Source: a virus. Taken from it: 64,000 bases of DNA. A model generated the notes under the pieces. The model had not been told where the DNA came from. It searched no databases and was given only the letters and a program-made list of their open reading frames with translations. This document shows positions 1 through 64,000 of this stretch, piece by piece. Location of the stretch: positions 30,959 through 94,958 of the IMG/VR virus record IMGVR_UViG_3300030616_000001; one strand, written 5' to 3'. The translations under genes and the position numbers were made by a program. Within the stretch, counting starts at the first letter, position 1; each line of letters begins with the position of its first letter.

Positions 1-118
1 CGATGGCCACGGCCGCCTTGTACAGTGCGTCCAGGATCTGCGCGTCGCTCATCCCGAAGAACGAGATCGGCACGCCGTCGTCGTTCTCCTGGCTCGATGT
101 GAAGATTCCGATTTCCAC
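1..118 (-). CDS. Hypothetical protein, N-terminus only (runs off window)
   Basis: A GTG start at 118 is preceded by GGGAGG at good spacing and opens a reading frame to the window edge. The visible 39 residues begin VEIGIFTS and include a FFGMSDAQIL stretch. It follows the acidic scaffold candidate, so it belongs to the head gene run. Too short to name. Confidence 0.55.
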   Translation of the reverse strand, partial: MEIGIFTSSQENDDGVPISFFGMSDAQILDALYKAAVAI

Positions 119-144
119 GGTGTACCTCCCAGGGGATCAGCGGG

Positions 145-1068
145 CTAGTCGCGGCCGCGCTCCTTCGCCTTGCGGATCTGCGAGGCCTGCTCCTCGGGTG
201 TCTGGTTCTTGGCCGCCAGGTCGCGCCCGCCGAGCCACGCGCTCGAGGCCTTGCTGACGTCGCCGTCGCCGTCCCCCTCGTCGCCGTCGCCGTCGCCGTC
301 GCCACCCTCGTCGCCCTCGTCACCGTCGCCGTCGTCCAGCTTCTCCAGCTCGGGCAACACCGCCTCGGCCGCGGCCTTGAGCTCGTCGCACTTGGCCATG
401 ATCGCGGCGCTGGTGCGGATCGCGTCCTTGAGGGGCCAGTCGTCCCACAGGGAGTCCAGCTGGTCCTTGGTCAGTTCCCCGGACTCGATCGCGGCCTTGA
501 TCTTGCCGTACTTCTCCAGGAGGGTGTCGATGGCCTCCATGGCGAGGGCCTGGGCCGTTGGCTTGTCGCCCTGCTTGCCCGCCGCCGGTTCGACCGAACC
601 GTCCCCGTCGCCGCTGTCACCGGTCCCCTCGTCCCCCGCGCCCTCGTCACCTTCGCCGGCGCCGTCCATGTCGTCCTGCTTGGCGGCCTCCAGGGCAGCG
701 ATCCGATCCTCCAGTGCGGCGATCACGTCGGCCTCGGACTTCTCCACGGGGAGTTCCACCGCGACCAGGCCCTCGGAGTCGGTGACCCCCTGGGCCTTGA
801 CCGCGGCCAGGTTCTTCTTGACCAGTGGCAGCAGGTCCATGTCGCCGTCCTCGATCTTCTGGACCGCGTCCTCGTGCCACGCCTTGAACTCGGCCAGGGT
901 CATGGTCTTGAGGGTGGTCGCGGCCTCCTCGTCGGCCTCGGTCGCGGCCTTGATCGCCGCGCTGATCTTCGCCAACTCGGCGGCCTCCTCCTTGGACAGC
1001 TTGTCCTTGGCGCTCTTGGCCGCGAGAACGGCCTGACGCTTCACCAGCTCGAGAAATTTCTTGTTCAT
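145..1068 (-). CDS. Acidic Asp/Gly/Glu-rich protein, candidate scaffold
   Basis: 307 aa. The N-terminal 130 residues are Lys/Ala/Glu-rich and look helical or coiled-coil. Two low-complexity GDGDEG-type acidic stretches lie near residues 135-165 and 245-275. The gene lies downstream of portal and minor head genes, where scaffold or prohead genes commonly sit; together with charge and predicted helicity this suggests scaffolding, but no family signature is visible. Its start overlaps the upstream stop as ATGA. Confidence 0.6.
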   Translation of the reverse strand: MNKKFLELVKRQAVLAAKSAKDKLSKEEAAELAKISAAIKAATEADEEAATTLKTMTLAEFKAWHEDAVQKIEDGDMDLLPLVKKNLAAVKAQGVTDSEGLVAVELPVEKSEADVIAALEDRIAALEAAKQDDMDGAGEGDEGAGDEGTGDSGDGDGSVEPAAGKQGDKPTAQALAMEAIDTLLEKYGKIKAAIESGELTKDQLDSLWDDWPLKDAIRTSAAIMAKCDELKAAAEAVLPELEKLDDGDGDEGDEGGDGDGDGDEGDGDGDVSKASSAWLGGRDLAAKNQTPEEQASQIRKAKERGRD

Positions 1069-1433
1069 TGGGTGTCTCCTTCCGGCACGCCGTAGGAACC
1101 CCTCGCAGGAGCCGGCGTGTAGATTCCTCCGTCCAGTTCACAGCGCAACGCGCGTCCCATCTCGGCCTCGATCCTGGAGATGGAGTATCCAAGATCGCCG
1201 CGGAACACGCGGAACCAACGCGCCATCTTCTCGGCGCGTCTCTTCATCTCTGACCCGGTCTGAACCCGTTCCCGGAAGGCCTTGCCCATGACCTTCTCGT
1301 CGTGGTCGAACGACTCGCGGAGGACCCTCTCGAACATGGCCATCGCTCGCTTCGCCTGGTGCGGTTGCAGCATCAGGTCCGCGAATGGACCGCCCGTCGC
1401 CGAGCCAATGGGCTTTGGGATTAGCACTTCCAT
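1065..1433 (-). CDS. Hypothetical head-region protein
   Basis: 122 aa, basic middle and mostly predicted helix. Overlaps the next gene by 4 nt, so translation is probably coupled. Its place between the minor head gene and the scaffold candidate suggests a virion or assembly role. No recognised domain. A 45-nt gap separates it from the upstream gene. Confidence 0.6.
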   Translation of the reverse strand: MEVLIPKPIGSATGGPFADLMLQPHQAKRAMAMFERVLRESFDHDEKVMGKAFRERVQTGSEMKRRAEKMARWFRVFRGDLGYSISRIEAEMGRALRCELDGGIYTPAPARGSYGVPEGDTQ

Positions 1434-1478
1434 TTTCTACAGCCTACTCCTTTCTGCTGGATCTCGTCAACTCTATCG

Positions 1479-1781
1479 TCAACTCGGCCAGTCGACGTGT
1501 TCGTCGTCAACGTCCAGCCCGATGCTGGGCAGCGCCAAGCAGAGCGCCTGGTAGTTGCCCGAGAAACCCTTCCACCCCTTGACCACGCCGGCGTCCATGC
1601 TCATGTCCGAGAACGTCACCGCTCCCAGATCGGCGCGGACCTCGAGCAGCCTCGTGATCGCCTTCTCCGTCTCCTTGGTGGCGTACCACCACTCACCCTT
1701 GCCTGTTCTGTCCCCGCCCTTCCAGCGCAGGATCGCCGCCACGTTGCCGTTGCGGTCCGTGATCGGAATCTGACCCGTCAT
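1479..1781 (-). CDS. Hypothetical small protein after minor head gene
   Basis: 100 aa, beginning MTGQIPITDRNGNVAA. Its start overlaps the stop of the minor head gene (ATGA). The Trp/Gly-rich N-terminal half looks like a small beta-rich protein. No family recognised. Confidence 0.6.
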   Translation of the reverse strand: MTGQIPITDRNGNVAAILRWKGGDRTGKGEWWYATKETEKAITRLLEVRADLGAVTFSDMSMDAGVVKGWKGFSGNYQALCLALPSIGLDVDDEHVDWPS

Positions 1782-4700
1782 GGAATGAAGCTCCCCTTGG
1801 CCTGGGCCATGTAGTAGCCGACGTGATCCGGGTTGGCCTCGTACATCACGTTGAGCTTGGGGTTAACGGCGGTGTCGGCGGCGAACGACTCCGACATCAC
1901 CGAGTTGGTTTCCGCGCCACGGTGGCTGTAGACGCGGCCGCAGTACGAGTCACCCCACTTCCCGCGCTTGTACCGGTAGGAGTAGCCGCTGGAGTACGTC
2001 TTGGTGAACACCTTGCCACCGTGCGTGGCGTATGTATCGCGGAACGCCAGTGCCGCATCGAGTCCCTTGCCCAACGTGTCCACGTAGTGCCCGAACTCGT
2101 GGCGGAAGATCGCGGACAACCGGGTCGCGCTCGCATCGGCGGGCAGCACGATCACGTTCAGGCTCTGCATGTAGTAGGCGCCGTCGTAGGCGTGCGTGGC
2201 CTTGAAGATCCTGGGCAGTCCCCTTTTCAGCGCCTCGTCCATAACCCGCTGGGACAGGTGCTCGAACGCCTCGTTGTACAGCTTGGCGGCGGCGTCGTGG
2301 GACACCTTGCGCAGCCCCACCTTGGACGGGGCGACGAACGCTCCCATCGACCCCTCCTTGACCGACCGCTGCGTGGCCTTGCGCACAACGTCCGTCTCGA
2401 CCTGGAACACCTTGTCCGTGTGCTTGCTGACGATCCCCTTGTTGAACCGCCTCACCTTGCCCGTCTCGGCCTGGACGAAGTCGCGGATCCTGGCGGCACG
2501 TTCGTGCTTATGGAGGTTGCGGCCGAACCGCCGCTGCATCTTGGCCGTCTCGGTGGCCAGGTAGTCGGACAGCCGTGCGCTCTCCCGCTTGATCCGCTCC
2601 TTCAGCTGCTTCTTCACAGACACCCCATCGAGGAGGCCATACTCGCTGTAGTCGGCAGCCTTCCCGGCGCCGGGCTGTTGCGGCTTGGGTGGCGCAGGCG
2701 GCTTCTTCTTCGGCTTCTTCTTTTTCGGCCCCTCGATCTTGGGCTTGGGCTTCGGCCTGACCGTGGGATCGGTGGGCTTCTTTTTCGGCTTCTTCTTGGG
2801 CGGCGTGGTGGGACGCTTGGGACCTGGGCCGGACTTGGGCGCCATCTTGGGCGCGGGTTTGCCGAACGTGACCTTGGAGGGATCGGTGGTGCGCTGAATG
2901 TATCCACGCTTCTCCATCCTGCCCAGGACCGTCTCGATCCGCTCGTCGGTGGCGGCCTTCCTCAGCGCCTTGATGTCGTGGCGTGCCGCGACCCGCAGAT
3001 CGCTGTTGAACTTGATGTACTGGAGGTCCCCGGTGGTGCTGCTGCGCAGGGTGTAGACCCGGTGGGCCGCGGGTTGTGCCGTCTCGGCGAGCACCACCTC
3101 GCGCGTGGTCGCGCTGCCCAACCTCTCGATGTGCATCACCACGCCGTTGGTGTCTGCGGACAGGTTGAGCTTCTTGGACAGGTCGGACAGCACGTCCTTG
3201 ACCGGGTCCTTCGCCTTGGCCACCTGGGCCGGTTTCGCCATGCCGCGGATCACCCGGTACTCCGGGTCGTACTGGTATCGCTGATAGACCGCCGCCGGTT
3301 TCATCTCGCCCGTTGCCGGGTTGGAGAACCACCGCTTGTGCAGCCGTCCCGGCGCCACGAAGTCCTCGGTGAACGGATACCGTTCGATCAGGTCGGGATC
3401 GCCCACCGACACGGGCTTGTCCTGGGACGGAACGGGGTGACCGATCTGCGGCCGCGGCCCGACCCCGCTCGGCACCTTGCCGCCCTTGGGCACGATCTTC
3501 GGCGCCACTGGAGCTCCGCCGCCTGCACGGGGCATCTGGTTGCGCGGCACCGACACCGTGGTGGTGACCGGGATCGTCCACGACCTGCAGAGGTGGTGGT
3601 ACGGTGGCGGCCCGATGTTGGCGTCGGCCAGTTGGTTGCCGGCCTTGTAGTATTTGAAGATCCCTCTGTCATCGAGGCGCCCCATGCCGCTGCGGACCAC
3701 GTCCGCGATCTTGGTGCCGTTGTTGGCCGTGACGATGGACTTGACCCCGGTCTTCTGGTCCACACGCTCACGGAGGAACGGCGATGCGTCTCGGATGTCC
3801 TCGGGACGTGCCACGTTCATCGCGCCTATGATCTGCTGGCTCACAACGTGCGTCTCGATGATCTGGCCGTCCAGGCACCGGCAGATTTCTGTGGTGCGTT
3901 CGTCCAGAACCGCCTGGACCTCGAGCGCCTCTATGCCCACCTCGATGTAGCCGCTGACCTCGGCGTAGGAACGGGCGCGGTTGATCGCCGCCGACGCCAC
4001 CGCTGTGAAGTACCTGGCCCCCATCGCCTGCCACGCCTGGGGGATCGCCTTCTGGAGCGCGGCACCGATCTCGGTGCGGCCCAACCCGTCCCGCAATCCC
4101 TGTTGCACCACGTTCCGCGCACGTGCGGTCAACCTGTCCGACCGGACACCGGCGGCGTCCCGCATCCACCACCCGTTCTGATCCGCGATGGTCTGGATCG
4201 CCACGAGGTCGGGCTGGCGCAGGGACATGCCCACCGACGGCAGGAAGTTGGACCGCACCACCTTGCGTGCGTTGGTGAACACACCCTGGAGCTTGGTTTC
4301 CACCTTGGTGCGCCACGTCGGCATCACGTCCTTCGCAGCTGCCCCCAGCATCTTGCGGAGATCGCCACGGATCATCGCCAGCTTCTTCGCGCTGTCCTGG
4401 GCGGACAGGTTGGGCCAGTCGATGTTGAGGCGCCGAACGTACTTCTCCAGCTTGGGCGCCAGGATCTCCCGCTCGGCGAATCGCAGCTGCCCGGCGAGTC
4501 GTTGGGCGATCAGGCGCGAGTCCACTGGATCCTGCGGGGACAGGGCCTTCTCCACCAGCACACCACTCGGCCCAACCATCGACGCCGCGGCGTTGAGCTC
4601 GGCCTCGGCGGGTCGCATCGGGGTGATCGTCTCCACCCTCTCAAACACCGTGCGCCGTCCCCTGAACCGGGAACGGAGGATCGTGACCTCCCCCATAGGG

Positions 4701-4930
4701 AGACACTTCACGGCCTCCTGGCGGACATGCTGCATGGTGCGTGCGTCGACGTGGACCGGGACCACCCCGGCCCCGCCCATAACGACCATCGCGTACCCTT
4801 CGGCCTTGACCAGTGGCGCCTTGCCCCGCACGCCCACCTTCCACAGCGCCACAACGGGGTCGGTCCCCAGGTCAGCGACCGGATCCAAGGTCATGAACCC
4901 GCTCGCGGGCGTGGAGTACGCGCCGAGCAT
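1778..4930 (-). CDS. Minor head protein (SPP1 gp7/MuF-type) fused to a zincin-like domain
   Basis: 1050 aa, far longer than a usual gp7/MuF protein. The region around residues 310-450 has the family's signature: a helical run ending in AAINRAR, an ERTTEICRCLDG segment (about 348) and YHHLCRSW (about 447). A Pro/Lys linker (about 687-760) leads to a C-terminal domain with HEFGH (about 944) and ESFAAD (about 1016), the pattern of a zinc metallopeptidase. MuF-type proteins sit at the portal and may enter the host with DNA. C-terminal enzymatic or toxin-like domains on this family are known; a zincin here could process a capsid or host target (inference). The start is the ATG overlapping the upstream stop at 4930. 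Confidence 0.85.
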   Translation of the reverse strand: MLGAYSTPASGFMTLDPVADLGTDPVVALWKVGVRGKAPLVKAEGYAMVVMGGAGVVPVHVDARTMQHVRQEAVKCLPMGEVTILRSRFRGRRTVFERVETITPMRPAEAELNAAASMVGPSGVLVEKALSPQDPVDSRLIAQRLAGQLRFAEREILAPKLEKYVRRLNIDWPNLSAQDSAKKLAMIRGDLRKMLGAAAKDVMPTWRTKVETKLQGVFTNARKVVRSNFLPSVGMSLRQPDLVAIQTIADQNGWWMRDAAGVRSDRLTARARNVVQQGLRDGLGRTEIGAALQKAIPQAWQAMGARYFTAVASAAINRARSYAEVSGYIEVGIEALEVQAVLDERTTEICRCLDGQIIETHVVSQQIIGAMNVARPEDIRDASPFLRERVDQKTGVKSIVTANNGTKIADVVRSGMGRLDDRGIFKYYKAGNQLADANIGPPPYHHLCRSWTIPVTTTVSVPRNQMPRAGGGAPVAPKIVPKGGKVPSGVGPRPQIGHPVPSQDKPVSVGDPDLIERYPFTEDFVAPGRLHKRWFSNPATGEMKPAAVYQRYQYDPEYRVIRGMAKPAQVAKAKDPVKDVLSDLSKKLNLSADTNGVVMHIERLGSATTREVVLAETAQPAAHRVYTLRSSTTGDLQYIKFNSDLRVAARHDIKALRKAATDERIETVLGRMEKRGYIQRTTDPSKVTFGKPAPKMAPKSGPGPKRPTTPPKKKPKKKPTDPTVRPKPKPKIEGPKKKKPKKKPPAPPKPQQPGAGKAADYSEYGLLDGVSVKKQLKERIKRESARLSDYLATETAKMQRRFGRNLHKHERAARIRDFVQAETGKVRRFNKGIVSKHTDKVFQVETDVVRKATQRSVKEGSMGAFVAPSKVGLRKVSHDAAAKLYNEAFEHLSQRVMDEALKRGLPRIFKATHAYDGAYYMQSLNVIVLPADASATRLSAIFRHEFGHYVDTLGKGLDAALAFRDTYATHGGKVFTKTYSSGYSYRYKRGKWGDSYCGRVYSHRGAETNSVMSESFAADTAVNPKLNVMYEANPDHVGYYMAQAKGSFIP

Positions 4931-5307
4931 TAGGACTCCGAGGGTTCGATCTCGAGCTTGGGCGGCGGCTTGACGCCTGCCTTGGCCAGCTTCTTCGGGA
5001 TGGGCCTGGACGGGCGCACCGGAGGTTCGCACTCGGTGGCTCGCCCGTTCTTGATCGTGAACCAGATCCCGCACTTCTTGCAGTGGCCGCTGCCGCAGTG
5101 GATCGGGCGGTCCAGGGTGGGCGAGGACTTGGCGTTGTACACCTCGGCCCTGGTGAACTGCATCGCGTGGCACTTGGGACACCGGAGGATCACGGCGCCG
5201 CTACGGTGGGCCATGATGTCACCGAGGGCGGGGTGGGGACGGCGCCCAAGGGTGTCCACGCCGTCGATCACCTTGTACGGTCCGTCGTACCATTCCCGCT
5301 CGGTCAT
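4930..5307 (-). CDS. Zinc-ribbon-like hypothetical protein
   Basis: 125 aa starting MTEREWYDG. Cysteine pairs LRCPKCHAM and HCKKCGIW about 35 residues apart fit a zinc ribbon. A basic, proline-rich tail follows. The start at 5307 overlaps the upstream stop (ATGA); a longer in-frame start at 5340 would run into the previous gene. Function unknown. Confidence 0.6.
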   Translation of the reverse strand: MTEREWYDGPYKVIDGVDTLGRRPHPALGDIMAHRSGAVILRCPKCHAMQFTRAEVYNAKSSPTLDRPIHCGSGHCKKCGIWFTIKNGRATECEPPVRPSRPIPKKLAKAGVKPPPKLEIEPSES

Positions 5308-5828
5308 CTGTCCCCTCCAGGTGGGCGCCCCTTGGCCCACAGCGGCCCGAACTGGACGTCCACGGTGCCGACCGCGTCCGGGTCCAGTGAGTGGACGCCG
5401 GCGCAGAACCCACGGAACGCGGCGGTGCCGTCGAGCACGGTCAGGACCTCGGTGGAGAACGGGGTGAACGCCCCGGGGTTGGCCGGGACGGGCTGCGGCG
5501 GCTCCTGCTTGGTGTACGCCAGATAGAACGCCGCGTACTTCGCAGCCGCGTTGGCGATCATGGCCAGGGCGCCTTCCAGCTTGCCGGTCTTCTGGTTGAC
5601 GACCAGACCGAACGAGTTGGCAGCGACCTCACACGCCCAGTCGTACCTGGCGGCGGCCATCGACTCGCCGAGTTCACCGCCGCCGTACTGGCGCTCCAGT
5701 CCCTTGGTGAATGTGAACTTGAGCTCCACGAGGTCGTCCTCGCGCGGCCGAGGGATCGGGATCGGCAACGGAACCGTGATCGGGTCCAGTTCGTCGGGGA
5801 ATGTGTCCCCACCACCACCGCTTGCCAT
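5304..5828 (-). CDS. Hypothetical head-region protein
   Basis: 174 aa. Gly-rich N-terminus, then a charged middle and an Ala-rich helical stretch (about 80-105). Placed between a fibre gene and the minor head gene, so a head completion or virion part is possible; nothing in the sequence proves it. Confidence 0.55.
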   Translation of the reverse strand: MASGGGGDTFPDELDPITVPLPIPIPRPREDDLVELKFTFTKGLERQYGGGELGESMAAARYDWACEVAANSFGLVVNQKTGKLEGALAMIANAAAKYAAFYLAYTKQEPPQPVPANPGAFTPFSTEVLTVLDGTAAFRGFCAGVHSLDPDAVGTVDVQFGPLWAKGRPPGGDR

Positions 5829-5897
5829 CTAGTCCTCGTCCTTCGGCGGCCAGTCCTTGGGTACTGGGCGCGGTTTCGGTTTGTCGTCGGATCGCAT
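5829..5897 (-). CDS. Tiny proline-rich ORF (22 aa)
   Basis: Encodes MRSDDKPKPRPVPKDWPPKD plus two residues. AAAGGAC sits upstream of the ATG, and the TAG abuts the start of the next gene. It fills most of the gap between two structural genes. Too short to judge beyond context. Confidence 0.4.
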   Translation of the reverse strand: MRSDDKPKPRPVPKDWPPKDED

Positions 5898-5916
5898 GTC
5901 GTGTCCTTTCCGCCGT

Positions 5917-7035
5917 CTACGCGGGTGCGCCTGTCGCGTCTACCCAACCGGCGCCGGCCCACCAGATAGGCATGCCGAGTGTCGTGTCGAAATACTGCTT
6001 GCCGGTGTCTGTCGCTCCCAGGGCACCGGGCCTGTCGCCCGTGACGCCGTAACCCAGGTGCATCGACACCGCGCCCTTGTCCACGTACTTCGTCTCCTTG
6101 GTGGCGGGGTCGCGTGCCAGGATGTGTGTCAGGACGTCGTCCTGGGCCGGGTCGTCCCAGATGTTGAGGTTGCGCTGGTACACCTTGTCGGGGTCGGTGA
6201 TCGTGACGCCGTTCAGTCCGATGGCCACCGACCTGTCGGCGGTCGCTTCCATCACCACCGTCCGGCCGCCGATGATCTGCGCCTCGGTGGCGCCGGCCTT
6301 GATCTCGTGGTTGAGGCCACCCCAGATCCCGCACCGTGTCGCCGCCGCGCCGGTCTGGGTCGCACCGTAGGACCCGTTGACCGTGGAGAAGTTGTACGAA
6401 CCCTGCCCGCGTGCCTGGAGGTAGCGGATCGTGGCGCCGCTCCAGTATCCGTTGCCGATCGCGACGGCCGTGGCGGCGGTCGCCTTGCAGAATCCGCCGA
6501 TCGCCACCGCGCTCCAGTACGTCGCCTCACACTCCATGCCGATGGCGAGCGCGTACCCCTCGTTGGCCTTGGACTTGTAGCCGAGGGCGGTGGCTCCCCA
6601 CCCCTTGGCCTCGTTCTCCTCGCCTCGGGTCATCGCGTAGGATCCAGACGCTTCGGACTGGCCGGCCAACGCGGCCGCGGCGTACCCCGACACGTCGTTG
6701 AGGAATCCGGCCGCGAACGAGGACGGCCCAAGGGTGGCGCCTGGATCCCGTGGCGGGTATGCCGGGCCGTACGCGTCGATGCTCGAGATGTCGAACGCCC
6801 CGTGGACCGTTCCGAGTCCCGCGATCAGGTCGAGCGCGTTGAGTGCGCCGATGTCGATGTCCAGTGGCATGGACATGACCGCCGAACTGCCCACGTCCAG
6901 GACGCTCTGGAGATCCTGCATGATCCCGCCGGCGTTCACGAGGTCCACAAGCTCGTTGATCTTCTCCACCACGGGATGGTCCATCCCGTTGAGGATCCCT
7001 TGGATGTCGTCACTGGTGAGTTTCTCCGCTGTCAT
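5917..7035 (-). CDS. Fibre protein with YadA/hep-Hag-like repeats, in the head module
   Basis: 372 aa. The N-terminus (about 8-35) carries LTSDDIQGIL and INELVD, shared with the beta-helix fibre at 61171-62370, so both probably attach by the same anchor. Residues about 125-200 contain short repeats such as GYALAIGMECEA and TAVAIGNGYWSGA, typical of trimeric adhesin head (hep_Hag) repeats. The C-terminus has QYFDTTLGMPIWW and GWVDATG, a common fibre end module. It lies between portal and minor head genes, so a head fibre is possible. Confidence 0.75.
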   Translation of the reverse strand: MTAEKLTSDDIQGILNGMDHPVVEKINELVDLVNAGGIMQDLQSVLDVGSSAVMSMPLDIDIGALNALDLIAGLGTVHGAFDISSIDAYGPAYPPRDPGATLGPSSFAAGFLNDVSGYAAAALAGQSEASGSYAMTRGEENEAKGWGATALGYKSKANEGYALAIGMECEATYWSAVAIGGFCKATAATAVAIGNGYWSGATIRYLQARGQGSYNFSTVNGSYGATQTGAAATRCGIWGGLNHEIKAGATEAQIIGGRTVVMEATADRSVAIGLNGVTITDPDKVYQRNLNIWDDPAQDDVLTHILARDPATKETKYVDKGAVSMHLGYGVTGDRPGALGATDTGKQYFDTTLGMPIWWAGAGWVDATGAPA

Positions 7036-7262
7036 TGATCTCTCCTGTATTCGCGGCCCAGCGTGGCGGGAGAGACGACCCGCTCCATACCGCCGAGGCC
7101 AGAGATGGCGGACGTGAGGCGGATCATGCCTGTGTCGTCCACCTCGGCGACACGGACGCGGCGCATCGGGTGCGGTTCGCCGGCCTCGTCGATCGCCAGG
7201 TTGATGAAGTAGTCCCCGACGTGGACTGACGGATCCTTTGCGGCGTCGAACAGGCTACCCAT
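7032..7262 (-). CDS. Hypothetical small protein next to portal
   Basis: 76 aa, overlapping the portal stop upstream by 8 nt and the fibre start downstream by 4 nt. Contains DYFINLAIDE and a mixed beta-like composition. Head module by context only. Confidence 0.55.
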   Translation of the reverse strand: MGSLFDAAKDPSVHVGDYFINLAIDEAGEPHPMRRVRVAEVDDTGMIRLTSAISGLGGMERVVSPATLGREYRRDQ

Positions 7263-9213
7263 CGTCCTCCTCCGCCTCCAGGTCGTCCACGTCCCGGAAC
7301 TCCGCGGACAGGTCCATGTCGAACCCGGCCTGGCGCAACTCGTCGGTGAGGATCGCCTCGACCCGCTTCGCCAACTGGTTCAGCTGGTTGGTCAGCTGCG
7401 CCATCGTCGCCACCTGCTCCTCGTCCCCCTCCTCGGGTACGACCTGGCCGCCCTCGCCGATCCCAGCGAGGGTCATCGGCATCGGCCACCGGCTCCACTC
7501 CTCCTCGACCTTGGCCAGGCCGCGGTTGAGCGCGTCGCCGAGCAACGTGCGGATCTCGTAGGGCAAGAGGCCGCCGTGGGGCGCCGCCACCTTGATCAGA
7601 TCAGCGATCTCCTCGGGGCTACGGGTCGGCGGGGAGTTGGACCGGAACTTGTGCAGGCCGACGCCGATCCTGGGCAGGATGTACTTGTTCACAACCCAGT
7701 CGATGTCCTCGCGCTCAGGCTCGAAAACCTGTTCCTCCGCGAACGACAACGCCGCGATGGCCGTGGCACGGTTGAGGTTCTTCGGGGTGTAGCCCCGCAG
7801 CATCGGTGGCAACCGGAACGAGGCGCCGATCCGATCCGCGCTGCGCTCGTCGTAGTTGGTGAAGGTGGCGTCGTTCTGCTGGGCGGACCGAAGGGACTCG
7901 AACTCCATCGTGGGCATCAGGGTGCGCTCCTCACCCTTCTGCTTCATGGGGTGCGCCTCCACGACCAGGATCTTGTGGCGGTTCTCGGACCCGCCGAACT
8001 CCTGGGTCATCCGCTGCTCGAGGCGGTCCTTCATGTCCCGGGGCACCTTGCCGCCGCCGACGAACAGGATCCCAGGCGGGATCGCGCTGCTGTCCAGGTA
8101 GAAGTAGTTCGTCTCGTCGGCCTCGCGCACTCCCAGAACGGCCAGGAGGTTGCCGATCCAGCGTGGCGGCGGACACGGGCTACGCGGGTCGTGGAGCGGG
8201 ATGTAGATCAGCTCGTTGGCTTCCTTCGCGTCCTTGCCCTCGCCGCCGTCTTCCTCTGGGCGCCGCATCTCCTGGACCGACTTGTAGATCGTGCCCGTGG
8301 TGGCGCTGATCACCCGTGGATCCCCGGGGGACTTGTAGTAGGACTTGCGGTCGCCGACGATCTGGACGTACCTGCGGAACCGACGGTGCACCAGGACCTC
8401 GCGTCCTTCGGACAGCGGTGTGACAGGATCCGGCTCGGTGACCTCGACCAGTTCGCCCTCGTCCCGTAGCGGCCGCACCGTGTAGCCCGGGATGTAGTTG
8501 AGGCGCTTCAACCGGTCGTAGCCGTCGGTCAGCATCTCCCACGCGCCCCACCCGTGCGCCTCGATGTCGTACCTGGTGACCCGGCGGAGTTTGATGAACG
8601 ACATCGCGCTGCAGCACGTCTTGAAGAACGCCTCGAACAGGAACTGCTCTCGGCGCAACGCAACGCGCAACTGCTCGCGGACGTCGTCGATCTCCTGGTC
8701 GGTGATCTCCCCGTCGTCGTCCTCGTCCACCGGCTCGCCGGCGTCGGGATCCAGTTCAGGATCCGGCTCGTCCTCGTCGGCCTTCTCCGCGGCGTCCAGG
8801 GCGGCTTCCTCCTCCTCGACCCACCGCTCGATCTGGAGCGCGTTGCGGATCGCCTCGGTGGCCTCCTCGCTGTCCAGGTCCTCCATCCACGACTCGCACA
8901 CCACGGCCTGGAAACCATATCCCTCGATGTTGGTCTGATAGGCGGCGATGTTGGGCGCGACGTGGGGCGTCAGCTCGATGTAGTTGAGAAGGGACTCGGG
9001 GTCGTAGGGTGGTTCCACCGCGCCGGCGTCACCGTACACCTCGCGCCGACGGTCCAGGGCGCCGATCGCCTGACTCTCGTCGACGGAACGGCCGGTCATC
9101 ACCGCTGCCTTGGCCAGGACCTCCCGGATGTCCACCACGAACCCGGTGTCGTCCGTCTTGCCCTTGGTGGTGTGCCCGCCCTTGGCCCCGCCTCTTTTCG
9201 CGGGACCCCCCAT
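7255..9213 (-). CDS. Portal protein
   Basis: 652 aa. The arrangement is that of HK97/PBSX-type portals: basic N-terminus, an acidic insert (about 125-185), a stem/clip core with PPGILFVGGG and DRLEQRMTQEFGG, an RIGASFRLPPML segment and TPKNLNRATA followed by EEQVFEP, then an acidic tail. The portal forms the dodecameric ring through which DNA enters and leaves. It lies downstream of TerL. The acidic insert is larger than in most members I know. The start at 9213 overlaps the upstream stop by one base. Confidence 0.88.
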   Translation of the reverse strand: MGGPAKRGGAKGGHTTKGKTDDTGFVVDIREVLAKAAVMTGRSVDESQAIGALDRRREVYGDAGAVEPPYDPESLLNYIELTPHVAPNIAAYQTNIEGYGFQAVVCESWMEDLDSEEATEAIRNALQIERWVEEEEAALDAAEKADEDEPDPELDPDAGEPVDEDDDGEITDQEIDDVREQLRVALRREQFLFEAFFKTCCSAMSFIKLRRVTRYDIEAHGWGAWEMLTDGYDRLKRLNYIPGYTVRPLRDEGELVEVTEPDPVTPLSEGREVLVHRRFRRYVQIVGDRKSYYKSPGDPRVISATTGTIYKSVQEMRRPEEDGGEGKDAKEANELIYIPLHDPRSPCPPPRWIGNLLAVLGVREADETNYFYLDSSAIPPGILFVGGGKVPRDMKDRLEQRMTQEFGGSENRHKILVVEAHPMKQKGEERTLMPTMEFESLRSAQQNDATFTNYDERSADRIGASFRLPPMLRGYTPKNLNRATAIAALSFAEEQVFEPEREDIDWVVNKYILPRIGVGLHKFRSNSPPTRSPEEIADLIKVAAPHGGLLPYEIRTLLGDALNRGLAKVEEEWSRWPMPMTLAGIGEGGQVVPEEGDEEQVATMAQLTNQLNQLAKRVEAILTDELRQAGFDMDLSAEFRDVDDLEAEEDDG

Positions 9214-9530
9214 CACAGAACCTTGCCGGCGATCTTGAGCTCGGCGCTGTTGAGGACCCCGGCGTTGGTGCCGTTGACCCGCACGTAGTTGTACTGCGCG
9301 GGGATCACCCCCTGTGCGTCCGCCGGTCCCAGGCCCGCCTGGATCGCGGTCCACACGTCGCCGGCCACCGAACCCTCCAGGGTGAACACAGCCACCACCC
9401 CCACGTCGGTCTGGTACTCGTACCCCTTGTCCGACATCTGGCGCACGTCGTGCTCGTGGCCGGCGCCCAGGGGCAGCGAACCTACCGGGTTCTCGTCGAA
9501 CGGATACACTCTGATCTCTGGCATCGCCAT
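9213..9530 (-). CDS. Hypothetical protein between TerL and portal
   Basis: 105 aa with a beta-rich look (VGVVAVFTLEGSVAG, YNYVRVNG). An AGGAGG-type site precedes the start. Context suggests virion or assembly; no domain recognised. Confidence 0.6.
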   Translation of the reverse strand: MAMPEIRVYPFDENPVGSLPLGAGHEHDVRQMSDKGYEYQTDVGVVAVFTLEGSVAGDVWTAIQAGLGPADAQGVIPAQYNYVRVNGTNAGVLNSAELKIAGKVL

Positions 9531-9540
9531 GTGGTCCTCC

Positions 9541-10080
9541 TCAGTTCATCGAAGCTCGGGACGCGGCCATCGCCTTTTGCGCCAGGTCCCGCGCGTCTTG
9601 GTCGGCCAGTGGGTCGGCGGCCTGTCGCATCAGGATCCGCGTCGCCGCCACCCGAAGGTCGTTCCAGTCCTTGCGTCGGTGCATCAGTTCCAGGACCTTG
9701 TTGACCGCGTCCTTGGACGCCTTGGCCTTGCGGTCGTCCACCACGTCCCGGAAGAACGCGGCCAGGATCCGGGGCTTCTGCTCGTCCGGTGCCGCGTGAA
9801 AGTCCGCGAGGAGGTGCTCATGGAACACCCCGTCGTCGATCTGCTGCGCCGCCTCTTTCATGATCCGGTCGAACTCGTCGGGCTGGACACCACCGTCGGC
9901 TCGGCTCACGCACCGGCAGATGATCGGGATCTGCTGCGGCCCGTTGCCGTCGCCCAGGTCGGCGTTCTTGTACCCCACGATCCCGCGGCCGTTGCACCGC
10001 TTGCACCCGGGCTTGGCCTTGGCCAGGTCCACGTGCTTGGCAAGCCGCACACGAGGCGGCGCCTGATCACGCTTGGTCAT
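9541..10080 (-). CDS. Hypothetical protein with Cys motif CKRCNGRG
   Basis: 179 aa. N-terminal CKRCNGRG and CRC resemble half of a DnaJ-type zinc finger; the rest is helical and charged. The start overlaps the preceding gene by 14 nt. Found within the packaging module; role unknown. Confidence 0.6.
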   Translation of the reverse strand: MTKRDQAPPRVRLAKHVDLAKAKPGCKRCNGRGIVGYKNADLGDGNGPQQIPIICRCVSRADGGVQPDEFDRIMKEAAQQIDDGVFHEHLLADFHAAPDEQKPRILAAFFRDVVDDRKAKASKDAVNKVLELMHRRKDWNDLRVAATRILMRQAADPLADQDARDLAQKAMAASRASMN

Positions 10081-10660
10081 CGTCCCCCTCCAGTTCCTTG
10101 ACCCGTCCCTGCCACCACCGCCGCAGACAGCCGCGGCACTTGGTCTTGCCGAAGTCCTTGGGGTGGTGACGGCACTTCGTCTCCCTGTCCACGTGCGTCC
10201 CTGTGCCTGGTTCTGCCCGTTGGAAGTGGTCACGTAGGGTTCCGGTCGGGACCAGGACGCGGACAGGCGGCAGGTCCCCGTCTCGGACCACGCACGGCAC
10301 CAGGAGTTCCATGTGGTCGGGGCCGCCAGTGAACAGGTCCGGTCGGATCTCCACCGCCTCCTCCCACACCTCGTCGCACTCCTCGATGTCCTCGAGGGCG
10401 CGTTCGAGCTCGGCGTCGTCCACGTCCACCTCGGTGCCCCCGGGAAGGCCCAGGCGCAGACCCAGGACCCGCTCCCACTGGTCGTCGTTGACCGCGGCGA
10501 TCACGGTGTCGTTCAGGGTAACGAACGCCTTGCCCGCGAGGGCGCGGTATGGGTGCTGTGCAATCTCGGTGGTCACGGTCACGTCTCCGTTGTCGTAGCG
10601 GCTGTACTCCGCGCCGGTTTCCACATCGCGCATGGTCGTGGATTTAGAACGGGTACTCAT
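10067..10660 (-). CDS. Hypothetical acidic protein with C-terminal Cys/His cluster
   Basis: 197 aa from an ATG preceded by GAGGACGAGC, preferred over an upstream in-frame start at 10675. The middle is acidic (AELERALEDIEECDEVWEE) and the C-terminus has CRHHPKDFGKTKCRGC, a likely zinc site. It overlaps the end of TerL by 17 nt. Function unknown. Confidence 0.6.
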   Translation of the reverse strand: MSTRSKSTTMRDVETGAEYSRYDNGDVTVTTEIAQHPYRALAGKAFVTLNDTVIAAVNDDQWERVLGLRLGLPGGTEVDVDDAELERALEDIEECDEVWEEAVEIRPDLFTGGPDHMELLVPCVVRDGDLPPVRVLVPTGTLRDHFQRAEPGTGTHVDRETKCRHHPKDFGKTKCRGCLRRWWQGRVKELEGDDDQA

Positions 10661-12233
10661 GCTCGTCCTCGTCACCGATGTGGATCTCCATTACATCTTC
10701 CCCCCCGTCGGCGTCCACGTCAAGGAAGTGCGTCCGTGCAGCACCGACCAGCTGCGAAAAGGCGTCCACCATGTCGTCGTGCTTGCCGAACGGGAACTCG
10801 ATCAGTTCGTCCACGAGGCTGCCGCGGCTGCCGTCGAACAGGTCGCCGTTCGGGTCCAGGTGGGCCGAGAACACCACCTTGCCCTTTTCCAGCAACGGAG
10901 TGGCGCCGAGGAGGCGCATCTGCTTGCTGATCTTGGGCTTGGTGACCTTGATGTGGCCCTCCATCTCGGGGTGTTCGTTAATGACCCACTCGTCCACGGT
11001 GGACAGGCCGATCTTCTCGATCAGGACCAGCCACGGATCGTATGTCTGCGCCTCGGCGTGGATCACGTCGGCCAGGGTCTTGACCGACATCCGCTGGTGC
11101 CAGGCGTCCACGATGTACAGGACCCCGCGCTCCTGGTCGATCGCGCCGACGCAGCACCCAGTGTAGTCCTGCTGCTTGCTGGTCTTGGACCGTGGGTTGG
11201 GCGTGCCGGCGGGGTCGTAGCTGGTGAAGAACACCAACCGATCCTGCTCCACCAACTCGGCGAACCGTTGGTCCTGGCGCAGGTCGCTGAACTCGAACCA
11301 GTCCGGTCGGATCAGCGCGGACTCTATGTCGATCGCCTGGTTGCGGAAGGCCCGGTTGAACTCGATGCTCTGGATCTCGTCGAACCGCATCCGCAGCGCG
11401 GCCTCACTCCACTTGTCCGGCCAGATCGCGCCGAAGTTGGCGTCGATGTCGTACCGCAGCACCTTGTACGTGGTGCCGCCCATGATCTCGTGGGACAGGT
11501 CCCCGGGGTGCCACAACGTGCAGATGTACCAGACGCGGCTGTCCGGCTCGAGGAGGTTGGTCCAGTCCGCCTTCCACGCCTGCTTGATCTGCTCGCGGAG
11601 GGCCGGGAAGGTGAGGGCGTTGCGGCGGTCCACCACGTCGTCGGCGATCAGCAGGTCGGCGCGGCCGCCCGTCGCCGTGGAGGTGATGCCCAGTGCCTCC
11701 ACCGACGCGTCCCTGTGTCTCGCGGATCGCATCAGGACCAGACGGTGCGCGTTCCATGGCGCGTCAGGGTTCGGCCGTAGGTCGGGGAACACCTCCCGGA
11801 CACGCGGGTTCGTGGTGATGTGCTGGTCGATCTCGAACAGGCGTTCCTTGGCCCGCCCGTCGCTCGCGCACACCACCTTGGTCCGCAGGTTCGGGTTGTT
11901 GCCCAGTTCCCAGATCACGCGGCCCACCACGTTGCTGGTCTTGGCGTGGTCACGAGGCGCGATCACCATGACCCGCTGATACCGATCCCAGGCCTTATGC
12001 CACTCGTCGTGGAACCACTGCTGGGCGTAGGGAAGGCGGCTCGACTCGTCCAGGAACGCATACTCCATGAACGCCGACGCCGACTTGCGAGCGAGGGCGA
12101 CGTGGTGGTTGCGAATCGCCACGGCACGCTTGACCAGGCGCTCCCGGGACGGTGGTCGGATGAACTTGTCCGCGACCAGCCGCGGGAGGTGGCCCACCGG
12201 AGGGCGGAAGTCCTTGTGGATCGCGCCGTCCAC
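10644..12233 (-). CDS. terL: Terminase large subunit
   Basis: 529 aa. A Walker A-like APRDHAKTS (about 91) and Walker B LLIADDVV (about 197) mark the packaging ATPase. SYDPAG (about 340) and KHDDMVDA (about 488) give the RNase H-fold nuclease acids. The enzyme cuts concatemers and pumps DNA into the prohead. It starts with GTG four bases after the ParB-like stop, with only a weak AAGAAG site, so coupling to that gene is likely. Unusually, a preQ0 cluster separates it from the TerS candidate. Confidence 0.92.
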   Translation of the reverse strand: MDGAIHKDFRPPVGHLPRLVADKFIRPPSRERLVKRAVAIRNHHVALARKSASAFMEYAFLDESSRLPYAQQWFHDEWHKAWDRYQRVMVIAPRDHAKTSNVVGRVIWELGNNPNLRTKVVCASDGRAKERLFEIDQHITTNPRVREVFPDLRPNPDAPWNAHRLVLMRSARHRDASVEALGITSTATGGRADLLIADDVVDRRNALTFPALREQIKQAWKADWTNLLEPDSRVWYICTLWHPGDLSHEIMGGTTYKVLRYDIDANFGAIWPDKWSEAALRMRFDEIQSIEFNRAFRNQAIDIESALIRPDWFEFSDLRQDQRFAELVEQDRLVFFTSYDPAGTPNPRSKTSKQQDYTGCCVGAIDQERGVLYIVDAWHQRMSVKTLADVIHAEAQTYDPWLVLIEKIGLSTVDEWVINEHPEMEGHIKVTKPKISKQMRLLGATPLLEKGKVVFSAHLDPNGDLFDGSRGSLVDELIEFPFGKHDDMVDAFSQLVGAARTHFLDVDADGGEDVMEIHIGDEDEHEYPF

Positions 12234-12234
12234 G

Positions 12235-12831
12235 CTACTTCTTCTTGCCGCTCACCTGGAACTTGTGGCCGCACTCGGGACACGTCGCCTCCACGGTGAT
12301 CGTCACGTTGGACTTCGCGTCCTTCTTCTCCTGGAGGGCCTTCAGCTGCTCGTCGTTGGCCTTCTTGAACGCGTTCCAGTCGAAGTCGACCATCTGGGAG
12401 AACCCCTCCAGGGTTTCCCGGTCGAACGGCATCGTGGTGTTGAGGTCGGCCACGTTGAACTCGGCGCCGCTGCCGCTGGTCATCTCCTTGATCAGGACCG
12501 CCAGCTTGGCGTCGTCGCGCTTGAACTTCGTCTCGTTCGTCTCGATGGCGATCCGCCACGCCTGGGAGTCGGTGATCGGGCCAAAGTTGAAGCACACCGC
12601 TTTCTTGATCCCCAGGTGGTTGAACGCGGCGAGGCGGTGGTTCCCGTTGATCACCTCGAAGAACCCCGTGTCCAACTCGCGCACTAGGATGTTCTCCACC
12701 TGACCGTTGCGCTTGATGTTGGCGATCAGCTTCTCGGCCTGGTCCGGGTCCTCCACCTTGTAGTTCCAATCGGCGCCTACGAGCTTGCCCACGGGCAACT
12801 CGATCCATCGCGGGTCATTGAGCTTGGCCAT
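12235..12831 (-). CDS. ParB/Srx-fold protein with C-terminal zinc ribbon
   Basis: 198 aa. Residues about 10-110 match the ParB N-terminal domain: a KLVGADWNY start, then NGQVENILVREL and VINGNHRLAAFNHLGI, the NG-HR nucleotide-binding motif. The C-terminus has CPECGHKF, half a zinc ribbon. No partner ParA is present. Such single ParB-like proteins in phages may be nucleases, NTPases or regulators. It overlaps dpdA by 17 nt and precedes terL, so a tie to DNA modification or packaging is possible. Confidence 0.78.
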   Translation of the reverse strand: MAKLNDPRWIELPVGKLVGADWNYKVEDPDQAEKLIANIKRNGQVENILVRELDTGFFEVINGNHRLAAFNHLGIKKAVCFNFGPITDSQAWRIAIETNETKFKRDDAKLAVLIKEMTSGSGAEFNVADLNTTMPFDRETLEGFSQMVDFDWNAFKKANDEQLKALQEKKDAKSNVTITVEATCPECGHKFQVSGKKK

Positions 12832-13678
12832 CGCGCATCTCCTGTTGCGCCGTGTCGGCGCGTGTCTGGTCGTTCCACTCGATCCCGCGCTCGCGCCACA
12901 TCGACGTGACGGACTCCTGGAGGCGGTGTCGTTTCATCAGCCACCGCGTGAACCGCACCTTGCACTTCTCGGCGCCAGCCAGGTCCTCGCGTTGTTCAAC
13001 TTGGGCGGCGAGCACGGCCTCGACGGTGTTGAGTCCCTTCTCGGCCAGGTCCCGCAGCTTGTAGGTGCGCCCGTCCTGCATGTGCCACGTCTTGTTGCCC
13101 GCCTGGAGGGATCCGGCCGACGAGTCCGCGGAGTAGAACGGGTAGCGGCGCAGGATCTTCTCGCTGCCCACGCCGAACATATGGATCTTGCGGGTGTCCC
13201 GGTACTTGGCCAGGACGCGGGCGTATAGGTCGTCGAGCCAGATGATCTTCGCCGCGTCGCTCTTGCCCACCACGCCGCCCAGGCAGAAGAACTCGTACCG
13301 CTCGGCCAGTTCCTCGAGCACCGCGATCGGCTCCCCGAAGTGGTAGGTGGGCAACGGCGCGAACCCCGCCTCCTCCATGACCCGCTGGTTCTCCGCGCTG
13401 GCCACCGGGTCGCCGATCACGTCCAGCCCGGCGTACACGTCGATCAGGTGGGACCGGTCGGCGATGAACTTCATGTACTCGTCGATGTCGATCTCGATGC
13501 CCAGGGTGTTGGCGCTGTGGGCGCCGCTGTCCAGGAAGAAGTGGAACCTGTCGTCGAGCAGGTCCACGGTGGGCAGGAACCGCTGGGCGTAGACGTAGCT
13601 GATCAGGACGTTGGGATACAGCGTCTCGATCACCGCCTCGAGATCCTGGCGCTTGATCACGACCTCGAACACCCTCAT
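12815..13678 (-). CDS. dpdA: DpdA-like DNA 7-deazaguanine transglycosylase
   Basis: 287 aa, TGT-fold. LDSGAHS (about 52) and GLDVIGD (about 84) match the active-site regions of the family; LGGVVG and HMFGVG match later barrel strands, and YSADSSAG follows. The length and the lack of the usual tRNA-TGT zinc Cys set favour the phage DpdA type. The enzyme exchanges guanine in DNA for a 7-deazaguanine base, here probably preQ0 since the cluster ends at QueC. The start overlaps the queE stop (ATGA); another in-frame ATG lies at 13690. No sign of frameshift. Confidence 0.85.
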   Translation of the reverse strand: MRVFEVVIKRQDLEAVIETLYPNVLISYVYAQRFLPTVDLLDDRFHFFLDSGAHSANTLGIEIDIDEYMKFIADRSHLIDVYAGLDVIGDPVASAENQRVMEEAGFAPLPTYHFGEPIAVLEELAERYEFFCLGGVVGKSDAAKIIWLDDLYARVLAKYRDTRKIHMFGVGSEKILRRYPFYSADSSAGSLQAGNKTWHMQDGRTYKLRDLAEKGLNTVEAVLAAQVEQREDLAGAEKCKVRFTRWLMKRHRLQESVTSMWRERGIEWNDQTRADTAQQEMRDGQAQ

Positions 13679-14265
13679 GACAGCCCCCATGCCTTGTGCG
13701 CCTGGACGTTGAGCCGCCAGGGAATCTCGCTGGTGTTCTCCTCGATCAGGTGGACCGCCCACCGCACGTTCTCGGGAACCAGGCGGTCCCCGTCGTACGC
13801 GGGGGACAGGAAGTAGTTGTCCGCGGCGATCAGTGGCACCGGGATCTTGCACCCGGCCTCCACGATGTACTTCAACTCGGCGACGGGGCGGCTGAAGTTC
13901 TCGATCAGGCGCGACGGGCCGACCTTGGGACTGACCACCACGTAGTCTATCCCCTCGGGCACGGCAAGCGTGCCGTTGGTTTCGATTGTGAGCATGGCGC
14001 CGAGCGCGTGGAGTGCGCGGACCAGAACGTTGTCGACCTGGAGCGCGGGTTCGCCGCCGCACAGGGACACAACGTCGGCCCCCAACTCCTCGACCTCGTC
14101 CAGGATCATCTGGAGGGACATCTCCCTGGCGTTGACGTGCTCCTTGGTGTCGCAGAACGGGCAGTTGAGGTTGCACCCGCTGAACCGCAGGAACGTGGTT
14201 GGGATGCCGATCCTGGCGCCCTCGCCCTGGATCGACCGCACGATCTCGTGGACCTTGTACAGCAT
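13675..14265 (-). CDS. queE: 7-carboxy-7-deazaguanine synthase QueE
   Basis: 196 aa radical SAM enzyme that turns carboxytetrahydropterin into 7-carboxy-7-deazaguanine. SIQGEG near the N-terminus and CNLNCPFCDT (about 33) give the family's atypical cysteine cluster; LCGGEPALQ and IETNGTL are the SAM-binding strands. Length is normal. It overlaps the queC stop by one base (TGATG), so the pair is translationally coupled. Confidence 0.93.
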   Translation of the reverse strand: MLYKVHEIVRSIQGEGARIGIPTTFLRFSGCNLNCPFCDTKEHVNAREMSLQMILDEVEELGADVVSLCGGEPALQVDNVLVRALHALGAMLTIETNGTLAVPEGIDYVVVSPKVGPSRLIENFSRPVAELKYIVEAGCKIPVPLIAADNYFLSPAYDGDRLVPENVRWAVHLIEENTSEIPWRLNVQAHKAWGLS

Positions 14266-15020
14266 CAGTTGTGCCCCCTCTCGTCCCGGTGCGCCCGGTC
14301 GTAGGCCAGTTGCTCCGGGGTCTTGACATTCTGCTCCCCGTCGTACCAGCCGCCGGCCCACAACGCTTCCTCCCGCTGGCGGCATGAGTCGCACTCGCCG
14401 CAGTGGGCGTCGCCGTCCAGGTAGCACGACCACGTGGCGTCGTAGTCCACGCCCAGCTTGCGCCCCAGGTCCACGATCCTTGCCTTGGGCCAGGTGGCGA
14501 ACGGAGCACAGATCCGCGGGTGGAACGACGGGTCGGTGCCCTCCCGGGCCGCACGCTCCATCGCCTCCACGAACTCGAGACGGTCGTCCCAGTAGTTGCC
14601 GCTGTCCAGGCCGTTGGCGCCGAGGTAGATGCTGCTGATCCCGTGGGCCTCGGCGAACCCGACCGCGTAGGCCAGGAAGATCCCGTTGCGGAACGGGACG
14701 TAGCTGGCCGGCGTGCCGCCCTCCTCGATCTGGCCGCGACTGCGCCCCTTCGGAAGCCCCTGGACCGCGCTGGTGTTGGCCTTCAACAGGCCGCACTCCG
14801 GGGCCATCCACCCCATGTCCACCCGCACGATCTTGGTGGTGGCGCCGTACTTCTGCGCGTTGTCCACGGCAACGTCGAGCTCACGCCGCAGCGTCTGTCC
14901 GTAGTCGAAGATCAGTGCGACGATCTCCTCCGGGTTGAGCAGGTGCATGTTCTGCATCCGCGCCAGGCACGTGGTACTGTCGATCCCGCCTGACAGTAGG
15001 ATCACCGCTCCTCGATTCAT
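14265..15020 (-). CDS. queC: 7-cyano-7-deazaguanine (preQ0) synthase QueC
   Basis: 251 aa. LLSGGIDSTTC (about 8-18) is the PP-loop that binds ATP. The C-terminal CGECDSCRQR with an upstream Cys forms the zinc site. It converts the carboxy precursor plus ammonia to preQ0. There is no amidotransferase (Gat) fusion as in phages that make an amidino base, so free preQ0 is the expected end product. It follows folE by three bases. Confidence 0.93.
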   Translation of the reverse strand: MNRGAVILLSGGIDSTTCLARMQNMHLLNPEEIVALIFDYGQTLRRELDVAVDNAQKYGATTKIVRVDMGWMAPECGLLKANTSAVQGLPKGRSRGQIEEGGTPASYVPFRNGIFLAYAVGFAEAHGISSIYLGANGLDSGNYWDDRLEFVEAMERAAREGTDPSFHPRICAPFATWPKARIVDLGRKLGVDYDATWSCYLDGDAHCGECDSCRQREEALWAGGWYDGEQNVKTPEQLAYDRAHRDERGHN

Positions 15021-15023
15021 CTC

Positions 15024-15602
15024 CTACCCCTCCCGGCCCGCGAAGGCCATGAACTCGGCCCTGGTGCGCGGGTCCTCGAGGAACCGTCCACGCAGGGCCG
15101 TTGTGGTCATCCATGCTTCCCGTTTCTCCACACCCCTCGCCACCATGCACAGGTGACGACCACGGACCAGCACGCCCACGCCCAGAGCACCTGCGGTGGA
15201 CTCCACTACGTCCGCGATCTGGTCGGTCATCCGCTCCTGGATCTGGAGGCGGCGGGCGTACACCTCGACGGCACGCGCCAGCTTGGACACCCCCACCACC
15301 TTGCCGTTCTTGTCCGGCAGGTAGGCGACATAGACGTGGCCGTAGAACGGCAGGATGTGGTGCTCGCACGTGGACCAGTATTCGATGGGACCGAGGCACA
15401 CCATCTGGTTGTAGCTGTCACTGGCGAACGCGGTCTGGAGGATCCCCTGGGGCTCCTTGTCGTAGCCGCCGAACAGGTGCTTCCAGGACTTGACCACGCG
15501 CTTCGGCGTGTCCTTCAACCCCTCCCGGTCCGGGTCCTCACCGATGTACTCCAGCATGGTCCGAACCGCGGCGAGCGCGTCTGCTTCTGTCGGCCTGGTC
15601 AT
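15024..15602 (-). CDS. folE: GTP cyclohydrolase I (FolE)
   Basis: 192 aa. [12 protein letters not shown] (about 80) and [11 protein letters not shown] (about 150) supply the zinc ligands and catalytic His/Cys set of FolE1; TPKRVVKSW and [10 protein letters not shown] are further signatures. It makes dihydroneopterin triphosphate from GTP, the first step to preQ0. Carrying its own copy frees the phage from host folate flux. The start overlaps queD (ATGA). Confidence 0.94.
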
Positions 15603-16087
15603 TGGATCGCCTCCTCGTAGTCCGCCTCCCACGTGGCGCACGACTTCTCCGTCTCCCACACGTCCACCCTGATCACGTCCGCGCCGACCACCGGGATCTC
15701 GGCCAGGCCCCGGGCGATCATCGACGCGAGCAGGGTGGCCATGTTCTCGGCGGTGGGCATGTTGATCATCACCACGACCCGCAGGTCCAGGTCCGCGGCA
15801 CGGAGCACCTCCAGGAGCGGATCCTGCTCCCACAGGATCACGGCGTGGTCCCACGGCACCGTGTCCGCGCCGCACCACTTCCCCTCGTCCAGGATCCCGC
15901 GCACCACCGTGGACAGGTCCTTGAAGTCGGCGACCATGCCGGTGGAGGGACCGACGCGGCGCAACTCGGCCCCCTCGAGATGGGCGACGACGCGGTAGCT
16001 GTGGCCGTGCAGGTTGCGGCATCCACCCTCGTGGAGTGGCAGTCGGTGTGCCGCCTCGAATTTGAATTCCTTGCTGATACTGTGCAT
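15599..16087 (-). CDS. queD: 6-carboxytetrahydropterin synthase QueD
   Basis: 162 aa. FEAAHRLP and CRNLHGHSY give the zinc histidines, and [12 protein letters not shown] and MPTAENMA are conserved in the 6-pyruvoyl-tetrahydropterin synthase fold. It converts the FolE product to 6-carboxytetrahydropterin. First gene of the five-gene preQ0/DpdA run; its start directly abuts the stop of the gene upstream. Confidence 0.93.
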
Positions 16088-16561
16088 CTAGTCCTCCACC
16101 TCGTCTGGTCCGTCGAACGCGACCGGGCCGACGTCATCGCCGCCGTCGAGCGGCAACTGTTCAAGATCCTCATGGGCCGCGCCGGTCAGGGCGAACTCCA
16201 CCAGCTGACCCGGGACCAGTGGGCCGCCGCACCCCTTGCACTCCTCACCAACGCGCTGTCCCGTGTTGGCCCGGAGTCCGCACTTCTGACACGTCACATC
16301 GTAGATGGCCGCGATGGCGCCGACGCCCGTCTTGTCCTGTACACCGAACAGGCCGTTGAGCAAGCCCAACGTGCCCAGCAGGTACAGGGTGCGCCCGTCG
16401 TCCGCCTTGTGGAACAGCACCTGGACCGTGGGGTGGTGAGCCACCGGCGGCTCCACCGCGATCCGCGTGTTGACCAGGACCCCCATGCCGTCCCGGTCAC
16501 GCTCCACCAAGTCGTTGAGCAGTTCGATCACCTCGTGCACACTGACATTCGCCTTGATCAT
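16088..16561 (-). CDS. Hypothetical protein with zinc ribbon
   Basis: 157 aa with CQKCG and CKGCGG separated by about 14 residues, a compact zinc ribbon. The N-terminal half ([17 protein letters not shown]) is helical then beta-rich. Start chosen at 16561 after GGGAGAGG; the in-frame upstream extension overlaps another gene. Co-transcribed ahead of queD. Confidence 0.65.
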
Positions 16562-16578
16562 CGCGCCTCTCCCGTTGT

Positions 16579-16755
16579 TTATTCGGCCACCTGGGGCCGT
16601 TGATCGTCCGCCGCGGTGACCCGGATCCCCGGGGCTGCTTCTTGCCGCACCGAACACTGTTCGTTCCACGCCACCCGCAACAGCCGGTCCACGGTCCACG
16701 GCCACCGGCCGCGTTCCACTCGGATCGTGAATGTTCCCGCGTCCTTGGACGGCAT
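16579..16755 (-). CDS. Small hypothetical protein (58 aa)
   Basis: Starts MPSKDAGTFTIRVERGRWPW with GGAGGG upstream and ends at TAA 17 nt before the next gene. It fills the gap between two clear genes and keeps the same strand and codon style. Family unknown. Confidence 0.6.
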   Translation of the reverse strand: MPSKDAGTFTIRVERGRWPWTVDRLLRVAWNEQCSVRQEAAPGIRVTAADDQRPQVAE

Positions 16756-16758
16756 CAC

Positions 16759-17247
16759 CTATCCCTCCTGAACCTCGCGCTTGAGGTCGACCAGGACACG
16801 ACGCAACGCGTCCCGTTCGTCACGGACATCGCACAGGTAGGTCACGATCTCCTTGAGGCGTCCGAGCATCTCCTGGCGCTCGACCCGCTGTTCCTCGATC
16901 CTGTTCACCGCCTCGGCCCGACGCGCCCTGGTCTGGCCCAGCTCCTCCTCGAGCGCGGCCACGCGGCGGCACAGGTAGTCCACCACCGCCGTGGGCGGCA
17001 CCTCGTTGTCGGTGGCGCACGTCTCCGGGGTGGTGAACACGACGCGCTCGTCCAGGTTGCGGACGGTGGCGTGGTCCGGGATCCCCAGGAACCGCCGCAA
17101 CCGGCCCCGTTCGGCGCTGTCCTCGATCAGTGCACCAAACCGCCGCGCGATCTCTGGGTGCTTGGTGGTCAGGATCTGCGCGTCCTTGGCGCCCATGACC
17201 TCCCACAGCATCTCCAGGGCCACGTTCTTGCCTGGTCCCTCGCCCAT
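16759..17247 (-). CDS. Hypothetical coiled-coil protein
   Basis: 162 aa. The C-terminal half, from RRVAALEEELGQ to the end, has heptad-like Leu/Glu/Arg spacing and is likely coiled coil. The start is one base after the upstream stop. No domain recognised. Confidence 0.6.
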   Translation of the reverse strand: MGEGPGKNVALEMLWEVMGAKDAQILTTKHPEIARRFGALIEDSAERGRLRRFLGIPDHATVRNLDERVVFTTPETCATDNEVPPTAVVDYLCRRVAALEEELGQTRARRAEAVNRIEEQRVERQEMLGRLKEIVTYLCDVRDERDALRRVLVDLKREVQEG

Positions 17248-17248
17248 C

Positions 17249-17731
17249 TTACTGCTCCACCCTGGCGCACCGGAGGAGCATCCGCACCGTGAACATCCGC
17301 ACCTCGCCGGCGACGCCCACGTCGGTGGCGCCGCACTCCCCGGCGGTGACCACCCCGATCTTGATCGGCACCTTGGACGCGATGCACGGCCGCCCGCCCT
17401 CGGGACCGGGCAACTCGTTGGGGTATTCCAGCATGTCCGCCGCCGCACCGCCTAGCAGCATGTCGATCATCGACTTGGCCGCCACCTCGGGCATGCCCAT
17501 CGCGGCCTCCACGGTTAGGTTGGCCTCGGCGATGAAGTCCCTGCCGTCCTCGAGCTCCGCGACGACGCCCATCCCCACGTCGCCGGCCACGTCCTGGTCG
17601 CCGTCGATGGGGTGGATCAGGTCCTCCATCGCGTAGCCGCTGCACTGCACGTCCACGGGGCACCAGTGGACCTCGCCGTCGAACACGTTGGCGCCGTCCA
17701 CAAACTTCTTGAGTAGTTCCCTTGGCTCCAT
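17249..17731 (-). CDS. Hypothetical protein
   Basis: 160 aa, acidic, with beta-rich ends (GEVRMFTVRMLLRC). Lies between the TerS candidate and the preQ0 genes. No recognisable family. Confidence 0.6.
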   Translation of the reverse strand: MEPRELLKKFVDGANVFDGEVHWCPVDVQCSGYAMEDLIHPIDGDQDVAGDVGMGVVAELEDGRDFIAEANLTVEAAMGMPEVAAKSMIDMLLGGAAADMLEYPNELPGPEGGRPCIASKVPIKIGVVTAGECGATDVGVAGEVRMFTVRMLLRCARVEQ

Positions 17732-17745
17732 CTCGGCCTCCTGCC

Positions 17746-18390
17746 CTATCGGGCGTGATCGGGCATCTTGCCCGTCGTCATGAACTCCACCACCTCGTCC
17801 TCGGTCCAGTCCCGGAACGGGTCGTCGCCGCGGTGCTCGTGGATCTGGTCCGGTCCGCCCAGGAACCGCTCCATCAGCCGCGCCCCGCGCTCGTAGGTCG
17901 CCAGGGCCGACGCCAGCGACGCGCCGGTCTTGATCTTCTTGCCGTCGCTGTCCTGGTACTCCTTGACCCGCACCAGGATCTCCGCCTTGATCAGCCGCAA
18001 CTCGGCCAGGCTCACCTGGATGATCTCGTCCAACTCCTCGGCCTGTTCCTCGTGGAACCTGATCAGGGACAGCTGCTTCCGCTCCTGCGCCTCGGCCTGG
18101 ACGTCCAGGAACGCCTTCCGAATCGGCGCCATGCCCTCGTTCGGCCGCCCCGCACCGTCGATGTAGAATTTCGCCGTGGACCAGCCGACGCCCGCCGCCT
18201 TCGCCGCCTTCTCGATGTTCTGGTCCTTGAAGAACGCGTCCTGGAGCTTATTGAAGGTGGCGACGTTGATCCGCGGTGCCCGGACTTTCCCCGGCTTCTT
18301 CGGTGGCTTGCCCTGGCCGGGCGACTTGCCCCTACTAGCCTTTGCCGGCGGTTTGGCCGAACCACCACTGCCCTTGCCCTTCGCTGTCAT
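17746..18390 (-). CDS. Terminase small subunit candidate
   Basis: 214 aa. A Lys/Pro/Gly-rich basic N-terminus leads to a helix-turn-helix (NIEKAAKAAGVGWSTAKFYI, about 59-78), then a long helical oligomerisation-like segment and a conserved-looking tail WTEDEVVEFMTTGKMP. This order, DNA-binding HTH, helices, short C-terminal peptide for TerL, is that of TerS proteins. It lies 5.5 kb upstream of TerL rather than next to it. A general DNA-binding protein is the alternative. Confidence 0.65.
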   Translation of the reverse strand: MTAKGKGSGGSAKPPAKASRGKSPGQGKPPKKPGKVRAPRINVATFNKLQDAFFKDQNIEKAAKAAGVGWSTAKFYIDGAGRPNEGMAPIRKAFLDVQAEAQERKQLSLIRFHEEQAEELDEIIQVSLAELRLIKAEILVRVKEYQDSDGKKIKTGASLASALATYERGARLMERFLGGPDQIHEHRGDDPFRDWTEDEVVEFMTTGKMPDHAR

Positions 18391-18593
18391 GAGCCGTGCT
18401 CCTGGAGGAGACGCCGGAGCGTCCCCTTGAACTGGGACCCGTCTTGACCATTGATCTTGTCAAGGGTGGCGCCCACCATCAACTCGGTCACGGTGACATC
18501 GAGCGCAGTCGCGGCGTTGCGGATCGCGGTCAGCTCCTCCGGTGTGAGTCGGAGGTTGACCTGGGCAGTGCGCCGTTTCTCGCGTATAGACAT
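18387..18593 (-). CDS. Ribbon-helix-helix regulator
   Basis: 68 aa. QVNLRLTPEELTAIRNAA followed by LDVTVTELMV is a ribbon-helix-helix fold of the DUF1778/CopG kind. It is the first gene after a strong promoter whose elements contain TATA palindromes, so it probably represses its own operon, which includes the TerS candidate. No linked acetyltransferase toxin, so it is a regulator rather than an antitoxin. Confidence 0.75.
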   Translation of the reverse strand: MSIREKRRTAQVNLRLTPEELTAIRNAATALDVTVTELMVGATLDKINGQDGSQFKGTLRRLLQEHGS

Positions 18594-18603
18594 CGTTGCC
18601 TCT

Positions 18604-18644
18604 GTATATACGGGATCGCGGCGGCGCCTGTCAAGTATATATAC
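18604..18644 (-). promoter_or_regulatory. Promoter with two TATA-type palindromes upstream of RHH gene
   Basis: On the minus strand TTGACA (18634-18629), an 18-nt spacer and TATATA (18610-18605) form a near-consensus sigma70 promoter. GTATATATAC abuts the -35 (18635-18644) and GTATATAC covers the -10 (18604-18611). The paired palindromes look like operators for the RHH protein encoded 11 nt downstream. Confidence 0.7.
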
Positions 18645-18652
18645 GCCTGGGA

Positions 18653-18889
18653 TTACTGAGGCCCGAAGTCGTCGCGCTGAAGGATCCGCACCTTGCCCTG
18701 GCAGAACATGGGGTGAGCGTTCTCCAGCATCGCGTCCGCCCAGGTGTAGCCGGGAGGTTCCCCGGGGTACTGGTGAGACTTCTCCTCGCGGAACGCGGCC
18801 AGTTCGGCGTCGGTGAGCTCGCGGCACTCGGTGCCGGCGGGGATCGTGAACCCGTAGAAGCGCAGATCCCTGGTGAGTTGATGGGTCAT
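18653..18889 (-). CDS. Hypothetical small protein
   Basis: 78 aa, starting MTHQLTRDLRFYGFTIPAGT. Last gene before the RHH promoter. A compact alpha/beta composition, no recognised domain. Confidence 0.55.
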   Translation of the reverse strand: MTHQLTRDLRFYGFTIPAGTECRELTDAELAAFREEKSHQYPGEPPGYTWADAMLENAHPMFCQGKVRILQRDDFGPQ

Positions 18890-19224
18890 CGGTCGCCTAT
18901 CCTCTCCGGGCGCAGATTAACGGATTGCGCCACACAGCTGCGCCGACCACGGGGCGGATCCCCGAACCCTCCCAGGACCAGTGGGTTGATCAGGCGCATG
19001 TACCTCCCGTCCTCGTTGCGGATCTCCATGTCGGGCAGTCGCCGCCGCACCACGTCGGTCAGCGCGTAGAACAGGTCCCGGTCCCTGGTGCGGACGCACC
19101 GGATCGACACGTCCCCGGGGCGGGCCGTGAACCGCTCGCACTTGATCGTGGTGGTGTGGACCAGGGGCGGCGTGACCGTCCCAACCTCCTTGCCGTCGAT
19201 CAGCAGCTGGCTCTTGTACGACAT
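18886..19224 (-). CDS. Hypothetical protein
   Basis: 112 aa, beta-rich, with overlap to the next gene (ATGA). No domain recognised. Confidence 0.55.
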   Translation of the reverse strand: MSYKSQLLIDGKEVGTVTPPLVHTTTIKCERFTARPGDVSIRCVRTRDRDLFYALTDVVRRRLPDMEIRNEDGRYMRLINPLVLGGFGDPPRGRRSCVAQSVNLRPERIGDR

Positions 19225-19227
19225 CGC

Positions 19228-19506
19228 CTACTCCTCCACCGCCTCGACCCGGAGGCCGTTGAGCGCCATGTGGGTGAACCCGGCCGGGTCGTCGTGGGCC
19301 TTGTCGCCGGCGCCACGCAACAGGACCTTGACCACCCCGGGGATCGGCTCGGGGAACCGGGTACGGAACCGCATCGTGCCGGCCTCGACACGCCGCACCT
19401 CGTCCCGGATCGCCTCGATGGGAACGGCCGTGCCGCCGCTGCCCTGGAGGTAGCCCACCGCCTCGGCGCCGGTGAGGACGTTGGTGAACTTGTACAGGTA
19501 CGCCAT
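19228..19506 (-). CDS. Hypothetical protein
   Basis: 92 aa, starting MAYLYKFTNVLTGAEAVGYL. One-base overlap with the upstream stop. Mixed alpha/beta, no family seen. Confidence 0.55.
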   Translation of the reverse strand: MAYLYKFTNVLTGAEAVGYLQGSGGTAVPIEAIRDEVRRVEAGTMRFRTRFPEPIPGVVKVLLRGAGDKAHDDPAGFTHMALNGLRVEAVEE

Positions 19507-20075
19507 CACCTGTCCTCCGTGGCGTCGTGGACCGGGTTCTGGCAGTCGTCGCACCTGTACCGTCCCGGCTCGAGTTCGGCGCCGCACGTGCAACGACTGG
19601 GTGGCGCGTCGTCCCGCTCGTGGGCGACGATGTGGCTCAGGGCCATCTCGGTCAGGACTTGGCCCAGGGAGATCCCGGTGGCCTCCGTGATCGTGCCCAC
19701 CTCCGTGGCCAGGATCTCCAGGAGGTCGTCCTGGTTGAGCGGATCGCTGCCCTGCTCAAGCTCCACCGTGGACTCGGTGATCATCGACACCCCTTCCTCG
19801 GGGGACTTGTTCCGCTCGAACTGGATCACGACGCGCCCCTTCTGGCGCTGCCGCTCCGGTGGCACCTGGACGAGGTCCACCGCGAACCGCATCGTCCACT
19901 CGTTCTCGCAGTGGCCGCAGTACACGTCGATCTCCCAGTACCCCTCCTCCGGGTTCGGTTCGCCGCACTCCACGTCGAACTGGTCGGCCAGTGTTGGTGT
20001 CGCCGCACCGCACCTGGGGCACTCCAGGATCTTCGGCAGGCCGAGCATCTTGTTGAGGTCCAAGTTGTTGCCCAT
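19506..20075 (-). CDS. Protein with two zinc ribbons
   Basis: 189 aa. N-terminal CPRCGA with a later CGHC, and C-terminal CTCG and CDDC, give two treble-clef or ribbon-type zinc sites around an acidic helical middle. Nucleic acid or protein binding is likely; target unknown. Confidence 0.6.
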   Translation of the reverse strand: MGNNLDLNKMLGLPKILECPRCGAATPTLADQFDVECGEPNPEEGYWEIDVYCGHCENEWTMRFAVDLVQVPPERQRQKGRVVIQFERNKSPEEGVSMITESTVELEQGSDPLNQDDLLEILATEVGTITEATGISLGQVLTEMALSHIVAHERDDAPPSRCTCGAELEPGRYRCDDCQNPVHDATEDR

Positions 20076-20091
20076 CGGATTACCCTTTCCT

Positions 20092-20268
20092 CTAAAACAT
20101 CACCACGGTGACCACGGTGATGAACCCGGCGATCCCGGCGCCCAGGGCGAGCGAGATCAAGACCAGGCGCCTGTTCCAGCGCACGTTGCGCTCCACCGAC
20201 CGCTTCCACTCCATCTCCGGCTCGTACCACGGGGACTCGTTCTGGCCGGGGTGTCGTGCGAACTTCAT
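20092..20268 (-). CDS. Small tail-anchored membrane protein
   Basis: 58 aa. A charged N-terminus is followed by one hydrophobic span at the extreme C-terminus (LVLISLALGAGIAGFITVV). The ATG at 20268 after GGGGGTGACC is preferred to a GTG two codons earlier. A membrane role during infection is all that can be said. Confidence 0.55.
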   Translation of the reverse strand: MKFARHPGQNESPWYEPEMEWKRSVERNVRWNRRLVLISLALGAGIAGFITVVTVVMF

Positions 20269-20270
20269 GG

Positions 20271-20570
20271 TCACCCCCTTCTCTGCGGCACGATGCCCAT
20301 CATGGACTCGACCGCGTCCTGTTCTTCTTGCGCCTCAATCCACTGCTCCACGTCCGGGAGTTCGCGCTGTGCACGGTACAAGGCGTCGGCGGTCTGACGC
20401 ATCAGGTCCAGCTTGGCCGCTCCCCGTCGGTAGAGGCTCGGATCGAAGATCGGCGCGACCGTCTGGCTGCGCTGGATCGCGTTCAGGAAGCCCGCGAGAT
20501 CCAGATCGCGCAACACCGCGGCGATGGCGGTGATCTTTGTCTGGGTCGCCGTATATTCGGAAGGATCCAT
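20271..20570 (-). CDS. Hypothetical helical protein
   Basis: 99 aa, mostly helical (ITAIAAVLRDLDLAGFLNAI). Follows the next upstream gene by three bases. No family recognised. Confidence 0.55.
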   Translation of the reverse strand: MDPSEYTATQTKITAIAAVLRDLDLAGFLNAIQRSQTVAPIFDPSLYRRGAAKLDLMRQTADALYRAQRELPDVEQWIEAQEEQDAVESMMGIVPQRRG

Positions 20571-20573
20571 CGG

Positions 20574-20816
20574 TCACCCCCTCCCTGTCAGAACCCGGTC
20601 CAGGCGTCGGGCCACGCGCAACATGCCCACGCCGATCCCGTGGGCGAAGATCGCCGGGACGGAACTGGGCTGCCGTTCCTGGAGTTGGACCATCGCCGTG
20701 CCCGGGACGACCGTGTCCAGGACGTTGACTTGGATTGTGAACGGCAGGTCACCACGGTGCTGGTCCAGGAACTCCTCGACGGCCCGCTTCAAGTCGCTGT
20801 TGGTGATGATCCTCAC
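20574..20816 (-). CDS. Hypothetical protein
   Basis: 80 aa starting MRIITNSDLKRAVEEFLDQH. Overlaps the upstream gene by 4 nt. No family recognised. Confidence 0.55.
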   Translation of the reverse strand: MRIITNSDLKRAVEEFLDQHRGDLPFTIQVNVLDTVVPGTAMVQLQERQPSSVPAIFAHGIGVGMLRVARRLDRVLTGRG

Positions 20817-21199
20817 GGCTCACCTCCTTGGCGCGTCTCCGCCGCGATCTGCTTGTACCGCTGGAGGAGGTGGTCAAGCTCGTTGACCTTGCCCCGGATC
20901 GCGTCCAGCGCCTTCTCGGTGGCCATGACTGGATCTGCGAAGACCCGGTCCACCGGCCAGTTCACCACGTGGCCGAGATGGGTGGCCAGGCGCATCCCCT
21001 TGATCGGAGGGGACTCGCCGCCGCGCTCCGACGGGGGGTACTTGACCTCGGACAGGAACACGAGCCGCTGAACGCGGATCCGCTCGTTGTACACGGCGTC
21101 GTCGTGGCGCGACGTGATTCCGCACCACTCGGGCCACGGGTCCACGATCCACACCTCCTGGCCGAACTTGAACTGGGGAACTTTCTGTGCCTCTTCCAT
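20813..21199 (-). CDS. Hypothetical protein
   Basis: 128 aa. VPQFKFGQEVWIVDPWPEW suggests a small beta-barrel-like N-terminus; the C-terminus is helical. Start at MEEAQKVPQ, as the upstream in-frame extension would overlap the preceding gene. Function unknown. Confidence 0.55.
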   Translation of the reverse strand: MEEAQKVPQFKFGQEVWIVDPWPEWCGITSRHDDAVYNERIRVQRLVFLSEVKYPPSERGGESPPIKGMRLATHLGHVVNWPVDRVFADPVMATEKALDAIRGKVNELDHLLQRYKQIAAETRQGGEP

Positions 21200-21234
21200 C
21201 CGCTTACCCTTTCTGCGCCTGGCTGCGGCGCGTT

Positions 21235-21609
21235 TCAAATCGACAACTCCCCGTCGTCGGACACGGCCCGGCGCATATCGGGAAGTAGTTTCCTGTCCAG
21301 CGTCGCCCACAAGTGGCGACAGAACTCGTGGTGGTTGACGTGCTCGTCCTTTGGCGCGTGGATCTCCACCGCGGTCGCTTCCGCGCCGAACCAGTGCCGC
21401 TTGAGGTAGCAAAGCTCGTCGTAGGTCGGGAGGCGCCGAGGATGGGACAGGGACACGTGGAGCCACCGCTCGCCCTCGATCTCGTCCACCGACGCCAGGA
21501 CCCGCAGCTTCTTCTTGCGGTTGTACCAGGCGACGGCGTTGCCCCACGTGCCCACCACCTTCCAACCTGGCGGCTTGTCCCTCCAGCACTGGTCCTCGAT
21601 CTTGGTCAC
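21235..21609 (-). CDS. Conserved phage protein, DUF7694-like
   Basis: 124 aa. The pattern WLHVSLSHPRRLPTYDELCY, then a Trp/Phe pair and HVNHHEFCRHLW matches a small family I know only from phages, recalled as DUF7694. The repeated His/Cys near the end could bind metal. No function is established. Confidence 0.65.
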   Translation of the reverse strand: MTKIEDQCWRDKPPGWKVVGTWGNAVAWYNRKKKLRVLASVDEIEGERWLHVSLSHPRRLPTYDELCYLKRHWFGAEATAVEIHAPKDEHVNHHEFCRHLWATLDRKLLPDMRRAVSDDGELSI

Positions 21610-22121
21610 TTCTCGCCCTCCGCCTCCGCGATGGCCCGCGCCGCCTCCTCGTGCGTCGCTCCCCAGTACAGAGGTTCACCACGCACCTTGGCGACGACGT
21701 GACCCGCGCCGATCACAGCCGGGAACGCGCCGAACCACACCAGCGATCCGATCCACGCGCCGACCTCGAGCGTACCGACTGCGGCGAACCCGATGAACAC
21801 GATTAGGCCCAGGACCGCGCCGGCCAGGGCCATCGCCTCGTACTGCTCCACGTGGACACCCTCGTGCCGCTCGGTGCGTGTGGTGTCCTGTCGCGTACCG
21901 AACGCCTCGGCGGTCAACACGCCGCCGTGCCCCAGGGTGACTCCAAGCCACACGCCCAGGTCGTGCCGCCGGTACTGTCGCCCCGGGAGGACGGCCCAGA
22001 CCCCCATGTCCTGCCAGGCCAGCTTGCCGCGGGTCACGAGCGCGACCACCACGGCCGCGAGCCACACCAGCAGATCCCACGGCAGGGTCCACAGGTAGGT
22101 GAAGATTCTTGTCCATCTCAT
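21606..22121 (-). CDS. Membrane protein with HEXXH motif
   Basis: 171 aa. Hydrophobic spans near residues 8-32, about 95-120 and about 125-145 indicate an inner-membrane protein. Between the first and second lies RHEGVHVEQYEA (about 87-98), an HEXXH zinc-protease motif. A membrane metallopeptidase is plausible, but there is no clear third ligand. Starts MRWTRIF; it overlaps the next gene (ATGA). Confidence 0.6.
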   Translation of the reverse strand: MRWTRIFTYLWTLPWDLLVWLAAVVVALVTRGKLAWQDMGVWAVLPGRQYRRHDLGVWLGVTLGHGGVLTAEAFGTRQDTTRTERHEGVHVEQYEAMALAGAVLGLIVFIGFAAVGTLEVGAWIGSLVWFGAFPAVIGAGHVVAKVRGEPLYWGATHEEAARAIAEAEGEK

Positions 22122-22137
22122 CGGAGAGTCCTTTCTG

Positions 22138-22545
22138 CTACTTGGCCCACGGGGAGTCCCCGGTGGGCCACGTCTTCGGAATCCAGATCCTTCCTTCCAG
22201 GACACCCCAACCTCCCAGGACGCGCTGTCCATGGCGCACCAGGGTTTCGCCCCAACCATCGTTCTCCTCCGCGACCGCGAACCCGGCCGGATCCTCCTCC
22301 AGGCAGCACGGCCCGGGCAGATCCCCGAACGTGCCATTCATCCCCACCATGTACCCGTCCTCGTCGGCCGTGTCGTACCGGTAGAAGTACGCGTACAGCC
22401 TGGCCAGGTAGCGAGCGCCGCACTTCCCGCACCGCAGTCGCTGAGCGCAACAATCGCACCCGGTGTGATCCTCGTCGTCCATGACCGGCCCCTTGTGGAC
22501 CGTGCCCGCCGCCGCCGCCGCCTTGAGCTCGAGCGCGAGTTGCAT
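22138..22545 (-). CDS. Zinc-binding hypothetical protein
   Basis: 135 aa starting MQLALELKAAAAAG with a TGATG overlap with the RMF-like stop and GGAGCAGGTG before it. CDCCAQRLRCGKCGARY gives a tight cysteine cluster. A longer in-frame start at 22602 would overlap the RMF-like gene more. Confidence 0.6.
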   Translation of the reverse strand: MQLALELKAAAAAGTVHKGPVMDDEDHTGCDCCAQRLRCGKCGARYLARLYAYFYRYDTADEDGYMVGMNGTFGDLPGPCCLEEDPAGFAVAEENDGWGETLVRHGQRVLGGWGVLEGRIWIPKTWPTGDSPWAK

Positions 22546-22724
22546 CACCTGCTCCACGCTGGGTTCCAGAACGCGTTCCAGCCGCGGTTCCACCACTGCC
22601 ACTGGCTCCGCTCGTTCACCACGTGGTACGGATTACGCACCATCGCCGGATCCCCGTCTGCCGCGCGGCACGCGTCCCGTCCCTCCCTGAATGCGCGTAG
22701 GTGCTGTTCTGTGGTCGGTTGCAT
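22545..22724 (-). CDS. RMF-like (ribosome modulation factor-type) small protein
   Basis: 59 aa. The pattern AFREGRDACRAADG, NPYHVV, then WQWWNRGWNAFW matches the RMF fold: an A..G..A helix, an NPY turn and a GW helix. RMF binds the 30S platform and helps form inactive 100S ribosomes; short phage relatives exist with unknown role. GGAGGA lies 8 nt before the ATG. It overlaps the coding end of the gene upstream by 92 nt in another frame and the start of the next by one base. Confidence 0.7.
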   Translation of the reverse strand: MQPTTEQHLRAFREGRDACRAADGDPAMVRNPYHVVNERSQWQWWNRGWNAFWNPAWSR

Positions 22725-23085
22725 CGATCATATCCTCCGTCTCGGCGAGCCGTTTCTGTGCCCGCCGCAATCTCGCCTTGACTCGTCGTTCCTCGCGCTT
22801 CAACTCCTGGACCTGGCCTTCGTACCGCCGCACCTCCTTGCGCGAGTAGTAGAGGTTGCGCTCCTTGTGGGCCAGTTCGAGCAGCACGGCGATCGGATCA
22901 AGCTCCACGTCACATTCGCCGCAGTAGCACCGCCGATCCTCCGCGCTCACCACGACCTGCAGGTGGTGGCACTTCTCCCGCTTATGGTACTCCCTGCGCA
23001 GCCACGGTTGCTCGGGCCTGTCGCGCCCTGGGTCGAACGGGATCACGTTGTTCGGTTCGTCCGGTTTTGGTCCGTCGATCTTCAT
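22633..23085 (-). CDS. Coiled-coil hypothetical protein with Cys pair
   Basis: 150 aa. CYCGEC near residue 54 and a long Arg/Glu-rich coiled coil (about 75-120). Its last 30 codons overlap the RMF-like gene in a second frame; that tail is basic and low complexity, as expected of an overlapping read-through end. Confidence 0.6.
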   Translation of the reverse strand: MKIDGPKPDEPNNVIPFDPGRDRPEQPWLRREYHKREKCHHLQVVVSAEDRRCYCGECDVELDPIAVLLELAHKERNLYYSRKEVRRYEGQVQELKREERRVKARLRRAQKRLAETEDMIDATDHRTAPTRIQGGTGRVPRGRRGSGDGA

Positions 23086-23471
23086 TCACCTCTCCTGGAG
23101 CACACCTCCACGACGCGCCGACACTGGTCCACGTCGAACATGCCGATGTGGCAGCGGTGTTCCTCGATTCCCAACGTGTCGGCGAGCCACCGATACCCAA
23201 GCCTGCGGGCGATCCCCTTCGAGTATCCGGTCGCCATCTTGGCCTTCCACAACACGTCGAACGCGTCGTGTGCCCGCCGCTTCCACTGGCGCAGTTCGGC
23301 GTCGGCGAGTCGGCCCAACGGTTCCCACTTGAGGGGTCCGGCCTTGTGGACACCGACCCAGGCCTGGCACGGGCGGCACAGATAGATCGGGCCGTAGCTG
23401 CGCCCGTCGTACACCTCGGCGCTATCGACAAGCTCGGCGTCGCCGCCGCAGTAGGGGCACGTCACGGTCAT
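23082..23471 (-). CDS. DUF3268-type zinc-finger protein
   Basis: 129 aa. CPYCGG, then IYLCRPCQAWVGVHKAG, PLGRLADAELRQWKRRAHDAF-like region and CHIGMFDVDQC match the DUF3268 family: a zinc ribbon followed by a helical part with conserved aH/D residues. It is coupled by overlap (ATGA) to the Spo11-like gene upstream. Function of the family is unknown; it could bind DNA for its neighbour. Confidence 0.75.
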   Translation of the reverse strand: MTVTCPYCGGDAELVDSAEVYDGRSYGPIYLCRPCQAWVGVHKAGPLKWEPLGRLADAELRQWKRRAHDAFDVLWKAKMATGYSKGIARRLGYRWLADTLGIEEHRCHIGMFDVDQCRRVVEVCSRRGE

Positions 23472-24433
23472 GGCCTGTCCCTCCGTCGCCGCTCCCACTT
23501 GTCGATCCACCGCTTGGAGTCGTACTTCGCCGCCATCTCGGACAGTTCGGCCTTCATGATCTTCTCGTCGTTGACCGCCTCGTCCCACAGGTCCTCGTCG
23601 CGCAGATCGATGATCTTGCGCTTCACCATGTCGGCGAGGACGCGCGGCTCCAGTGCGTCGAGCTCCCACGACTCGTCACCGTGCTTCTTGCGGTAGTCGG
23701 CGAACCTGCTGTCCGTGACCTTGGCCGGGTTCGGCGGCGGTCCGTAGTTGTTGATCTGGGTCATGGTGAGGGCGACGCGCCGCACGTCCACGTCGCGCAC
23801 GTCCGTTGCCGCGAACATCCACAGCCGCTCCTGGACGTCCCGGTCCATGTCCAGGCCGGACGGGTCGTGATCGCCCAGGTAGAGCACCACCACCTTCTTC
23901 CCGTCCCGGATCGCGCCGTCGATCTCCTTGCCCTTGCGGTACATGAACGACTGGGACGCGTACCCCTTGTTGCTGGTGAACGGCACGTCCAAACCAAGGC
24001 ACACCGGCACCAGCACGCCCTCGAGCGCCTGTTTTTCGCACATGACCTCGACGTGGATCGGCTGGTCCTTCCACTTGTCGATTGTGAACCACCTCGATGC
24101 GGCGAACAGGATCCCCCCGGGGTGGGACCAGTGGGAATTGGCCTCGGTTTCGCGGCCGCGATCCACGATCACGTCCCAGTCCAGCAGACCAGCTAGCCGG
24201 GCGTCGTTCACAATGTTGCCAAGGCGGGTGTAGTTCTTCTGGCGGTTCTTCGTGCCCGTCTTCGGATCCGCCCACGACGCTGGGAACAGATCCCGCGCCA
24301 CCAGTTGGTAGTACAGCTGCCGCAGCGTCAGGTCGTACCCCTCGGCCGCATACTCGTCCAGGATCTCCTCGCAGATTTCGATCACCGCCAACGTCTCGGG
24401 TCTGAACCCCTTCTCCTTGAAACGCTCCTTCAT
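23468..24433 (-). CDS. Spo11/topoisomerase VI A-like protein (Topo mini-A type)
   Basis: 321 aa. LTLRQLYYQLVARDLF (about 37-52) matches the winged-helix motif carrying the catalytic tyrosine in Spo11 and TopoVI-A. A Toprim domain follows, with the Glu in EVMCEKQ (about 129) and LGDHDPSGLD (about 189) supplying the DxD metal site. No TopoVI-B ATPase is nearby, which fits the stand-alone Topo mini-A proteins reported from mobile elements. It may make covalent double-strand breaks or nicks in DNA. Starts MKERFKEKGF; overlaps genes on both sides by 4 nt. Confidence 0.82.
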   Translation of the reverse strand: MKERFKEKGFRPETLAVIEICEEILDEYAAEGYDLTLRQLYYQLVARDLFPASWADPKTGTKNRQKNYTRLGNIVNDARLAGLLDWDVIVDRGRETEANSHWSHPGGILFAASRWFTIDKWKDQPIHVEVMCEKQALEGVLVPVCLGLDVPFTSNKGYASQSFMYRKGKEIDGAIRDGKKVVVLYLGDHDPSGLDMDRDVQERLWMFAATDVRDVDVRRVALTMTQINNYGPPPNPAKVTDSRFADYRKKHGDESWELDALEPRVLADMVKRKIIDLRDEDLWDEAVNDEKIMKAELSEMAAKYDSKRWIDKWERRRRDRP

Positions 24434-25179
24434 TGTGCCTCTCCCTGGGGCGCCCGTCCGCGCCCGCGTACCCTGGGTGGGTCCTTCTTCGGCCACAGGG
24501 TCCACGCCCTGCCGTCCCGCCGTGCCTCGATCCCGGGCACCACGCCGCGCTCGATCAGGTTGATCATGCTCGACTTGGCCCCCTTGTCCGACGCGTAGTG
24601 GTGGTCCACCGCCGCGACGATCTCCTTGAGCGTGCATCCTGGGTGGGCCTCGACGTGTCGCCGCCACGCCTCGCACGTTCCCTTGAACGGCGTCCAGTAC
24701 CGGTTGTGCGCGTTCCCGGCCTCGCCCCACTCCTTATGCTCCTCGCGCAGCGATGACCGGAGGTGGTCACCGACGCGCCGACGCAACCGTGCCCCCTCTG
24801 TTTCGGTGACCCGGATCCCTGCCTGGTACTCGCCGGCGATGTACTTATGCGCCTCGTCGACACCGTACACGCCGATCCCCTGCTCGCGGCAGAAGTGCTT
24901 GAGAATGGAACGGCCGCGGACGCGGGACGAAGTCTTCTCGGTCGGAACGGCGACGTGGACGAGGTTGGCGTAGTTGGTCCAGAACCAGGCCTGCTCGAGG
25001 AGCGCCGCGGTGAACGACGTCTTGACCTCGATGACGCGCACCACCGGTCCCTGGACGGCCACGATGTCCGCACGGTTGCCGCCACAGTTGACCTGCACCT
25101 CCTGGTACACGTCCCACCCCAGCTGCTGGAGGTACGTGACGACAACGCCCGCGATGTGCTGTTCGCTGACATTGGCCAC
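24430..25179 (-). CDS. PD-(D/E)XK nuclease with C-terminal winged-helix-like region
   Basis: 249 aa from GTG at 25179 after GGAGGA. NRADIV (about 36) and VIEVKTS (about 50) form the nuclease core. The C-terminal third (TLKEIVAAVDHHYAS, then AKSSMINLIERG) looks like a winged helix. It overlaps the Spo11-like gene, so the two are probably made together. It could process breaks made by that protein, or restrict foreign or host DNA. Confidence 0.8.
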   Translation of the reverse strand: MANVSEQHIAGVVVTYLQQLGWDVYQEVQVNCGGNRADIVAVQGPVVRVIEVKTSFTAALLEQAWFWTNYANLVHVAVPTEKTSSRVRGRSILKHFCREQGIGVYGVDEAHKYIAGEYQAGIRVTETEGARLRRRVGDHLRSSLREEHKEWGEAGNAHNRYWTPFKGTCEAWRRHVEAHPGCTLKEIVAAVDHHYASDKGAKSSMINLIERGVVPGIEARRDGRAWTLWPKKDPPRVRGRGRAPQGEAQ

Positions 25180-25187
25180 GTCTCCTC

Positions 25188-26093
25188 CTACTCCCCTATG
25201 CAGATCGCACGTGCGCTGTAGGTGAGGAAGTTGATCCCCACCGGCGCCCCAGTGTCGAAATTCATGCCGATGGTCTGGTGCAGCGGATCCTCCGGGTCGT
25301 ATGGTGCGGTCCAGAAGATCATCGGCGAGCACGTCGTCCCGAACACCGACTCCTGCCAGTGGCAGCCCGACGCACCCTCCGGTTCGATCAGGGTGTTGAG
25401 TTCCCCGTAGTAGGCGGGGATCCGCCAGGATAGGCCGCCGATGGTGAGTGCGCCGCACCTGGCCTCGGTGACGTAGTAGCCCGCGTTCGGATAGGTCGGC
25501 CCGTCCACCTCCCACACCAAGCCGGACTCGGGATCGCACCACAACCCAGGATCCGCCGGGGCCGTGGCGCACAGGTCCGGCCCAGCGTCTACGTCCGATA
25601 GGGTGTCCGTCTCCGTGTCGGTGTCCGTCTCGCTGCCCGTGTCCGTATCGGCATCGGCGTCGGTGTCGGTGTCGGCGTCGGTGTCCGTGTCGGTATCGGT
25701 GTCCGCGTCCGTGTCGGTGTCCGCGTCGGTGTCTTGGCCGCCATCCGGCCAATCATCTGTTTCAGTGTCGGTGTCGGCCACGGTGTCAGTGTCGGCATCC
25801 GCGTCGGTGTCCGTATCTGCATCGCCGCCTCCCCCATCTGGCGCACCGCTGTCTTCATCATCTCCAGCGTCAGTGCCGCTGCCCGTCCCAGTCTCGGTAT
25901 CAGTGTCCGCGTCGGTGTCGCTATCGCAGTCGCTATCGCCGTCGCCATCCGCGTCCGTGTCTGCGTCCGTGTCGGTGTCCCCATCGGCATCGCCCCCTCC
26001 ATCCATCTGGTCGTCCTGGTCCTGGCCGTAGTTGACCTGCGCCGACTCGCACCCTGCGAGCGCGACTAGTATCAGTGCGATGACTCTAACCAT
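25188..26093 (-). CDS. Lipoprotein with Thr-Asp repeats and DUF1566-like domain
   Basis: 301 aa. The signal peptide ends in the lipobox LAGC (Cys 15). Residues about 32-165 are TD/AD repeats, broken by a DDEDSGAPDGG spacer. The C-terminal region, GLVWEVDG, then EARCGAL, LSWRIPAYYGELNTLIEP and a Trp/Cys-rich end, fits DUF1566 (Lcl C-terminal). Such proteins are common in Myxococcota. In a phage it is probably exported to the host surface, for example to change receptors or exclude other phages (inference). Overlaps the upstream gene by 8 nt. Confidence 0.8.
   Translation of the reverse strand: MVRVIALILVALAGCESAQVNYGQDQDDQMDGGGDADGDTDTDADTDADGDGDSDCDSDTDADTDTETGTGSGTDAGDDEDSGAPDGGGGDADTDTDADADTDTVADTDTETDDWPDGGQDTDADTDTDADTDTDTDTDADTDTDADADTDTGSETDTDTETDTLSDVDAGPDLCATAPADPGLWCDPESGLVWEVDGPTYPNAGYYVTEARCGALTIGGLSWRIPAYYGELNTLIEPEGASGCHWQESVFGTTCSPMIFWTAPYDPEDPLHQTIGMNFDTGAPVGINFLTYSARAICIGE
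25590..25997. repeat. Degenerate hexanucleotide repeat coding for Thr-Asp
   Basis: Imperfect 6-nt units such as GTGTCG and GTCCGT recur across the linker of the lipoprotein gene. It is a coding repeat prone to length change, not a CRISPR. Confidence 0.75.
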
Positions 26094-26448
26094 TGCGTCT
26101 CCTGTACACCTTGGCCTTGATGTCGATCTTGCTCCCAGGCTCGCGCTTGATCTGGTTCGACGTGTGCACGTAGCCGTAGGCCGCCAGGATCTCCTCGGCC
26201 CGCTTGCGCTTCACCCACCGATCCAACCCTGGATCGCGGGACGAGTGGGACCTGGCGTTGCAGATGTGCGGATTCGCGCCCCACAGGAAGATCAGGCACT
26301 CCTCCTGATCGCACCACTCCTCCAGAACGACGTGGGGATCGCGGCCGTCTGGTTTCGGCGCGACCTTGGGCGCGTTGGCCGGCGCCGGTGACCTGCCGCG
26401 GCCTGTCGTAGTCGGCGGCTCGAGGCCCAGTGAAAGCTGGCCGGTCAC
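26086..26448 (-). CDS. Hypothetical protein
   Basis: 120 aa from a GTG that overlaps the upstream TGA. LDRWVKRKRAEEILAAYGYV suggests a DNA-binding helical segment and the tail is basic. CDQEECLIFLWGANPHIC contains three cysteines. Unknown family. Confidence 0.6.
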   Translation of the reverse strand: MTGQLSLGLEPPTTTGRGRSPAPANAPKVAPKPDGRDPHVVLEEWCDQEECLIFLWGANPHICNARSHSSRDPGLDRWVKRKRAEEILAAYGYVHTSNQIKREPGSKIDIKAKVYRRRNG

Positions 26449-26663
26449 GCCGCCACCTTGCGGAAGTTGCACTCCGACTCCACGAGGACCAGGGCGCCGC
26501 ACTTGGGGCAATCCGCGCTGTCCTTCCACCACCAGCCCCAGACGTGGACTGGGGAAACCAACTCCTCCCCGTTCTCGTCCTCCTCGACGAACGGGGCAAC
26601 GTAGTCCTCGCACACCACCTCCGACCACTGGCCGCAGTATGGGCACTGCCCTTCTTCTTTCAT
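26445..26663 (-). CDS. Small zinc-ribbon protein
   Basis: 72 aa with CPYCGQW and CPKCGAL about 45 residues apart, a classic zinc ribbon. Overlaps both neighbours by 4 nt. Confidence 0.65.
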   Translation of the reverse strand: MKEEGQCPYCGQWSEVVCEDYVAPFVEEDENGEELVSPVHVWGWWWKDSADCPKCGALVLVESECNFRKVAA

Positions 26664-26827
26664 CGATCACTCTCCCTCACCGATGCTCGCCGGCGCAACG
26701 CGCGTCGGCGCAGGTACTCGGACACGGTCAGTCCTTCGCGCTCCGCGAGCTCACGGAGCCGCTCCGCCTCCTCCTCGGTGACCCGCACCTTGACCATCTG
26801 ATCCTTGTTGACCTTCTTCCCTGTCAC
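26660..26827 (-). CDS. Ribbon-helix-helix protein
   Basis: 55 aa from GTG at 26827 behind GGAGGCGAC. MVKVRVTEEEAERLRELA then GLTVSEYLRRRAL is a ribbon-helix-helix DNA-binding fold. A second regulator of this fold in the window; operator not identified. Confidence 0.7.
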   Translation of the reverse strand: MTGKKVNKDQMVKVRVTEEEAERLRELAEREGLTVSEYLRRRALRRRASVRESDR

Positions 26828-27078
26828 CGTCGCCTCCGCCGGCCCCGCTCTGGCCGCACCTTGATCCGCCACTGGTCCGGGGTGGTCCCCTCACGCTTAC
26901 GCAGCCGGTCCGTGAGGTCCCTTTCGGCTTCCTCCCTCCCCACCCCTGCCGCGTCTATACGGACGTTGCAGTGGACGCACCGGGTGAGCAGGTACACAAG
27001 ACCGGCCTCCCGTTGTTTCGCCGTGGTCGTCTCCCCCACCACGATGGGCCGACCACAGAATGGACAGCGTGCGTTCAT
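26824..27078 (-). CDS. Zinc-ribbon protein with basic tail
   Basis: 84 aa with CPFCGRP and CVHCNVR, then a helical segment and an Arg-rich end. Overlaps the RuvC-like stop upstream. Likely nucleic-acid binding. Confidence 0.6.
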   Translation of the reverse strand: MNARCPFCGRPIVVGETTTAKQREAGLVYLLTRCVHCNVRIDAAGVGREEAERDLTDRLRKREGTTPDQWRIKVRPERGRRRRR

Positions 27079-27587
27079 CGTTTGCGGCGGAGGTTGCGAT
27101 AGGCCTCCCGGATCGCGTGGTAGCGGCCGATCAGTGCCGCGTCCGCCGCGTCCTCCCCGACCTTCTGATCCCACAGGCCGCGCGTCTTCATGGCGCATCT
27201 GCGCTTGACCTCCTTGCTGTCGATCTTCGCGGTCCCAAGCTCCGCGGTCTGCCATGTCTGGGGGTTGATCCAGACCACCGGAATGCCGCGGCTGCGGAAC
27301 GCCTCCTCCCACCGACCGCCGTTGCGGGCCAGCTTCTTGAGGGTGTTGACGTTGAGGCCCAGGAATTGGTCCTCGATGGCCGCACAAACGATGGTATGAT
27401 CGAACCGACCGACGGACTCGATCACGTTGCCCACGACGGCGTGCGGCGTGTTGGCCGCCAGGTCCTTCTTCGTCCCAGGCTTGGGCCACTGCACCGCGTC
27501 GTGCAGCAGCAGCTTGGGGTTCGGATCCACCGTAACGACCGCCCACCCCGACCGCGATCCGGGGTCGATTCCCATGATGCAATCCAT
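27075..27587 (-). CDS. RuvC-like Holliday junction resolvase
   Basis: 170 aa. MGIDPGSRSGWAVV carries the first Asp, AAIEDQFLGLN the Glu, and EDAADAALIGRYH the acidic pair of the RuvC RNase H fold. It would resolve recombination junctions before packaging. The start at 27587 has a poor ribosome binding site, and an ATG four codons later also fits. Confidence 0.82.
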   Translation of the reverse strand: MDCIMGIDPGSRSGWAVVTVDPNPKLLLHDAVQWPKPGTKKDLAANTPHAVVGNVIESVGRFDHTIVCAAIEDQFLGLNVNTLKKLARNGGRWEEAFRSRGIPVVWINPQTWQTAELGTAKIDSKEVKRRCAMKTRGLWDQKVGEDAADAALIGRYHAIREAYRNLRRKR

Positions 27588-27605
27588 GTGGATCACGGTA
27601 GCAAG

Positions 27606-27617
27606 TTGTGGCCACAA
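27606..27617. promoter_or_regulatory. Palindromic operator-like site TTGTGGCCACAA
   Basis: A perfect 12-bp palindrome in the 54-bp gap upstream of the RuvC-like gene. An identical copy lies at 32330-32341 next to the ssb promoter. A weak TTGTGT/TACCGT pair with a 17-nt spacer would place the site between -35 and -10. Confidence 0.5.
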
Positions 27618-27641
27618 ACACAAGCATCGAACGCGCCGAAA

Positions 27642-28169
27642 CTACGCGCCACCGAGACGCGTCACAACCGCGTCCCGGACGTCCTGGGGAAGTCGCCACA
27701 GCCGCTGTCTGCCGCGGCACATCACCCCGTTGGTCAGTGGTCGGATGTTGCGAAGGCGCCACCCGAACTGCTCCGGGACCCACCACGGCCACTCCCTGGG
27801 ATCGTCCACCCCGGGCACGAGGAGGCTGTCGAACTCGGCCACCGCGACCACGTACCCCTGATCGATCGCCAGCATCCGATCCTGGATCACCACTGGCGCC
27901 TCTACGGAGTAGGCCTTGATCATGTTGGACGCCACGTCGTACCCGACGCGCCACCCCGCCCTGCGGGCCATCTGCGCCACCGGGTCGAACACCCTCTCCA
28001 CGCTGAACTTGCCCTTGAGCTGGCCGCCGCCGAACGTCGCCCCGGCGTGGATCGCGATCCTGGTGCCCTCCACCACCGAGGACGGGGGGCGCCACGTGCG
28101 GTTCTCCACGTCCTTGCCGAGGCGCCGCACAGCCCAGGCCCACTCGGGCCACAGGGTCAGGGCCTTCAT
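27642..28169 (-). CDS. ASCH-like domain protein
   Basis: 175 aa. ALTLWPEWAWAVRRLGKDVE, NRTW and RIAIHAG match the ASCH fold, which binds RNA or modified bases. The C-terminal Trp/Arg-rich part is less typical. A role in handling RNA or base-modified DNA is possible. Confidence 0.68.
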   Translation of the reverse strand: MKALTLWPEWAWAVRRLGKDVENRTWRPPSSVVEGTRIAIHAGATFGGGQLKGKFSVERVFDPVAQMARRAGWRVGYDVASNMIKAYSVEAPVVIQDRMLAIDQGYVVAVAEFDSLLVPGVDDPREWPWWVPEQFGWRLRNIRPLTNGVMCRGRQRLWRLPQDVRDAVVTRLGGA

Positions 28170-28573
28170 CTCGCCGCCTCCTGGCACGTGGACTCGTTGT
28201 CCAGGATCCACTGGTACGGGTTCTGGAGATAGGTCGGCGGCGCGTCGTCGGGGATCGCGGTCTTGACCACGCGCCATCCGAGACGCTCCACCACCTTCGT
28301 GGCGTCGTCGGCCTCCATCTCCACCTTGGCCACGATCCTGCCGCGTCCGGGCGCGGCCATCAGGATCTTGTCGGCGTGGGAGTTGTATCCCACCGTGACC
28401 AAGTCCCCGGTCTGGTACTTGCCGCCGGCGACGGCCTGGGCGATCTTCGCCGCGGCGAACACCCGCTCCCGGTATCCATCGCACGTGCGGAGCCACTTGA
28501 AGATCACGATCTCCTTGTCCACGCACTGGGACTCGGCCTCGATGATCGCCGCCACTGTCTCTGTTCTGGTCAT
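28166..28573 (-). CDS. Hypothetical protein
   Basis: 135 aa. TGDLVTVGYNSHADKILM and RIVAKVEMEADD are beta-rich. Overlaps the ASCH-like start. No family recognised. Confidence 0.55.
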   Translation of the reverse strand: MTRTETVAAIIEAESQCVDKEIVIFKWLRTCDGYRERVFAAAKIAQAVAGGKYQTGDLVTVGYNSHADKILMAAPGRGRIVAKVEMEADDATKVVERLGWRVVKTAIPDDAPPTYLQNPYQWILDNESTCQEAAR

Positions 28574-29571
28574 CCTTCCTCCGTTGGTTTGCGGCGCCGC
28601 CCGGTGCGCTTGCACTGGGTGCACCTGTTGTCCATGTAGCCGTCCATGTGGTCCGCCAGGACCGTGGACAGGCGGTTCCTGAATCGCTTGTTGTCACCTG
28701 CCTTGTACATGAGATCGTCGCTGATCCTGAACGCGACGGGACGGCCGCAGATCGGACACTCCCAGTTGAACAGGGTGCCGCCAGCGATCACGTCCCTAGT
28801 TGCGGATCGCAGTCGCACGTGACCGTAGGAACCGGGACGCCGCCGCGCTCGCCGCAGTTCCGCGTCCTCGATGAACCAGTCCACGTCTCGCTGGTTCGGC
28901 ATCCTGGTCCTGTCGTACTCGGGACCGCCGCGAGCTCGAGCGCGACAACTCTCGCACCTGTTGTCCGACCTGCCGTCCCACATGGCGAACAGTCGATCCA
29001 GCAACGTCTCCATCGCGGCTGGTTCCTGGGCGGCGTAGCCCGCCTCCTTCCAGCTGATCGTGTACTGGACCCGGGTGCCGCAGTGGGGACACGGCCACGT
29101 GAACGTCGCCACGTCGTCGAACGGCCCCTTTGGGATCACGTGGGGCACCCGACCGAACGGTCCCGGAGGCGCGGAGTGGGCCGCCCACCGGCCCGCCACG
29201 TACGCCGCGAACTCGCTGAGCTTCCGTCCCCGGAACTTGGTGCCTGGGTCTATGGGATCGAACCCGCTCGCGGCCTCCCTGGTCCCCCTGTTGAAGTCCC
29301 TCCCAGCCTGGGCAGCACGCCAGAATGCGTCGGCGAAGTCATCCATGACCGACGAGAAGTGGACCGACCAGCCGCCGAACCCGGTGGAACAGCCGGTGGA
29401 ACGGTACGTGTGACCACTGGACGACCGTGTTGAAGATGGCCGCGGCGCCGCCCCGTACTTCTTCTCGTGTTCCGCGATCCGCCGACGGGCGTTCTCCCGC
29501 TCGGCCTCTGTGGCGCCTTGATCGGCGGCGAGTCGCCGCAACGCGTCGATCCTGGCGCGAGGCGTGGTCAC
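28570..29571 (-). CDS. DUF2786-like N-terminus with multiple zinc knuckles
   Basis: 333 aa from GTG overlapping the upstream TGA. The N-terminus RIDALRRLAADQGATEAERE then EHEKKYG is DUF2786-like. Pairs CPHCG, CESCR, CPICG and CTQCK further on give two zinc-binding units with similar spacing, as if the segment were duplicated. Function unknown. Confidence 0.65.
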   Translation of the reverse strand: MTTPRARIDALRRLAADQGATEAERENARRRIAEHEKKYGAAPRPSSTRSSSGHTYRSTGCSTGFGGWSVHFSSVMDDFADAFWRAAQAGRDFNRGTREAASGFDPIDPGTKFRGRKLSEFAAYVAGRWAAHSAPPGPFGRVPHVIPKGPFDDVATFTWPCPHCGTRVQYTISWKEAGYAAQEPAAMETLLDRLFAMWDGRSDNRCESCRARARGGPEYDRTRMPNQRDVDWFIEDAELRRARRRPGSYGHVRLRSATRDVIAGGTLFNWECPICGRPVAFRISDDLMYKAGDNKRFRNRLSTVLADHMDGYMDNRCTQCKRTGRRRKPTEEG

Positions 29572-29798
29572 TGCTCGATCCTCACCGTCCCAACGGTGTT
29601 GCCGTTGGTATCCAGGAGGGCGTCGCTGATCTGGCGCTTGGACAGGACCCCCATGTGGTAGGCGACGTGCGCCGATGTCGTGTCCACGGCCCTGGCGAGC
29701 ACGTGTCCCACCTCCTCGCGCACACCATCGACGCCGCCGAGATGGGCCGCGTCGGTGAACGCCGCGTTGTCCACGCTGAATTCGATGATCACTTTCAT
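29568..29798 (-). CDS. Hypothetical small protein
   Basis: 76 aa, MKVIIEFSVDNAAFTDAAHL, alpha/beta. Overlaps both neighbours by 4 nt. Resembles small phage proteins of unknown function. Confidence 0.55.
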   Translation of the reverse strand: MKVIIEFSVDNAAFTDAAHLGGVDGVREEVGHVLARAVDTTSAHVAYHMGVLSKRQISDALLDTNGNTVGTVRIEQ

Positions 29799-30235
29799 AG
29801 GCCAGTTGTCCTTTCAAACGACGCCATCGCGTGTTGGATCGTGGCGATCTCGTCCCGTGCGATCACGAGGACAGCGTTGATCGCGGCCTGTGGTGTCGGT
29901 CCGTCGGCGTGCCAGTTGCCCCTGGCCATCTGGATGTTTGGTGTCTTCGACCGTTCGAAGAACGCGGTGTAGCTTTTGCCGCCATGGACCGGCGGGTGGA
30001 CGCTCATGGTGCCATCCTCCGACTCGGCCTTGAAGAACCACCCCAGGTTCTCCCACACCTCCGGGCGCCAACCATTCCCGAGGGACTCGGCCAACTCCTC
30101 AGCCCCCCTCAACGCGGCCTGGTACTCCTCCCACGTGCATCCTCGGCCGCACCCTGGTGAACAGTAGGTCACGCCGTCGCGCAACACCGGCTTCCAGCGG
30201 TTCCTGGACTCCGCGCTTGTTCCTGTGTCGTTCAT
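29795..30235 (-). CDS. Hypothetical protein
   Basis: 146 aa. N-terminal cysteines YCSPGCGRGC and a beta-rich middle containing MSVHPPVHGGKSYTAFF. No domain recognised. Confidence 0.55.
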   Translation of the reverse strand: MNDTGTSAESRNRWKPVLRDGVTYCSPGCGRGCTWEEYQAALRGAEELAESLGNGWRPEVWENLGWFFKAESEDGTMSVHPPVHGGKSYTAFFERSKTPNIQMARGNWHADGPTPQAAINAVLVIARDEIATIQHAMASFERTTGL

Positions 30236-30236
30236 C

Positions 30237-30665
30237 TCACACCTCCGCGTCTGGGTCGTCCTGGCGCAGGACCACGACCAGCTTGCTTGCCGTGTACACC
30301 TTGCACGCGGGCTTCTGCTTGGGATGACACGCGATCGGCAGGAGCCGCTTCTCGTCTACCCACTCCTGGAGGTAGGCCTGGATCGCAGCGGCCTGATCCT
30401 CCACGGTCTGATCGGCGGCGGCGACGGCATTGTCCAGGCCCTCCCGGTACTCGTCCCGGTCGTCCTTGTCGCGCAGGGCCAACCGTGAGAGGATGTATTC
30501 CTCTCCCGACTCCCCATCAATCCTCGTCATCCGACGGCGGCGGGCCTGCTCCTGCAGGGTTCGGCGCGTCTGGTCCCGGTGCCACGCGTCCAGGTTCCGG
30601 TGCTGTCTGTGACCGCGCACCTTCTTCTTGTGGGCGCCCTTCTGCTTGATCTTGCGCCTACCCAT
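30237..30665 (-). CDS. Basic hypothetical protein
   Basis: 142 aa. The first 45 residues are strongly basic (MGRRKIKQKGAHKKKVRGH), then an acidic helical middle. Nucleic-acid binding is likely. Overlaps the gene upstream by 8 nt. Confidence 0.55.
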   Translation of the reverse strand: MGRRKIKQKGAHKKKVRGHRQHRNLDAWHRDQTRRTLQEQARRRRMTRIDGESGEEYILSRLALRDKDDRDEYREGLDNAVAAADQTVEDQAAAIQAYLQEWVDEKRLLPIACHPKQKPACKVYTASKLVVVLRQDDPDAEV

Positions 30666-30996
30666 TGTCGGCCTCGCTGGCGCGGAGATAGAAGAACCCC
30701 TCGAGGCGCGGCTCGTTGGCCATCAGCATCCGCGAGTAGAACGGTTTGTGGTTGTTGTTGAGCTTGAACGGATCCGCGGAATCGGTGTCCATCGCACGGT
30801 GCCAGCGCAGAACCTCGAACAGGCCCGCGATCCCGTAGTGCTTGAACCCACGGTCCACGAGATCCAGGGCAAGGCGCCGCAGTTCCCGGTAGACCCACGG
30901 GTTGTCCCGGTGGAACTGGCGGAACGCCTTCCCCATGTCGGACTCGTCGTCCCGTGTCGCCGCGTCGAGCTCGGGCAGCGTCATCTGGTCATCCAT
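30658..30996 (-). CDS. Conserved phage protein
   Basis: 112 aa. FRQFHRDNPWVYRELRRLAL, LFEVLRWHRAM and FKLNNNHKPFYSRMLM form a pattern I recognise from many phage genomes as a conserved protein without known function. Next to the methyltransferase and ssb. Confidence 0.7.
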   Translation of the reverse strand: MDDQMTLPELDAATRDDESDMGKAFRQFHRDNPWVYRELRRLALDLVDRGFKHYGIAGLFEVLRWHRAMDTDSADPFKLNNNHKPFYSRMLMANEPRLEGFFYLRASEADNG

Positions 30997-31669
30997 CGGC
31001 GTCCTCCTTCTCGATCCGCACTCGCGGTTTCGCCTCCTCCTCTGTCATGAGTGGCTTGTTGTCGATCCAGTGGATCCTGGTCTGGCCCTCCCACTTGCGG
31101 CGCATCTCGTCCAACGCCGCACCGACCCAGAAGATGAAGCAGTATTCCTGGGCCATGTCTGTCTTGCCGTCCCCGGTGAACGAGGGCCGGGCCGTGAGGA
31201 TCCACACCTCCGCCGGCGGCCGCTCCAGGTACAACTTGCTGCGATCCTGGGTGCCCAGGAACGCCATCTTGGTGAGGAACGCCGCCGCACCGTAGGGGCA
31301 CAGAAGTTCCAGGGATCGCCGGATCACCGACTCGCCGATGCGGAACGGGGGGTTCGTTGCGATCACGTCGAACCGCGGCTGGTCCCACCACACCTCGTCG
31401 AACTCGGCGGCCGATGTCTCCCTGTAGAGGTGATCGGGATCCTGATCCCGCCACAGAGGCGGGTCCACGGGCCGCACGTCGTAGCCGTGTGGACGCAGGC
31501 CCATCTCACGACCGGCCGACGCGAAAGGCGCCGTGTCGCCGCAGCACGGTTCCAAGATCCTGGCCAGATGGTTGTCGCTGATCGCCGCCAACTCGATGGC
31601 GTGCCGTACCGCCCACCTGGCCAGGCCAGTGTGGGTGCCGTAGTTGTCGAAGTCTCGTCGCTTGCCCAT
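30989..31669 (-). CDS. DNA adenine methyltransferase
   Basis: 226 aa. LEPCCGDTAPFA is the AdoMet loop and IATNPPFRIG (about 107) is the catalytic NPPF motif, in the gamma (FXGXG to NPPF) order. It would methylate adenine in phage DNA, a second modification beside the predicted 7-deazaguanine. An RNA or protein target cannot be ruled out. Lies just after ssb. Confidence 0.82.
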   Translation of the reverse strand: MGKRRDFDNYGTHTGLARWAVRHAIELAAISDNHLARILEPCCGDTAPFASAGREMGLRPHGYDVRPVDPPLWRDQDPDHLYRETSAAEFDEVWWDQPRFDVIATNPPFRIGESVIRRSLELLCPYGAAAFLTKMAFLGTQDRSKLYLERPPAEVWILTARPSFTGDGKTDMAQEYCFIFWVGAALDEMRRKWEGQTRIHWIDNKPLMTEEEAKPRVRIEKEDADG

Positions 31670-31678
31670 CGGTGCCTC

Positions 31679-32164
31679 CTAGAAGGGAATGTCGTCGTCG
31701 TCGGGACCGTAGCCGCCGCCCTGGTTACCACCACCGCCGCCGCCCTGGTCCCCGCCACCACTGGGTCCGCCGCCGCCCTGGTAACCGCCGCCGTCCTGGT
31801 TACCAGATCCCTGGCGACCCTGGCCGCCCTGGTTGCCGCCGCCCAGGAAGATCACGCGCATCGCCTTGATCTCGGTGATCCACTTCTTCTGACCGGTGTT
31901 CTGGTCCTCCCAGCTGCGCGTCTCGATCTTGCCCTCGACGCACACCTCCCGACCTTTCTCCAGGTACTTCCCGGCGGACTCGGCCTGCTTGCCCCACACC
32001 ACCACGTTGTGCCAGTCGGTCTTCTCCTGGCGCTCGTTGTTGCGGTCGAAGTACACCTCCGACGTGGCGACGGAGAACCGACACCGTGCGGTGCCGCTCT
32101 GCGTGTAGGACAGTTCGGGATCCTTCCCGAGCCGTCCGATGATGATCGCCTTGTTCAGTGACAT
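31679..32164 (-). CDS. ssb: Single-stranded DNA-binding protein
   Basis: 161 aa. NKAIIIGRLGKDPELSYTQSG and the WHNVVVWGKQAE segment belong to the OB fold; a long Gly/Gln linker ends in DDDDIPF, the acidic tip that recruits repair and replication proteins. GGGGAAGGAGAT precedes the ATG. First gene after a promoter with a palindromic site and a leader hairpin. Confidence 0.95.
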   Translation of the reverse strand: MSLNKAIIIGRLGKDPELSYTQSGTARCRFSVATSEVYFDRNNERQEKTDWHNVVVWGKQAESAGKYLEKGREVCVEGKIETRSWEDQNTGQKKWITEIKAMRVIFLGGGNQGGQGRQGSGNQDGGGYQGGGGPSGGGDQGGGGGGNQGGGYGPDDDDIPF

Positions 32165-32224
32165 GCGGATCTCCTTCCCCGGATCACAGGTCCGGTGCTT
32201 GAGCCGTTCGGCCCGTAACTGCAC

Positions 32225-32279
32225 TTCCTGGCGGGGGATCTGTCCGCGTCGGTGTTGGTCAATCCGCCCCGCCCAGGAA
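32225..32279 (-). promoter_or_regulatory. Leader hairpin of ssb
   Basis: Arms 32225-32236 and 32267-32279 pair over 12 bp with one bulged base around a 30-nt loop, within the untranslated leader of ssb. It could control ssb translation; no T-tract follows. Confidence 0.45.
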
Positions 32280-32295
32280 CGGTGTCAACACTGAG

Positions 32296-32341
32296 ATCCT
32301 ACCCCGACCCGCGGCGGATCTCAAGATAATTGTGGCCACAA
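32296..32341 (-). promoter_or_regulatory. ssb promoter with TTGTGGCCACAA operator
   Basis: TTGAGA (32324-32319), a 17-nt spacer and TAGGAT (32301-32296) on the minus strand. The palindrome at 32330-32341 ends five bases upstream of the -35 and is followed by a further TTTGTG half-site. Identical to the site at 27606-27617. Confidence 0.65.
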
Positions 32342-32363
32342 AATTTGTGCGAAGTAGTCGCGC

Positions 32364-32663
32364 CTAGGACCGCGCGTCCTTGTTGTAGCCGAAGGCGCGG
32401 AGGGCATCGTCGCCGGTGAGGCGGATCGAGATCACGCCGGGCACTTCAAGCTCGATGCACGGCGCATCCGTGGACTCTGGAGACAGTGGTGCATCGCCGC
32501 CAGCCTTGATCTTGGCGAGTTCGTTGCGCCAATTCTCGTGGGCGCGTTCGTATCGCTCGTTCGCCGCCGCGACCTGTGCCTGGAGCCGGTCGTTGGACTC
32601 CAGGGCAGCGTGGAGCTCGCGCTCGAGTCGGGCATTTTCCGCCTGGATTTCCTCGGAGGTCAT
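32364..32663 (-). CDS. Coiled-coil hypothetical protein
   Basis: 99 aa starting MTSEEIQAENARLERELHAA, preceded by AAGGGGGACACC; a start ten codons earlier overlaps the upstream stop. First half coiled coil, second half beta-rich (CIELEVPGVISIRLTGDDAL). Confidence 0.6.
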   Translation of the reverse strand: MTSEEIQAENARLERELHAALESNDRLQAQVAAANERYERAHENWRNELAKIKAGGDAPLSPESTDAPCIELEVPGVISIRLTGDDALRAFGYNKDARS

Positions 32664-32689
32664 GGTGTCCCCCTTGTTCTCCCCGACCG

Positions 32690-33148
32690 TCATTCGGCCG
32701 CGATCCTGGTCTTGCCCAAGGTGATCGGCATCAGCCCCGGGTCAATCCCAGCCGTGGGCATGTGCACGTCCACGGGTCCTTCCTTCATCTGGTTCGCCGC
32801 GTCCAGGGCGCGTCGTCTCGCCGCCTCCCTGAGTCGCTCACCCTTGCCACCTCGTTGCTCCTCGACGGCTTCCGTCGCGGCCTTGGTCTGCCCGGAGATG
32901 CACAGCAACCCCTTGCACCTGGGGCACGTGAGGTTGTGTCCGTCCCCCTGCATCTTCTGGGGCAACCGGTACTCCTCCAGGAGCGGCCGGAACCCCGACC
33001 ACACCGACCGGGACGAGAGGAGGAACCCCTTGTCCCCGACGTTGGCGGGCACCTGGATGCGTCCCACAACCTTGTTCTCGTTGGCGCACGTCACGTCCAC
33101 TTGGACGCCCCGCGCCGAATCCTGTTCGTCAACCCTTGCCTTGTCCAT
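32690..33148 (-). CDS. Hypothetical protein with Cys pair
   Basis: 152 aa from ATG at 33148 behind GGAGAAGAC. LTCPRCKGLLCISG is a metal-binding knuckle; the C-terminus is basic and helical. An unusual overlap of 20 nt with the upstream gene. Function unknown. Confidence 0.6.
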   Translation of the reverse strand: MDKARVDEQDSARGVQVDVTCANENKVVGRIQVPANVGDKGFLLSSRSVWSGFRPLLEEYRLPQKMQGDGHNLTCPRCKGLLCISGQTKAATEAVEEQRGGKGERLREAARRRALDAANQMKEGPVDVHMPTAGIDPGLMPITLGKTRIAAE

Positions 33149-33662
33149 CGTCTTCTCCTTTGCCTGTTCCTTCGCCTTGTAAAATGGCCCGGGCGGGAGC
33201 AGCCATCCCGTCCGGGCCGGAAGAGGCACCGGCGGACGTCTGGTCCGCCAGGAGCGACCCCATTGTATCAGCGGCGCTGCCGGGCTGCAAGCCTCGTGGT
33301 TTGAACCCCACTCCCCGCCACATCCCGAACGTCAACGCCATCAGCATGGTGTGCCGCGCCTCGGTGCTGTTGTTTTCGAGCCACCCCGTGCCGTCGCACT
33401 TGGGGCACGGCCCCGGATCTTGTTCGGCCCGCAACCGCCCCAGGATCTCCCGCACCTTCGCGTACGCCTCGCGGAACCTGGGGTGACACCCGTGGCGCGG
33501 ATGGTCGCAACCCAGGGCCACAACGGCCCCGTCGCGGATCCTGGCCAACGGCATCCCTTCCACGGTGACGTCCGCGTCCTCGGCGCACACGTGTTCCGCG
33601 CCCATCAGGTAGTCGGGGATCGTCTCCGGGTCGGTGACCTCGATCTGGCGGACCTCACCCAC
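33129..33662 (-). CDS. Hypothetical protein with CPKCDGTGW motif
   Basis: 177 aa from GTG at 33662 after GGAGGAG. CPKCDGTGWLENN is a DnaJ-type half knuckle; the C-terminal 40 residues are Gly/Ala/Lys low complexity. Overlaps the upstream gene by 8 nt. Confidence 0.55.
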   Translation of the reverse strand: MGEVRQIEVTDPETIPDYLMGAEHVCAEDADVTVEGMPLARIRDGAVVALGCDHPRHGCHPRFREAYAKVREILGRLRAEQDPGPCPKCDGTGWLENNSTEARHTMLMALTFGMWRGVGFKPRGLQPGSAADTMGSLLADQTSAGASSGPDGMAAPARAILQGEGTGKGEDDGQGKG

Positions 33663-34329
33663 AGCCGCGCTCCTCCCAAATCTGCTCCAGCTTCTCCACC
33701 TGCTTCTCGGTGAGGTGGGCCGTCTCGTTGGTGTCCGCCGCTTCCTCGATGAACTGCAACTCCCACGCGGTGAAGTCGTCACCCCGTTCCTCCACCGCCT
33801 CCTGACAGTCCTCGAGCATCGACTCGATCTCTGCCTCGGTGTACGCGTGTGCCATCTTCTCCTCCCACTCGGCGCCCTTGAGCTTGATCAGCTTGGCCAC
33901 CGCATCGAGGGGACCGGCAACCCGGTCGCCCAGTTCGTCCTTGACCTGCGGGCAGTTGCCCTTCGGCTCGGTCTTGGTCATGCGCCACATATCGGCGATG
34001 TCCGCGAGCCGTGACCGGCGCGTGGTGAGGAGCAACGACGCCTCGCGGCAGATCAGCTCCAACGAGGTGCGGGTCATGTCGATGATCCGCTGGCGCAGCG
34101 ACACGATCAGGGGCAACGCCGACTCGTGGACGTCCAACGTGTCCCCGGATCCCTCGGTGGAGTGCCGCGCCTTGGTGATGTCGATCCACGTGGGCCGGCC
34201 GCGCCACCATCCGATCTTGAGGTAGAAGTCGTGCTCGTGTTTGTCCTGGTCGATGATCGTGAACTTGTGGACCAGGGTCTGCACTCCGTCCCTGCCGAAC
34301 GCTTCCGCGACGCGGTCCCAGTACATCAT
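33655..34329 (-). CDS. Hypothetical protein
   Basis: 224 aa starting MMYWDRVAEAFGRDG. The first half holds DFYLKIGWWRGRPTWIDI, beta-rich and Trp-rich; the second is acidic and helical. Overlaps the lysis-type gene upstream (ATGA). No family recognised. Confidence 0.55.
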   Translation of the reverse strand: MMYWDRVAEAFGRDGVQTLVHKFTIIDQDKHEHDFYLKIGWWRGRPTWIDITKARHSTEGSGDTLDVHESALPLIVSLRQRIIDMTRTSLELICREASLLLTTRRSRLADIADMWRMTKTEPKGNCPQVKDELGDRVAGPLDAVAKLIKLKGAEWEEKMAHAYTEAEIESMLEDCQEAVEERGDDFTAWELQFIEEAADTNETAHLTEKQVEKLEQIWEERGCG

Positions 34330-34931
34330 CGTGATCGCTCCACTCCCCAGGCGGCGCCGAACGCCCCCGTCGCTACCAACGCCACCACGGTGGCGATGCG
34401 CCACCCCCACAACTCCAGGTCGGCGCGTGCCGCCACATTGAGCCGGGCGTCGTGTTCCTTGTCCAGCAGATTGGTGATCGACACCAGACCGTTGCGAGTC
34501 GCAGCGTGCGTGTCCTCCCACACCTTGATCTGCAGCTGGAGGTTGCCGATCTGTTGCTCGAATAGCTGGAGCTTAGTTTCCATGCGAATCGCGTAGTACC
34601 ACAGCCACCGGTAGTCGGTGATCAGGTCGCCCATCTGCGCCCACTGGTCCACGGGGAAGCACTTGTACTCCTGGTCCGGGCGGAACGTGACACGGCGCCC
34701 GTTCTCGTCCCTGGGTTCCAGGATCACCCCAGGTGGCACGTCGATCAGGTGGGCCGGTCGCACCCGATCCGCGTCGGTGTCGTCCACATTGGGCTGCGGC
34801 CCAGTGCTGGCGGTGTCGGCGCCGTGGACTACTTCTGCCGCGTCCTCAGTTGGTTCGTCCGCTGACGCCTGGAATCCCACGCTTGAGAATGCGATCCACG
34901 TCACGAATGCTGCGAGCGTTGCTGAGCGCAT
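34326..34931 (-). CDS. Secreted/membrane protein, possible outer partner of spanin pair
   Basis: 201 aa. A signal peptide (MRSATLAAFVTWIAFSSVGF, cleavage after ASA) leads to a periplasmic domain with coiled coil (about 115-150) and one C-terminal membrane span (WRIATVVALVATGAFGAAWG). Its first 86 nt overlap the spanin-like gene upstream in another frame, as in Rz/Rz1 pairs, but there is no lipobox and the C-terminal span is unlike Rz1. Lysis or envelope role inferred. Confidence 0.55.
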   Translation of the reverse strand: MRSATLAAFVTWIAFSSVGFQASADEPTEDAAEVVHGADTASTGPQPNVDDTDADRVRPAHLIDVPPGVILEPRDENGRRVTFRPDQEYKCFPVDQWAQMGDLITDYRWLWYYAIRMETKLQLFEQQIGNLQLQIKVWEDTHAATRNGLVSITNLLDKEHDARLNVAARADLELWGWRIATVVALVATGAFGAAWGVERSR

Positions 34932-35247
34932 CGTGTATCTCCTTCCTCTCCCGGACGCTGTCCGCTATCTCCTCGTCCAGGACACGGACCTGCTCGCGCA
35001 GGTCGAACATCTCGGCCTCGAGCGCGTCGATGCGCTCCTCACGGTCCTTCTCGGCGGCATCCACGTCGGCCAGGATCTTGTCCCGGAGTTCCTGGATGTA
35101 GTCCGGGCCGTCGTCGGCCTGGGGCGCGTCGCACCTGTTGACGCCGAACGCGATCCCTGCCGCGACGATCACCACTGCCACCACAACGAACGCCAGCGCG
35201 GGCCAGGCCATCTTGAGCAGTTCCTTGGTCGGAATCGGCGGCACCAT
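34846..35247 (-). CDS. Rz-like inner-membrane spanin candidate
   Basis: 133 aa. One N-terminal membrane span (ALAFVVVAVVIVAAGIAFG) followed by a long periplasmic coiled coil (LEAEMFDLREQVRVLDEE), the plan of an i-spanin. Its end overlaps the next gene by 86 nt, and its start overlaps a holin-like stop by one base. Needs functional proof; a general membrane coiled-coil protein is the alternative. Confidence 0.6.
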   Translation of the reverse strand: MVPPIPTKELLKMAWPALAFVVVAVVIVAAGIAFGVNRCDAPQADDGPDYIQELRDKILADVDAAEKDREERIDALEAEMFDLREQVRVLDEEIADSVRERKEIHDALSNARSIRDVDRILKRGIPGVSGRTN

Positions 35248-35627
35248 CAGAGTTCACCGTCCTCTCCGCCGCAGACCATCGTGCTTTCCAGCGCAGGATC
35301 AGGCGGCACGAGCTTGCGCCCGTCCACGTGCACCTCCAGGTCGCCGTTGAGCTTCTTCGGCACCCCACCGGTCAAGGCCATGGCACGGACGTACATATCC
35401 AGCTGGGCCTGCTTGCCGTTGAAGGCGAGCGCGAGGAACCCCATCGCCACCACGATGCCGGTCATGAACGCGGCCAGTGGCCACCCGAGATCCCGCTGGG
35501 TGAACAGGGCCACCATCGCCATCGCGCAGAACACGACCTCCATGATCAGAAACGCGATGAACTTCTTGCTGCGGAACCACTGCTTCTCGTAGGTCGCCGC
35601 CAGGTCCTTCCTTTCCTTGTCGGTCAT
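35247..35627 (-). CDS. Holin-like protein with two membrane spans
   Basis: 126 aa. Charged N-terminus, spans FIAFLIMEVVFCAMAMVALF (about 23-42) and LAAFMTGIVVAMGFLALAF (about 51-69), then a soluble tail. Size and topology fit a class II holin, and the spanin-like genes follow. No family motif proves it. Confidence 0.55.
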   Translation of the reverse strand: MTDKERKDLAATYEKQWFRSKKFIAFLIMEVVFCAMAMVALFTQRDLGWPLAAFMTGIVVAMGFLALAFNGKQAQLDMYVRAMALTGGVPKKLNGDLEVHVDGRKLVPPDPALESTMVCGGEDGEL

Positions 35628-35628
35628 G

Positions 35629-36471
35629 TCACCTCCAATCCGCGGGATACTGCCGCGGCCAGTCGCGATCCGGGTCGTGCCGGATCAGGTTGTCCTTGAT
35701 GAAGCACGGCATCTTCTCGCGGGCGCACCGATCCGCGATCCGCGCCGCCGCCCCTGCGATGAACTGTCCCAGGGTTTTGTCCTGGGCCTTGCCGTCCTCC
35801 CGTTCCCACCCCACGATCCGATCGAGCTTCTTGGAACCAGTGCCAGTCTGGGCGCCGACGATGACCCAGTCCAGCCCGCGCAGGAAGAAGTCCTCGTCGA
35901 AGTCGGGGTCCATAAGCGGCTCCACGCTGACACCGAGCAACGGCCCACCCCGGGAGATGTACACCCGCTCCTGGAGTTCGCGGATCCTGGACGCGTCGTC
36001 GTTGGACGTGACGCTGACCCCAAGACACACGTTGCTCGGCCACGGTCCCTGGAGCAGGTTGTCGGGTCGCTTGGTCAACAGGACGAACCGGTGACGCGGC
36101 AGCTTCGCCGCGAACGCGACCAGCATCTCCTGGACCCACGTGTCCGCCGCCTCCTGGTGAGCGCCGCCGCGGCCGGTCCCGTCCAGGTACAGCCACGGCC
36201 CCGGGTTGGCCGGTTCGGACATGGAACCGAGGAACACGATCCTGGGCTTGGTGGCGCGGTCGAGGCGGTCGAGCTCGCGCAGCATGATGTGGTGGTGGTA
36301 TGCCGGGTGGAACGGATCCCCAGTGCACTTCTCCACCTCGATGTACCTGGCCACGCCCCTACGCACGTTCGACGCCGCCGTCCCCCTCGCGTAGCAGAAC
36401 GAGCACTTGCCGCGGCAACCGGTGATGAAGTTCACCGTCTCATCGCACCATTCGATCTTCGTCTTGGCCAT
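35629..36471 (-). CDS. DUF5131 / phage Gp37-Gp68 family protein
   Basis: 280 aa. KIEWCDETVNFITGC and CSFCYAR form a CxxxC-like iron-sulphur motif of the Gp37/Gp68 (DUF5131) family, related to radical SAM enzymes. VFLGSMSEP, FVLLTKRP and GVSVEPLMDP are further family blocks, and VIVGAQTG is a nucleotide-binding-like loop. The reaction is unknown. Common in phages and integrative elements. Overlaps the upstream HNH gene by 32 nt. Confidence 0.8.
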   Translation of the reverse strand: MAKTKIEWCDETVNFITGCRGKCSFCYARGTAASNVRRGVARYIEVEKCTGDPFHPAYHHHIMLRELDRLDRATKPRIVFLGSMSEPANPGPWLYLDGTGRGGAHQEAADTWVQEMLVAFAAKLPRHRFVLLTKRPDNLLQGPWPSNVCLGVSVTSNDDASRIRELQERVYISRGGPLLGVSVEPLMDPDFDEDFFLRGLDWVIVGAQTGTGSKKLDRIVGWEREDGKAQDKTLGQFIAGAAARIADRCAREKMPCFIKDNLIRHDPDRDWPRQYPADWR

Positions 36472-37108
36472 CTTCTACCCCTTCCAGGCACCCCGTCCGC
36501 AGGGCGCGTCTCGCCACGAACCGTGACGACTTGTCGTTGGACTCGGCGGCGATCTCCCGCATCGGATCTGCCAGGAACTCGATCACGTTCGCCGATCGCC
36601 TGTTGGACCAGGCCAGCAACCAGTCGCGCTGCTCGTCCGGCCCAAGTGCCGCAGCCTCCGTGACCAACCACAGGTTGAGTTCCTCAAGGGCGCAGTCGGC
36701 GGGAGGCTCCACGTGGTCCAGTTCGGCCCGGCACCCACCGCTGCCATCGGACATGGCGCACCCGCCGCACCTGCTTGCCGGCAGCTTGCCGCGCTTCTGC
36801 TCCTCGAGGAACCGCATGTACTCCCTGTTGAGGATCAGGGCGTCCCGCTCGAACGCGAGGAGGACGTCGTCGCGCCCGTTCTTGATTAGGGCGCGGCGCT
36901 TTTGGTCGTTCTCCATGTGGCAGTCCAGGCACACCCTGGCCACCTCGTTGTCGGAAGGCTTGAGGCCCCGGCCGCCGTCGTCACCGAAGTGGTGAAGCTG
37001 GACCCAGGGGCGCGAGTTGCACAGGCAACACGGCACGTCGGCTGTGCGCTCGTGGCAGAACCGCAGGAACGCCTTGGACCGGTACGGCCTGGACTTGTGG
37101 ATCACCAT
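36440..37108 (-). CDS. HNH-like nuclease (DUF968-type)
   Basis: 222 aa. CCLCNSRPWVQLHHFGDDGG, then KPSDNEVARVCLDCHMEND gives a zinc-knuckle HNH with HH and CH. A second Cys-rich area (CGGCAMSDGSGGC) lies at about 130. Likely cuts branched or double-stranded DNA; such proteins occur in place of RusA/RuvC-type resolvases. It overlaps the neighbouring fibre-like gene by 7 nt. Confidence 0.75.
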   Translation of the reverse strand: MVIHKSRPYRSKAFLRFCHERTADVPCCLCNSRPWVQLHHFGDDGGRGLKPSDNEVARVCLDCHMENDQKRRALIKNGRDDVLLAFERDALILNREYMRFLEEQKRGKLPASRCGGCAMSDGSGGCRAELDHVEPPADCALEELNLWLVTEAAALGPDEQRDWLLAWSNRRSANVIEFLADPMREIAAESNDKSSRFVARRALRTGCLEGVEDGQDEDRMVR

Positions 37109-37605
37109 GTCCACCACCCGTCCACCCCGTTGCCGACGAGGCGCACCGCCCCCATCGGAGCCACGGCCAGCGGACCGGCGGCGCCGTCGATTGTTTCGCC
37201 TCCAGACGTGGCGATTGAGCTCGGTGCGACGGCCACGTTCTTGACCACGATCTGGCGGCCGATAGGGATCGACGTGGACAACGGCAGGGTGCCGATGATC
37301 CCCGGGTTGGCGAACACCACCAACTCCGCACCGTCCACGATGTTGCCGCTGGCCGCCATGGGCTGGATCGTGTTGAACTGGGCGCTGCCGCCGACGTTCT
37401 TGGAGTCGAGCCAGGCCGCGATCCCCTCCACCACGACGGGCCACGTCTTGGGTTCCGGTTCCCACGCGCCGCCAGTCGGCTGCGTCTCGCCGATGCTGTT
37501 CTCCACGTGGTCCCCGGGGGCACCGATCGCGATCCGCAGGTTGCCGTCGTCGGTCGCGTCGGCGACACCCTGGATCGCAGCTATGATGTCTGTTTTGGTG
37601 GTCAT
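37102..37605 (-). CDS. Fibre-like beta protein with ETIDG motif
   Basis: 167 aa. The C-terminal part (SGGETIDGAAGPLAVAP, then GWWTW) has the same layout as two modules of the fibre at 59842-60906. The N-terminus is helical. Probably a small virion or receptor-binding protein, though it sits far from the other fibre genes. Confidence 0.6.
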   Translation of the reverse strand: MTTKTDIIAAIQGVADATDDGNLRIAIGAPGDHVENSIGETQPTGGAWEPEPKTWPVVVEGIAAWLDSKNVGGSAQFNTIQPMAASGNIVDGAELVVFANPGIIGTLPLSTSIPIGRQIVVKNVAVAPSSIATSGGETIDGAAGPLAVAPMGAVRLVGNGVDGWWTW

Positions 37606-37633
37606 CTACTTCTACCCCTTCCGCCCGGCCGCT

Positions 37634-38446
37634 TCAGCGCGGCGGGTTGAGTTCGCGGAACGCCTTCTTGAACAGGTGGTTCCACACGCGCAGATCCGAG
37701 GCCGTGACCAGGCCCTCAGCGCCGAAAAACTTCTGGTCGATGTACTGGACGTCGTGGTCCATCGGCAGTTCCCCGTGGAACAAGCCACGCGACCACCGAC
37801 CCACGACGGTGCCGCTCCTCGCCCCCATCTCTCGCGCCCACATGGTCACCGCTTCGTGGTCACCGTCGATGGAGGTGACGGACACGAGATGGGACACCGA
37901 GATCCCGTCGTAGCTGCGGGTCTTGGTCACCGTTTGCGGCGTTTCAGCCGCGGATGTAGCTCGAGGCCCCTCTGCTTCTTCGCCCTGGTCACCTGATCCA
38001 CCAGACCGAGCAGGACGAACGCGATCAGTGGTATCCCCATCAGAATCAGCCACACCATCGGCACCTCCGCTGCAGATCGGGTGGTAGGCCTTCCCGTCCC
38101 GGATCCTGGCCTGTCCCTCTGGGATCTGGCCGAGACACGCCGCGCACGTGGACTGGTCCACAGGTTCCGGGGCCTTGGAGGGCACGGCCTTGCGGGTCAA
38201 CTCCACCGCCTCGCCGTCCCCCATCTCGGCGACGACACGATAGATGCGGATCTTCTGGCGGCGGTCCGTTGACGGATCGGACGCGGCGAGCTCCACGCGC
38301 TGAACCAGGATCCGATCAGGCTCGACAAGCTCCGACGACTGGATCACCGCGTCGGGGTATCCTGGGCCGCCCTGGTAGGCGTCACCACGTTGCATCACCA
38401 GGGGCAGGTCGTACTCGACCGACCCGAACAGGTCCAGCCAGTTCAT
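37634..38446 (-). CDS. Hypothetical two-domain protein
   Basis: 270 aa. An N-terminal beta-rich domain, a zinc knuckle CAACLGQIPEG (about 96), a Gly/Asp/Ser-rich linker (about 130-170), and a C-terminal domain with FHGELPMDHDVQYIDQKFFG. The linker DNA also encodes a small membrane protein in another frame (37927-38058). No function known. Confidence 0.6.
   Translation of the reverse strand: MNWLDLFGSVEYDLPLVMQRGDAYQGGPGYPDAVIQSSELVEPDRILVQRVELAASDPSTDRRQKIRIYRVVAEMGDGEAVELTRKAVPSKAPEPVDQSTCAACLGQIPEGQARIRDGKAYHPICSGGADGVADSDGDTTDRVRPARSGGSGDQGEEAEGPRATSAAETPQTVTKTRSYDGISVSHLVSVTSIDGDHEAVTMWAREMGARSGTVVGRWSRGLFHGELPMDHDVQYIDQKFFGAEGLVTASDLRVWNHLFKKAFRELNPPR
37927..38058 (-). CDS. Nested 43-aa membrane protein
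   Basis: Lies wholly inside the previous gene, same strand, different frame. MVWLILMGIPLIAFVLLGLV forms one membrane span, and the tail is very basic (KKQRG, RLKRRKR). GGAGGTGCCG sits directly before the ATG, a strong ribosome site. Small span-plus-basic-tail proteins in phages often act at the membrane in lysis or exclusion. Confidence 0.5.
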   Translation of the reverse strand: MVWLILMGIPLIAFVLLGLVDQVTRAKKQRGLELHPRLKRRKR

Positions 38447-38808
38447 TGCTGCGCCTTCGCCGCCCTGCGCTTCGCCGCCATCGTCTTGCCGGTCTTGATC
38501 GGCCCCTCCTTGGCGCGGCCTCCCACGGTGACGGCCTTGCGCCGCTCGCCGAATCTGGCAGGTTTCTTGGCCACGGTCATGGCGATGTCCACGTCCAGGT
38601 CGCCGCCGCTGTGGACCACGCTGACGGACAGGACCTCGAACCCGCGTTCCGTCGCGGCGGCACTAACCCTGTCCTTCCAACCCTTGCGACGCACCAGGGC
38701 CTTGACCGGCGCGTCCAGCTCCACGCGCTCGACAAGGGTAGTCGCCCCGCCGCCGCGTCCCTCTGCGTCGTGGCGGTAGATCCCCACCACTGCGTTTTTC
38801 TCGGTCAT
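38443..38808 (-). CDS. Hypothetical basic protein
   Basis: 121 aa. DLDVDIAMTVAKKPARFGERR followed by a Lys/Ala-rich tail. Beta-alpha first half. Overlaps the neighbours by 4 nt. Confidence 0.55.
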   Translation of the reverse strand: MTEKNAVVGIYRHDAEGRGGGATTLVERVELDAPVKALVRRKGWKDRVSAAATERGFEVLSVSVVHSGGDLDVDIAMTVAKKPARFGERRKAVTVGGRAKEGPIKTGKTMAAKRRAAKAQQ

Positions 38809-39107
38809 CCGTACCTCCGCTTCCTATGTGGTCGTGAGGGATCGTAGATCGGGCACGACCCGTTGTCTTCCAGATGATCGCAAGCACGCTTTTTCTCGCG
38901 GCACACACCGCGCCCGGTGAGGTGGCGACATTCGATGTTGTCGTCCAACTTCTCCACCAAGCCGCGGATGTACCGCAGCACCGACGGCCCCAGGAAGACG
39001 TTGCGCTCCAGCTGATCGCGGTACTTGAGCAGTCGCTTGTGGGCCTGGCCGCCGGGTCGTGCCTGCTTGATCAGGCGGTCCACCGTTTCGATCAGAGGAT
39101 CCGCCAC
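38805..39107 (-). CDS. Cys-rich hypothetical protein
   Basis: 100 aa from GTG at 39107 behind GGGAGGAG. The C-terminus ECRHLTGRGVCREKKRACDH has several Cys/His residues, with another Cys before a basic end. Function unknown. Confidence 0.6.
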   Translation of the reverse strand: MADPLIETVDRLIKQARPGGQAHKRLLKYRDQLERNVFLGPSVLRYIRGLVEKLDDNIECRHLTGRGVCREKKRACDHLEDNGSCPIYDPSRPHRKRRYG

Positions 39108-39108
39108 G

Positions 39109-39930
39109 TCACTCCTCCCAGCTTTCGAGCGCCCTGTCGATCCTGGCGCGGTAGAACCGCACCGCGTCGATCCGCTCCCGCACCTTACCGAATCGGGCGC
39201 ACTTGCCGTTCTTCTTGAGCGCGTTGGGACCGCCCGCGTACACGGACATGGGACCGATCCAGTCCGCGTCCTCCCACGCGAACTGGTCCCCGTAGACGCC
39301 GCCGGCGCCGTCCTGTTTGCACTTTGGGATCTGCGATGCGATCCAGCGCGTCCCCAGCAACACACAGAGGCGCGGGTTGTGAAGCACCTTCTCAGGTGAG
39401 TAACCGGCCAGGGCATTGCCGTGCAGTTGCATCAGGCACACCTCGCCCCTGCCGTTCTCCCCGTCGTTGACCACGTCCGGCGTCACCGACGATTCCTTGG
39501 CGATCCAGTATCCGACGACGAGGTGATCGTTGAGTGCGCCAGGCAACTGGCCGCCGATGTCGGTCGGCCCGTCCTGGTACATCCGCACCGCGTCCACCAC
39601 GTACTCGGCGAACTCCGGGAACCGTTCACGGCGCGGATCCGTGTCCTTCGCGTTCTCGTCGTCGAACCACATCTCCCACAACTGGACGACCTCCTCGACC
39701 ATCCGTTCCTCGCTGGGCATGTACTCGGGCTGCTCAACAGCCTCCACCGCCACCTCGAGGTCCAGGGCCGCCGCCTCGTCGCACGAGCAGCAGTGCTCGT
39801 CGATCACAAGGACCGGGGGTTGCTCCACCATCCAGGGGCGCGTCTCCGCCTCGCCGCGGTCCGTGGACCCGGCGAGCAAGAATACCGCCGCAACGATACC
39901 GATCAGGGCGTAGGTAAGAACGTGTCGCAT
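39109..39930 (-). CDS. Secreted lytic transglycosylase-like protein
   Basis: 273 aa. A signal peptide (MRHVLTYALIGIVAAVFLLA) and a mature region with EHCCSCDE. The SLT-like core has the catalytic Glu in IAKESSVTPDVVND (about 145), then EVCLMQLHGNA in place of the usual G-LMQ. It would cut peptidoglycan glycan strands in the periplasm. Next to an amidase, so the two may form the cell-wall attack set. Confidence 0.72.
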   Translation of the reverse strand: MRHVLTYALIGIVAAVFLLAGSTDRGEAETRPWMVEQPPVLVIDEHCCSCDEAAALDLEVAVEAVEQPEYMPSEERMVEEVVQLWEMWFDDENAKDTDPRRERFPEFAEYVVDAVRMYQDGPTDIGGQLPGALNDHLVVGYWIAKESSVTPDVVNDGENGRGEVCLMQLHGNALAGYSPEKVLHNPRLCVLLGTRWIASQIPKCKQDGAGGVYGDQFAWEDADWIGPMSVYAGGPNALKKNGKCARFGKVRERIDAVRFYRARIDRALESWEE

Positions 39931-39931
39931 G

Positions 39932-40846
39932 TTATCTCCTTCCGATAGGCCACCCCTCTGCGAACTGCCAGAAAAGGTGACCGACTCTTTCCTCGAACTT
40001 CTCCCACGGGAACCCGGCCGGGTCCCACTTGCGCTTGGAGCACTGGAGGTGCCCGATCAGGCCGACGTGATCAGCGTGGCGGCCGAACACCTCGCGCGGG
40101 ATCTCGCCCTTGATGTTCCGTGGGAACTTGGGCGCCATCTTGAACATCTGCGCCAACTCCACGGCTGGGTTGAAGCCGACGTTGTACTTGCCGGTGCGGC
40201 GGCCGCCCAACATGCACACCGCTAACCAGATCCCAGCGGCCCACCTCGCCGTCGCCTCGACCTGGGGCTGCGGGAAACAGAACACCCGCTTCTTCATCCC
40301 CTGGAGCACCTGGGTTTCGACCTTGTGGGGCAGATTGCCGGTGCGCTTGCGGTTCGCCGGTGAGTAGTAATTGGGTCGCGCCGCCGCGTCGGGCCACAAA
40401 CAGCACTCGGCCCCGACGCTGATCTTGTTGTGGACCTTGCCCGCGTGGAACGCCATCTCCGCGGCGTTGAGGAACTGGTAGATCCTGCCGTCGTCCTCGA
40501 TGGCGAACTGAACGGACAGGCCCCGCTGGTTGTGGAGCACCTCCCGCATGATCGCCGGGTCGGCCCTGTCAGCGCCGCTGTGGTGGATCAGCACCTGGCG
40601 GATCCCCGCCACACCTCCGGGGCGCGACTTGTACCGCTTGCCCTGGATCACGCGGGTCCTGACCTTGCCGGTCTTCATGTCCTCGGTGGTGACCGTGACG
40701 CGGTTCTGCTCGTACTGGCCGAACCCGTCCTCCTCGTACCACTTGATCACCCTGGTGCCGATGTCGATCGCGGCCTCACCGATGATCAGCGCGTTGTCCG
40801 CGTTGAATGGTCCGCCCGCGAGCGCAATCTTCTTCGTGACTGGCAT
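39932..40846 (-). CDS. N-acetylmuramoyl-L-alanine amidase (Amidase_2)
   Basis: 304 aa. VLIHHSG (about 87) and FHAGK (about 133) give two zinc histidines, and GHLQCSKRKWDPAGFPW (about 269) fits the third ligand and lysine block. It cleaves the bond between glycan and stem peptide. No signal peptide, so release would depend on the holin-like gene. An N-terminal domain of about 75 residues is extra to the family. Confidence 0.82.
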   Translation of the reverse strand: MPVTKKIALAGGPFNADNALIIGEAAIDIGTRVIKWYEEDGFGQYEQNRVTVTTEDMKTGKVRTRVIQGKRYKSRPGGVAGIRQVLIHHSGADRADPAIMREVLHNQRGLSVQFAIEDDGRIYQFLNAAEMAFHAGKVHNKISVGAECCLWPDAAARPNYYSPANRKRTGNLPHKVETQVLQGMKKRVFCFPQPQVEATARWAAGIWLAVCMLGGRRTGKYNVGFNPAVELAQMFKMAPKFPRNIKGEIPREVFGRHADHVGLIGHLQCSKRKWDPAGFPWEKFEERVGHLFWQFAEGWPIGRR

Positions 40847-40891
40847 CGCGACATCCTCCTCTCTGGTTTCTACCGCCGAAGCATACCACGA

Positions 40892-41278
40892 TCAGCCGTC
40901 GGACGGCGATTCCTGTCCCGGCCTGGATCCCTTGCGCACGATCTCGTCCAGGTCGCCTGGTCGTTGCGGCCCACCGGGGACGCGCCCCTGCGGCCCCTGA
41001 CCGCGCATCGCCGTGTTGACCACGGACGCCAGCGCAGCGGTCTGGATCGCCATCTCCACCTGGATTCCGTACACCTCGGCCCGCGCCTTGGTGGACGCGA
41101 TGGCCTCGATCGCGTGACAGTATCCCTCCGTGTCGTTGCGCTCCTGCATCGACTCGGCCAGCACCTCGAGCCGTTTGAGCTCGGGCGCGATGGCCGCGGC
41201 GATCCGGTCCTTGACCTTCTGCTCCATCGAGGACGACGCCTCCTGGGGCTGTTCCTTGTTCTCGGTGTTGTCGCTCAC
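40892..41278 (-). CDS. Hypothetical helical protein
   Basis: 128 aa from GTG overlapping the upstream TGA. Acidic and helical (LEVLAESMQERNDTEGYC). Ends in a Gly/Pro/Arg tail. No family recognised. Confidence 0.55.
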   Translation of the reverse strand: MSDNTENKEQPQEASSSMEQKVKDRIAAAIAPELKRLEVLAESMQERNDTEGYCHAIEAIASTKARAEVYGIQVEMAIQTAALASVVNTAMRGQGPQGRVPGGPQRPGDLDEIVRKGSRPGQESPSDG

Positions 41279-42594
41279 AGCTTCTCCCTCCTGTCCGCGA
41301 AGTGCGGCTGGTTCCACGGGTCGATCTCGTCGTAGTCGGGCGGCAGCAGTTCCACCACCTCCACCTCGCCGTTTGGCAAGACGTCGTCCACGGCGTCGTC
41401 GTACTCCATGCCGAAGTCCAGGGCCAACTCGGCCGGCTCAACGGAGATCCACGCGCACACCGCTGCCCGGTCACCGTTGGCGTCTATGGTCCGCTTGTCC
41501 CCGAGGATGCGGATCAAGTAGCCGCCGCCGCCGGTCCACTTCTCCACCAAGTCGGTCGGGGGCACCGACCCGTCGCGCACCACGAACTGTGGCACGTCCG
41601 TCCCCTCCAGGCCCGCGTTGATCGCCTCGGTGTTGTACTCCTCCAGGGTAGCCGACACGGCACGAAGCAGGCGTCCCTGGTCCGGGACCGGCTCCGGTTC
41701 CTCGTTCGTGTCCTCGTCGTGGTCCTGGTCCGGTTCCTCGGGAGGCTGCGGGGAATCTGCGTCCTTGTCCAGCCCGGGGATCTCCAGGGTCTTGACGTCG
41801 GCGCCGACCTGATCGGCTGTGAGGTAGCCCGACTCGTACGCGAGCTTGTCCCGGACGGTCGCCCGCAGGTCACGGATCTTGCGAGCCGTGGGTTCGGGCT
41901 TGGAGTCCTGTGCGGCGATCCGTTTCGCGTCCGCCTCGGCCGCCTCGCACGCCTCGAAAATCTGGAGCGCGTCCTGGGGGGCACCGGACAGGAAGTCGGC
42001 GCAGATCCACTCCAGCGCGTGGCCCTGCCACGTTTGTTCGCGGAACCGGTCCTCGCCGCACTGCATGATGCGGATCACCTCCATCGCCTTGTCGATCACG
42101 TCCTTCTGGTCACCCTTCATGATGCGGAACCGCAGGGTCACGTACTGCGCCCCGACGCCGCCCGTCCCGTCCCCAACCTTCTCCCCCGGGGCGTCTCCGG
42201 CCTCGTCCGGGGTGTCATCCGGCGTGATCACTGTGTTGGCCAGGGCGTACAGGACCTCCTGCTTGCCCACCCGCACCTGGGCCACGTTGCCCTTGACGCT
42301 CGCCCGCAGTCCGCACTTGGCGCAGACCAGGGAGATCGCGGTCTTGGTGCGCTTCTTGACCTCGTATCGAGTGGAGCCACACTGGCACGCCACGATCATC
42401 GACTCCATCGTGGGCTTGCCCGTCTTGGGGGGCTTCTCCGGGTGGTTGTCCTTCTTCTCCTCGGGCGCCGTGGTCGGCGCGTCCTTCTTCGCCGCCTCCT
42501 TCTTCGCCGGGGTCTTTTCCGCCACCTTCTTGGTGGCGCCCTTCTTCGCCGCAGGCTTCGCGGCGGCCTTCTTCTTCTTCTGTGCCTTTGCCAT
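41275..42594 (-). CDS. Large protein with histone-H1-like Lys/Ala N-terminus
   Basis: 439 aa. The first 45 residues are Lys/Ala repeats (AAAKPAAKKGATKKVAEK), like bacterial H1-type proteins. CQCGSTRYEVKK and LVCAKCG form a zinc ribbon (about 70-95). Then helical blocks, an acidic PEEPDQDHDEDTNEEPEP linker and a beta-rich C-terminus. DNA binding through the tail is likely. Overall function unknown. Confidence 0.6.
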   Translation of the reverse strand: MAKAQKKKKAAAKPAAKKGATKKVAEKTPAKKEAAKKDAPTTAPEEKKDNHPEKPPKTGKPTMESMIVACQCGSTRYEVKKRTKTAISLVCAKCGLRASVKGNVAQVRVGKQEVLYALANTVITPDDTPDEAGDAPGEKVGDGTGGVGAQYVTLRFRIMKGDQKDVIDKAMEVIRIMQCGEDRFREQTWQGHALEWICADFLSGAPQDALQIFEACEAAEADAKRIAAQDSKPEPTARKIRDLRATVRDKLAYESGYLTADQVGADVKTLEIPGLDKDADSPQPPEEPDQDHDEDTNEEPEPVPDQGRLLRAVSATLEEYNTEAINAGLEGTDVPQFVVRDGSVPPTDLVEKWTGGGGYLIRILGDKRTIDANGDRAAVCAWISVEPAELALDFGMEYDDAVDDVLPNGEVEVVELLPPDYDEIDPWNQPHFADRREKL

Positions 42595-42611
42595 TCCTGT
42601 CCTTCTCCTTC

Positions 42612-44081
42612 CTAGTAGTCGTCCGTCCAGTGGCGCGGGGTATCCTGCGCCGGTTTCTCTCTGTCGTTGAAGAAGTCGTCCTGTGCGGGCGCCGGTGCCG
42701 CGTCGGGCGGCGGCGCTCCGTCGTGCTTGGGTGCCACGTACTTCCCGGACTTCTCGTCGGGGAATGGGCCGTCCCGGTCTACCTCCCATGACCGAATGTA
42801 CATCCGAGTCATGTCCGACCACAACCTGATCGTGCCTGTCTTGCCGTGAGTGGCCTTCGCCACGATCAGCTGCATGTCCGGGTCCTCCTCGCAGCCTTGC
42901 TTGTAGTAGCCGCGGCGGTACACGAACCACACCACACGAGCAGCCTGCTCGATGGCGCCGCTCTGGCGCAGATCGTGCAGGGAAGGGCGCCGATCCCGGC
43001 GGTGCTCGACCTCGCGGTTCAGCTGGCACGCGAGCACCACGGGGATGTCCAGTTCCTTGGCGATGTCACGGCACCCCTTCGCCGCGTTCTCGATGCTGTG
43101 TGTCTGGTTGTCCCCCTTGTCCGTCAACTCCCCGAGGTGGTCCACCACGAGAAGGTCCAGGCCGTGCAGTTGCTTGTGGAGCGCCGCGATCTGGCCGATG
43201 CGCTCCGAGGACAGGCCCGGGGTGTCGTCAACCCACAGGGGCAACCCGTGGATCTTGTTCGCCGCCGACATGATCGGCCGCCAGTCGTCGGGGTGGACGG
43301 TCCGCATCATCAGGTCGTTGAGGTCCACGTCGGCGAACCGGGCCAGTTCCCGCATCGTCACGTAGCGCCGAGCGTCCTCGGTTGGAATGTACAAGGTGTG
43401 GCGCCCGTCGAGCGCGGCGTTGGTGAGCATGTTGAGGACGAACGCCGACTTGCCCATGCCCGGTCTGCCGCCGACGATGGTGAGGAGGCCCGGCCACAGG
43501 CCGCCGGTGAGGGTGTCCACGTTCTCGATACCGGTGCGGACCAGGCCCGGCGGCATCTTGCCAGTCTCCAGGTCGCTGATCAGACCCGCCAACTCCTCAC
43601 CGATCTTGACCGGTCCTTCCATCGCCCCAGTGGTGGCCGCGATGGTGACCGACTTCCGTGCCGCGGCCAGGTACTCGGACACGTTCTCCACGCGCCCGAA
43701 TCCGCGAGCCACAATCTCCTGGGCCGCGTAGATCATCCGGCGCACCGCCGCCTGCTCCTTGACGATCTTGGCGTAGTGCTCCACGTTTGCCACCGTCGCC
43801 ACCGAGTCGGTGAGTTCCCCGATGATCATCGGGCCGCCGATCTTGTCCAGGTCCCCGCGCTTGATCAACTCGTTGCCCAGCGTCACCGCGTCGATCACCG
43901 ATCCGGCGCGGGAAAGCTCGAGCATTGCGTTGTAGATCCTGCGGTACGCGTCCACGTAGAAGTCGGACTGGTCCGAGATGGCGCCGCCGACGATGGGCAA
44001 CGCGTCGTTGTTGAGCAGAACCGCGCCGAGACACGCCCCTTCTGCTTGTTTGTCGTAAGGTGGCACTCGTCCCTCGATCAC
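42612..44081 (-). CDS. DnaB-family replicative helicase
   Basis: 489 aa. An N-terminal domain (AEGACLGAVLLNND) is followed by the RecA-like core: GGRPGMGKSAFVLNM (about 207) is Walker A, LDLLVVDHLGELTD includes Walker B, and VVLACQLNREVEHR with LRQSGAIEQAA covers motif 4. It unwinds DNA at phage forks. The tail (about 450-489) is Pro/Ala/Asp-rich. The start overlaps the initiator stop (ATGA), so loader and helicase are coupled. Confidence 0.93.
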   Translation of the reverse strand: MIEGRVPPYDKQAEGACLGAVLLNNDALPIVGGAISDQSDFYVDAYRRIYNAMLELSRAGSVIDAVTLGNELIKRGDLDKIGGPMIIGELTDSVATVANVEHYAKIVKEQAAVRRMIYAAQEIVARGFGRVENVSEYLAAARKSVTIAATTGAMEGPVKIGEELAGLISDLETGKMPPGLVRTGIENVDTLTGGLWPGLLTIVGGRPGMGKSAFVLNMLTNAALDGRHTLYIPTEDARRYVTMRELARFADVDLNDLMMRTVHPDDWRPIMSAANKIHGLPLWVDDTPGLSSERIGQIAALHKQLHGLDLLVVDHLGELTDKGDNQTHSIENAAKGCRDIAKELDIPVVLACQLNREVEHRRDRRPSLHDLRQSGAIEQAARVVWFVYRRGYYKQGCEEDPDMQLIVAKATHGKTGTIRLWSDMTRMYIRSWEVDRDGPFPDEKSGKYVAPKHDGAPPPDAAPAPAQDDFFNDREKPAQDTPRHWTDDY

Positions 44082-45265
44082 CTCACTCCTCCTTTCCCAC
44101 GGCGGGTGGAGCGCACTCTCTCCTCCAGGTCCGTGCCGTGTCTGTATTGGTCGTCGTCGCTGCGACGGGCCGGTTTATCCTGGTCCCGCACCGCAGCGTT
44201 CCAGATGAATCGCCCGAGATCGCGCTTTGCCTTGCGCGGGTTTGCGTAGGTCCACCCAGCGAGCTTGTTGACCAGGGCGGCCACGTCCACGTTGGGACAG
44301 GAGTCATCGAGCTTGGCCGCAAGGCCGACGCCGCGCTTGTTGCCGATGTTCTCCCACATGGTCTGTTCGCCCGCGCCAGGCACGGTGAACTGGACAGTCT
44401 GCATCGCGTGGTAGATCGCCCGGAGCCTGTCCGATGCCCCGGGAGGTGGAGGTGGAGGACCAGGATCGCCGAGAGGGAGGGAAGGCGGATCCCGCCTGAC
44501 CTCACCACCTCTCTTCCCTGATCCTGATCCTGATCCCTGATCCTGATCCTGATCCTGGCTTCCCAAGGGTGGGACGTGACCCTTCTCAAGGGGTGGCACC
44601 TGACCCTTCTCAAGGGGTATCGGATCCACCGTCTGCCAGAACGCGGCCACGTCGGCTGCGATCTTCTCGGGGTGACACGCGACGCACAGGAATTGCAGGT
44701 TGGTCACGTCGTCGCTGCCGCCCAGGATCTTCGCCACCACGGTGTCCACTTCCAGGTCCTCCGTGGCGCCGCACCTGGCGCACTGGTTGCCGCTGCGCTT
44801 GATCAACTCGCGCATCGTCGAGATTTTCGGCCGCCAGCGATAGGCTTTCGGACGGACACCGTGCAAGTGATAGGCGTCACGGTACTTGGCGATGAACAGG
44901 GGCACCAGTGGTGAGACGATCCTCTCCAACTCCCTCACCACGGCGGTGCGCCGGTTGTCCTTCGGCGCGAGCTCCTCCGCGACTTGGAACCGCGCCATCT
45001 CGAGAACGAACACGGTTTCGGTGTCGTGGTCGTAGACGCAGAACCCCATGTCGCAGAGTCGCGCCATCGCGTCGGTCACGGCACCGATCGCCAGGCCCGT
45101 GTCCTGGGCGATGTACATGATCGGGCAGTAGTACAGGCCGGTCATTGACGAGTGAGGGGACGTGATCAGATAGAGGGCCAGAACCTGCGCGTCCCGGTCG
45201 TCGCGCAACTCCTTGCCCGTGTCCCCGATCCAGAACCGGCCCGAAACTATGGAGTAGTCGCGCAT
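44078..45265 (-). CDS. Replication initiator-like protein with degenerate HNH insert
   Basis: 395 aa. The N-terminal 120 residues (DDRDAQVLALYLITSPHSSM, then AIGAVTDAMARLCDMGFCVY) look like a winged helix of phage replication initiators. Residues about 163-202 are an HNH-type knuckle (CARCGATEDLEVDTVV, GGSDDVTNLQFLCVACH) in which the usual His of the DH pair is Thr. A repeat-rich linker leads to a C-terminal domain with a WTYANPRKAKRDLGRFIW segment, like helicase-loading domains. It probably brings DnaB to the origin. Confidence 0.7.
   Translation of the reverse strand: MRDYSIVSGRFWIGDTGKELRDDRDAQVLALYLITSPHSSMTGLYYCPIMYIAQDTGLAIGAVTDAMARLCDMGFCVYDHDTETVFVLEMARFQVAEELAPKDNRRTAVVRELERIVSPLVPLFIAKYRDAYHLHGVRPKAYRWRPKISTMRELIKRSGNQCARCGATEDLEVDTVVAKILGGSDDVTNLQFLCVACHPEKIAADVAAFWQTVDPIPLEKGQVPPLEKGHVPPLGSQDQDQDQGSGSGSGKRGGEVRRDPPSLPLGDPGPPPPPPGASDRLRAIYHAMQTVQFTVPGAGEQTMWENIGNKRGVGLAAKLDDSCPNVDVAALVNKLAGWTYANPRKAKRDLGRFIWNAAVRDQDKPARRSDDDQYRHGTDLEERVRSTRRGKGGVR
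44518..44557. repeat. Short tandem repeat of ATCCTG units
   Basis: About six near-perfect 6-nt units inside the initiator gene's linker, coding for QDQD and GSGSG. A duplicated CCCTTCTCAAGGGGT segment follows (PLEKG repeated). Likely slippage-prone. Confidence 0.7.
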
Positions 45266-45268
45266 CGC

Positions 45269-46507
45269 CTAGTTTTTGCGGCGGCCGCGGCCCGTTCCGT
45301 TCTTCTTGGCTCCTCGGCGCCCACCGGATTGGTCACCGTCCCCGAAGAAGTCGTTCTTCTGCTTCTGCTGCTCGCGCTCGAACTCCTCGGCCTCGGCCCG
45401 CTCCCTGGCCAGGATCTCCTCCTGTTCCTCCGGGGTGGGTTCGTCGCCAGGTGCCTCAGATTGGTCCATGCCGTCCTCGTCGTCGGGACCGGGGTCCTGG
45501 TCGGGTTCCACGTGAGTGTCCTCCTCGCGTGGGGCGTCGTCCACCTGCACACCCGTCTCCGCCAGCATCTGCTGCTTGAGGCTGCCCATCCTGGTCAAGC
45601 TCACCCCCTGGGCCGCACCGTCGCCGGCGGCGGTGGGCTGGTCGTCGGCCTCGATGGAGGTGCCGACCACGTTGGTGGCCACATCGGCGAGGGACTGACC
45701 GCGCCCGGACTCGGCAAGGCTGATCAGGGCCGCGGCCTTGTCGAACTCGGGGGACAGGTCCCAGAACTTGGCGGACCAGCGGACAGCGGTCTTCTGCGCC
45801 ATCGCCTCGATGTAGGTGATCCACGGGACGCGGCGGATCGCCGCGGCGTTCATCTCCTTCTCCGGCTCGTTCTCCTTCCACCGCTTCCAGAACACCTCGG
45901 ACCCGTCGTCGCGCCGCTCCACGCGGATGTTCTTGTCGGCCAGGACCCGGTCCCGGTGTTTGAAGATCGCGGTCATGGGGTACGGCTGGCCGAAGTCGTA
46001 GAACCCGTCGTGGTAGCGGAGCGCGGCGTATACCGCGACCATCTTGCCCCGTGGCTTGCGCACGTCCCACGTGTGATTGAGGAACGGGTCGCTGCCCAGC
46101 TGGTGGGCGAACGAGTCGTGCTCGTGGACGATGATCGCCTCCACCTTGCGGACCAGGGGGTCGCGGCGGGCCAGCTTCATCAGGCCGCGGTACTGGACCT
46201 GCAATTGTGTCAGGCGCTGCCACTGCCAGGAGCCGTCGTCGGCCTTGTACTTGGACGACCTGGACTCCAGGTAGGCCTCGCCCAGCGGCCCCTCGAACCG
46301 CACGCCCAGGGTGGCCGCCTCCAGGACCGCGCCCAACGTGGACTCGGGGACGGCGTTGAGGACGTCCTTGTCGCTGCCGATGTGCGTCAGCGCGGAGTTG
46401 ATCCACGCGTCTGTGCTCATGCCGTCGGGCAGGGACTCGTCGATCATCTCCCTGATCCCGGCCGACTCGAGCCAGCCTTCGATCTTGCGGTAGTTCGGAT
46501 GTGCCAT
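45269..46507 (-). CDS. recT: RecT-family single-strand annealing protein
   Basis: 412 aa. The core includes VLEAATLGVRFEGPLGEAYL, QVQYRGLMKLARRDP, VRKVEAIIVHEHDSF and KTAVRWSAKFW, all typical of RecT. The last 90 residues are acidic then Lys/Arg-rich and probably bind SSB or other partners. It anneals ssDNA made by the exonuclease next door. Start MAHPNYRK at 46507 is preferred to an earlier in-frame site. Confidence 0.9.
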   Translation of the reverse strand: MAHPNYRKIEGWLESAGIREMIDESLPDGMSTDAWINSALTHIGSDKDVLNAVPESTLGAVLEAATLGVRFEGPLGEAYLESRSSKYKADDGSWQWQRLTQLQVQYRGLMKLARRDPLVRKVEAIIVHEHDSFAHQLGSDPFLNHTWDVRKPRGKMVAVYAALRYHDGFYDFGQPYPMTAIFKHRDRVLADKNIRVERRDDGSEVFWKRWKENEPEKEMNAAAIRRVPWITYIEAMAQKTAVRWSAKFWDLSPEFDKAAALISLAESGRGQSLADVATNVVGTSIEADDQPTAAGDGAAQGVSLTRMGSLKQQMLAETGVQVDDAPREEDTHVEPDQDPGPDDEDGMDQSEAPGDEPTPEEQEEILARERAEAEEFEREQQKQKNDFFGDGDQSGGRRGAKKNGTGRGRRKN

Positions 46508-46523
46508 GTGCCTCTTCCTTCCC

Positions 46524-46536
46524 GGGGCTGCGCCCC
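46524..46536 (-). promoter_or_regulatory. Leader hairpin before recT
   Basis: GGGGC and GCCCC pair around a 3-nt loop at the exonuclease stop, just upstream of the recT ribosome site. One of a family of such hairpins. Confidence 0.45.
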
Positions 46537-47759
46537 TACTGTAGTTTGCCCGCCACGGCATCGGCTGCTTGCTCGATGGCGGCGCGTATCTCTCCCAGTT
46601 CCATCTCCAGCATCGCCGCGTACAGGTCGGCCCTGGCCCGCAGCTCGTCGAACGCCTCCACGCCGGCCTCCAGATCGAAGTCGGTGGTGGCGAACTCCTG
46701 GAGTTCCTTCTGCACGGTCATGACCCCGGCATCCGTTGCCTCGTCGCCCGTCTCGGCGCGGTCCTTCGGCCCGAAGTAGCGGAACGACTTGTACGGCTTG
46801 CCCTGCACCTCGTACTTGGACAGGTCCATGTTCGGGTGGTCCGCCTGGAGGGCCTTCTTGTCGAACACCTTACGACCTGCCTGCTCCCTGTGAAGGAATT
46901 TGTGGCGGCCGACTTGGACCGCGTCGATTCCGGCCTCGCCCATGACGTCCATGATCATCGCCTTGGCTGCGTCCATTGCCCGCTTCGCCGCGAGCTCACG
47001 CTCCTTGGCCAGCTTGTACGTGTCCACCGCGTCCTTCCACCCCTTGCCGTCCATCTGCTTGTAGACGGTCTTGCCGGCCTTCTTCGTCTCGGGCTGCTTG
47101 AACGCGACCGCCGCCGGAGGCACGTTCTTCTCCACGTGCTCGCGCCAGAACCTGCGGGCGTTGTCCTGGAGGATCGTGCTGACGTCCGGGTCCAGGGGCA
47201 ACTCCACGACCTGCAGGGCCACGTTCTCGCACTCGTAGATCACAACCCTGGTGCCCTTGATCTTGCCCTTCCACTCGTCACCCAGGTACGGCAGGGTGCA
47301 CACGTTGGCGCAGTGGGCGAGGTGGGCGGACTGGATCATGTAGTAGTCCCGGATCCCGCTGGTGCGGAACGAGTCGGCGACCCGCTGCATCGGGGACTTG
47401 ATCTCCAGGACCCACCCGTCGGCGCACAGTCCGTCGAAGTCGGCGAACATCGGCGAGTCTGGGTCGTCCACCTGGAAGCCGTGGTAGCGTTCCTGGTCTG
47501 TCTGCGGCGCGTACACCTTGATGCCCGACTGCGCCTCGTACATGGCGGCGGCCAGCGGCTCGTAGGTGTTGCCACGGCGCAGGTGCGGGTTGTCCTCCTC
47601 GGCGGCCACGTCCTCGGCGGTGATCGTCCGCTTCTTGGAGATGTACAGGTCCACCGGGGTCTTCTTGAACACCTCTCCCAGCGCCAGGATCGGCGAGTCC
47701 GAGGATCCCACTCCCCGCTGCCTGCCCTGGAGCCACTTGACTTTCTCTGCGATGTTCAT
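46536..47759 (-). CDS. YqaJ/lambda-exonuclease family nuclease
   Basis: 407 aa. GVGSSDSPILALGE, the LRRGNTYEPLAAAMYE block, FADFDGLCADG with WVLEIKSP (about 120) give the PD-(D/E)XK catalytic set; IQSAHLAHC follows. It resects dsDNA 5' ends to feed RecT. The C-terminal 200 residues, including coiled-coil stretches, are longer than usual. Typical exonuclease/RecT gene pairing. Confidence 0.88.
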   Translation of the reverse strand: MNIAEKVKWLQGRQRGVGSSDSPILALGEVFKKTPVDLYISKKRTITAEDVAAEEDNPHLRRGNTYEPLAAAMYEAQSGIKVYAPQTDQERYHGFQVDDPDSPMFADFDGLCADGWVLEIKSPMQRVADSFRTSGIRDYYMIQSAHLAHCANVCTLPYLGDEWKGKIKGTRVVIYECENVALQVVELPLDPDVSTILQDNARRFWREHVEKNVPPAAVAFKQPETKKAGKTVYKQMDGKGWKDAVDTYKLAKERELAAKRAMDAAKAMIMDVMGEAGIDAVQVGRHKFLHREQAGRKVFDKKALQADHPNMDLSKYEVQGKPYKSFRYFGPKDRAETGDEATDAGVMTVQKELQEFATTDFDLEAGVEAFDELRARADLYAAMLEMELGEIRAAIEQAADAVAGKLQ

Positions 47760-47771
47760 CGCTACTCCTTT

Positions 47772-48950
47772 CTACGCGAGGCCCGGGTATGGGTCCTCGT
47801 GCCGCACGAACGCGGCTACCTCGTCCGTCCCACCACGGTGGGAACACCCTTTCCGATACGGGCACTGGGACCCGTGACCACGACACGCCGCACCGTTGCG
47901 CGGCCAGATCCGCGCCGACCTGTGGTGCTCCTCCACGCCGATCAGCGCGTGGACGTCCGCGACCCACGCCTTGACGGCCTCCACGGTGGACTCCACACCG
48001 ACACGGTACGCGAACGTCTCGCCGCGGCCGATGATGCGCTCGAGCGCGGACGCGCACCGCTCGTTCTCCACGTCGGGATCCAGCCCGTTGGCGCGGACCG
48101 TCGCGTTCCACTGCTCCAGGGACGTGTCACACGCCGACCTGGACATGCCGCCGACGCCCGAACCGTTGCACTCGCCGCACTGCTTGGTGACCACCTCCCC
48201 GTCCTCGTCCTTCCGTGACGGGATCGTTCCCTTGCCCTTGCAGTTGCGGCACTTGATCGTCTCGGGGATCGCCGGGGCCTTGGTCCGCACCACCTCCACA
48301 GTGGCGGCGGTGATCGTGGTTTCCGCTGCCTTGGACGCGATCCACATCGCAGCGGCGAGCCACTGGTCGAGTTCCATGTCGTCGGCGACGGTCTGGGGGT
48401 CTGTGGTGGACGTGAACTTGCGGACCAGGACCGCCGGTCCCAGCTGGCCACGGTCCAGGACCCCGTCGATCCTGGCGGCGTAGGTGATGTCACCGAGGCC
48501 CAGCGGGAACTCGACCACCCTGTCCACGAGGGGGCGGCCGGTCTTGTCCACCATGAACTGCGGGTCGGAGATGCCGCCGAGGGTGTCCCCGTAGTGGGCC
48601 AGGATCCGCATCGCCTCGTCGGCGATCTCCTCGATGGTACAGGTCCACCGTTGCGCCTCGTCGCGCCCCATCTCACCGACCATCCGCAGCAGTTCGTGTC
48701 TGTACGCCATGACCACCGCGTCCGCGGCGGCCCGGGTCCTGATCGCGCTCAACCCGCGCACCACGGCCCGATCCCGCTCGTGGAGTGCGTCGGCGAGCAC
48801 CGACTTGATCCTGGGCGGCCACGGCGCGTGGCGGCGCCCTTTCAGTCTCCAGTTGTCCTCGTACTCGATGCGGAACCTGCGCGGGCACGTGGCCAGCGTG
48901 GTCAACATCGTCCTGGTCCGCCTGTTGGGCGGCCGTGTTTGGTTCTCCAA
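47772..48950 (-). CDS. Cas4/AddB-like PD-(D/E)XK protein with internal DnaJ-type zinc finger
   Basis: 392 aa from TTG at 48950 behind AAAGGAGGAGG; an ATG follows at 48908. LTTLATCPRRF (about 22) and AACRGHGSQCPYRKGC (about 357) supply the four cysteines of an Fe-S cluster as in AddB and Cas4. The core has RIDGVL but VRKF where D/E-x-K is expected (about 177), so nuclease activity is doubtful. CRNCKGKG and CGECNGSG (about 235-270) form a DnaJ-like zinc finger inserted in the fold. Confidence 0.72.
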   Translation of the reverse strand: MENQTRPPNRRTRTMLTTLATCPRRFRIEYEDNWRLKGRRHAPWPPRIKSVLADALHERDRAVVRGLSAIRTRAAADAVVMAYRHELLRMVGEMGRDEAQRWTCTIEEIADEAMRILAHYGDTLGGISDPQFMVDKTGRPLVDRVVEFPLGLGDITYAARIDGVLDRGQLGPAVLVRKFTSTTDPQTVADDMELDQWLAAAMWIASKAAETTITAATVEVVRTKAPAIPETIKCRNCKGKGTIPSRKDEDGEVVTKQCGECNGSGVGGMSRSACDTSLEQWNATVRANGLDPDVENERCASALERIIGRGETFAYRVGVESTVEAVKAWVADVHALIGVEEHHRSARIWPRNGAACRGHGSQCPYRKGCSHRGGTDEVAAFVRHEDPYPGLA

Positions 48951-48981
48951 GTGCCTCCTCCTTTCGGCCAATGGCTGCGGC

Positions 48982-49245
48982 CTACTGGGCGTCGGCGTCC
49001 ATCGTCGGCATGAACGCCTCACCGTACTCGTCCGGGCTGACCTCCTCCAGAATCTCGTCCGTGCCCACGTGGAGCGCGGAGCAAATGTCGCGCAGGAGCG
49101 ACGCCTTGGGGTCGCCGCGTTGGAGGATGTCGTGGAATCCCTGGGGGGTCTTCCCGACTCGCTCTGCAATCTCCCGCAGCGTCAGGCCGCGGCGCTTGCA
49201 CAGCAACTCCACACGCGCCTTGAAGTGGTTCACCTTCGTTCCCAT
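48982..49245 (-). CDS. XRE-family helix-turn-helix regulator
   Basis: 87 aa. LTLREIAERVGKTPQGFHDI (about 20-40) is a Cro/CI-type HTH, with an acidic C-terminus. The start has GGGAGGTGCAG before it; a longer in-frame start at 49302 lacks this. It heads the recombination/replication genes and may control them. Confidence 0.78.
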   Translation of the reverse strand: MGTKVNHFKARVELLCKRRGLTLREIAERVGKTPQGFHDILQRGDPKASLLRDICSALHVGTDEILEEVSPDEYGEAFMPTMDADAQ

Positions 49246-49310
49246 CTGCACCTCCCGTTCAAAGGTTGTAGACACCGATCTGTTCAACTCTGTACATAAC
49301 ACGGTTGTTT

Positions 49311-49320
49311 TGACGCGTCA
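49311..49320. promoter_or_regulatory. Palindrome TGACGCGTCA upstream of XRE gene
   Basis: A perfect 10-bp palindrome overlapping a possible -35 (CTGACG); TATGTA lies 17 nt further on the minus strand. A candidate operator for the XRE protein 66 nt downstream. Confidence 0.35.
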
Positions 49321-49333
49321 GTGTTTTTCGTGA

Positions 49334-50104
49334 CTATTTGTTGCGCCCGTACGACGCGGCGTGGGTTTCGAGGATCCGGGCCGCAGCAACCAACGCGGCT
49401 CGACCGATCGCGGTGTTCCCGTCACCGTCCGGCACCACCGACTTGGGGTCGATGGCGCGGACCAGCTTGGCCGCTCTGGCCAGGCCGCGGCGGACGTGGT
49501 GGGCGTCGGTGTGGGACTCGGTGCTGCCCTTGATCGCCAGGCGCAAGTGACCGGCGTTGGCGCCGCCGCCGAACGTGTCCCCGAGGCCGAAGTCAAGTCG
49601 GGATCCGTTCTCGGTGGTGAGGCAGATCGTGATCTCCCTCCCGTCCTCGGTGTGGCGCACATCCGGTTCCAGGGCGCGGATCCGCACGCCAGCGAGCGCC
49701 TCGTTGAGGTCCGCCAGTTCCCTGTCCAGAGCATCGATCATGGTGCCCGTGGTGTCCACCACTCCCTGGTCCGTGTCGGTGTCCGGGCACGGCGGCACCG
49801 CGTAGCCGTACCGCATCACGTTCGCCCGGTGCTCGTCGCAGAACACGGCCTGGCCCGCCACCTTGTCGCACCCGTCAACGGCGCAAGGAGTGGACCCGGA
49901 CACGGGGAACGGACCGCACAAGGCACGGCGCTGGTCCGGGGTCAACGGCCTTTCCCGTGGTTCCGTGTCGGTGTCTGGGACCGGCGCCATGGCGTGCTCG
50001 GCCAGCCGATCCGCGACCCGCTCCAGGGCGCCGATCAGCCTGGGCACGTCCGCGTCGTAGAACTTGGCCCCTCTCCTGGTCATGTGAAACGGTGTTCCAG
50101 TCAT
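49334..50104 (-). CDS. Hypothetical protein with Cys/His site
   Basis: 256 aa. CAVDGCDKVAGQAVFCDEH (about 75) is a zinc-binding knuckle; two short DTDT stretches echo the lipoprotein repeats. The C-terminus is Ala/Arg-rich and helical (AARILETHAASYGRNK). Unknown function. Confidence 0.6.
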   Translation of the reverse strand: MTGTPFHMTRRGAKFYDADVPRLIGALERVADRLAEHAMAPVPDTDTEPRERPLTPDQRRALCGPFPVSGSTPCAVDGCDKVAGQAVFCDEHRANVMRYGYAVPPCPDTDTDQGVVDTTGTMIDALDRELADLNEALAGVRIRALEPDVRHTEDGREITICLTTENGSRLDFGLGDTFGGGANAGHLRLAIKGSTESHTDAHHVRRGLARAAKLVRAIDPKSVVPDGDGNTAIGRAALVAAARILETHAASYGRNK

Positions 50105-50156
50105 TGTGTAACTCCCTCCTGGTCAGTGATTCCGTTGCTACTAAACTACCCTGCGC

Positions 50157-50257
50157 CACAGCAGGCCCTCCAGCAGTGGACGCTACTGGCTCCCTTCACC
50201 GGCACCCCTACTAGCGAAGAAACCGGAGCAGCGTCCACTGCGGGAAGGCCTGCTGTG
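50157..50257. repeat. Long imperfect inverted repeat
   Basis: Arms 50157-50184 and 50230-50257 match at 26 of 28 positions, around a 45-nt loop in which GCTCC/GGAGC extend the stem. It fills the gap between the VWA cassette and the next gene. No T-tract follows on the minus strand, so it is not a standard terminator. Confidence 0.75.
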
Positions 50258-50268
50258 TGCTCTGTACG

Positions 50269-50598
50269 TCATTGATCGTGGGGTCCCTGGGGTCCCATGA
50301 TCCACGTGATCAGGGCGTCCCCGTCGATAACCCGGACCATGACAGGACCCCTGCGGTCCAGCGCGTGGAGAGCGGCTCCCATGCCCACTCCCAGACCATA
50401 CACAACCCTCCCGTGGTCCTCGGAACGGACTGGGGACCCGGCACGGACCGCCCGGAGGTACTCCCCGAACGCCTCGTATATCCGGGTCGCCCCGTCCCTG
50501 TCCTTGATCTGCTTGTCCCGGATCAAGTCGGCCAGCGCGTCCATCCGACGGGCCGCGTTGCTGGCTGCGAATTGATCCGGCGGTCGCTTGGTTCCCAT
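50269..50598 (-). CDS. Hypothetical small protein of AAA-VWA cassette
   Basis: 109 aa starting MGTKRPPDQFAASNAARRMD. Helical first part and beta-rich end (GPVMVRVIDGDALITWIM). Last gene of the AAA-VWA set, five bases after the VWA gene, so probably co-expressed. Confidence 0.6.
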   Translation of the reverse strand: MGTKRPPDQFAASNAARRMDALADLIRDKQIKDRDGATRIYEAFGEYLRAVRAGSPVRSEDHGRVVYGLGVGMGAALHALDRRGPVMVRVIDGDALITWIMGPQGPHDQ

Positions 50599-50603
50599 CG
50601 GCC

Positions 50604-52073
50604 TCACACCTTCCCGAAGAGGTGGTGCATGTCCCGCTCGTCCGCCATCGCGTCCCGCAGCACCACCGTCTCGTCGCTGAACTGCTCGTTGATCTCGGTC
50701 CTGGTCGCGGACCCGACGAGGATCGAGTTGCACGCGAAGTCCAACTCGTCCCGGTCCCGGTTCCACTTGGCCAGCCACTCGTCGGTGACCCTGGCCCGCC
50801 CGTCCGTCACCATGACGATGTCCGCCTGCTTGAACTCGCCCTGCTCGCGGATAACCTCGACGCACCGGTCCAGGCTGTCCATGAAGTTGGTCCCACCGTC
50901 GGCGGCGAAGAAGCTCACCGCGTCGGTGATCGCCTCGGGCGTCATCGCGTCCTTGCCGGGGAACTGGTCCACCCGGAGGACGCCGTGGCCGAAGTGCACG
51001 ATGGCGAAGCCGCGGTTCTGCTCCTTGGCAACCTGCATGAAGGCCAGGCAAACGGCGGCGGCCCACACGTCGGCGTCCCCCGCCCCCATCGAACCGGAGG
51101 AGTCGAGGCACATGATGATCGGCCCCTTGTGGTCCTTCTGCTTGTCGGCCTTCTCGGTGCAAGCGAGGGAACGCTCCGCGTACTTGGCGGCGAAAACGTG
51201 CCTCATGCCCGGGGTCCCGTAGACCAACTCCCGGAAGCACAGGTTCCCAAGGTCGTTCGAGAACCGGCGGCCCACCCGCTCGCCCGCGCCCTTGCGGGGC
51301 TTCCGGCGCTGCTGGTCACTGGCGATCCTGCGGAGGCGTCCGGCCAACTCCGCGATCTTGCGGAGGCGGGCGTTGTCGTTCACCACCTTGGCCAGTTGGT
51401 TGCCCACCGCCATCTGCGCCTTCCTGCCGCTGTGCACGTCCAGGCCGATCCCGTACGCGTCGATCATCGCCTGCATGGCCGCAATCTGGCCGTTTGCGTT
51501 GGCGGCGGCGTCACGGAGTGCCTGGCGCACCTGGGTCATGTCCAGCTCCTCGGCGGCACCCTCGGCCGCTTCCCGCTTCTCGCCCATGCCCTCCAGGACC
51601 TCGTCCAGGGTGTCCTCGATGGCCTCGCACTCCTCGTCGTCGCCCCGCTCCTCCGCGTCCGCCAACAGGCGCTCCAGGTACTCCACCACGTCGGCGTCGC
51701 TACGCACGTCCTCCACCGGCGTGGAGGGTGCGGTGACCTTCCGCAGCAGGTCGTCGATCATCGAGGAGGTTACCATCCCGGCCCACGTGTCGTTGCCCAC
51801 GGTCTGTGCCCGCAGGTCCGCCACCTCGGGAACCTCGCGCATCGCCGCGTCCAGGCGTTGGAACACCTCCGAACCCGCGGCCGGCTCCTCGAGCCGCTCC
51901 GGCGTGTCGGCGTGGAAGAAGTGGAACATCTCGGCGGCCCAGTCCGGGAACGCCTCGTAACGGTCGCGCCCGTCGGCCTCGGCACGGGCCGCGTTCTGGT
52001 CGGCCAGCGTGTGGTCGTTCCACAGGTGCCGCTGGAACTCGCTGGGCCGGTATATGAGGTTGTGTGTCGTCAT
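50604..52073 (-). CDS. VWA-domain protein (ViaA/CobT-like)
   Basis: 489 aa. The N-terminal 250 residues are helical and charged; the C-terminal VWA domain has the metal-site DSSGSM (about 326), GGTNFMD and VTDGRA. The plan matches ViaA and CobT, which work with MoxR-type AAA+ ATPases. It follows the AAA gene by 12 nt. Expected to use ATP-driven remodelling on a phage or host target. Confidence 0.8.
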   Translation of the reverse strand: MTTHNLIYRPSEFQRHLWNDHTLADQNAARAEADGRDRYEAFPDWAAEMFHFFHADTPERLEEPAAGSEVFQRLDAAMREVPEVADLRAQTVGNDTWAGMVTSSMIDDLLRKVTAPSTPVEDVRSDADVVEYLERLLADAEERGDDEECEAIEDTLDEVLEGMGEKREAAEGAAEELDMTQVRQALRDAAANANGQIAAMQAMIDAYGIGLDVHSGRKAQMAVGNQLAKVVNDNARLRKIAELAGRLRRIASDQQRRKPRKGAGERVGRRFSNDLGNLCFRELVYGTPGMRHVFAAKYAERSLACTEKADKQKDHKGPIIMCLDSSGSMGAGDADVWAAAVCLAFMQVAKEQNRGFAIVHFGHGVLRVDQFPGKDAMTPEAITDAVSFFAADGGTNFMDSLDRCVEVIREQGEFKQADIVMVTDGRARVTDEWLAKWNRDRDELDFACNSILVGSATRTEINEQFSDETVVLRDAMADERDMHHLFGKV

Positions 52074-52085
52074 CGTCCGTTCCTC

Positions 52086-53276
52086 CTACAGGCTCGCCGG
52101 GCGGAACATGGTGATCTCGCGGCCCCGGTCCACCAAGGCCTTGATCGCGCTCTCCACCACGTCCACGGCCTCGTTGACCTGCTCGTTGTCCTCGCCCACC
52201 TTGTCCACGACCTCCATGATCGCGTCGCGCCGCCCCGCCAGCTTGCCCTGGATCTCGCCCAGGACCTTGGTGGCCGCGGTCTTGGTGAGGGTCCCGGTCT
52301 TGATGTCGTCCAGGGTGGGCAGTTCGCGCATCGCGATCCGCACCCCGTCGATGATCGAGGTGGCACGGGCACCGTAGGGGTCCGCCGCGTTCCCGATGGT
52401 CTTGAGGAGTTCGGGGCGGCCGTCGTGGGTCTTCCAGATCACGTCGGCCAGGACCAGGAAGTCGCCGGGCTGCACCGTGGCGTGGCCGTTGACCACCGCC
52501 CTGGCGCGTACCAGCTTCGGCGCCTTGCCGATCCACGTCCGGTCACTGGCCGTGAACCCCGCGTCCTCACAGGCCCGCTTGACCGCCAGGAGGATCTTGG
52601 CCTCGTCCAGGCCCCACGGGACCGCGGCGGCCGCGTCGCGGAGCTTGTCCAGATCGCCGCTCTCCATCTTCGCGGTGATCTCGGCCGGCCCGTCCACGAG
52701 CAGCTTGAGGAGGGCGTCCTGGTCGCCGATGTAGTCCAGCCAGAACTTGACGGCGAAGCGGTCGTAAAGGGCGTCCAGGCTGGCGTCCTCGGGGTATTCG
52801 TTGCTCGCCCCGATCACCGTCTCCAGGGGCAGGTCGATCATGTCCGCGCCGTTCCGCATCTTGCGCTGCTGCATGGCCAGGAGGAACCCGTTGAGGAGGG
52901 CGGAGTTGGACTTGAAAATCTCGTCCAGGAACCAGACTTGCCGGTCCGGGGCGCACCCGTCAACTCGCCGCTGGTAGCGGTCCTCCTCCATCATTGCCTT
53001 GGCCGAGAACATGCCGAACACCTCCTCCGGGGCGGTGTCCTTGGTCAGCTGGATCTCGAAAAACGAGGACTCGATGCAGCGGCTCAACGCCTCGGCGAAA
53101 TCGCTCTTGGCCGTCCCGGGAGGTCCCAGGAGTAGGCAGTGGTCCTTGGCCAGAAGGGCGGTGAGGACGCCGTCCACCGGCCCGCTGCGCTCCACGAACC
53201 TGGCCTTCAACTCGCGCCGGATCGCCTGGAACCGCTCGGCCGCCGTGGTGGTCTTGTTGGTCTTGGTCTTGGTCAT
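52086..53276 (-). CDS. MoxR/RavA-type AAA+ ATPase
   Basis: 396 aa from MTKTKTNKTT behind GGAGG; in-frame starts further up lie over the promoter. LLLGPPGTAKSDFAEAL (about 53) is Walker A, VWFLDEIFKSNS (about 117) Walker B, and DALYDRFAVKFW carries the Arg finger. MoxR proteins act as chaperone-like remodellers with a VWA partner. It has its own strong promoter. Confidence 0.85.
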   Translation of the reverse strand: MTKTKTNKTTTAAERFQAIRRELKARFVERSGPVDGVLTALLAKDHCLLLGPPGTAKSDFAEALSRCIESSFFEIQLTKDTAPEEVFGMFSAKAMMEEDRYQRRVDGCAPDRQVWFLDEIFKSNSALLNGFLLAMQQRKMRNGADMIDLPLETVIGASNEYPEDASLDALYDRFAVKFWLDYIGDQDALLKLLVDGPAEITAKMESGDLDKLRDAAAAVPWGLDEAKILLAVKRACEDAGFTASDRTWIGKAPKLVRARAVVNGHATVQPGDFLVLADVIWKTHDGRPELLKTIGNAADPYGARATSIIDGVRIAMRELPTLDDIKTGTLTKTAATKVLGEIQGKLAGRRDAIMEVVDKVGEDNEQVNEAVDVVESAIKALVDRGREITMFRPASL

Positions 53277-53296
53277 GGGGGTGCCTCCGTTGCTGT

Positions 53297-53311
53297 GGGC
53301 CGTATCGGCCC
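53297..53311 (-). promoter_or_regulatory. Leader hairpin before AAA+ gene
   Basis: GGGCC and GGCCC pair around a 5-nt loop in the leader, before the ribosome site. Same style as hairpins near 57488, 58008 and 58605. Confidence 0.4.
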
Positions 53312-53360
53312 GGGTTTGTGTGTCGTCCATCCTGTCTGCATACTTCGTCATTACCCCTTT

Positions 53361-53388
53361 ATAATACATATTTCAACGTACCGGTCAA
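53361..53388 (-). promoter_or_regulatory. Promoter of AAA-VWA cassette
   Basis: TTGACC (53388-53383), a 16-nt spacer and TATTAT (53366-53361), preceded by an A-rich tract. The TTGACC-N-GTAC start is shared with the promoter at 59065-59092. Confidence 0.7.
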
Positions 53389-53618
53389 GTTTTTTTGTAA
53401 CAATTTTGTGTTTCCTATTACGGGTCACGGCCTTTCATGATCCGTCACGTGCGCGTCCCTGCGCCACCCGCTGCTGGCCCTGGCCCGGGGTCCTCACCGA
53501 GGTATTGACCCGGTCCAGAACGTCCAGCTGGCTGGATTTCAACGCTGCGGCCCTGTGCGGCCCGTCAGGCCCCGTTCTCGCCGGGGGGTCCTGGGATATG
53601 GGTCCACCCCGAAAAGTC

Positions 53619-53644
53619 CAGCACGACCAGGAGCAGTGGACGCT
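53619..53644 (+). repeat. Third copy of 26-nt element flanking the AAA-VWA cassette
   Basis: CAGCA, eight variable bases, then AGCAGTGGACGCT, the same pattern and spacing as the left arm of the inverted repeat at 50159-50184 (21 of 26 identical). Confidence 0.6.
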
Positions 53645-53719
53645 GCGGCCATGCACAAGGGGCACCGACTCGGGGCGGATCGTGGCACGGTCTGGTGACT
53701 CGGTGACCGGAGAGAACGC

Positions 53720-53738
53720 CGCCCCCGTGGAGGGGGCG
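53720..53738 (-). terminator. Terminator-like hairpin after 505-aa protein gene
   Basis: CGCCCCC and GGGGGCG form a 7-bp stem with a 5-nt loop, 30 nt after the stop codon. The run of T after it is weak. Confidence 0.4.
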
Positions 53739-53768
53739 ACGGTGGGGCGGGGTTGCTGGGTTGGTCGG

Positions 53769-55286
53769 CTAGGCGGTCTTCTTGGTCTTCTTGGCGGCCT
53801 TGCGGCCCTTCCCGGCGGTGATCTCCTTCTCCTTGGCCGCGGCCTCGCGCTCGCGCTTCTTCGCGGCACGGGCCTTGTCCTTCTCGGCCTTGGCCTCGGC
53901 CTTGGCACGGGCCTCCTCCTCGGCCTTGATCTCCTCCTCGGCCTTCTTGCGCTCCAGGGTGGCCATGACGGTCTTGGCGGCGGCGTCCACCTTGGCGGTG
54001 AGGTCGTCCACGAGGGTGCCCAGGATGCTCTGGAACAACTCGGCGCGGTTGCGGAGGGTGTCGAACTCCTCGACCCGCTTCTCCAGGGTGTTGACCCGGA
54101 TCGTGTTCCACCCCTCGGCCTCGTACTGCTCCAGCTGTGCCGCCAACTCGCCCAGCTGGGACTCGAGGCCGTGCCGGGTCGCCTCCTGGAGGGACTCGAT
54201 CGTCTCGGCGGTGTCGAAGCACGGGATGATCACGGTGGTCTGCTTGAGCATCTTCATGAACCCGTTCCAGGCGCGGACCTGCTCGGCGTGCACGGCGGGG
54301 ACGAACCAGAGGCCGCCGTGGGGCAGGGACGGGACGGCGTGCCAGTTGCGGAACGCGAACTGGAAGGCGCTCCGCACGTCGCCGGTCAGATACGTGTAGG
54401 CCAGCTCCTCGTAGGCCTCGCGCAGGGCAACCGCCGCGGGGTGGGCGGGGTCCTGGAGCTTGAGGCAGTCCTTCGGCTCGGCGCCCTCGGCGTACTTGGC
54501 CCGGTCGAACCCGACCTTGGTCACGGTGGTGAAGGACGCGTCCTTCTTGCTGACCTTGTTCCCGGCGTCGTCCACGAGGTTGCGCTCCACGATGCTGTGC
54601 ACGATCCGGTTCTCGTTGTCCTCGACCACCACGGCGTCCTCGACGCGGCACTCCTTCCGGCCGGAGTTGAAGACCAGGCTGATCGCCTTCTTGTAGCACG
54701 CGATCGGGGTGTTCTTGGGCAGGCGCAGCTGGTCCAGGATGCCGCACGCCGTGGCCGCGGCCTCCACGTCGGCCTTGAGGTGCGTCCCGGACAGGCTCCA
54801 CCCCACGAGGTCACCGAGGTGCTTGCCGTTGTCCATCGAGATGGCCTCGGCGACCTTGCGGATCTTGCCCTTGGCCTCGATGCTGGGCTTCGGGGCGGCG
54901 GGCTTGGTCGTGTCCGGCTCGGGCGCGGCCTCTGGGGCGGGCTCGGCGGCGGGCTTGACGGCGCCCTTGGAGGGGGCGGGGCGGGTGGACTTGGTGCCCT
55001 TGTCCTCGGTGTCGGCGGGCACGGTGACCCCGGCCTTGCCCGGGTCCACGCCCCGGGCCTCCAGCTGGGCCAGGGTGATCGCGGCGGGCGTGTTGTCGCA
55101 CCCCAGCGCCTTGGCGGTGGCGGCGGCGTACTCGGTGGCCACCTTGTCCATGTCCCCGGACTTGGCGGTGGCGATGGCCTTCAGGTAGGCACGGGCGAGC
55201 TTGCGCGTCTCGGCGTCGAACACGTCGCGGGCGCGGCTGATGGCCTTGGCGTTACGGGTCATGGTCTTGATCTCGGCGTTGGTCAT
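53769..55286 (-). CDS. Large early protein with coiled-coil C-terminus
   Basis: 505 aa from ATG at 55286 behind GAGGAGG. An Ala/Pro-rich linker (about 100-145) divides a helical N-terminus from a conserved-looking core that includes LPHGGLWFVPAVHAEQVRA. Lys/Ala/Glu coiled coil fills the last 90 residues. Its place next to the AAA-VWA genes recalls phage sets in which a third protein of unknown function joins CobS/CobT-like proteins (DUF3150 or DUF6744 types, from memory). No catalytic motif seen. Confidence 0.65.
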   Translation of the reverse strand: MTNAEIKTMTRNAKAISRARDVFDAETRKLARAYLKAIATAKSGDMDKVATEYAAATAKALGCDNTPAAITLAQLEARGVDPGKAGVTVPADTEDKGTKSTRPAPSKGAVKPAAEPAPEAAPEPDTTKPAAPKPSIEAKGKIRKVAEAISMDNGKHLGDLVGWSLSGTHLKADVEAAATACGILDQLRLPKNTPIACYKKAISLVFNSGRKECRVEDAVVVEDNENRIVHSIVERNLVDDAGNKVSKKDASFTTVTKVGFDRAKYAEGAEPKDCLKLQDPAHPAAVALREAYEELAYTYLTGDVRSAFQFAFRNWHAVPSLPHGGLWFVPAVHAEQVRAWNGFMKMLKQTTVIIPCFDTAETIESLQEATRHGLESQLGELAAQLEQYEAEGWNTIRVNTLEKRVEEFDTLRNRAELFQSILGTLVDDLTAKVDAAAKTVMATLERKKAEEEIKAEEEARAKAEAKAEKDKARAAKKREREAAAKEKEITAGKGRKAAKKTKKTA

Positions 55287-55298
55287 TGGGTCCTCCTC

Positions 55299-55311
55299 GG
55301 GGCTGTGCCCC
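55299..55311 (-). promoter_or_regulatory. Leader hairpin before 505-aa protein gene
   Basis: GGGGC and GCCCC with a 3-nt loop directly upstream of the ribosome site. Confidence 0.4.
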
Positions 55312-55323
55312 TTGTTTGGGTTT

Positions 55324-55359
55324 ACTGGACGGCAGCGGTTCGCCGTATCCCCGTCCAGT
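55324..55359 (-). promoter_or_regulatory. 9-bp leader stem-loop
   Basis: ACTGGACGG and CCGTCCAGT pair perfectly around an 18-nt loop within the leader, between the promoter and the smaller hairpin at 55299. Possible control of translation or RNA stability. Confidence 0.45.
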
Positions 55360-55392
55360 CGCTGCAATGTCAATATACTCACCATCACACTC

Positions 55393-55420
55393 ATTCTACA
55401 GGTTTCAAGTGCTGCGTAAA
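55393..55420 (-). promoter_or_regulatory. Promoter of 505-aa protein gene
   Basis: TTTACG (55420-55415), a 16-nt spacer and TAGAAT (55398-55393), with an A-rich upstream tract that could act as an UP element. The region 55312-55497 has no other gene. Confidence 0.5.
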
Positions 55421-55497
55421 CATTTTTTTTTAAAATAAATCACTTTCTTTATTCATGAGTGTTTACCTTTACTTGGCCCACCACTGGAAAGGGTGCT

Positions 55498-55692
55498 CTA
55501 CGGGAGGCACCACTCCTGGAGTGCCAGGAACCCAGGCGGCAGGGCCGCGGCCAGTTGGTCCAAGGGAAGCTCGCCCTCCACTGGGGCGCGGTCGGGGTCC
55601 GGCGCGAACTCGTCGATCAGCGCGGCCAGGGAGGACTCGGTGGCACGTGGGACGGCATGGATCGCCAGTGCCGGGTCCTCGTGGAGGATCAT
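55498..55692 (-). CDS. Small acidic protein
   Basis: 64 aa starting MILHEDPALAIHAVPRATES, overlapping the upstream stop (ATGA). Acidic, no recognised family. Precedes the promoter at 55393-55420. Confidence 0.55.
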   Translation of the reverse strand: MILHEDPALAIHAVPRATESSLAALIDEFAPDPDRAPVEGELPLDQLAAALPPGFLALQEWCLP

Positions 55693-56111
55693 CGGGTCCC
55701 CCCGTGGACGATCTCCTGGACCTCCCATGCGGCGATCTCGTCCGTGACTTCGCGGCGGTGGAGCTCGGCGCGGCGCTTCTCCCGACGTGCCTTGTCCAGC
55801 CGCTTCTGGACGCGCTCGAGCGCCACGTTGACGGCGGCGGCCCGTTCCAGGTAGATGCGGAAGGCCACCATGCCGTGGCCGAAGTCGTACACAATCTCCC
55901 GGCGGCGCCGCAGTCGCTTGCCGGCGGCATCGGTCCGGCTCAGGATCATGGTGAACCGGTCGTAGCCGTCCCGTTCCACGTCCTCAACAACGCACCGGCG
56001 CACTCGGTTCTGGCCCGTGACCTGCCACAGCACGGTGCCCACCTCGGGAACGCCCGCGGCCGCCATCTCGGCGGCAACCGCGTCCAGGTTTGTCTCGTTG
56101 TTATTCGTCAT
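55689..56111 (-). CDS. Hypothetical protein with coiled coil
   Basis: 140 aa from ATG at 56111 with GAGGAGG six bases before it. N-terminal beta part (GTVLWQVTGQNRVRRCVVED) and a C-terminal Arg/Glu coiled coil. Overlaps the neighbours. Confidence 0.6.
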   Translation of the reverse strand: MTNNNETNLDAVAAEMAAAGVPEVGTVLWQVTGQNRVRRCVVEDVERDGYDRFTMILSRTDAAGKRLRRRREIVYDFGHGMVAFRIYLERAAAVNVALERVQKRLDKARREKRRAELHRREVTDEIAAWEVQEIVHGGTR

Positions 56112-56499
56112 CGTCATCCTCCTCATTGATTACCGTGCCGCACGCCTCCGGTCCTTCCCACGGTCCCCAGTGGCCAGTCTCGGTGACCCAGCGGGCCAGG
56201 TCGGGATAGGTGTAGCGGAAGCACTGGTCCGGGTCGATGTTGCCGAGGGCGTAGAACAGCGGCCGCGGCAGCGTGTTGCCACGGTCCACGTCCACGCACA
56301 TCACCAGGGAATCGGCGAACGGACCGCCGCCCTCGATGTCCACGCTGAACTCGATCCAGGCGTGGCCGTACTCGATGAACGGCGGCACCTGCAGTGTGGG
56401 CCGACCGTGCACCAGGGTGTACCCCGCGTGCTCGCCGTGGAAGGCCTTGTCCATCAGGAACTCGCCCGTCGCTTCGTAGCAGTTGCCCGTCGCTTCCAT
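56101..56499 (-). CDS. Hypothetical protein
   Basis: 132 aa. YGHAWIEFSV resembles a short His/Trp motif of some hydrolase-like phage proteins, but no full signature is seen. Acidic tail. Confidence 0.55.
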   Translation of the reverse strand: MEATGNCYEATGEFLMDKAFHGEHAGYTLVHGRPTLQVPPFIEYGHAWIEFSVDIEGGGPFADSLVMCVDVDRGNTLPRPLFYALGNIDPDQCFRYTYPDLARWVTETGHWGPWEGPEACGTVINEEDDDDE

Positions 56500-56500
56500 C

Positions 56501-56824
56501 TCAGTTGCCCTCCTGCCAGATCCCGCACCGGCGCAGGTAGTCGATGGCGGCGACCTTCATCTCGGTCCACGTCTCGCCACCGAACTCCCCCGGACCGATC
56601 CCGCCGTAGGCGTCGGCCAGGAACTTGATCGTCTCGTACACGAACCCGTCCCCCTGGTCGTCCTCGTCGCGCTCTATCGTGATCTCCACGTTGGATGGGC
56701 CGTAGTATTCCGCGCCCTTGGGACCGCAGCGGAACGTGTCCACCTGGACGTCGTAGGCCATCGCACGGATCTTCGCGGCGAACCGCTCCGCCGCCTGCTC
56801 CAGCTTGCCGATTGCAACCGCCAT
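56501..56824 (-). CDS. Hypothetical protein
   Basis: 107 aa. YYGPSNVEITIERDEDD suggests a beta strand-rich middle. One base separates it from both neighbours. No family. Confidence 0.55.
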   Translation of the reverse strand: MAVAIGKLEQAAERFAAKIRAMAYDVQVDTFRCGPKGAEYYGPSNVEITIERDEDDQGDGFVYETIKFLADAYGGIGPGEFGGETWTEMKVAAIDYLRRCGIWQEGN

Positions 56825-56825
56825 C

Positions 56826-57464
56826 TCAGCACCTCCCCGCCCTGGCGAGCGTGTTCTCGACCGCGGCCGCGACCTCCCGGGGCTTCCTGACCCGCAGGAT
56901 CACCGACGCCGGGATCCACCGCACCTCGCGCCGACGGGCCGTCTTGACCGGGCGCAGCTTCTCGTCGTAGCACCGCACCGGCCCCTCGGACTCGTCGAGC
57001 ATCTGGTTCCACTCAGCCGCGCCGGGCCGCACGATCCCGACCTTGCCGTTGCGCGGGTTGACCGGCTTGGCCACCGTCTCCCACGTGGGCTGTGCGTTGG
57101 AGTAGTTCACCAGCACCTCGTCCCCGGCCTTGACCTCGCCCAGGTTGGCGGCGAGCTCCATGCGCCGCTCCACCCTGGACTCCTTCCGGGCGTCCTCCTT
57201 GGTCTGCGTGATCGCGTGGGCGTCGATCGCGTTCTGGACCACGTCCTTGGTCCAGTGGCCCATCGGCGCCTTGAGCAGGCGCTCGCCGATCACGGTGTAC
57301 CCGAACGTGCGGCCCGACGCGATCATGGGGGCAAGCTGGTACTCGACGCGCCCCTTGTTGCGGCCGCGGCGGATCATCCTGGTCCCCACCACGACACAGT
57401 CCACCTTGCCCCGGCGCCCGTCCAGGCACACAACGTCGCCGATCCTCTTGGTCTTGGTCGTCAT
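56826..57464 (-). CDS. Basic hypothetical protein
   Basis: 212 aa behind GGAGGTGAGTGAG. IGDVVCLDGRRGKVDCVVV looks like a small SH3-like barrel. Basic middle with TKEDARKESRVERRM. DNA or RNA binding possible. Confidence 0.6.
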   Translation of the reverse strand: MTTKTKRIGDVVCLDGRRGKVDCVVVGTRMIRRGRNKGRVEYQLAPMIASGRTFGYTVIGERLLKAPMGHWTKDVVQNAIDAHAITQTKEDARKESRVERRMELAANLGEVKAGDEVLVNYSNAQPTWETVAKPVNPRNGKVGIVRPGAAEWNQMLDESEGPVRCYDEKLRPVKTARRREVRWIPASVILRVRKPREVAAAVENTLARAGRC

Positions 57465-57478
57465 CTCACTCACCTCCT

Positions 57479-57497
57479 CGCGCCCGCCCAGGGCGCG
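57479..57497 (-). promoter_or_regulatory. Leader hairpin with TGGGC loop (copy 1)
   Basis: CGCGCCC and GGGCGCG pair around a loop read TGGGC on the minus strand, 5' of GAGGAGG. CAGACA precedes it. Confidence 0.55.
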
Positions 57498-57505
57498 TGT
57501 CTGCG

Positions 57506-57982
57506 TTACCGGTTGGCGATCACGTGGTCGGTCCACGCCTTGTTCACGTCCGCGACGATCCTGCCGAACTCTGCCGCCGCCTCCTCGTAGTCGTCGTCCA
57601 GGATATGGCTCAGGACCAGGGACTTCAACCGCTCGTCGTAGGGGTCGGGGTCGAACCCGCGCATCTCCTCCGCGTCCTTCATCTTGCCGAACGCCTCGCC
57701 CACCACTGTCAACGCCGCGGCGCGGTTGCCGTCGCAGTCCTCGAGGGTGGCCTCGATCAGCGGGGGCACGTCGTAGTCGGGGGCGTCCACGGTCCGCGCC
57801 ACGCCGGCCAGGATCTCCCTGGCGGCGACGATCAGGCGGTCCGCCTCCTGGACCTTGACCAGCAGGTCCATGCGCTTGGTCTTGGCCAGGCCCACCTCCA
57901 CGGCGGTCAGGTCGGAATAGGTGGCCTGGAGGCTGCGGCACAGGCCCGCGATCCGGTCGTAGTTCGTGTCCTTGGTTCCCAT
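57506..57982 (-). CDS. Hypothetical helical protein
   Basis: 158 aa, mostly helical, acidic (ILDDDYEEAAAEFGRIVADV). Starts MGTKDTNYDRIAGLCRSL. No domain recognised. Confidence 0.55.
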   Translation of the reverse strand: MGTKDTNYDRIAGLCRSLQATYSDLTAVEVGLAKTKRMDLLVKVQEADRLIVAAREILAGVARTVDAPDYDVPPLIEATLEDCDGNRAAALTVVGEAFGKMKDAEEMRGFDPDPYDERLKSLVLSHILDDDYEEAAAEFGRIVADVNKAWTDHVIANR

Positions 57983-57998
57983 CTCTGCCTTCCCTTCT

Positions 57999-58017
57999 CG
58001 CGGCCGCCCAGGCCGCG
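57999..58017 (-). promoter_or_regulatory. Leader hairpin with TGGGC loop (copy 2)
   Basis: CGCGGCC and GGCCGCG around the same loop TGGGC, preceded on the minus strand by CAGACA. Confidence 0.55.
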
Positions 58018-58039
58018 TGTCTGTGAGGTTCCGTGTCAC

Positions 58040-58579
58040 CTACTTCATCTCCCAGGCCGTGAGCTTGCCCAGGGCCGCGTCGGTCCACTTGATCTCGGCC
58101 TCGGGCGCGTCCTCGCCCTCCATGATCGCCATCGCCGCGTCCAGGATGTCCGCGTCCAGGTCCCGCACGTGCACGCGCTTGGCGATCCGCTCGGCGTCCG
58201 GTCCGAAGATGTCGAAGTCCGCGTCCACGTCGTTGAACTGGCGGCACTGGTCGGCGTCGGCGTACACATCGGTGCTGCCGCACTCCCACCGGCACACCAC
58301 CACGGTGAACCGCTCGGCCTCGGCCTGCTCGATGCTGCCGCGGATCATGGCGATCGTGTCGGTGAGGGTGTTGAACTCCACCGCCATCGCTGTGATCTTG
58401 GCCACGTCCACCCGGGGGCACTCGACCCGGTTCCCAGCGTCCCCGCGCACCGTGCGCAGGGCATCCTCCACGTCCTCCATGACCCCCTCCAGGGTGTCCC
58501 CCAGCATGGACGCCAGGGACAGGCGCCGGTTCGTGAGGGTGTCCAGGATCTGCTCCATCTGCTTGGTGTTCTCGTTCAT
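58040..58579 (-). CDS. Hypothetical helical protein
   Basis: 179 aa. EQILDTLTNRRLSLASMLGD and a middle with CRWECGSTDVYADADQC holding three Cys. Composition is acidic. Function unknown. Confidence 0.55.
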   Translation of the reverse strand: MNENTKQMEQILDTLTNRRLSLASMLGDTLEGVMEDVEDALRTVRGDAGNRVECPRVDVAKITAMAVEFNTLTDTIAMIRGSIEQAEAERFTVVVCRWECGSTDVYADADQCRQFNDVDADFDIFGPDAERIAKRVHVRDLDADILDAAMAIMEGEDAPEAEIKWTDAALGKLTAWEMK

Positions 58580-58595
58580 GGGGTGCCTACCTTTC

Positions 58596-58614
58596 CGGCC
58601 CCGCCCAGGGGCCG
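58596..58614 (-). promoter_or_regulatory. Leader hairpin with TGGGC loop (copy 3)
   Basis: CGGCCCC and GGGGCCG around the loop TGGGC, before the ribosome site of the gene at 58579. CAGAC precedes. Confidence 0.55.
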
Positions 58615-58635
58615 CGTCTGTGTGGCCGTTGGCCA

Positions 58636-59016
58636 CTAGTTGCTCTCCGTGTTGAACGACCCGTCGAGGATCGCCTTGGCCATTTTCCGATACCGCTTCA
58701 ACGAGCGGCGGGTGTTGCGGCGAATGTGCTTGATCGCCTCGGGACCGGCGAACCGGGTCACCGGCGTGTCCTGGCGGGTACAGTTACAGGACCGGCACGC
58801 GGTCACGAGGTTGTGCTCGGAGTTGGTGCCGCCGTCCGCCTTGGGCTTGACGTGGTCCAACGTGACGTCGGTCGGGTCGGCGTCGCGCAGGTCCGCGAGG
58901 CAGTACAGGCACCGGAAGTCGTCCCGGAGGTAGATCGCCAGGCGCTTGTCGCTGCGGATCCACTGGCCTGCCGGTTGGTGCGGGGATCGTGCCCTCTTTC
59001 GCTCGCCGTTCGTCAT
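58636..59016 (-). CDS. HNH endonuclease
   Basis: 126 aa from ATG at 59016 behind GGAGGGACG. CLYCLADLRDADPTDVTLDH, then GGTNSEHNLVTACRSCNCTR is an intact HNH zinc-knuckle with the DH pair, central Asn and CxxC. First gene of the early block, directly after a strong promoter. It may be a homing enzyme or a host-DNA nicking nuclease. Confidence 0.85.
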   Translation of the reverse strand: MTNGERKRARSPHQPAGQWIRSDKRLAIYLRDDFRCLYCLADLRDADPTDVTLDHVKPKADGGTNSEHNLVTACRSCNCTRQDTPVTRFAGPEAIKHIRRNTRRSLKRYRKMAKAILDGSFNTESN

Positions 59017-59064
59017 CGTCCGTCCCTCCGTTTTCGTATCGTTCAACATAACCATCTCACCTTT

Positions 59065-59092
59065 ATTATACAAAATTCCCTGTACAGGTCAA
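59065..59092 (-). promoter_or_regulatory. Early promoter upstream of HNH gene
   Basis: TTGACC (59092-59087), a 16-nt spacer and TATAAT (59070-59065). AT-rich flanks stand out in this GC-rich genome. Confidence 0.78.
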
Positions 59093-59216
59093 TAAAAATC
59101 ACTACTTACACAACTTTTTTAGAAAAGTGAGTGTTTACGACGACTTACATCACATAAAAATGGGACCCGCCAGGGGTTGGCCGGGTCACGAGGTGTTACC
59201 AGGCGGTAAAATCGGG

Positions 59217-59233
59217 ACCCCTTGCCAAGGGGT
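59217..59233 (-). terminator. Terminator after the fibre gene block
   Basis: ACCCCTT and AAGGGGT form a 7-bp stem with a 3-nt loop, and CCCGATTTTA follows on the minus strand. It separates the fibre genes from the early promoter. The rest of 59093-59272 has no gene. Confidence 0.6.
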
Positions 59234-59272
59234 GGACCAGGACCTTGCGGAGGGGGCGGCTGCCGCCGCGCG

Positions 59273-59803
59273 TCACATCGAGGTGAGAAGGTGGATCACG
59301 TAGCCGCTGGCCGCGACCGCGGCGCCGATCAGCCCGCCGACCCACAGGACCGGGCGCGGGATCTCGTAGTGTCCGTTGGCGGAGTTGCGGATCAGGCCGC
59401 GCTGCGGCGTGATCTGGCCCGTGGGGTCGTCCCGGAAGTCACGGACGTCCACGGCGTCGTCACTGTCCGATTCGGCCCGGCGCATCGCCTTGCGGCGAGC
59501 CGGACACCGATCCCCGTGGGCGTTGATCGCGTCGCTGATCCGATCCGGCAGCCCCTGGACCGTGGGCTGGAGTTCGTCGCGGATCTCGTGCCATAAGCCC
59601 CGCGTCGATTGCTCAAGCGCGGCCTGGGACTTGCCGATCTCCCCGACTTCCGACCGCATCCCCTTCACGTCGGACCCGACAGCCTTCATGGTGGCCGTGA
59701 TCGACGCGAAGGCGGCGCTGCAGTCGGCCCGCATCGTGTGTTCTTCAGATTTACCGCCGGGCTTGAACGGCGGCGGTGAGTCGCTGGTGGTATGGGGCGG
59801 CAC
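59273..59803 (-). CDS. Membrane-anchored coiled-coil protein
   Basis: 176 aa from GTG at 59803 behind AAGGAGGT, a near-perfect ribosome site; a longer in-frame ATG at 59857 overlaps the fibre gene and has a weak site. Coiled-coil-like middle (GMRSEVGEIGKSQAALEQST) and a C-terminal span (VLWVGGLIGAAVAASGYVIH). Possibly a lysis or envelope protein. Confidence 0.62.
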   Translation of the reverse strand: MPPHTTSDSPPPFKPGGKSEEHTMRADCSAAFASITATMKAVGSDVKGMRSEVGEIGKSQAALEQSTRGLWHEIRDELQPTVQGLPDRISDAINAHGDRCPARRKAMRRAESDSDDAVDVRDFRDDPTGQITPQRGLIRNSANGHYEIPRPVLWVGGLIGAAVAASGYVIHLLTSM

Positions 59804-59817
59804 TGGGGACCTCCTTG

Positions 59818-59842
59818 ACGCGCCTCGAGCGCGAGAGCGCGT
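59818..59842 (-). promoter_or_regulatory. Hairpin before membrane coiled-coil gene
   Basis: ACGCGC and GCGCGT pair around a 13-nt loop at the fibre stop codon, directly upstream of AAGGAGGT. Confidence 0.35.
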
Positions 59843-60906
59843 TAGAAGGTCATCCACCCCGCCGGTGTCGCGTGGATCACCAGCTTGTCCCAGGCCACCA
59901 CGATCGCCGCGGGGCCGCCCGCGCCGTCGATGGTTTCGCCGCCGTTGGGCACCACGTTGATCGCGGCCACGCCGGCGTTGCCCATCGCGTCCTTGATCAC
60001 GTAAACCTTGCCCGGGGGCACGGTCGCCACTGCGGGCAGATCCACCTGGACCACACCACCCGTCGTGTCCACGTCCAGGATCACGTCGGCCGGCGCCGCC
60101 GGGTAGGGGGACATGCCGAAGTTGACCGTGGTCAACGCCATGACCCCCTCCACCAGCGACTGGACCGCGCTGTGGTCGGTGCCGTCACCGGTCCGGTGGG
60201 CGTCGTTCAGCGCGACGTTGGCGTGGTCGGAGCCGTCGCCCAGGGCGTGGGCGCGGTTGGACTTGACGAGACGGGCCGAGCTGAGGCTGAGCCAGCCCAC
60301 GCCGTCGCTGATGAAGGCCGCACCTTCGTTGTTTGAGGCGATGGTAAACGCGGCGGCCACGCCGTCGATGGTTTCCGCGCCGTCGGGGGTCACCGCGATC
60401 TGGTTGGCGCCGGCGCCCTGGGTGTGGTCCAGGACGCTGATCACGCGCCCCGTGCGGTTCGCCGCCGAGGGCAGGTTGACCACGGACGGGCCGCCGATCC
60501 CGGTCGTGTCGACGAGGACCGCGTCCACGCCGTCGGCGACGGCGTAGGGGGTTGCGGCCATCTCGTAGATCGCCCCGGTCGGGCCGAGCTTGGTCCAGTC
60601 CGCGCCGTTCCACGCGATCTCGTCGCCCGCCTCGAACTCCTGGCCCGTGTTGGTCTTGGTGGGGTCGTTGTCCACGACGTCGGCCTGGACCTCGTAGACC
60701 CAGCCGTTCTGCACGTCGCCGGGATCGGGGAAGTCCGCGGCCACCGCGACCGCCCCCTTGAACAGCATGGGGTTCGTCATCGTGGCGACGGCGGCCTCGT
60801 TCGCGTTGACCTGCGCGATGATCTCGTTCGTCTTGGTGACGAGCACGCTGTCGCTCGGCCCCATCACGCCCGAGGCCTGGTCCTGTGTGACCTGATCGAT
60901 TGCCAT
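59842..60906 (-). CDS. Fibre protein with tandem beta modules
   Basis: 354 aa. SDSVLVTKTNEIIAQVNANE at the N-terminus is loosely like the anchor of the other fibres. Two ETIDG modules (about 185 and 330) each end in a GW or GWMTF segment. Between them HALGDGSDHANVALND and HRTGDGTDHSAV repeat, common in tail fibres. Probably binds the host surface. Confidence 0.72.
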   Translation of the reverse strand: MAIDQVTQDQASGVMGPSDSVLVTKTNEIIAQVNANEAAVATMTNPMLFKGAVAVAADFPDPGDVQNGWVYEVQADVVDNDPTKTNTGQEFEAGDEIAWNGADWTKLGPTGAIYEMAATPYAVADGVDAVLVDTTGIGGPSVVNLPSAANRTGRVISVLDHTQGAGANQIAVTPDGAETIDGVAAAFTIASNNEGAAFISDGVGWLSLSSARLVKSNRAHALGDGSDHANVALNDAHRTGDGTDHSAVQSLVEGVMALTTVNFGMSPYPAAPADVILDVDTTGGVVQVDLPAVATVPPGKVYVIKDAMGNAGVAAINVVPNGGETIDGAGGPAAIVVAWDKLVIHATPAGWMTF

Positions 60907-60923
60907 TTCGGATCTCCTTTCTT

Positions 60924-60939
60924 CGCGGCCTCGACCGCG
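60924..60939 (-). promoter_or_regulatory. Leader hairpin before fibre gene
   Basis: CGCGG and CCGCG with a 6-nt loop, 10-20 nt before the ribosome site. ACACG precedes it on the minus strand, as in the TGGGC hairpins. Confidence 0.4.
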
Positions 60940-60957
60940 TGTTTGGCTTGAGAAACC

Positions 60958-61161
60958 CTATCCCAGGCGCCCACCCCTGGTGTGCACCGTCACCCACTCC
61001 GCGCCGTCCCACGCCTTCACGACGTTGGCGGCTGTGTCCAGGACCGTGTCGTTGACGGCCGGGTCCTGGGGATACTCGTCCTCACCGGCCGCCTCCGTGG
61101 CGCCAAGGGCCGCCGCGACCTGGGCGGTGTAGTCGAGCCGCATCTTTCGCAATGAGAACAT
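60958..61161 (-). CDS. Small virion-region protein
   Basis: 67 aa from ATG at 61161 with GGAGGTGACG in front. DTAANVVKAWDGAEWVTVHT is a fibre-type end module (W.G.EWV). Perhaps a small attachment protein. Confidence 0.58.
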   Translation of the reverse strand: MFSLRKMRLDYTAQVAAALGATEAAGEDEYPQDPAVNDTVLDTAANVVKAWDGAEWVTVHTRGGRLG

Positions 61162-61170
61162 CGTCACCTC

Positions 61171-62370
61171 CTACGGAACCACGATACCGGTGGAGTCGAT
61201 CCACGCGCCACCGTTCCAAGTTAGCCACGCCCCTGGTCCCGGACCACCACCGGGCAGCAGATCCTGCGCCCAGAACCGGTACTGGACCGGCGGGTTGGCG
61301 GGCCGCGCATCGGGACCACCGACACCGGTCGTGCCCTGGCCCTGCTGTGCCGTGCCCAGGATGAACGAGGCGCCGTTCATGATCCAGTTGCCCATCGGCG
61401 GTGCGCCTGGGTTGTCCAGGATCAGGTTGCCCATCGCCAGGACGGTGCCGGCGTCGGCCTCGACAGCGTTACCTGCGAATCCGCCGAACGCGAACAGGTT
61501 GGCGCACATGGCGAAGGCCCCGTTCTTGAGGCGCAGTCCGTTGGTCGCGGACAGGGTGGCGCCGGTGAACACCGCGAACGCGCCATCGGCCTCGAGCGCC
61601 CACGCCGTGGGACTCGTCTCGCTCGCGTTGATCCCCACCGACGCGCCGAACATGCCGAACGCGCCGTTAAGCAGCTTGACCCCGCGCTCCGAGTCGCCGC
61701 CGCCGCCGCCCAGGAACCAGATGAATCCGGCCCCGTCGGCGACAACGCCCTCGCTTCCCGATCCCGCGTCCACCCCGGCGTAGATCATGATCAGGGACGC
61801 GCCATGAGGGTTCGGCTCGACGGAGACGGCACGTGCCACGCCCGTGGCCTTGCACTCCATGTTGAACAGGAACGTCTCGTAGGTGCCGGCGGCGAGGCCG
61901 TCGTCGACGTGGCGGACAGCGGAGTCGGTCGGCACCGCGCTGTTCGTCTCCACCCACAACCCGTTCACGAACGAGTCGAACGGCGGCACGGTCAAGGTGT
62001 GGCCCGAGCTCGAGCGGATCCTGGTCACGCCGGCAGGGCCAAACCGCGCCACATCGACGAGGCGTACGTGCCGCTTCAACACCACGTTCTCCACGTACAG
62101 GCCCGGTGCCACCTCGATGATGTACGGCTTGGTCGGGGAGGCGTCGGTGATGCCGTCGATCGCGGCCTGGATCTGCTTGAACGGACGCCCTGCCGATCCG
62201 TCTGGTGTGTACGAGTCCGTCCGTAGTCCATCGACGTGTACGATTGTCCCCGCGAGGGACATCAGATTGGACTCTGCGATCAGCTCGTTGATCCTGGTCG
62301 CAACGGGGTCGTCGTACCCGCTGAGGATGCCCTGGATGTCGTCCGCGGCGAGTCGTTTGATCTGCGTCAT
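61171..62370 (-). CDS. Beta-helix tail fibre/tailspike
   Basis: 399 aa. Anchor region AADDIQGILSGYDDP and INELIAESN shared with the fibre at 5917-7035. IQAAIDGITD, then YIIEVAPGLYVENVVLK begins a right-handed beta-helix like pectate-lyase folds; repeating N-G-A-F-x-M-F/C turns continue to about 320. The C-terminal WNGGAWIDSTG is a fibre end module. Likely receptor or polysaccharide binding; no catalytic site recognised. Confidence 0.78.
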   Translation of the reverse strand: MTQIKRLAADDIQGILSGYDDPVATRINELIAESNLMSLAGTIVHVDGLRTDSYTPDGSAGRPFKQIQAAIDGITDASPTKPYIIEVAPGLYVENVVLKRHVRLVDVARFGPAGVTRIRSSSGHTLTVPPFDSFVNGLWVETNSAVPTDSAVRHVDDGLAAGTYETFLFNMECKATGVARAVSVEPNPHGASLIMIYAGVDAGSGSEGVVADGAGFIWFLGGGGGDSERGVKLLNGAFGMFGASVGINASETSPTAWALEADGAFAVFTGATLSATNGLRLKNGAFAMCANLFAFGGFAGNAVEADAGTVLAMGNLILDNPGAPPMGNWIMNGASFILGTAQQGQGTTGVGGPDARPANPPVQYRFWAQDLLPGGGPGPGAWLTWNGGAWIDSTGIVVP

Positions 62371-62379
62371 CTTCTCCTC

Positions 62380-62676
62380 CTACTCCTCGAGGCCGAGAGG
62401 GAGCGGCCCTCTGCTATCGGGCAAGCTCGCAGCGGCTACCCAGCGAACGACTACGCGGTCGGGTGAGCCTCCCTGCGGGGCGTCCTTCAGAGCGACCGAA
62501 AAGGACGACTGCCCGACGTCTACCGCCTCGACCTCCACACCAGGCTCGGCCGTCAGCGCGACCTCGTATTCACCCGAGAACGGCTCGTCGAATGTGACCT
62601 CGGAGCGGTCCTGCCCGACGTCGATCAGCGCAGTCCCAAACCGCTGCGGGCCAGTCGTGATTTCGCCTCGTTCCAT
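62380..62676 (-). CDS. Small lectin-like protein (H-type lectin-like)
   Basis: 98 aa. GTALIDVGQDRSEVTFDEPF then EYEVALTAEPGVEVEA, VDVGQSSFSVAL and VVVRWVAA match the strand order of H-type lectin domains (V-F-F..W). Found in phage fibre chaperones or tips. Probably binds sugar at the tail tip (inference). Confidence 0.55.
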   Translation of the reverse strand: MERGEITTGPQRFGTALIDVGQDRSEVTFDEPFSGEYEVALTAEPGVEVEAVDVGQSSFSVALKDAPQGGSPDRVVVRWVAAASLPDSRGPLPLGLEE

Positions 62677-62687
62677 AGCGACTCCTC

Positions 62688-64000
62688 CTAATCCTTGAAC
62701 AGCGACGGACCGGGCACGGCATTGATGGCGCCAGCCGCGTTGTTCCACCCGTAGAGGGTGAAGAGAAATCCGTCGTGGTAGAGCATCCGTCCAACGAACA
62801 AACCCGTCGGCAAAAGCTGGTCGTAGTCTTCCCTGCTGACGAAGTGCCTGATCCCAGGAATGAACGGAACACCGGTCGTCGCCGGCGTCGCCATCTCGAC
62901 GAACTGATCGCCGTAGAAGCTGGCGACGTACATGCGTCGCGCAGGGGTGCCAGGCATCGCAACGGACGGGTCGTGAACGAGGCCGAGCCACATCTTCCTG
63001 CCGTCGTGGCAAATCGCGGCCGCGTTGTTCGAGATGTCCGCGTTGGCGAGGGCAGCCATGTCGCCGTGTCCGCGGTTGGCCTGAAGTGCTGCCGAGGGTT
63101 CCCACATGAACAGAGAACCTGTGCTTGCTGTCTCGTCTACTACGCACCAGACACGACGACCATCGCAGGCGAAAGCTACCGGAGCACCCGACCCTGCGCT
63201 GGGGGTATACGGCCCGTCCGAGCCAGCTCCGCAGGTGACCACGCTCGCGCTACAGATTTGCGTCGTACCGCCGGTGACGCCGAACATGATCTCGTCTGCG
63301 AATTCGTTGTACACGAGGTCGGTGACGAACTCGTTGAGGCCGACGGCATTACCGATCCCTGTGGCGATAGCTCCACCTGTGCGCGGCACACTCCCGAGGA
63401 ACTGTCCACCTGAAAGCTGCTCGCCGCCGAAGCACATGATGAGGTAGTTGGAACGCGCGAGCTTGATCTTCGAGAAATAGTGCGTGGAGCCACCCGGTCC
63501 GCAGCTCGCCGCGACCGTTGACTGCCACTGCTTCGTCCACGTTGCGAGATCGAAGCAGTAGACGGTGGTGTTCACGTTGCCCGCGTCGCTGCACATGAGG
63601 TAGAAGAACGCCTCGTCCGCGACACAGCTCAACGGCTGGTCACCGACTGTCATCTGCGGACTCAGATCGTGCAACGTGAACAGGGTATCCGGCGGGATGC
63701 GCCGGAAAAACGTCTCAATCACAATCTGCGATGCTGACTGAATTCCGGTCAGCGTAGGCTCCCAAACGGTCCCTCCCTCCGCAGTCAGCGGACGCGCTGT
63801 TCTCGCGAAGTCCGTGTACGCACCAGAGAGGACCACGCCAGGGAGATCCATGTCCTGAGAGGCATCTCGATTAAGGACGTCCTGATACGTGACTTGCGGC
63901 AGGTAGTTTCCGCCGAGCACACCGCTGACGTGAAGGCCGTTGTGGAGACAGAGCGGCTTGATGTCGTGGTACCACCGCTGGCTGACCAGCTCGGACGATG
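62688..64000 (-). CDS. Large virion protein, 5' end outside window
   Basis: At least 437 aa, open to the edge, where SSELVSQRWYHDIK is seen. Repeating beta blocks (FYLMCSDAG, YVASFYGDQFVEM, GFLFTLYGWN) look like a beta-propeller or fibre. First gene of the fibre set in this window. A start is not seen. Confidence 0.6.
   Translation of the reverse strand, partial: SSELVSQRWYHDIKPLCLHNGLHVSGVLGGNYLPQVTYQDVLNRDASQDMDLPGVVLSGAYTDFARTARPLTAEGGTVWEPTLTGIQSASQIVIETFFRRIPPDTLFTLHDLSPQMTVGDQPLSCVADEAFFYLMCSDAGNVNTTVYCFDLATWTKQWQSTVAASCGPGGSTHYFSKIKLARSNYLIMCFGGEQLSGGQFLGSVPRTGGAIATGIGNAVGLNEFVTDLVYNEFADEIMFGVTGGTTQICSASVVTCGAGSDGPYTPSAGSGAPVAFACDGRRVWCVVDETASTGSLFMWEPSAALQANRGHGDMAALANADISNNAAAICHDGRKMWLGLVHDPSVAMPGTPARRMYVASFYGDQFVEMATPATTGVPFIPGIRHFVSREDYDQLLPTGLFVGRMLYHDGFLFTLYGWNNAAGAINAVPGPSLFKD

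Follow-up and report, generated by a model that had tools for sequence, protein, structure and literature searches.

A complete and intact gene set for the synthesis of preQ0 and its insertion into DNA lies on the minus strand at positions 12815–16087 of the window, a stretch of 64,000 nt from the viral IMG/VR record IMGVR_UViG_3300030616_000001. Judged by this gene content, the phage quite probably makes preQ0 and exchanges part of its DNA guanines for it, with dPreQ0 as the end product. Characterised relatives are the source of the predicted reactions, modified base and protective effect: FolE would convert GTP to dihydroneopterin triphosphate, QueD would yield 6-carboxytetrahydropterin, QueE 7-carboxy-7-deazaguanine (CDG) and QueC preQ0, DpdA would replace guanine in DNA with preQ0 by a TGT-like base exchange using D50 and D185, and the dPreQ0 formed would make the DNA resistant to part of the host's restriction enzymes but not to every one. 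Base modification against restriction enzymes is a known phage strategy.

The preQ0 synthesis genes

The initial annotation had described five touching genes, for QueD, FolE, QueC, QueE and a DpdA-like protein, with key motifs in all of them; both the positions and the motifs were confirmed, the latter together with strong family E-values in Pfam and PHROGs. QueD (6-carboxytetrahydropterin synthase; 15599–16087, minus strand, 162 aa) matched PTPS (PF01242) at 5.8e-26, phrog_2389 at 1.1e-28 and the NCBIfam QueD model at 2.6e-20, the last below the model's cut-off, and it contains CRNLHGH (the QueD-type CxxxHGH), WDHA and PTAEN. FolE (GTP cyclohydrolase I; 15024–15602, minus strand, 192 aa) matched GTP_cyclohydroI (PF01227) at 7e-66, TIGR00063 above its cut-off and PDB 1wm9 at 6.8e-49, with its CEHH and HLCM motifs, to which we ascribe a presumed zinc role, aligned. 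QueC (preQ0 synthase; 14265–15020, minus strand, 251 aa, without a Gat domain) matched PF06508 at 1.8e-49, PDB 2pg3 at 5.1e-17 and TIGR00364 with 142 bits, slightly below the cut-off of 150.3, and carries SGGIDS and C-x7-CxxCxxC. The radical-SAM protein QueE (7-carboxy-7-deazaguanine synthase; 13675–14265, minus strand, 196 aa) carries CNLNCPFC (Cx3CxxC) and GGEP, and matched Pfam Radical_SAM at 9.6e-15, phrog_2076 at 9.2e-32, PDB 4njg at 4.3e-20 and the five listed NCBIfam QueE models, all below their cut-offs. In PADLOC, QueC matched the QueC model at 7.2e-21 and QueE two viperin models (5e-7 and 1e-6), FolE and the methyltransferase were matched weakly, and neither DpdA nor QueD had a match at E 0.1. 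FolE, QueD, QueE and QueC are thus all encoded, as in group 2 of Hutinet 2019.

The genes are tightly packed, with 4-nt ATGA overlaps at the QueD/FolE and QueE/DpdA junctions, a 1-nt overlap between QueC and QueE and a 3-nt gap between FolE and QueC. In two more contigs of this phage, the six genes (the five and the ParB-like gene described below) and TerL are free of internal stops; the cassette is intact in three contigs. Between the window and one of these copies (L112), 67 synonymous and 32 other changes were counted across DpdA, QueE, FolE, QueD and ParB, QueC being left out because of its gapped alignment. A recent import of the cassette was considered and found no compositional sign: the GC3 of the five genes was 0.89–0.93, and that of the called genes >300 nt averaged 0.89 (s.d. 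0.04), the calls coming from a custom codon model that shortened QueC and FolE. A search of genome contigs with the TerL alignment found no relative, so that no host link was obtained.

DpdA and the predicted base

The 287-aa protein (12815–13678, minus strand; an alternative start is possible at 13690, 12 nt further upstream) is, on its sequence, a DpdA (DNA preQ0/guanine transglycosylase) and not a tRNA TGT. It matched phrog_887 (queuine tRNA-ribosyltransferase) at 1.1e-41, and most of its closest phage matches carry the annotation queuine transferase, DpdA or 7-deazaguanosine inserting enzyme. It is 33% identical to CAjan DpdA in the alignment, finds 9g DpdA at 2e-25 and retains the conserved D50 (in DSGA), H166 (aligned with H196 of 9g) and D185. 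By this family match, these two alignments and these residues the protein belongs with the DpdA/DpdA2 component of group 2 of Hutinet 2019. DpdA2, according to that paper, goes undetected with 9g DpdA and has lost the histidine equivalent to 9g H196 (PMC6884629); this identity was rejected, since the window protein detects 9g DpdA and has the equivalent histidine.

The structure model (pLDDT 81.6) has the TGT fold, and it scored Z about 15.5 against bacterial DpdA (7ui4) and 15.7 against a TGT (2pwu), a tie that does not separate DpdA from tRNA TGT. The profile match to 7ui4 (E 0.25) was below significance, and a sequence-only search of the PDB gave no match at E 1. It is highly improbable that the protein is a tRNA-guanine transglycosylase and that the cassette feeds tRNA queuosine, as the name of its PHROGs family and the equally good fit of the model to tRNA TGT structures would allow. 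PF01702 (TGT family) had no match in the 94,958-bp contig (control matched in 14/14 genomes), nor was a QueF match found, and the CxCxxC motif, which we take to be the tRNA TGT zinc site, is absent from the protein, which has only two cysteines. The family search by which the initial annotation had proposed to decide between DpdA and tRNA TGT thus came out for DpdA. Its named relatives also include CAjan DpdA, which is reported to act on DNA (PMC6884629).

Family searches of the whole 94,958-bp contig bore out the earlier impression that no QueF, ArcS or Gat-QueC is visible: no match was obtained for QueF (PF14489; control matched in 8/14 genomes), the ArcS domain DUF5591 (PF17884; 3/14) or GATase_6 (PF13522; 14/14), nor for the DpdC family, and no further phrog_887 protein, which would be a second DpdA, was present. 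The contig, whose record states no completeness, is thus without ArcS, QueF/QueF-L and Gat-QueC, as in group 2. Since no later enzyme was found on it, dPreQ0 is predicted as the end product, and since the gene set is that of CAjan and Rosebush, partial exchange of guanine for dPreQ0 is the best prediction. The initial annotation had likewise expected dPreQ0, in keeping with the gene content of dPreQ0 phages, and this part stands, with the amendment that not every guanine is replaced: replacement should be partial and is perhaps bound to a motif. According to Hutinet 2019, dPreQ0 makes up ~28% of G in Rosebush and ~32% in CAjan (PMC6884629). Judged by Rosebush DNA, restriction resistance would depend on the enzyme; the same paper records resistance to BamHI, EcoRV and NdeI, partial resistance to BstXI, as with 9g, and full cleavage by HaeIII, MluI and PciI (PMC6884629).

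Neither the identity of the base nor its level can always be read from the genes present. Hutinet 2019 describes Vibrio phage nt-1 (DpdA2 and ArcS) with <0.2% of G changed, mostly to dPreQ0 (~0.1% of G) despite a prediction of dG+, and reports dPreQ1 in ~1.7% of G for Streptococcus phage Dp-1, which had been assigned to the dG+ group (PMC6884629); for Pantoea phage MED16, dADG at ~0.13% of G is reported to have left restriction visibly unaffected. A final base other than dPreQ0 (dADG, dG+ or dPreQ1), made by a host enzyme or by a phage enzyme off the contig or of unknown family, or a replacement too sparse to matter, is accordingly conceivable in the light of nt-1 and MED16, and, since the contig is recorded without a completeness figure, a later enzyme may lie outside it. 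This outcome appears rather unlikely, as no later-step family was found on the contig and the two phages that have precisely these genes and whose DNA was measured contain dPreQ0, at the 28–32% of G given above.

The ParB-like gene and the position before terL

A gene that the initial annotation did not mention, at 12235–12831 on the minus strand, encodes a 198-aa ParB/sulfiredoxin-fold NTPase-like protein; it overlaps dpdA by 17 nt and on its other side adjoins terL (10644–12233, minus strand, 529 aa; phrog_38 at 3.9e-72), which flanks the position and is outside the pathway. The protein matched phrog_723 at 9.1e-21 and has NGNHR at the nucleotide loop. In PADLOC its first ~120 positions matched a type II methyltransferase model at 3.4e-7, and one candidate model was also matched. 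Its structure model (pLDDT 90.1) was superposed on ParB 7bnr with Z 15.0 (rmsd 1.7 over 93 residues) and on sulfiredoxin 6ky4 with Z 10.7 (rmsd 3.0 over 87 residues), a modelled ParB/sulfiredoxin NTPase fold that would suit a DpdB-like role. The overlapping protein may be a partner of DpdA that recruits it to DNA in an NTP-dependent way, a tentative reading to which we give slightly less than an even chance; the idea of ParB as a DpdA partner is already in print for one mycobacteriophage.

Linkage to dpdA is seen in the overlap and in the side of the DpdA tree on which ParB occurs, yet ParB occurs without dpdA too. For the tree, 65 of 98 sequences with a DpdA match were kept, short and near-duplicate ones being dropped; the window row sits on a long branch, its place is unsure, and the bootstrap had not settled. 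On the window's side ParB adjoins dpdA in 17/19 rows, and on the CAjan/9g side in 0/40 of the rows flanked by ≥700 nt in each direction, as divided at a branch (support 95/93) that was chosen after the labels were seen and as detected by a five-seed ParB profile that may miss divergent proteins. Nine seed or query rows were then excluded, namely the window, Bipper, Godines, Finch and Mufasa8 (the profile seeds) and L095, L096, L099 and L102, which had entered the tree through the ParB query; ParB was adjacent in 8/10 of the remaining window-side rows, L018 having too little flank and L075 no ParB (Fisher 2e-8 for 8/9 vs 0/40, with rows that are not independent).

The adjacency could also stem from a shared terL neighbourhood, with the ParB-like gene part of a terminase/packaging module unrelated to DpdA, an explanation that we hold plausible at a little below one in two. 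It would account for CAjan, whose DpdA works without a ParB neighbour, and for a sister phage (IMGVR_UViG_3300029258_003380; L094/L118/G001) in which the cassette is absent and ParB still immediately precedes TerL. Among 27 TerL relatives, which include the window-phage copies L112 and L113 as well as L118 (= L094) and L135 (= L095), 14 had a ParB match, eight of them without a DpdA match, and 12 had neither, although seven of these 12 have <2.7 kb before TerL. A strict, exclusive role of ParB as DpdA partner was rejected on the same ground, ParB occurring without DpdA; the full-length records of L094, L121, L125 and L127 (the last of 17.7 kb only) gave no phrog_887 match. Several observations argue against the packaging explanation. 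The 12-kb stretches of Finch and Mufasa8 have ParB beside dpdA and no terminase annotated; all 15 ParB matches among 80 DpdA loci from IMG/VR (50 of which have all five genes within the fetched stretch) directly adjoin dpdA; the TerL profile, with three seeds and missing divergent TerL, matched only 4/80 of these loci; and the ParB-adjacent label needs 3 changes on the tree, compared with a shuffled mean of 15.2.

The sister phage is collinear with the window (portal 81%, TerL 80%, ParB 69%, next upstream gene 57%) and differs in lacking the five-gene cassette, in place of which it has small ORFs. Seven of its eight plus-strand ORFs of at least 90 aa in that place were scanned against Pfam, the eighth (overlapping another in a different frame) and the minus-strand ORFs lying outside the scan; six were without a match, and one had two weak zinc-type matches below the cut-off. 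The G+C content of the L094 stretch analysed is 50%, vs 66% for the window phage. In L124, L128 and L131, cassettes with divergent DpdA and no visible QueC were found; no QueC was detected in these records or that of L127 (26.2, 13.6, 18.3 and 17.7 kb, respectively, probably fragments; control 12/14). L121 and L125 have radical-SAM and glycosyltransferase-family genes beside ParB, without DpdA. Related phages thus fill the position beside terL differently or leave the cassette out, and it looks like a swappable DNA-modification slot. That the chemistry is exchanged there while a resident ParB-like NTPase stays and serves to load the modifying enzyme onto DNA or to guide it there is a more doubtful proposal, which we consider unlikely on balance; if it were true, ParB would be needed by one of the two observed DpdA lineages.

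The cassette-free collinear sister, the QueC-less relatives and the ParB-linked and ParB-free DpdA lineages are natural comparisons, with which it can be tested how DpdA reaches DNA and what decides which guanines it exchanges. QueC-less cassettes may leave carboxy- or plain 7-deazaguanine, a prediction that draws in part on a remark on Bipper in Hutinet 2019 (PMC6884629).

Comparison with known systems

The bacterial Dpd system (DpdA, DpdB, DpdC) has a TGT-fold DpdA in common with the window and differs in having DpdC, for which the window contig gave no family match. A published description makes DpdB a ParB-like ATPase (PMC12839542), and the window ParB is likened to it by this description and by fold. 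Enterobacteria phage 9g shares FolE, QueD and QueE, and its DpdA, which has no ParB neighbour, carries the same conserved histidine and aspartates; its QueC gene of 1,416 nt (471 aa) is a Gat-QueC fusion, unlike the 251-aa window QueC without Gat, and this fusion gives dG+ (PMC6884629). Escherichia phage CAjan (Seuratvirus) has the same five enzymes as the window, and its measured dPreQ0 is abolished by deletion of dpdA, as the same paper reports (PMC6884629). It differs in that its genes lie interspersed next to those for the DNA polymerase, it has a putative preQ0 transporter, dpdA has no ParB neighbour, and its DpdA falls on the opposite side of the DpdA tree.

Rosebush and the Rosebushvirus phages, of group 2 of Hutinet 2019, have FolE, QueD, QueE, QueC and DpdA in common with the window; the gene comparison was made with Godines (NC_042050) rather than Rosebush. 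Godines also has a ParB-like gene beside dpdA, in one block ending at terL, and an amidotransferase is absent, as in the window. Its gene order, ParB-DpdA-QueC-QueD-QueE-FolE-TerL, is unlike that of the window, and identities in the alignment are 27% for DpdA and 21% for ParB. Unlike Rosebushvirus, the window phage has tail sheath and baseplate wedge genes, which indicate a contractile tail, and it thus adds a divergent contractile-tailed phage to the known dPreQ0 gene sets. Collectively, the cassette is known in kind, and the phage lineage that carries it is new to the collections searched.

The five-gene cassette and its phage

Five genes on the minus strand, running from 16087 down to 12815, are transcribed in the order QueD (15599-16087), FolE (15024-15602), QueC (14265-15020), QueE (13675-14265) and DpdA (12815-13678), and their junctions are overlaps of 4 nt or 1 nt, or a 3-nt gap. 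Each product strongly matched its own family and kept the motif residues, which upholds the initial annotation of five touching genes with key motifs. The NCBIfam cut-off was reached by FolE (TIGR00063) and missed by QueC (142 vs 150.3 bits), QueD and QueE, scores that fit divergent phage versions of these enzymes. Two more contigs of the same phage were 93-99% identical over the cassette genes and carried no internal stops; between one of them (L112) and the window, 67 synonymous vs 32 other changes were counted in DpdA, QueE, FolE, QueD and ParB.

The source contig is an IMG/VR virus of 94,958 bp that has no completeness figure, and the window covers its bases 30959-94958. Terminase, portal, tail sheath, tape measure and baseplate wedge families, as well as DnaB helicase, SSB, RecT, RecE and endolysin families, were present in the window or the rest of the contig, and the structural families, tail sheath and baseplate wedge included, indicate a phage with a contractile tail. 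The terminase was <60% identical to all 1,172 matched phage records (top-ranked row, 24.9% over 85% coverage), a comparison that may have excluded records closely resembling the window; the lineage is thus absent among the isolates of that collection. Elsewhere on the minus strand, a DNA methyltransferase-like protein (30989-31669; phrog_799, 2e-24; no Pfam match at 0.01) makes a second DNA modification possible, and a DUF5131 protein (35629-36471; PF07505, 1.5e-22) also gave a weak radical SAM match. Two minus-strand genes ~55 kb apart, 5917-7035 and 61171-62370, have a similar start (..DDIQGIL..), and the product of the latter matches the start of the counterpart of the former in the sister contig L094 over 28 residues only (2.8e-6).

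Assignment of the 287-aa protein

The 287-aa protein is assigned to DpdA rather than to tRNA TGT. It matched phrog_887, the PHROGs queuine tRNA-ribosyltransferase family, at 1e-41, had no match to the TGT family PF01702, which was detected in 14/14 control genomes, and contained only two cysteines and no CxCxxC motif. D50, H166 and D185 were invariant in an alignment with DpdA of CAjan, 9g, Godines, Finch, Bipper and Mufasa8; H166 aligned with 9g H196, a histidine described as missing from DpdA2 (PMC6884629). The AlphaFold model (pLDDT 81.6) fitted two structures alike: tRNA TGT 2pwu over 232 residues (Z 15.7, rmsd 3.5) and DpdA 7ui4 over 237 residues (Z 15.5, rmsd 4.6). The fold is therefore evidence for the superfamily only. 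Only two PDB chains were hit by a 57-sequence DpdA profile, 7ui4 at E 0.25 and an unrelated one at 0.86, neither of them significant; in the alignment to 7ui4 both aspartate motifs line up, the first within a piece scoring <0.

The ParB-like gene and the position before terL

A ParB-like gene (12235-12831, minus strand) shares 17 nt with dpdA, and a single base separates its end from terL. Its model (pLDDT 90.1) showed a ParB/sulfiredoxin NTPase fold, matching 7bnr at Z 15.0. The loop reads NGNHR; in a comparison of 23 phage ParB rows, 16 have xGxHR there, the window row among them. ParB of Bipper, Godines and Finch has GNHT in place of GNHR, and the nucleotide loop may be altered in these proteins. 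The annotated ParB-like gene lies directly before dpdA in Godines and Finch, whereas it lies directly after dpdA in Mufasa8. Among the best 80 of 461 IMG/VR DpdA loci, 15 matched the ParB profile, all 15 adjoining dpdA and two being copies of the window phage. In the DpdA tree (n=65), ParB accompanied 17 of the 19 rows on the window side and none of the 46 on the CAjan/9g side (40 with enough flank), counts subject to selection effects in row choice. For mycobacteriophage CRB2, ParB has already been proposed as a possible DpdB homologue (PMC6392294), so the ParB-DpdB idea is not new. A 2025 paper describes ParBc-domain genes that share contigs with a different base-modifying enzyme of phages, and terms their function unknown (PMC12783734).

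The 97,966-bp contig L094 is collinear with the window (identity: portal 81%, TerL 80%, ParB 69%; 57% for the window gene 16088-16561). The collinear stretch lacks the five cassette genes, and phrog_887 and QueC, each matched once in the window contig, went unmatched across the full L094 record. In the ParB tree, the window and L094 are sisters within a clade of five (99/97), and because the other three members (L095, L096 and L099, which entered via a ParB query) have dpdA beside ParB, loss of the cassette in L094 is the simpler reading.

A TerL search yielded 27 loci, with ParB and DpdA matches in 6, ParB only in 8, DpdA only in 1 and neither in 12, several of the last being shortened stretches. 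Before terL, L124 (2522-9977) carries QueD, a phosphoribosyltransferase (PF00156), QueE, a Vut_1-family transporter (PF02592), FolE, a DpdA-like gene (phrog_887, 1.3e-20) and two ParB genes, with phrog_17812 also matched. L128 (43-4417, left end cut) has the same genes from QueE onward, the domains being checked in L124 only. L131 (581-6789) carries QueD, QueE, FolE, phrog_17812, a DpdA-like gene and two ParB genes, plus a gene with a weak QueE-profile match and a glycosyltransferase-like gene. QueC was not found in these three records, and the end product of the L124 and L128 cassettes may be dCDG or 7-deaza-dG. At the same place, L121 (5270-9968) and L125 (3493-9891) hold radical SAM, phrog_842 glucosyltransferase-family and ParB genes, with a weak B12-binding match in the L125 radical SAM protein and no phrog_887 match in either record (55 and 95 kb), a set that perhaps directs a different hypermodification. 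In L127 (8395-9988), QueD and QueE are followed by ParB and TerL; FolE and DpdA were unmatched in this stretch, and QueC and phrog_887 in the 17.7-kb record. The cassette type is already known, and the interest of the locus lies in the ParB link and the variable slot, both put forward as hypotheses.

Predicted base and known phages

The reported cassette is right and its first interpretation supported: dPreQ0, the base expected initially, stays the best prediction, since the gene set is that of Rosebush and CAjan and no family taking preQ0 further was found on the 94,958-bp contig. These two phages have dPreQ0 at ~28% and ~32% of G, respectively, and CAjan without dpdA has none (Hutinet 2019, PMC6884629). 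Known examples replace only part of their guanine, and CAjan is modified at GA and GGC sites, as cited by a later paper (PMC8306585). Protection of the window phage would depend on the enzyme, as Rosebush DNA resisted BamHI, EcoRV and NdeI and did not resist HaeIII, MluI and PciI (PMC6884629).

Follow-up and report, generated by a model that had tools for sequence, protein, structure and literature searches.

A three-gene module of DUF6744, RavA-type AAA+ and VWA proteins in phages and plasmids, with a possible role in recombination and replication

Among the closest described systems is RavA-ViaA of Escherichia coli, in which binding of LdcI is assigned to the LARA domain of RavA, and in which the middle domain of ViaA stimulates the ATPase of those RavA constructs in which the triple-helical region is retained (PMC10585395). 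MoxR-vWA ternary systems whose third protein is of another kind, namely of the VMAP, iSTAND and FtsH types, are proposed conflict systems (PMC7159879). A further three-gene arrangement, described for the plasmid pCAR1, consists of a CbbQ-type MoxR, a DUF3150 and a NorD-like VWA protein (PMC2642839). In addition, several reports describe MoxR-vWA pairs of viruses (PMC2147016, PMC7911831, PMC7824862). In the available text of these reports, AAA+ and vWA genes lie close together in 0305phi8-36 (orf66/63), Acidianus two-tailed virus (ATV, p618/p892), Hardycor1/HVTV-1 and the group 2.2 jumbo phages, whereas a DUF6744 partner, as found here, is not among the descriptions they give. Neither a mention of DUF6744 nor a description of the gene trio presented below was found in the open literature that was searched.

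The window analyzed here comprises 64,000 nucleotides and forms the final 64 kb of a 94,958-base phage record from IMG/VR. The region 50269-53276 had been predicted to hold genes for an AAA+ protein, a VWA protein and a 109-residue partner behind their own promoter, with a 505-codon gene upstream, and this layout was confirmed in all parts. On the minus strand, the AAA+ ATPase (396 amino acids) is encoded at 52086-53276, the VWA protein (489 amino acids) at 50604-52073, the 109-residue protein at 50269-50598 and the 505-residue protein at 53772-55286, the latter with an ATG at 55286 in an ORF starting at 55394. A promoter scan identified a sigma-70-like promoter (TTGACC-16-TATTAT, 10/12; 53361-53388, minus strand) directly 5′ of the AAA+ gene, serving the AAA+/VWA genes, and a second one (TTTACG-16-TAGAAT; 55393-55420, minus strand) ahead of the 505-codon gene. 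These are the only two promoter-like sites in the 13.5 kb between 44500 and 58000, a count that is not significant on its own, since 1.1 sites are expected from shuffling. Both sites are also present, in the same arrangement, in the relatives L002 and L003.

The AAA+ protein is, judged by its sequence, a MoxR ATPase of the RavA subfamily. It matches the Pfam families bpMoxR (1.7e-44) and AAA_lid_8 (3e-9), and its motifs are complete, comprising Walker A (GPPGTAKS), Walker B (LDE), sensor-1 (SNEYP), the arginine finger (DRF) and sensor-2 (SDRTW). RavA was the best match in a profile search of the PDB (2e-72), the first match other than RavA following at 5e-16, and the alignment to E. coli RavA covers RavA residues 7-300 with 33% identity (hhalign 100%). 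The bpMoxR profile also matches E. coli RavA itself, which in addition carries LARA (1e-39) and RavA_C (2e-23). Neither of these two domains was found in the window protein by Pfam search, which is therefore RavA-like and not a RavA orthologue.

The VWA protein matches VWA_2 (4e-8) and has an intact MIDAS (DSSGSM, GGTN, VTDG), so that both proteins of the pair are motif-complete, as had been predicted. Its comparison with E. coli ViaA gave 99.3% in hhalign and 1e-14 in blastp. The 193 aligned columns start at ViaA residue 201, and the likeness thus extends past the VWA core. The original prediction had called the pair MoxR/RavA-like with a ViaA/CobT-like VWA partner. The RavA and ViaA assignments stand (2e-72 and 99.3%, respectively), whereas the likeness to CobT does not, as the CobT_C profile found no match at E ≤ 1 in the window VWA protein. 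The remodeling role ascribed to the pair is judged to be right as a prediction. In a relative (L005 4496-5870), an apparent frameshift, which could be a sequencing error, interrupts the VWA reading frame. Taken together, the pair resembles RavA-ViaA in the AAA+ core and lid, and its VWA protein equals ViaA in size and corresponds to it in the middle and VWA regions. It differs by the absence of LARA and RavA_C, by a separate DUF6744 gene and by its location on phages and plasmids.

The 505-residue protein matches DUF6744 (PF20529), one of the two families named for it in the original prediction, with 2.2e-15 and 56.8 bits against a gathering score of 27, and nine of nine scanned family members showed the match. 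The conserved domain spans approximately residues 145-445 and includes a helical hairpin motif near residue 400. The alternative that had been named for a profile check, DUF3150 (PF11348), was rejected, since no Pfam match was obtained up to E 10 and hhalign gave only 0.5% and 0.1%. An AlphaFold2 model was obtained with a pLDDT of 82.5 and a pTM of 0.70, and its fold found no PDB match at E ≤ 0.001. A structure search with this model matched a protein of the halovirus HVTV-1 (E 4e-13), which is inferred from gene length to be gene 25, and the DUF6744 profile found a relative within gene 25 (9908-10678, 1.8e-9). The annotated VWA and AAA pair of HVTV-1 (genes 57 and 59) lies about 15 kb from this gene, a further difference from the window module. 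Peptide-pattern scans of genome contigs found no DUF6744 relatives. An alignment of nine DUF6744 members was too diverse to yield a pattern for scanning.

The 109-residue protein had been regarded as a partner of the pair. The ORF exists, but a role as a core partner is rejected, as the protein was not found in L016 or in the plasmid modules. It was found in L002-L005 and L013 only, where a GPVMVR segment is conserved. Its predicted model has three helices and a beta hairpin carrying this motif, and no PDB match with E ≤ 0.001 was obtained. From its occurrence it is an accessory specific to the window phage lineage, and the third component of the module is DUF6744.

That the core unit is the trio of DUF6744, RavA-type AAA+ and VWA is well supported by the gene neighborhoods. 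The AAA+ and VWA genes adjoin DUF6744 in all 12 phage records that carry DUF6744, and the gene set is thus conserved in relatives. In PLSDB, DUF6744 was found in 20 plasmid records from Nocardia, Pseudanabaena, Streptomyces, Brevibacillus, Alicyclobacillus, Rubrobacter and Subdoligranulum. A RavA-like AAA+ and a VWA gene stand beside it in 13 of the 14 plasmid loci examined, which belong to Bacillota, Actinomycetota and Cyanobacteriota. The exception is a Subdoligranulum plasmid, whose bpMoxR gene is located about 45 kb from DUF6744 on the same plasmid. The order DUF6744-AAA+-VWA is found in the window lineage, a Moorella phage, Bacillota and cyanobacteria, the order AAA+-VWA-DUF6744 in actinobacterial plasmids and the order AAA+-DUF6744-VWA in L025/L026. 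The genes are adjacent in three different orders, which shows that the trio stays together despite rearrangement. Furthermore, the three proteins give pairwise distance matrices that correlate with one another (r 0.93-0.94, Mantel p 0.0005), with close relatives inflating r.

Viral AAA+/VWA pairs without DUF6744 were seen in the Aphanizomenon phage CL131 and in L028. In CL131 the MIDAS is degraded, the VWA protein having lost the MIDAS aspartate, and a protein with an LPD29 domain (7e-22; L009 758-1600) precedes MoxR in the place of DUF6744. A mobilizable Listeria plasmid with bcrABC carries a lone RavA-like AAA+ gene (L050 7998-8942) with no annotated VWA or DUF6744 gene adjoining, and similar matches occur in 13 Listeria plasmid records. 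In a Pseudanabaena plasmid, two WD40-repeat proteins are encoded just upstream of the trio (L045 346-6026), which recalls MoxR-vWA-beta-propeller systems.

In the window, the trio heads an operon in which genes for an HTH regulator, a nuclease, YqaJ, RecT, DnaD and DnaB follow downstream, all on the minus strand. The HTH regulator (48982-49302; PF13560, 3e-7) lies in the same gene string as the trio and is kept in relatives. It is followed by a protein that shows a CXXCXGXG zinc motif of the DnaJ type and a weak PD-(D/E)XK signal (47772-49061) and is always encoded directly before YqaJ. The YqaJ/RecE-like exonuclease (46536-47759; PF09588, 2.8e-16), the ssDNA-annealing protein RecT (45269-46561; PF03837, 1.5e-21) and a DnaD-like helicase loader with a DnaB-like replicative helicase (42612-45265) complete the series. 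In a single ORF at 44081-45265 (minus strand), the N-terminus resembles a helicase loader of the DnaD type and is joined to a region of HNH endonuclease. The gene order from DUF6744 to RecT is conserved in L002-L005, L013 and L016. Elsewhere, dnaN is located directly upstream of the trio in two Alicyclobacillus plasmids and directly downstream of the VWA gene in phage CL131, and ssb is located near the trio in Pseudanabaena. Several plasmid modules in Streptomyces and Nocardia have no recombination gene adjoining. In another part of the window, the C-terminal half of an ORF at 12818-14554 (minus strand) matches queuine tRNA-ribosyltransferase (phrog_887, 5e-41), and this ORF possibly encodes a DpdA-like enzyme of 7-deazaguanine DNA modification. 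Annotated QueC/D/E-like genes are also carried by HVTV-1.

The DUF6744 protein and the exonuclease have a sequence element in common. The C-terminal 44 residues of YqaJ (FDELRARADLYAAMLEMELGEIRAAIEQAADAVAGKL, encoded at 46539-46667) match the helical region of DUF6744 (FDTLRNRAELFQSILGTLVDDLTAKVDAAAKTVMATL). In a search of 4205 ORFs, an HMM built from DUF6744 found YqaJ at 1e-6 to 4e-12, the best shuffled ORF having an E of 0.65. In the opposite direction, an HMM built from YqaJ found DUF6744 at 2e-8 to 0.013, with the most distant homologues being weakest and the one of the Moorella phage being missed. A six-frame search of the whole 95-kb record gave exactly two copies of the motif, one in DUF6744 and one at the YqaJ C-terminus, and the hairpin is the most conserved block within the otherwise variable YqaJ tail. 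A relative (G007/L016) encodes, between YqaJ and RecT, a third protein with this same hairpin motif at its C-terminus (L016 7671-8558). The motif was not found in the plasmid records or in the DUF3150 system, and a search of INPHARED phages with the YqaJ peptide found none. YqaJ homologues outside the window lineage were too few for a comparison of the C-termini. Based on the sequence match, the hairpin is a candidate docking element. Since it is confined to the window phage lineage, it could also stem from an exchange of C-termini between neighboring genes, which is the null reading.

Based on these findings, we tentatively favor, at somewhat less than an even chance, that the trio forms a ternary remodeling module with DUF6744 as the adaptor and, as the most likely client, the phage's own recombination/replication machinery. 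In this module a hexamer of the RavA-subfamily AAA+ protein would be the motor, and the ViaA-like VWA protein would act as a co-chaperone that couples DUF6744 to it. DUF6744 would be a dedicated adaptor or scaffold replacing the built-in LARA of E. coli RavA, and its C-terminal helical hairpin may mark or dock the client, which the motor would load, unload or disassemble at the expense of ATP. In the window lineage the likeliest client would be the YqaJ exonuclease in the first place, together with RecT, as it carries the same hairpin. The physical complex, the adaptor role, the identity of the client and the direction of remodeling are the parts of this proposal which we infer. As its fold matched nothing in the PDB, DUF6744 is assigned the adaptor role by reasoning. 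The occurrence of the same trio on very different phages and plasmids suggests that it probably services the replication/recombination machinery of the element and not the virus particle. Host polymerase, defense proteins and the virion, which the original prediction had named as candidate targets, are less supported than these proteins of the element itself, as the trio is standard on plasmids and stands in the RecT/YqaJ/DnaB operon in the window lineage.

An unlikely alternative is that the trio is a virion-assembly chaperone, which folds or assembles head or tail proteins. Such a role is proposed for p618/p892 of Acidianus two-tailed virus and, in group 2.2 jumbo phages, for their MoxR-vWA pair (PMC7824862, PMC7159879), and a gene about 4.5 kb upstream of the trio (59845-60906) has a weak baseplate match. 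However, the trio is separated from the terminase and portal genes by about 40 kb and heads an operon of DNA metabolism. Moreover, it is a standard feature of plasmids, some of which, from Nocardia, also carry T4SS genes and a MOBP relaxase, and such conjugation-equipped carriers argue against a virion-only role.

It is just as improbable that the trio belongs to the ternary class of MoxR-vWA conflict systems and senses or disarms proteins of the host or of rival phages in defense or counter-defense. It shares with these systems (PMC7159879) a MoxR protein matching bpMoxR, a vWA protein and a dedicated third protein, and its distribution on mobile elements fits such a role. The third protein is DUF6744, however, and neither a VMAP, iSTAND or FtsH third protein nor a vWA-fused effector domain was found in the window module. 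In the loci read, the VWA domain is the last one of its protein, with no variable effector domain attached, and PADLOC gave no convincing match (IetA at 0.0045, P-loop only). The trio of the phage lineage is syntenic with DNA-metabolism and replication genes, outside any variable island.

We consider it decidedly doubtful that, early in infection, the motor acts on a host complex such as RNA polymerase, the replisome or a respiratory complex by extracting or inactivating it. E. coli RavA-ViaA does act on host complexes, e.g., fumarate reductase and LdcI (PMC10585395), but LARA, the domain for the host target, is absent here, and in several phyla the trio is carried by plasmids that must coexist with their host. 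Finally, a chaperone for metal insertion or cofactor maturation like CbbQO/NorQD/CobST, suggested by general MoxR roles and by the annotation of HVTV-1 gene 59 as 'porphyrin biosynthesis', is very improbable, as the ATPase is of the RavA subfamily and not of the CGN/CbbQ type (no CbbQ_C match in the Pfam search) and no cofactor enzyme is conserved beside the trio.

For remodeling of the element's own recombination/replication proteins, the pCAR1-type module (PMC2642839) offers a parallel. It follows the same principle of three genes on a mobile element, close to SSB, RecT and exonuclease genes, but has another AAA+ subfamily, and its DUF3150 has no profile similarity to DUF6744. In pCAR1, SSB and RecT are encoded about 10 kb beyond the CbbQ-type MoxR, DUF3150 and NorD-like VWA genes, and an E. 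coli conjugative plasmid carries SSB, RecT, lambda exonuclease, MoxR, DUF3150 and VWA consecutively. The DUF3150-VWA genes of an IncC plasmid, by contrast, are neighbors of transfer genes. Together with the window trio, the pCAR1 and E. coli plasmid trios point to two MoxR-vWA lineages with different third proteins, both beside RecT/exonuclease pairs.

A more far-reaching reading, which is possible but on the whole unlikely, is that DUF6744 founds a mobile-element-specific MoxR-vWA class remodeling recombination/replication complexes. Here the 44-residue hairpin shared by DUF6744 and YqaJ would act as a docking tag, through which the AAA+ protein loads or strips the phage exonuclease, placing Red/RecET-type recombination under AAA+ control, and the unrelated DUF3150 modules would have converged on the same job.

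MoxR-vWA machines are widespread, but few of their clients are known. A third protein that is strictly co-inherited on phages and plasmids is a concrete handle, as it offers candidates for the adaptor, for the client (YqaJ/RecT) and for the docking motif. If the proposal is true, recombination in phages and plasmids would be controlled by an ATP-dependent chaperone, and one shared function could be given to many plasmid genes now annotated as DUF6744, 'AAA family ATPase' or 'VWA'.
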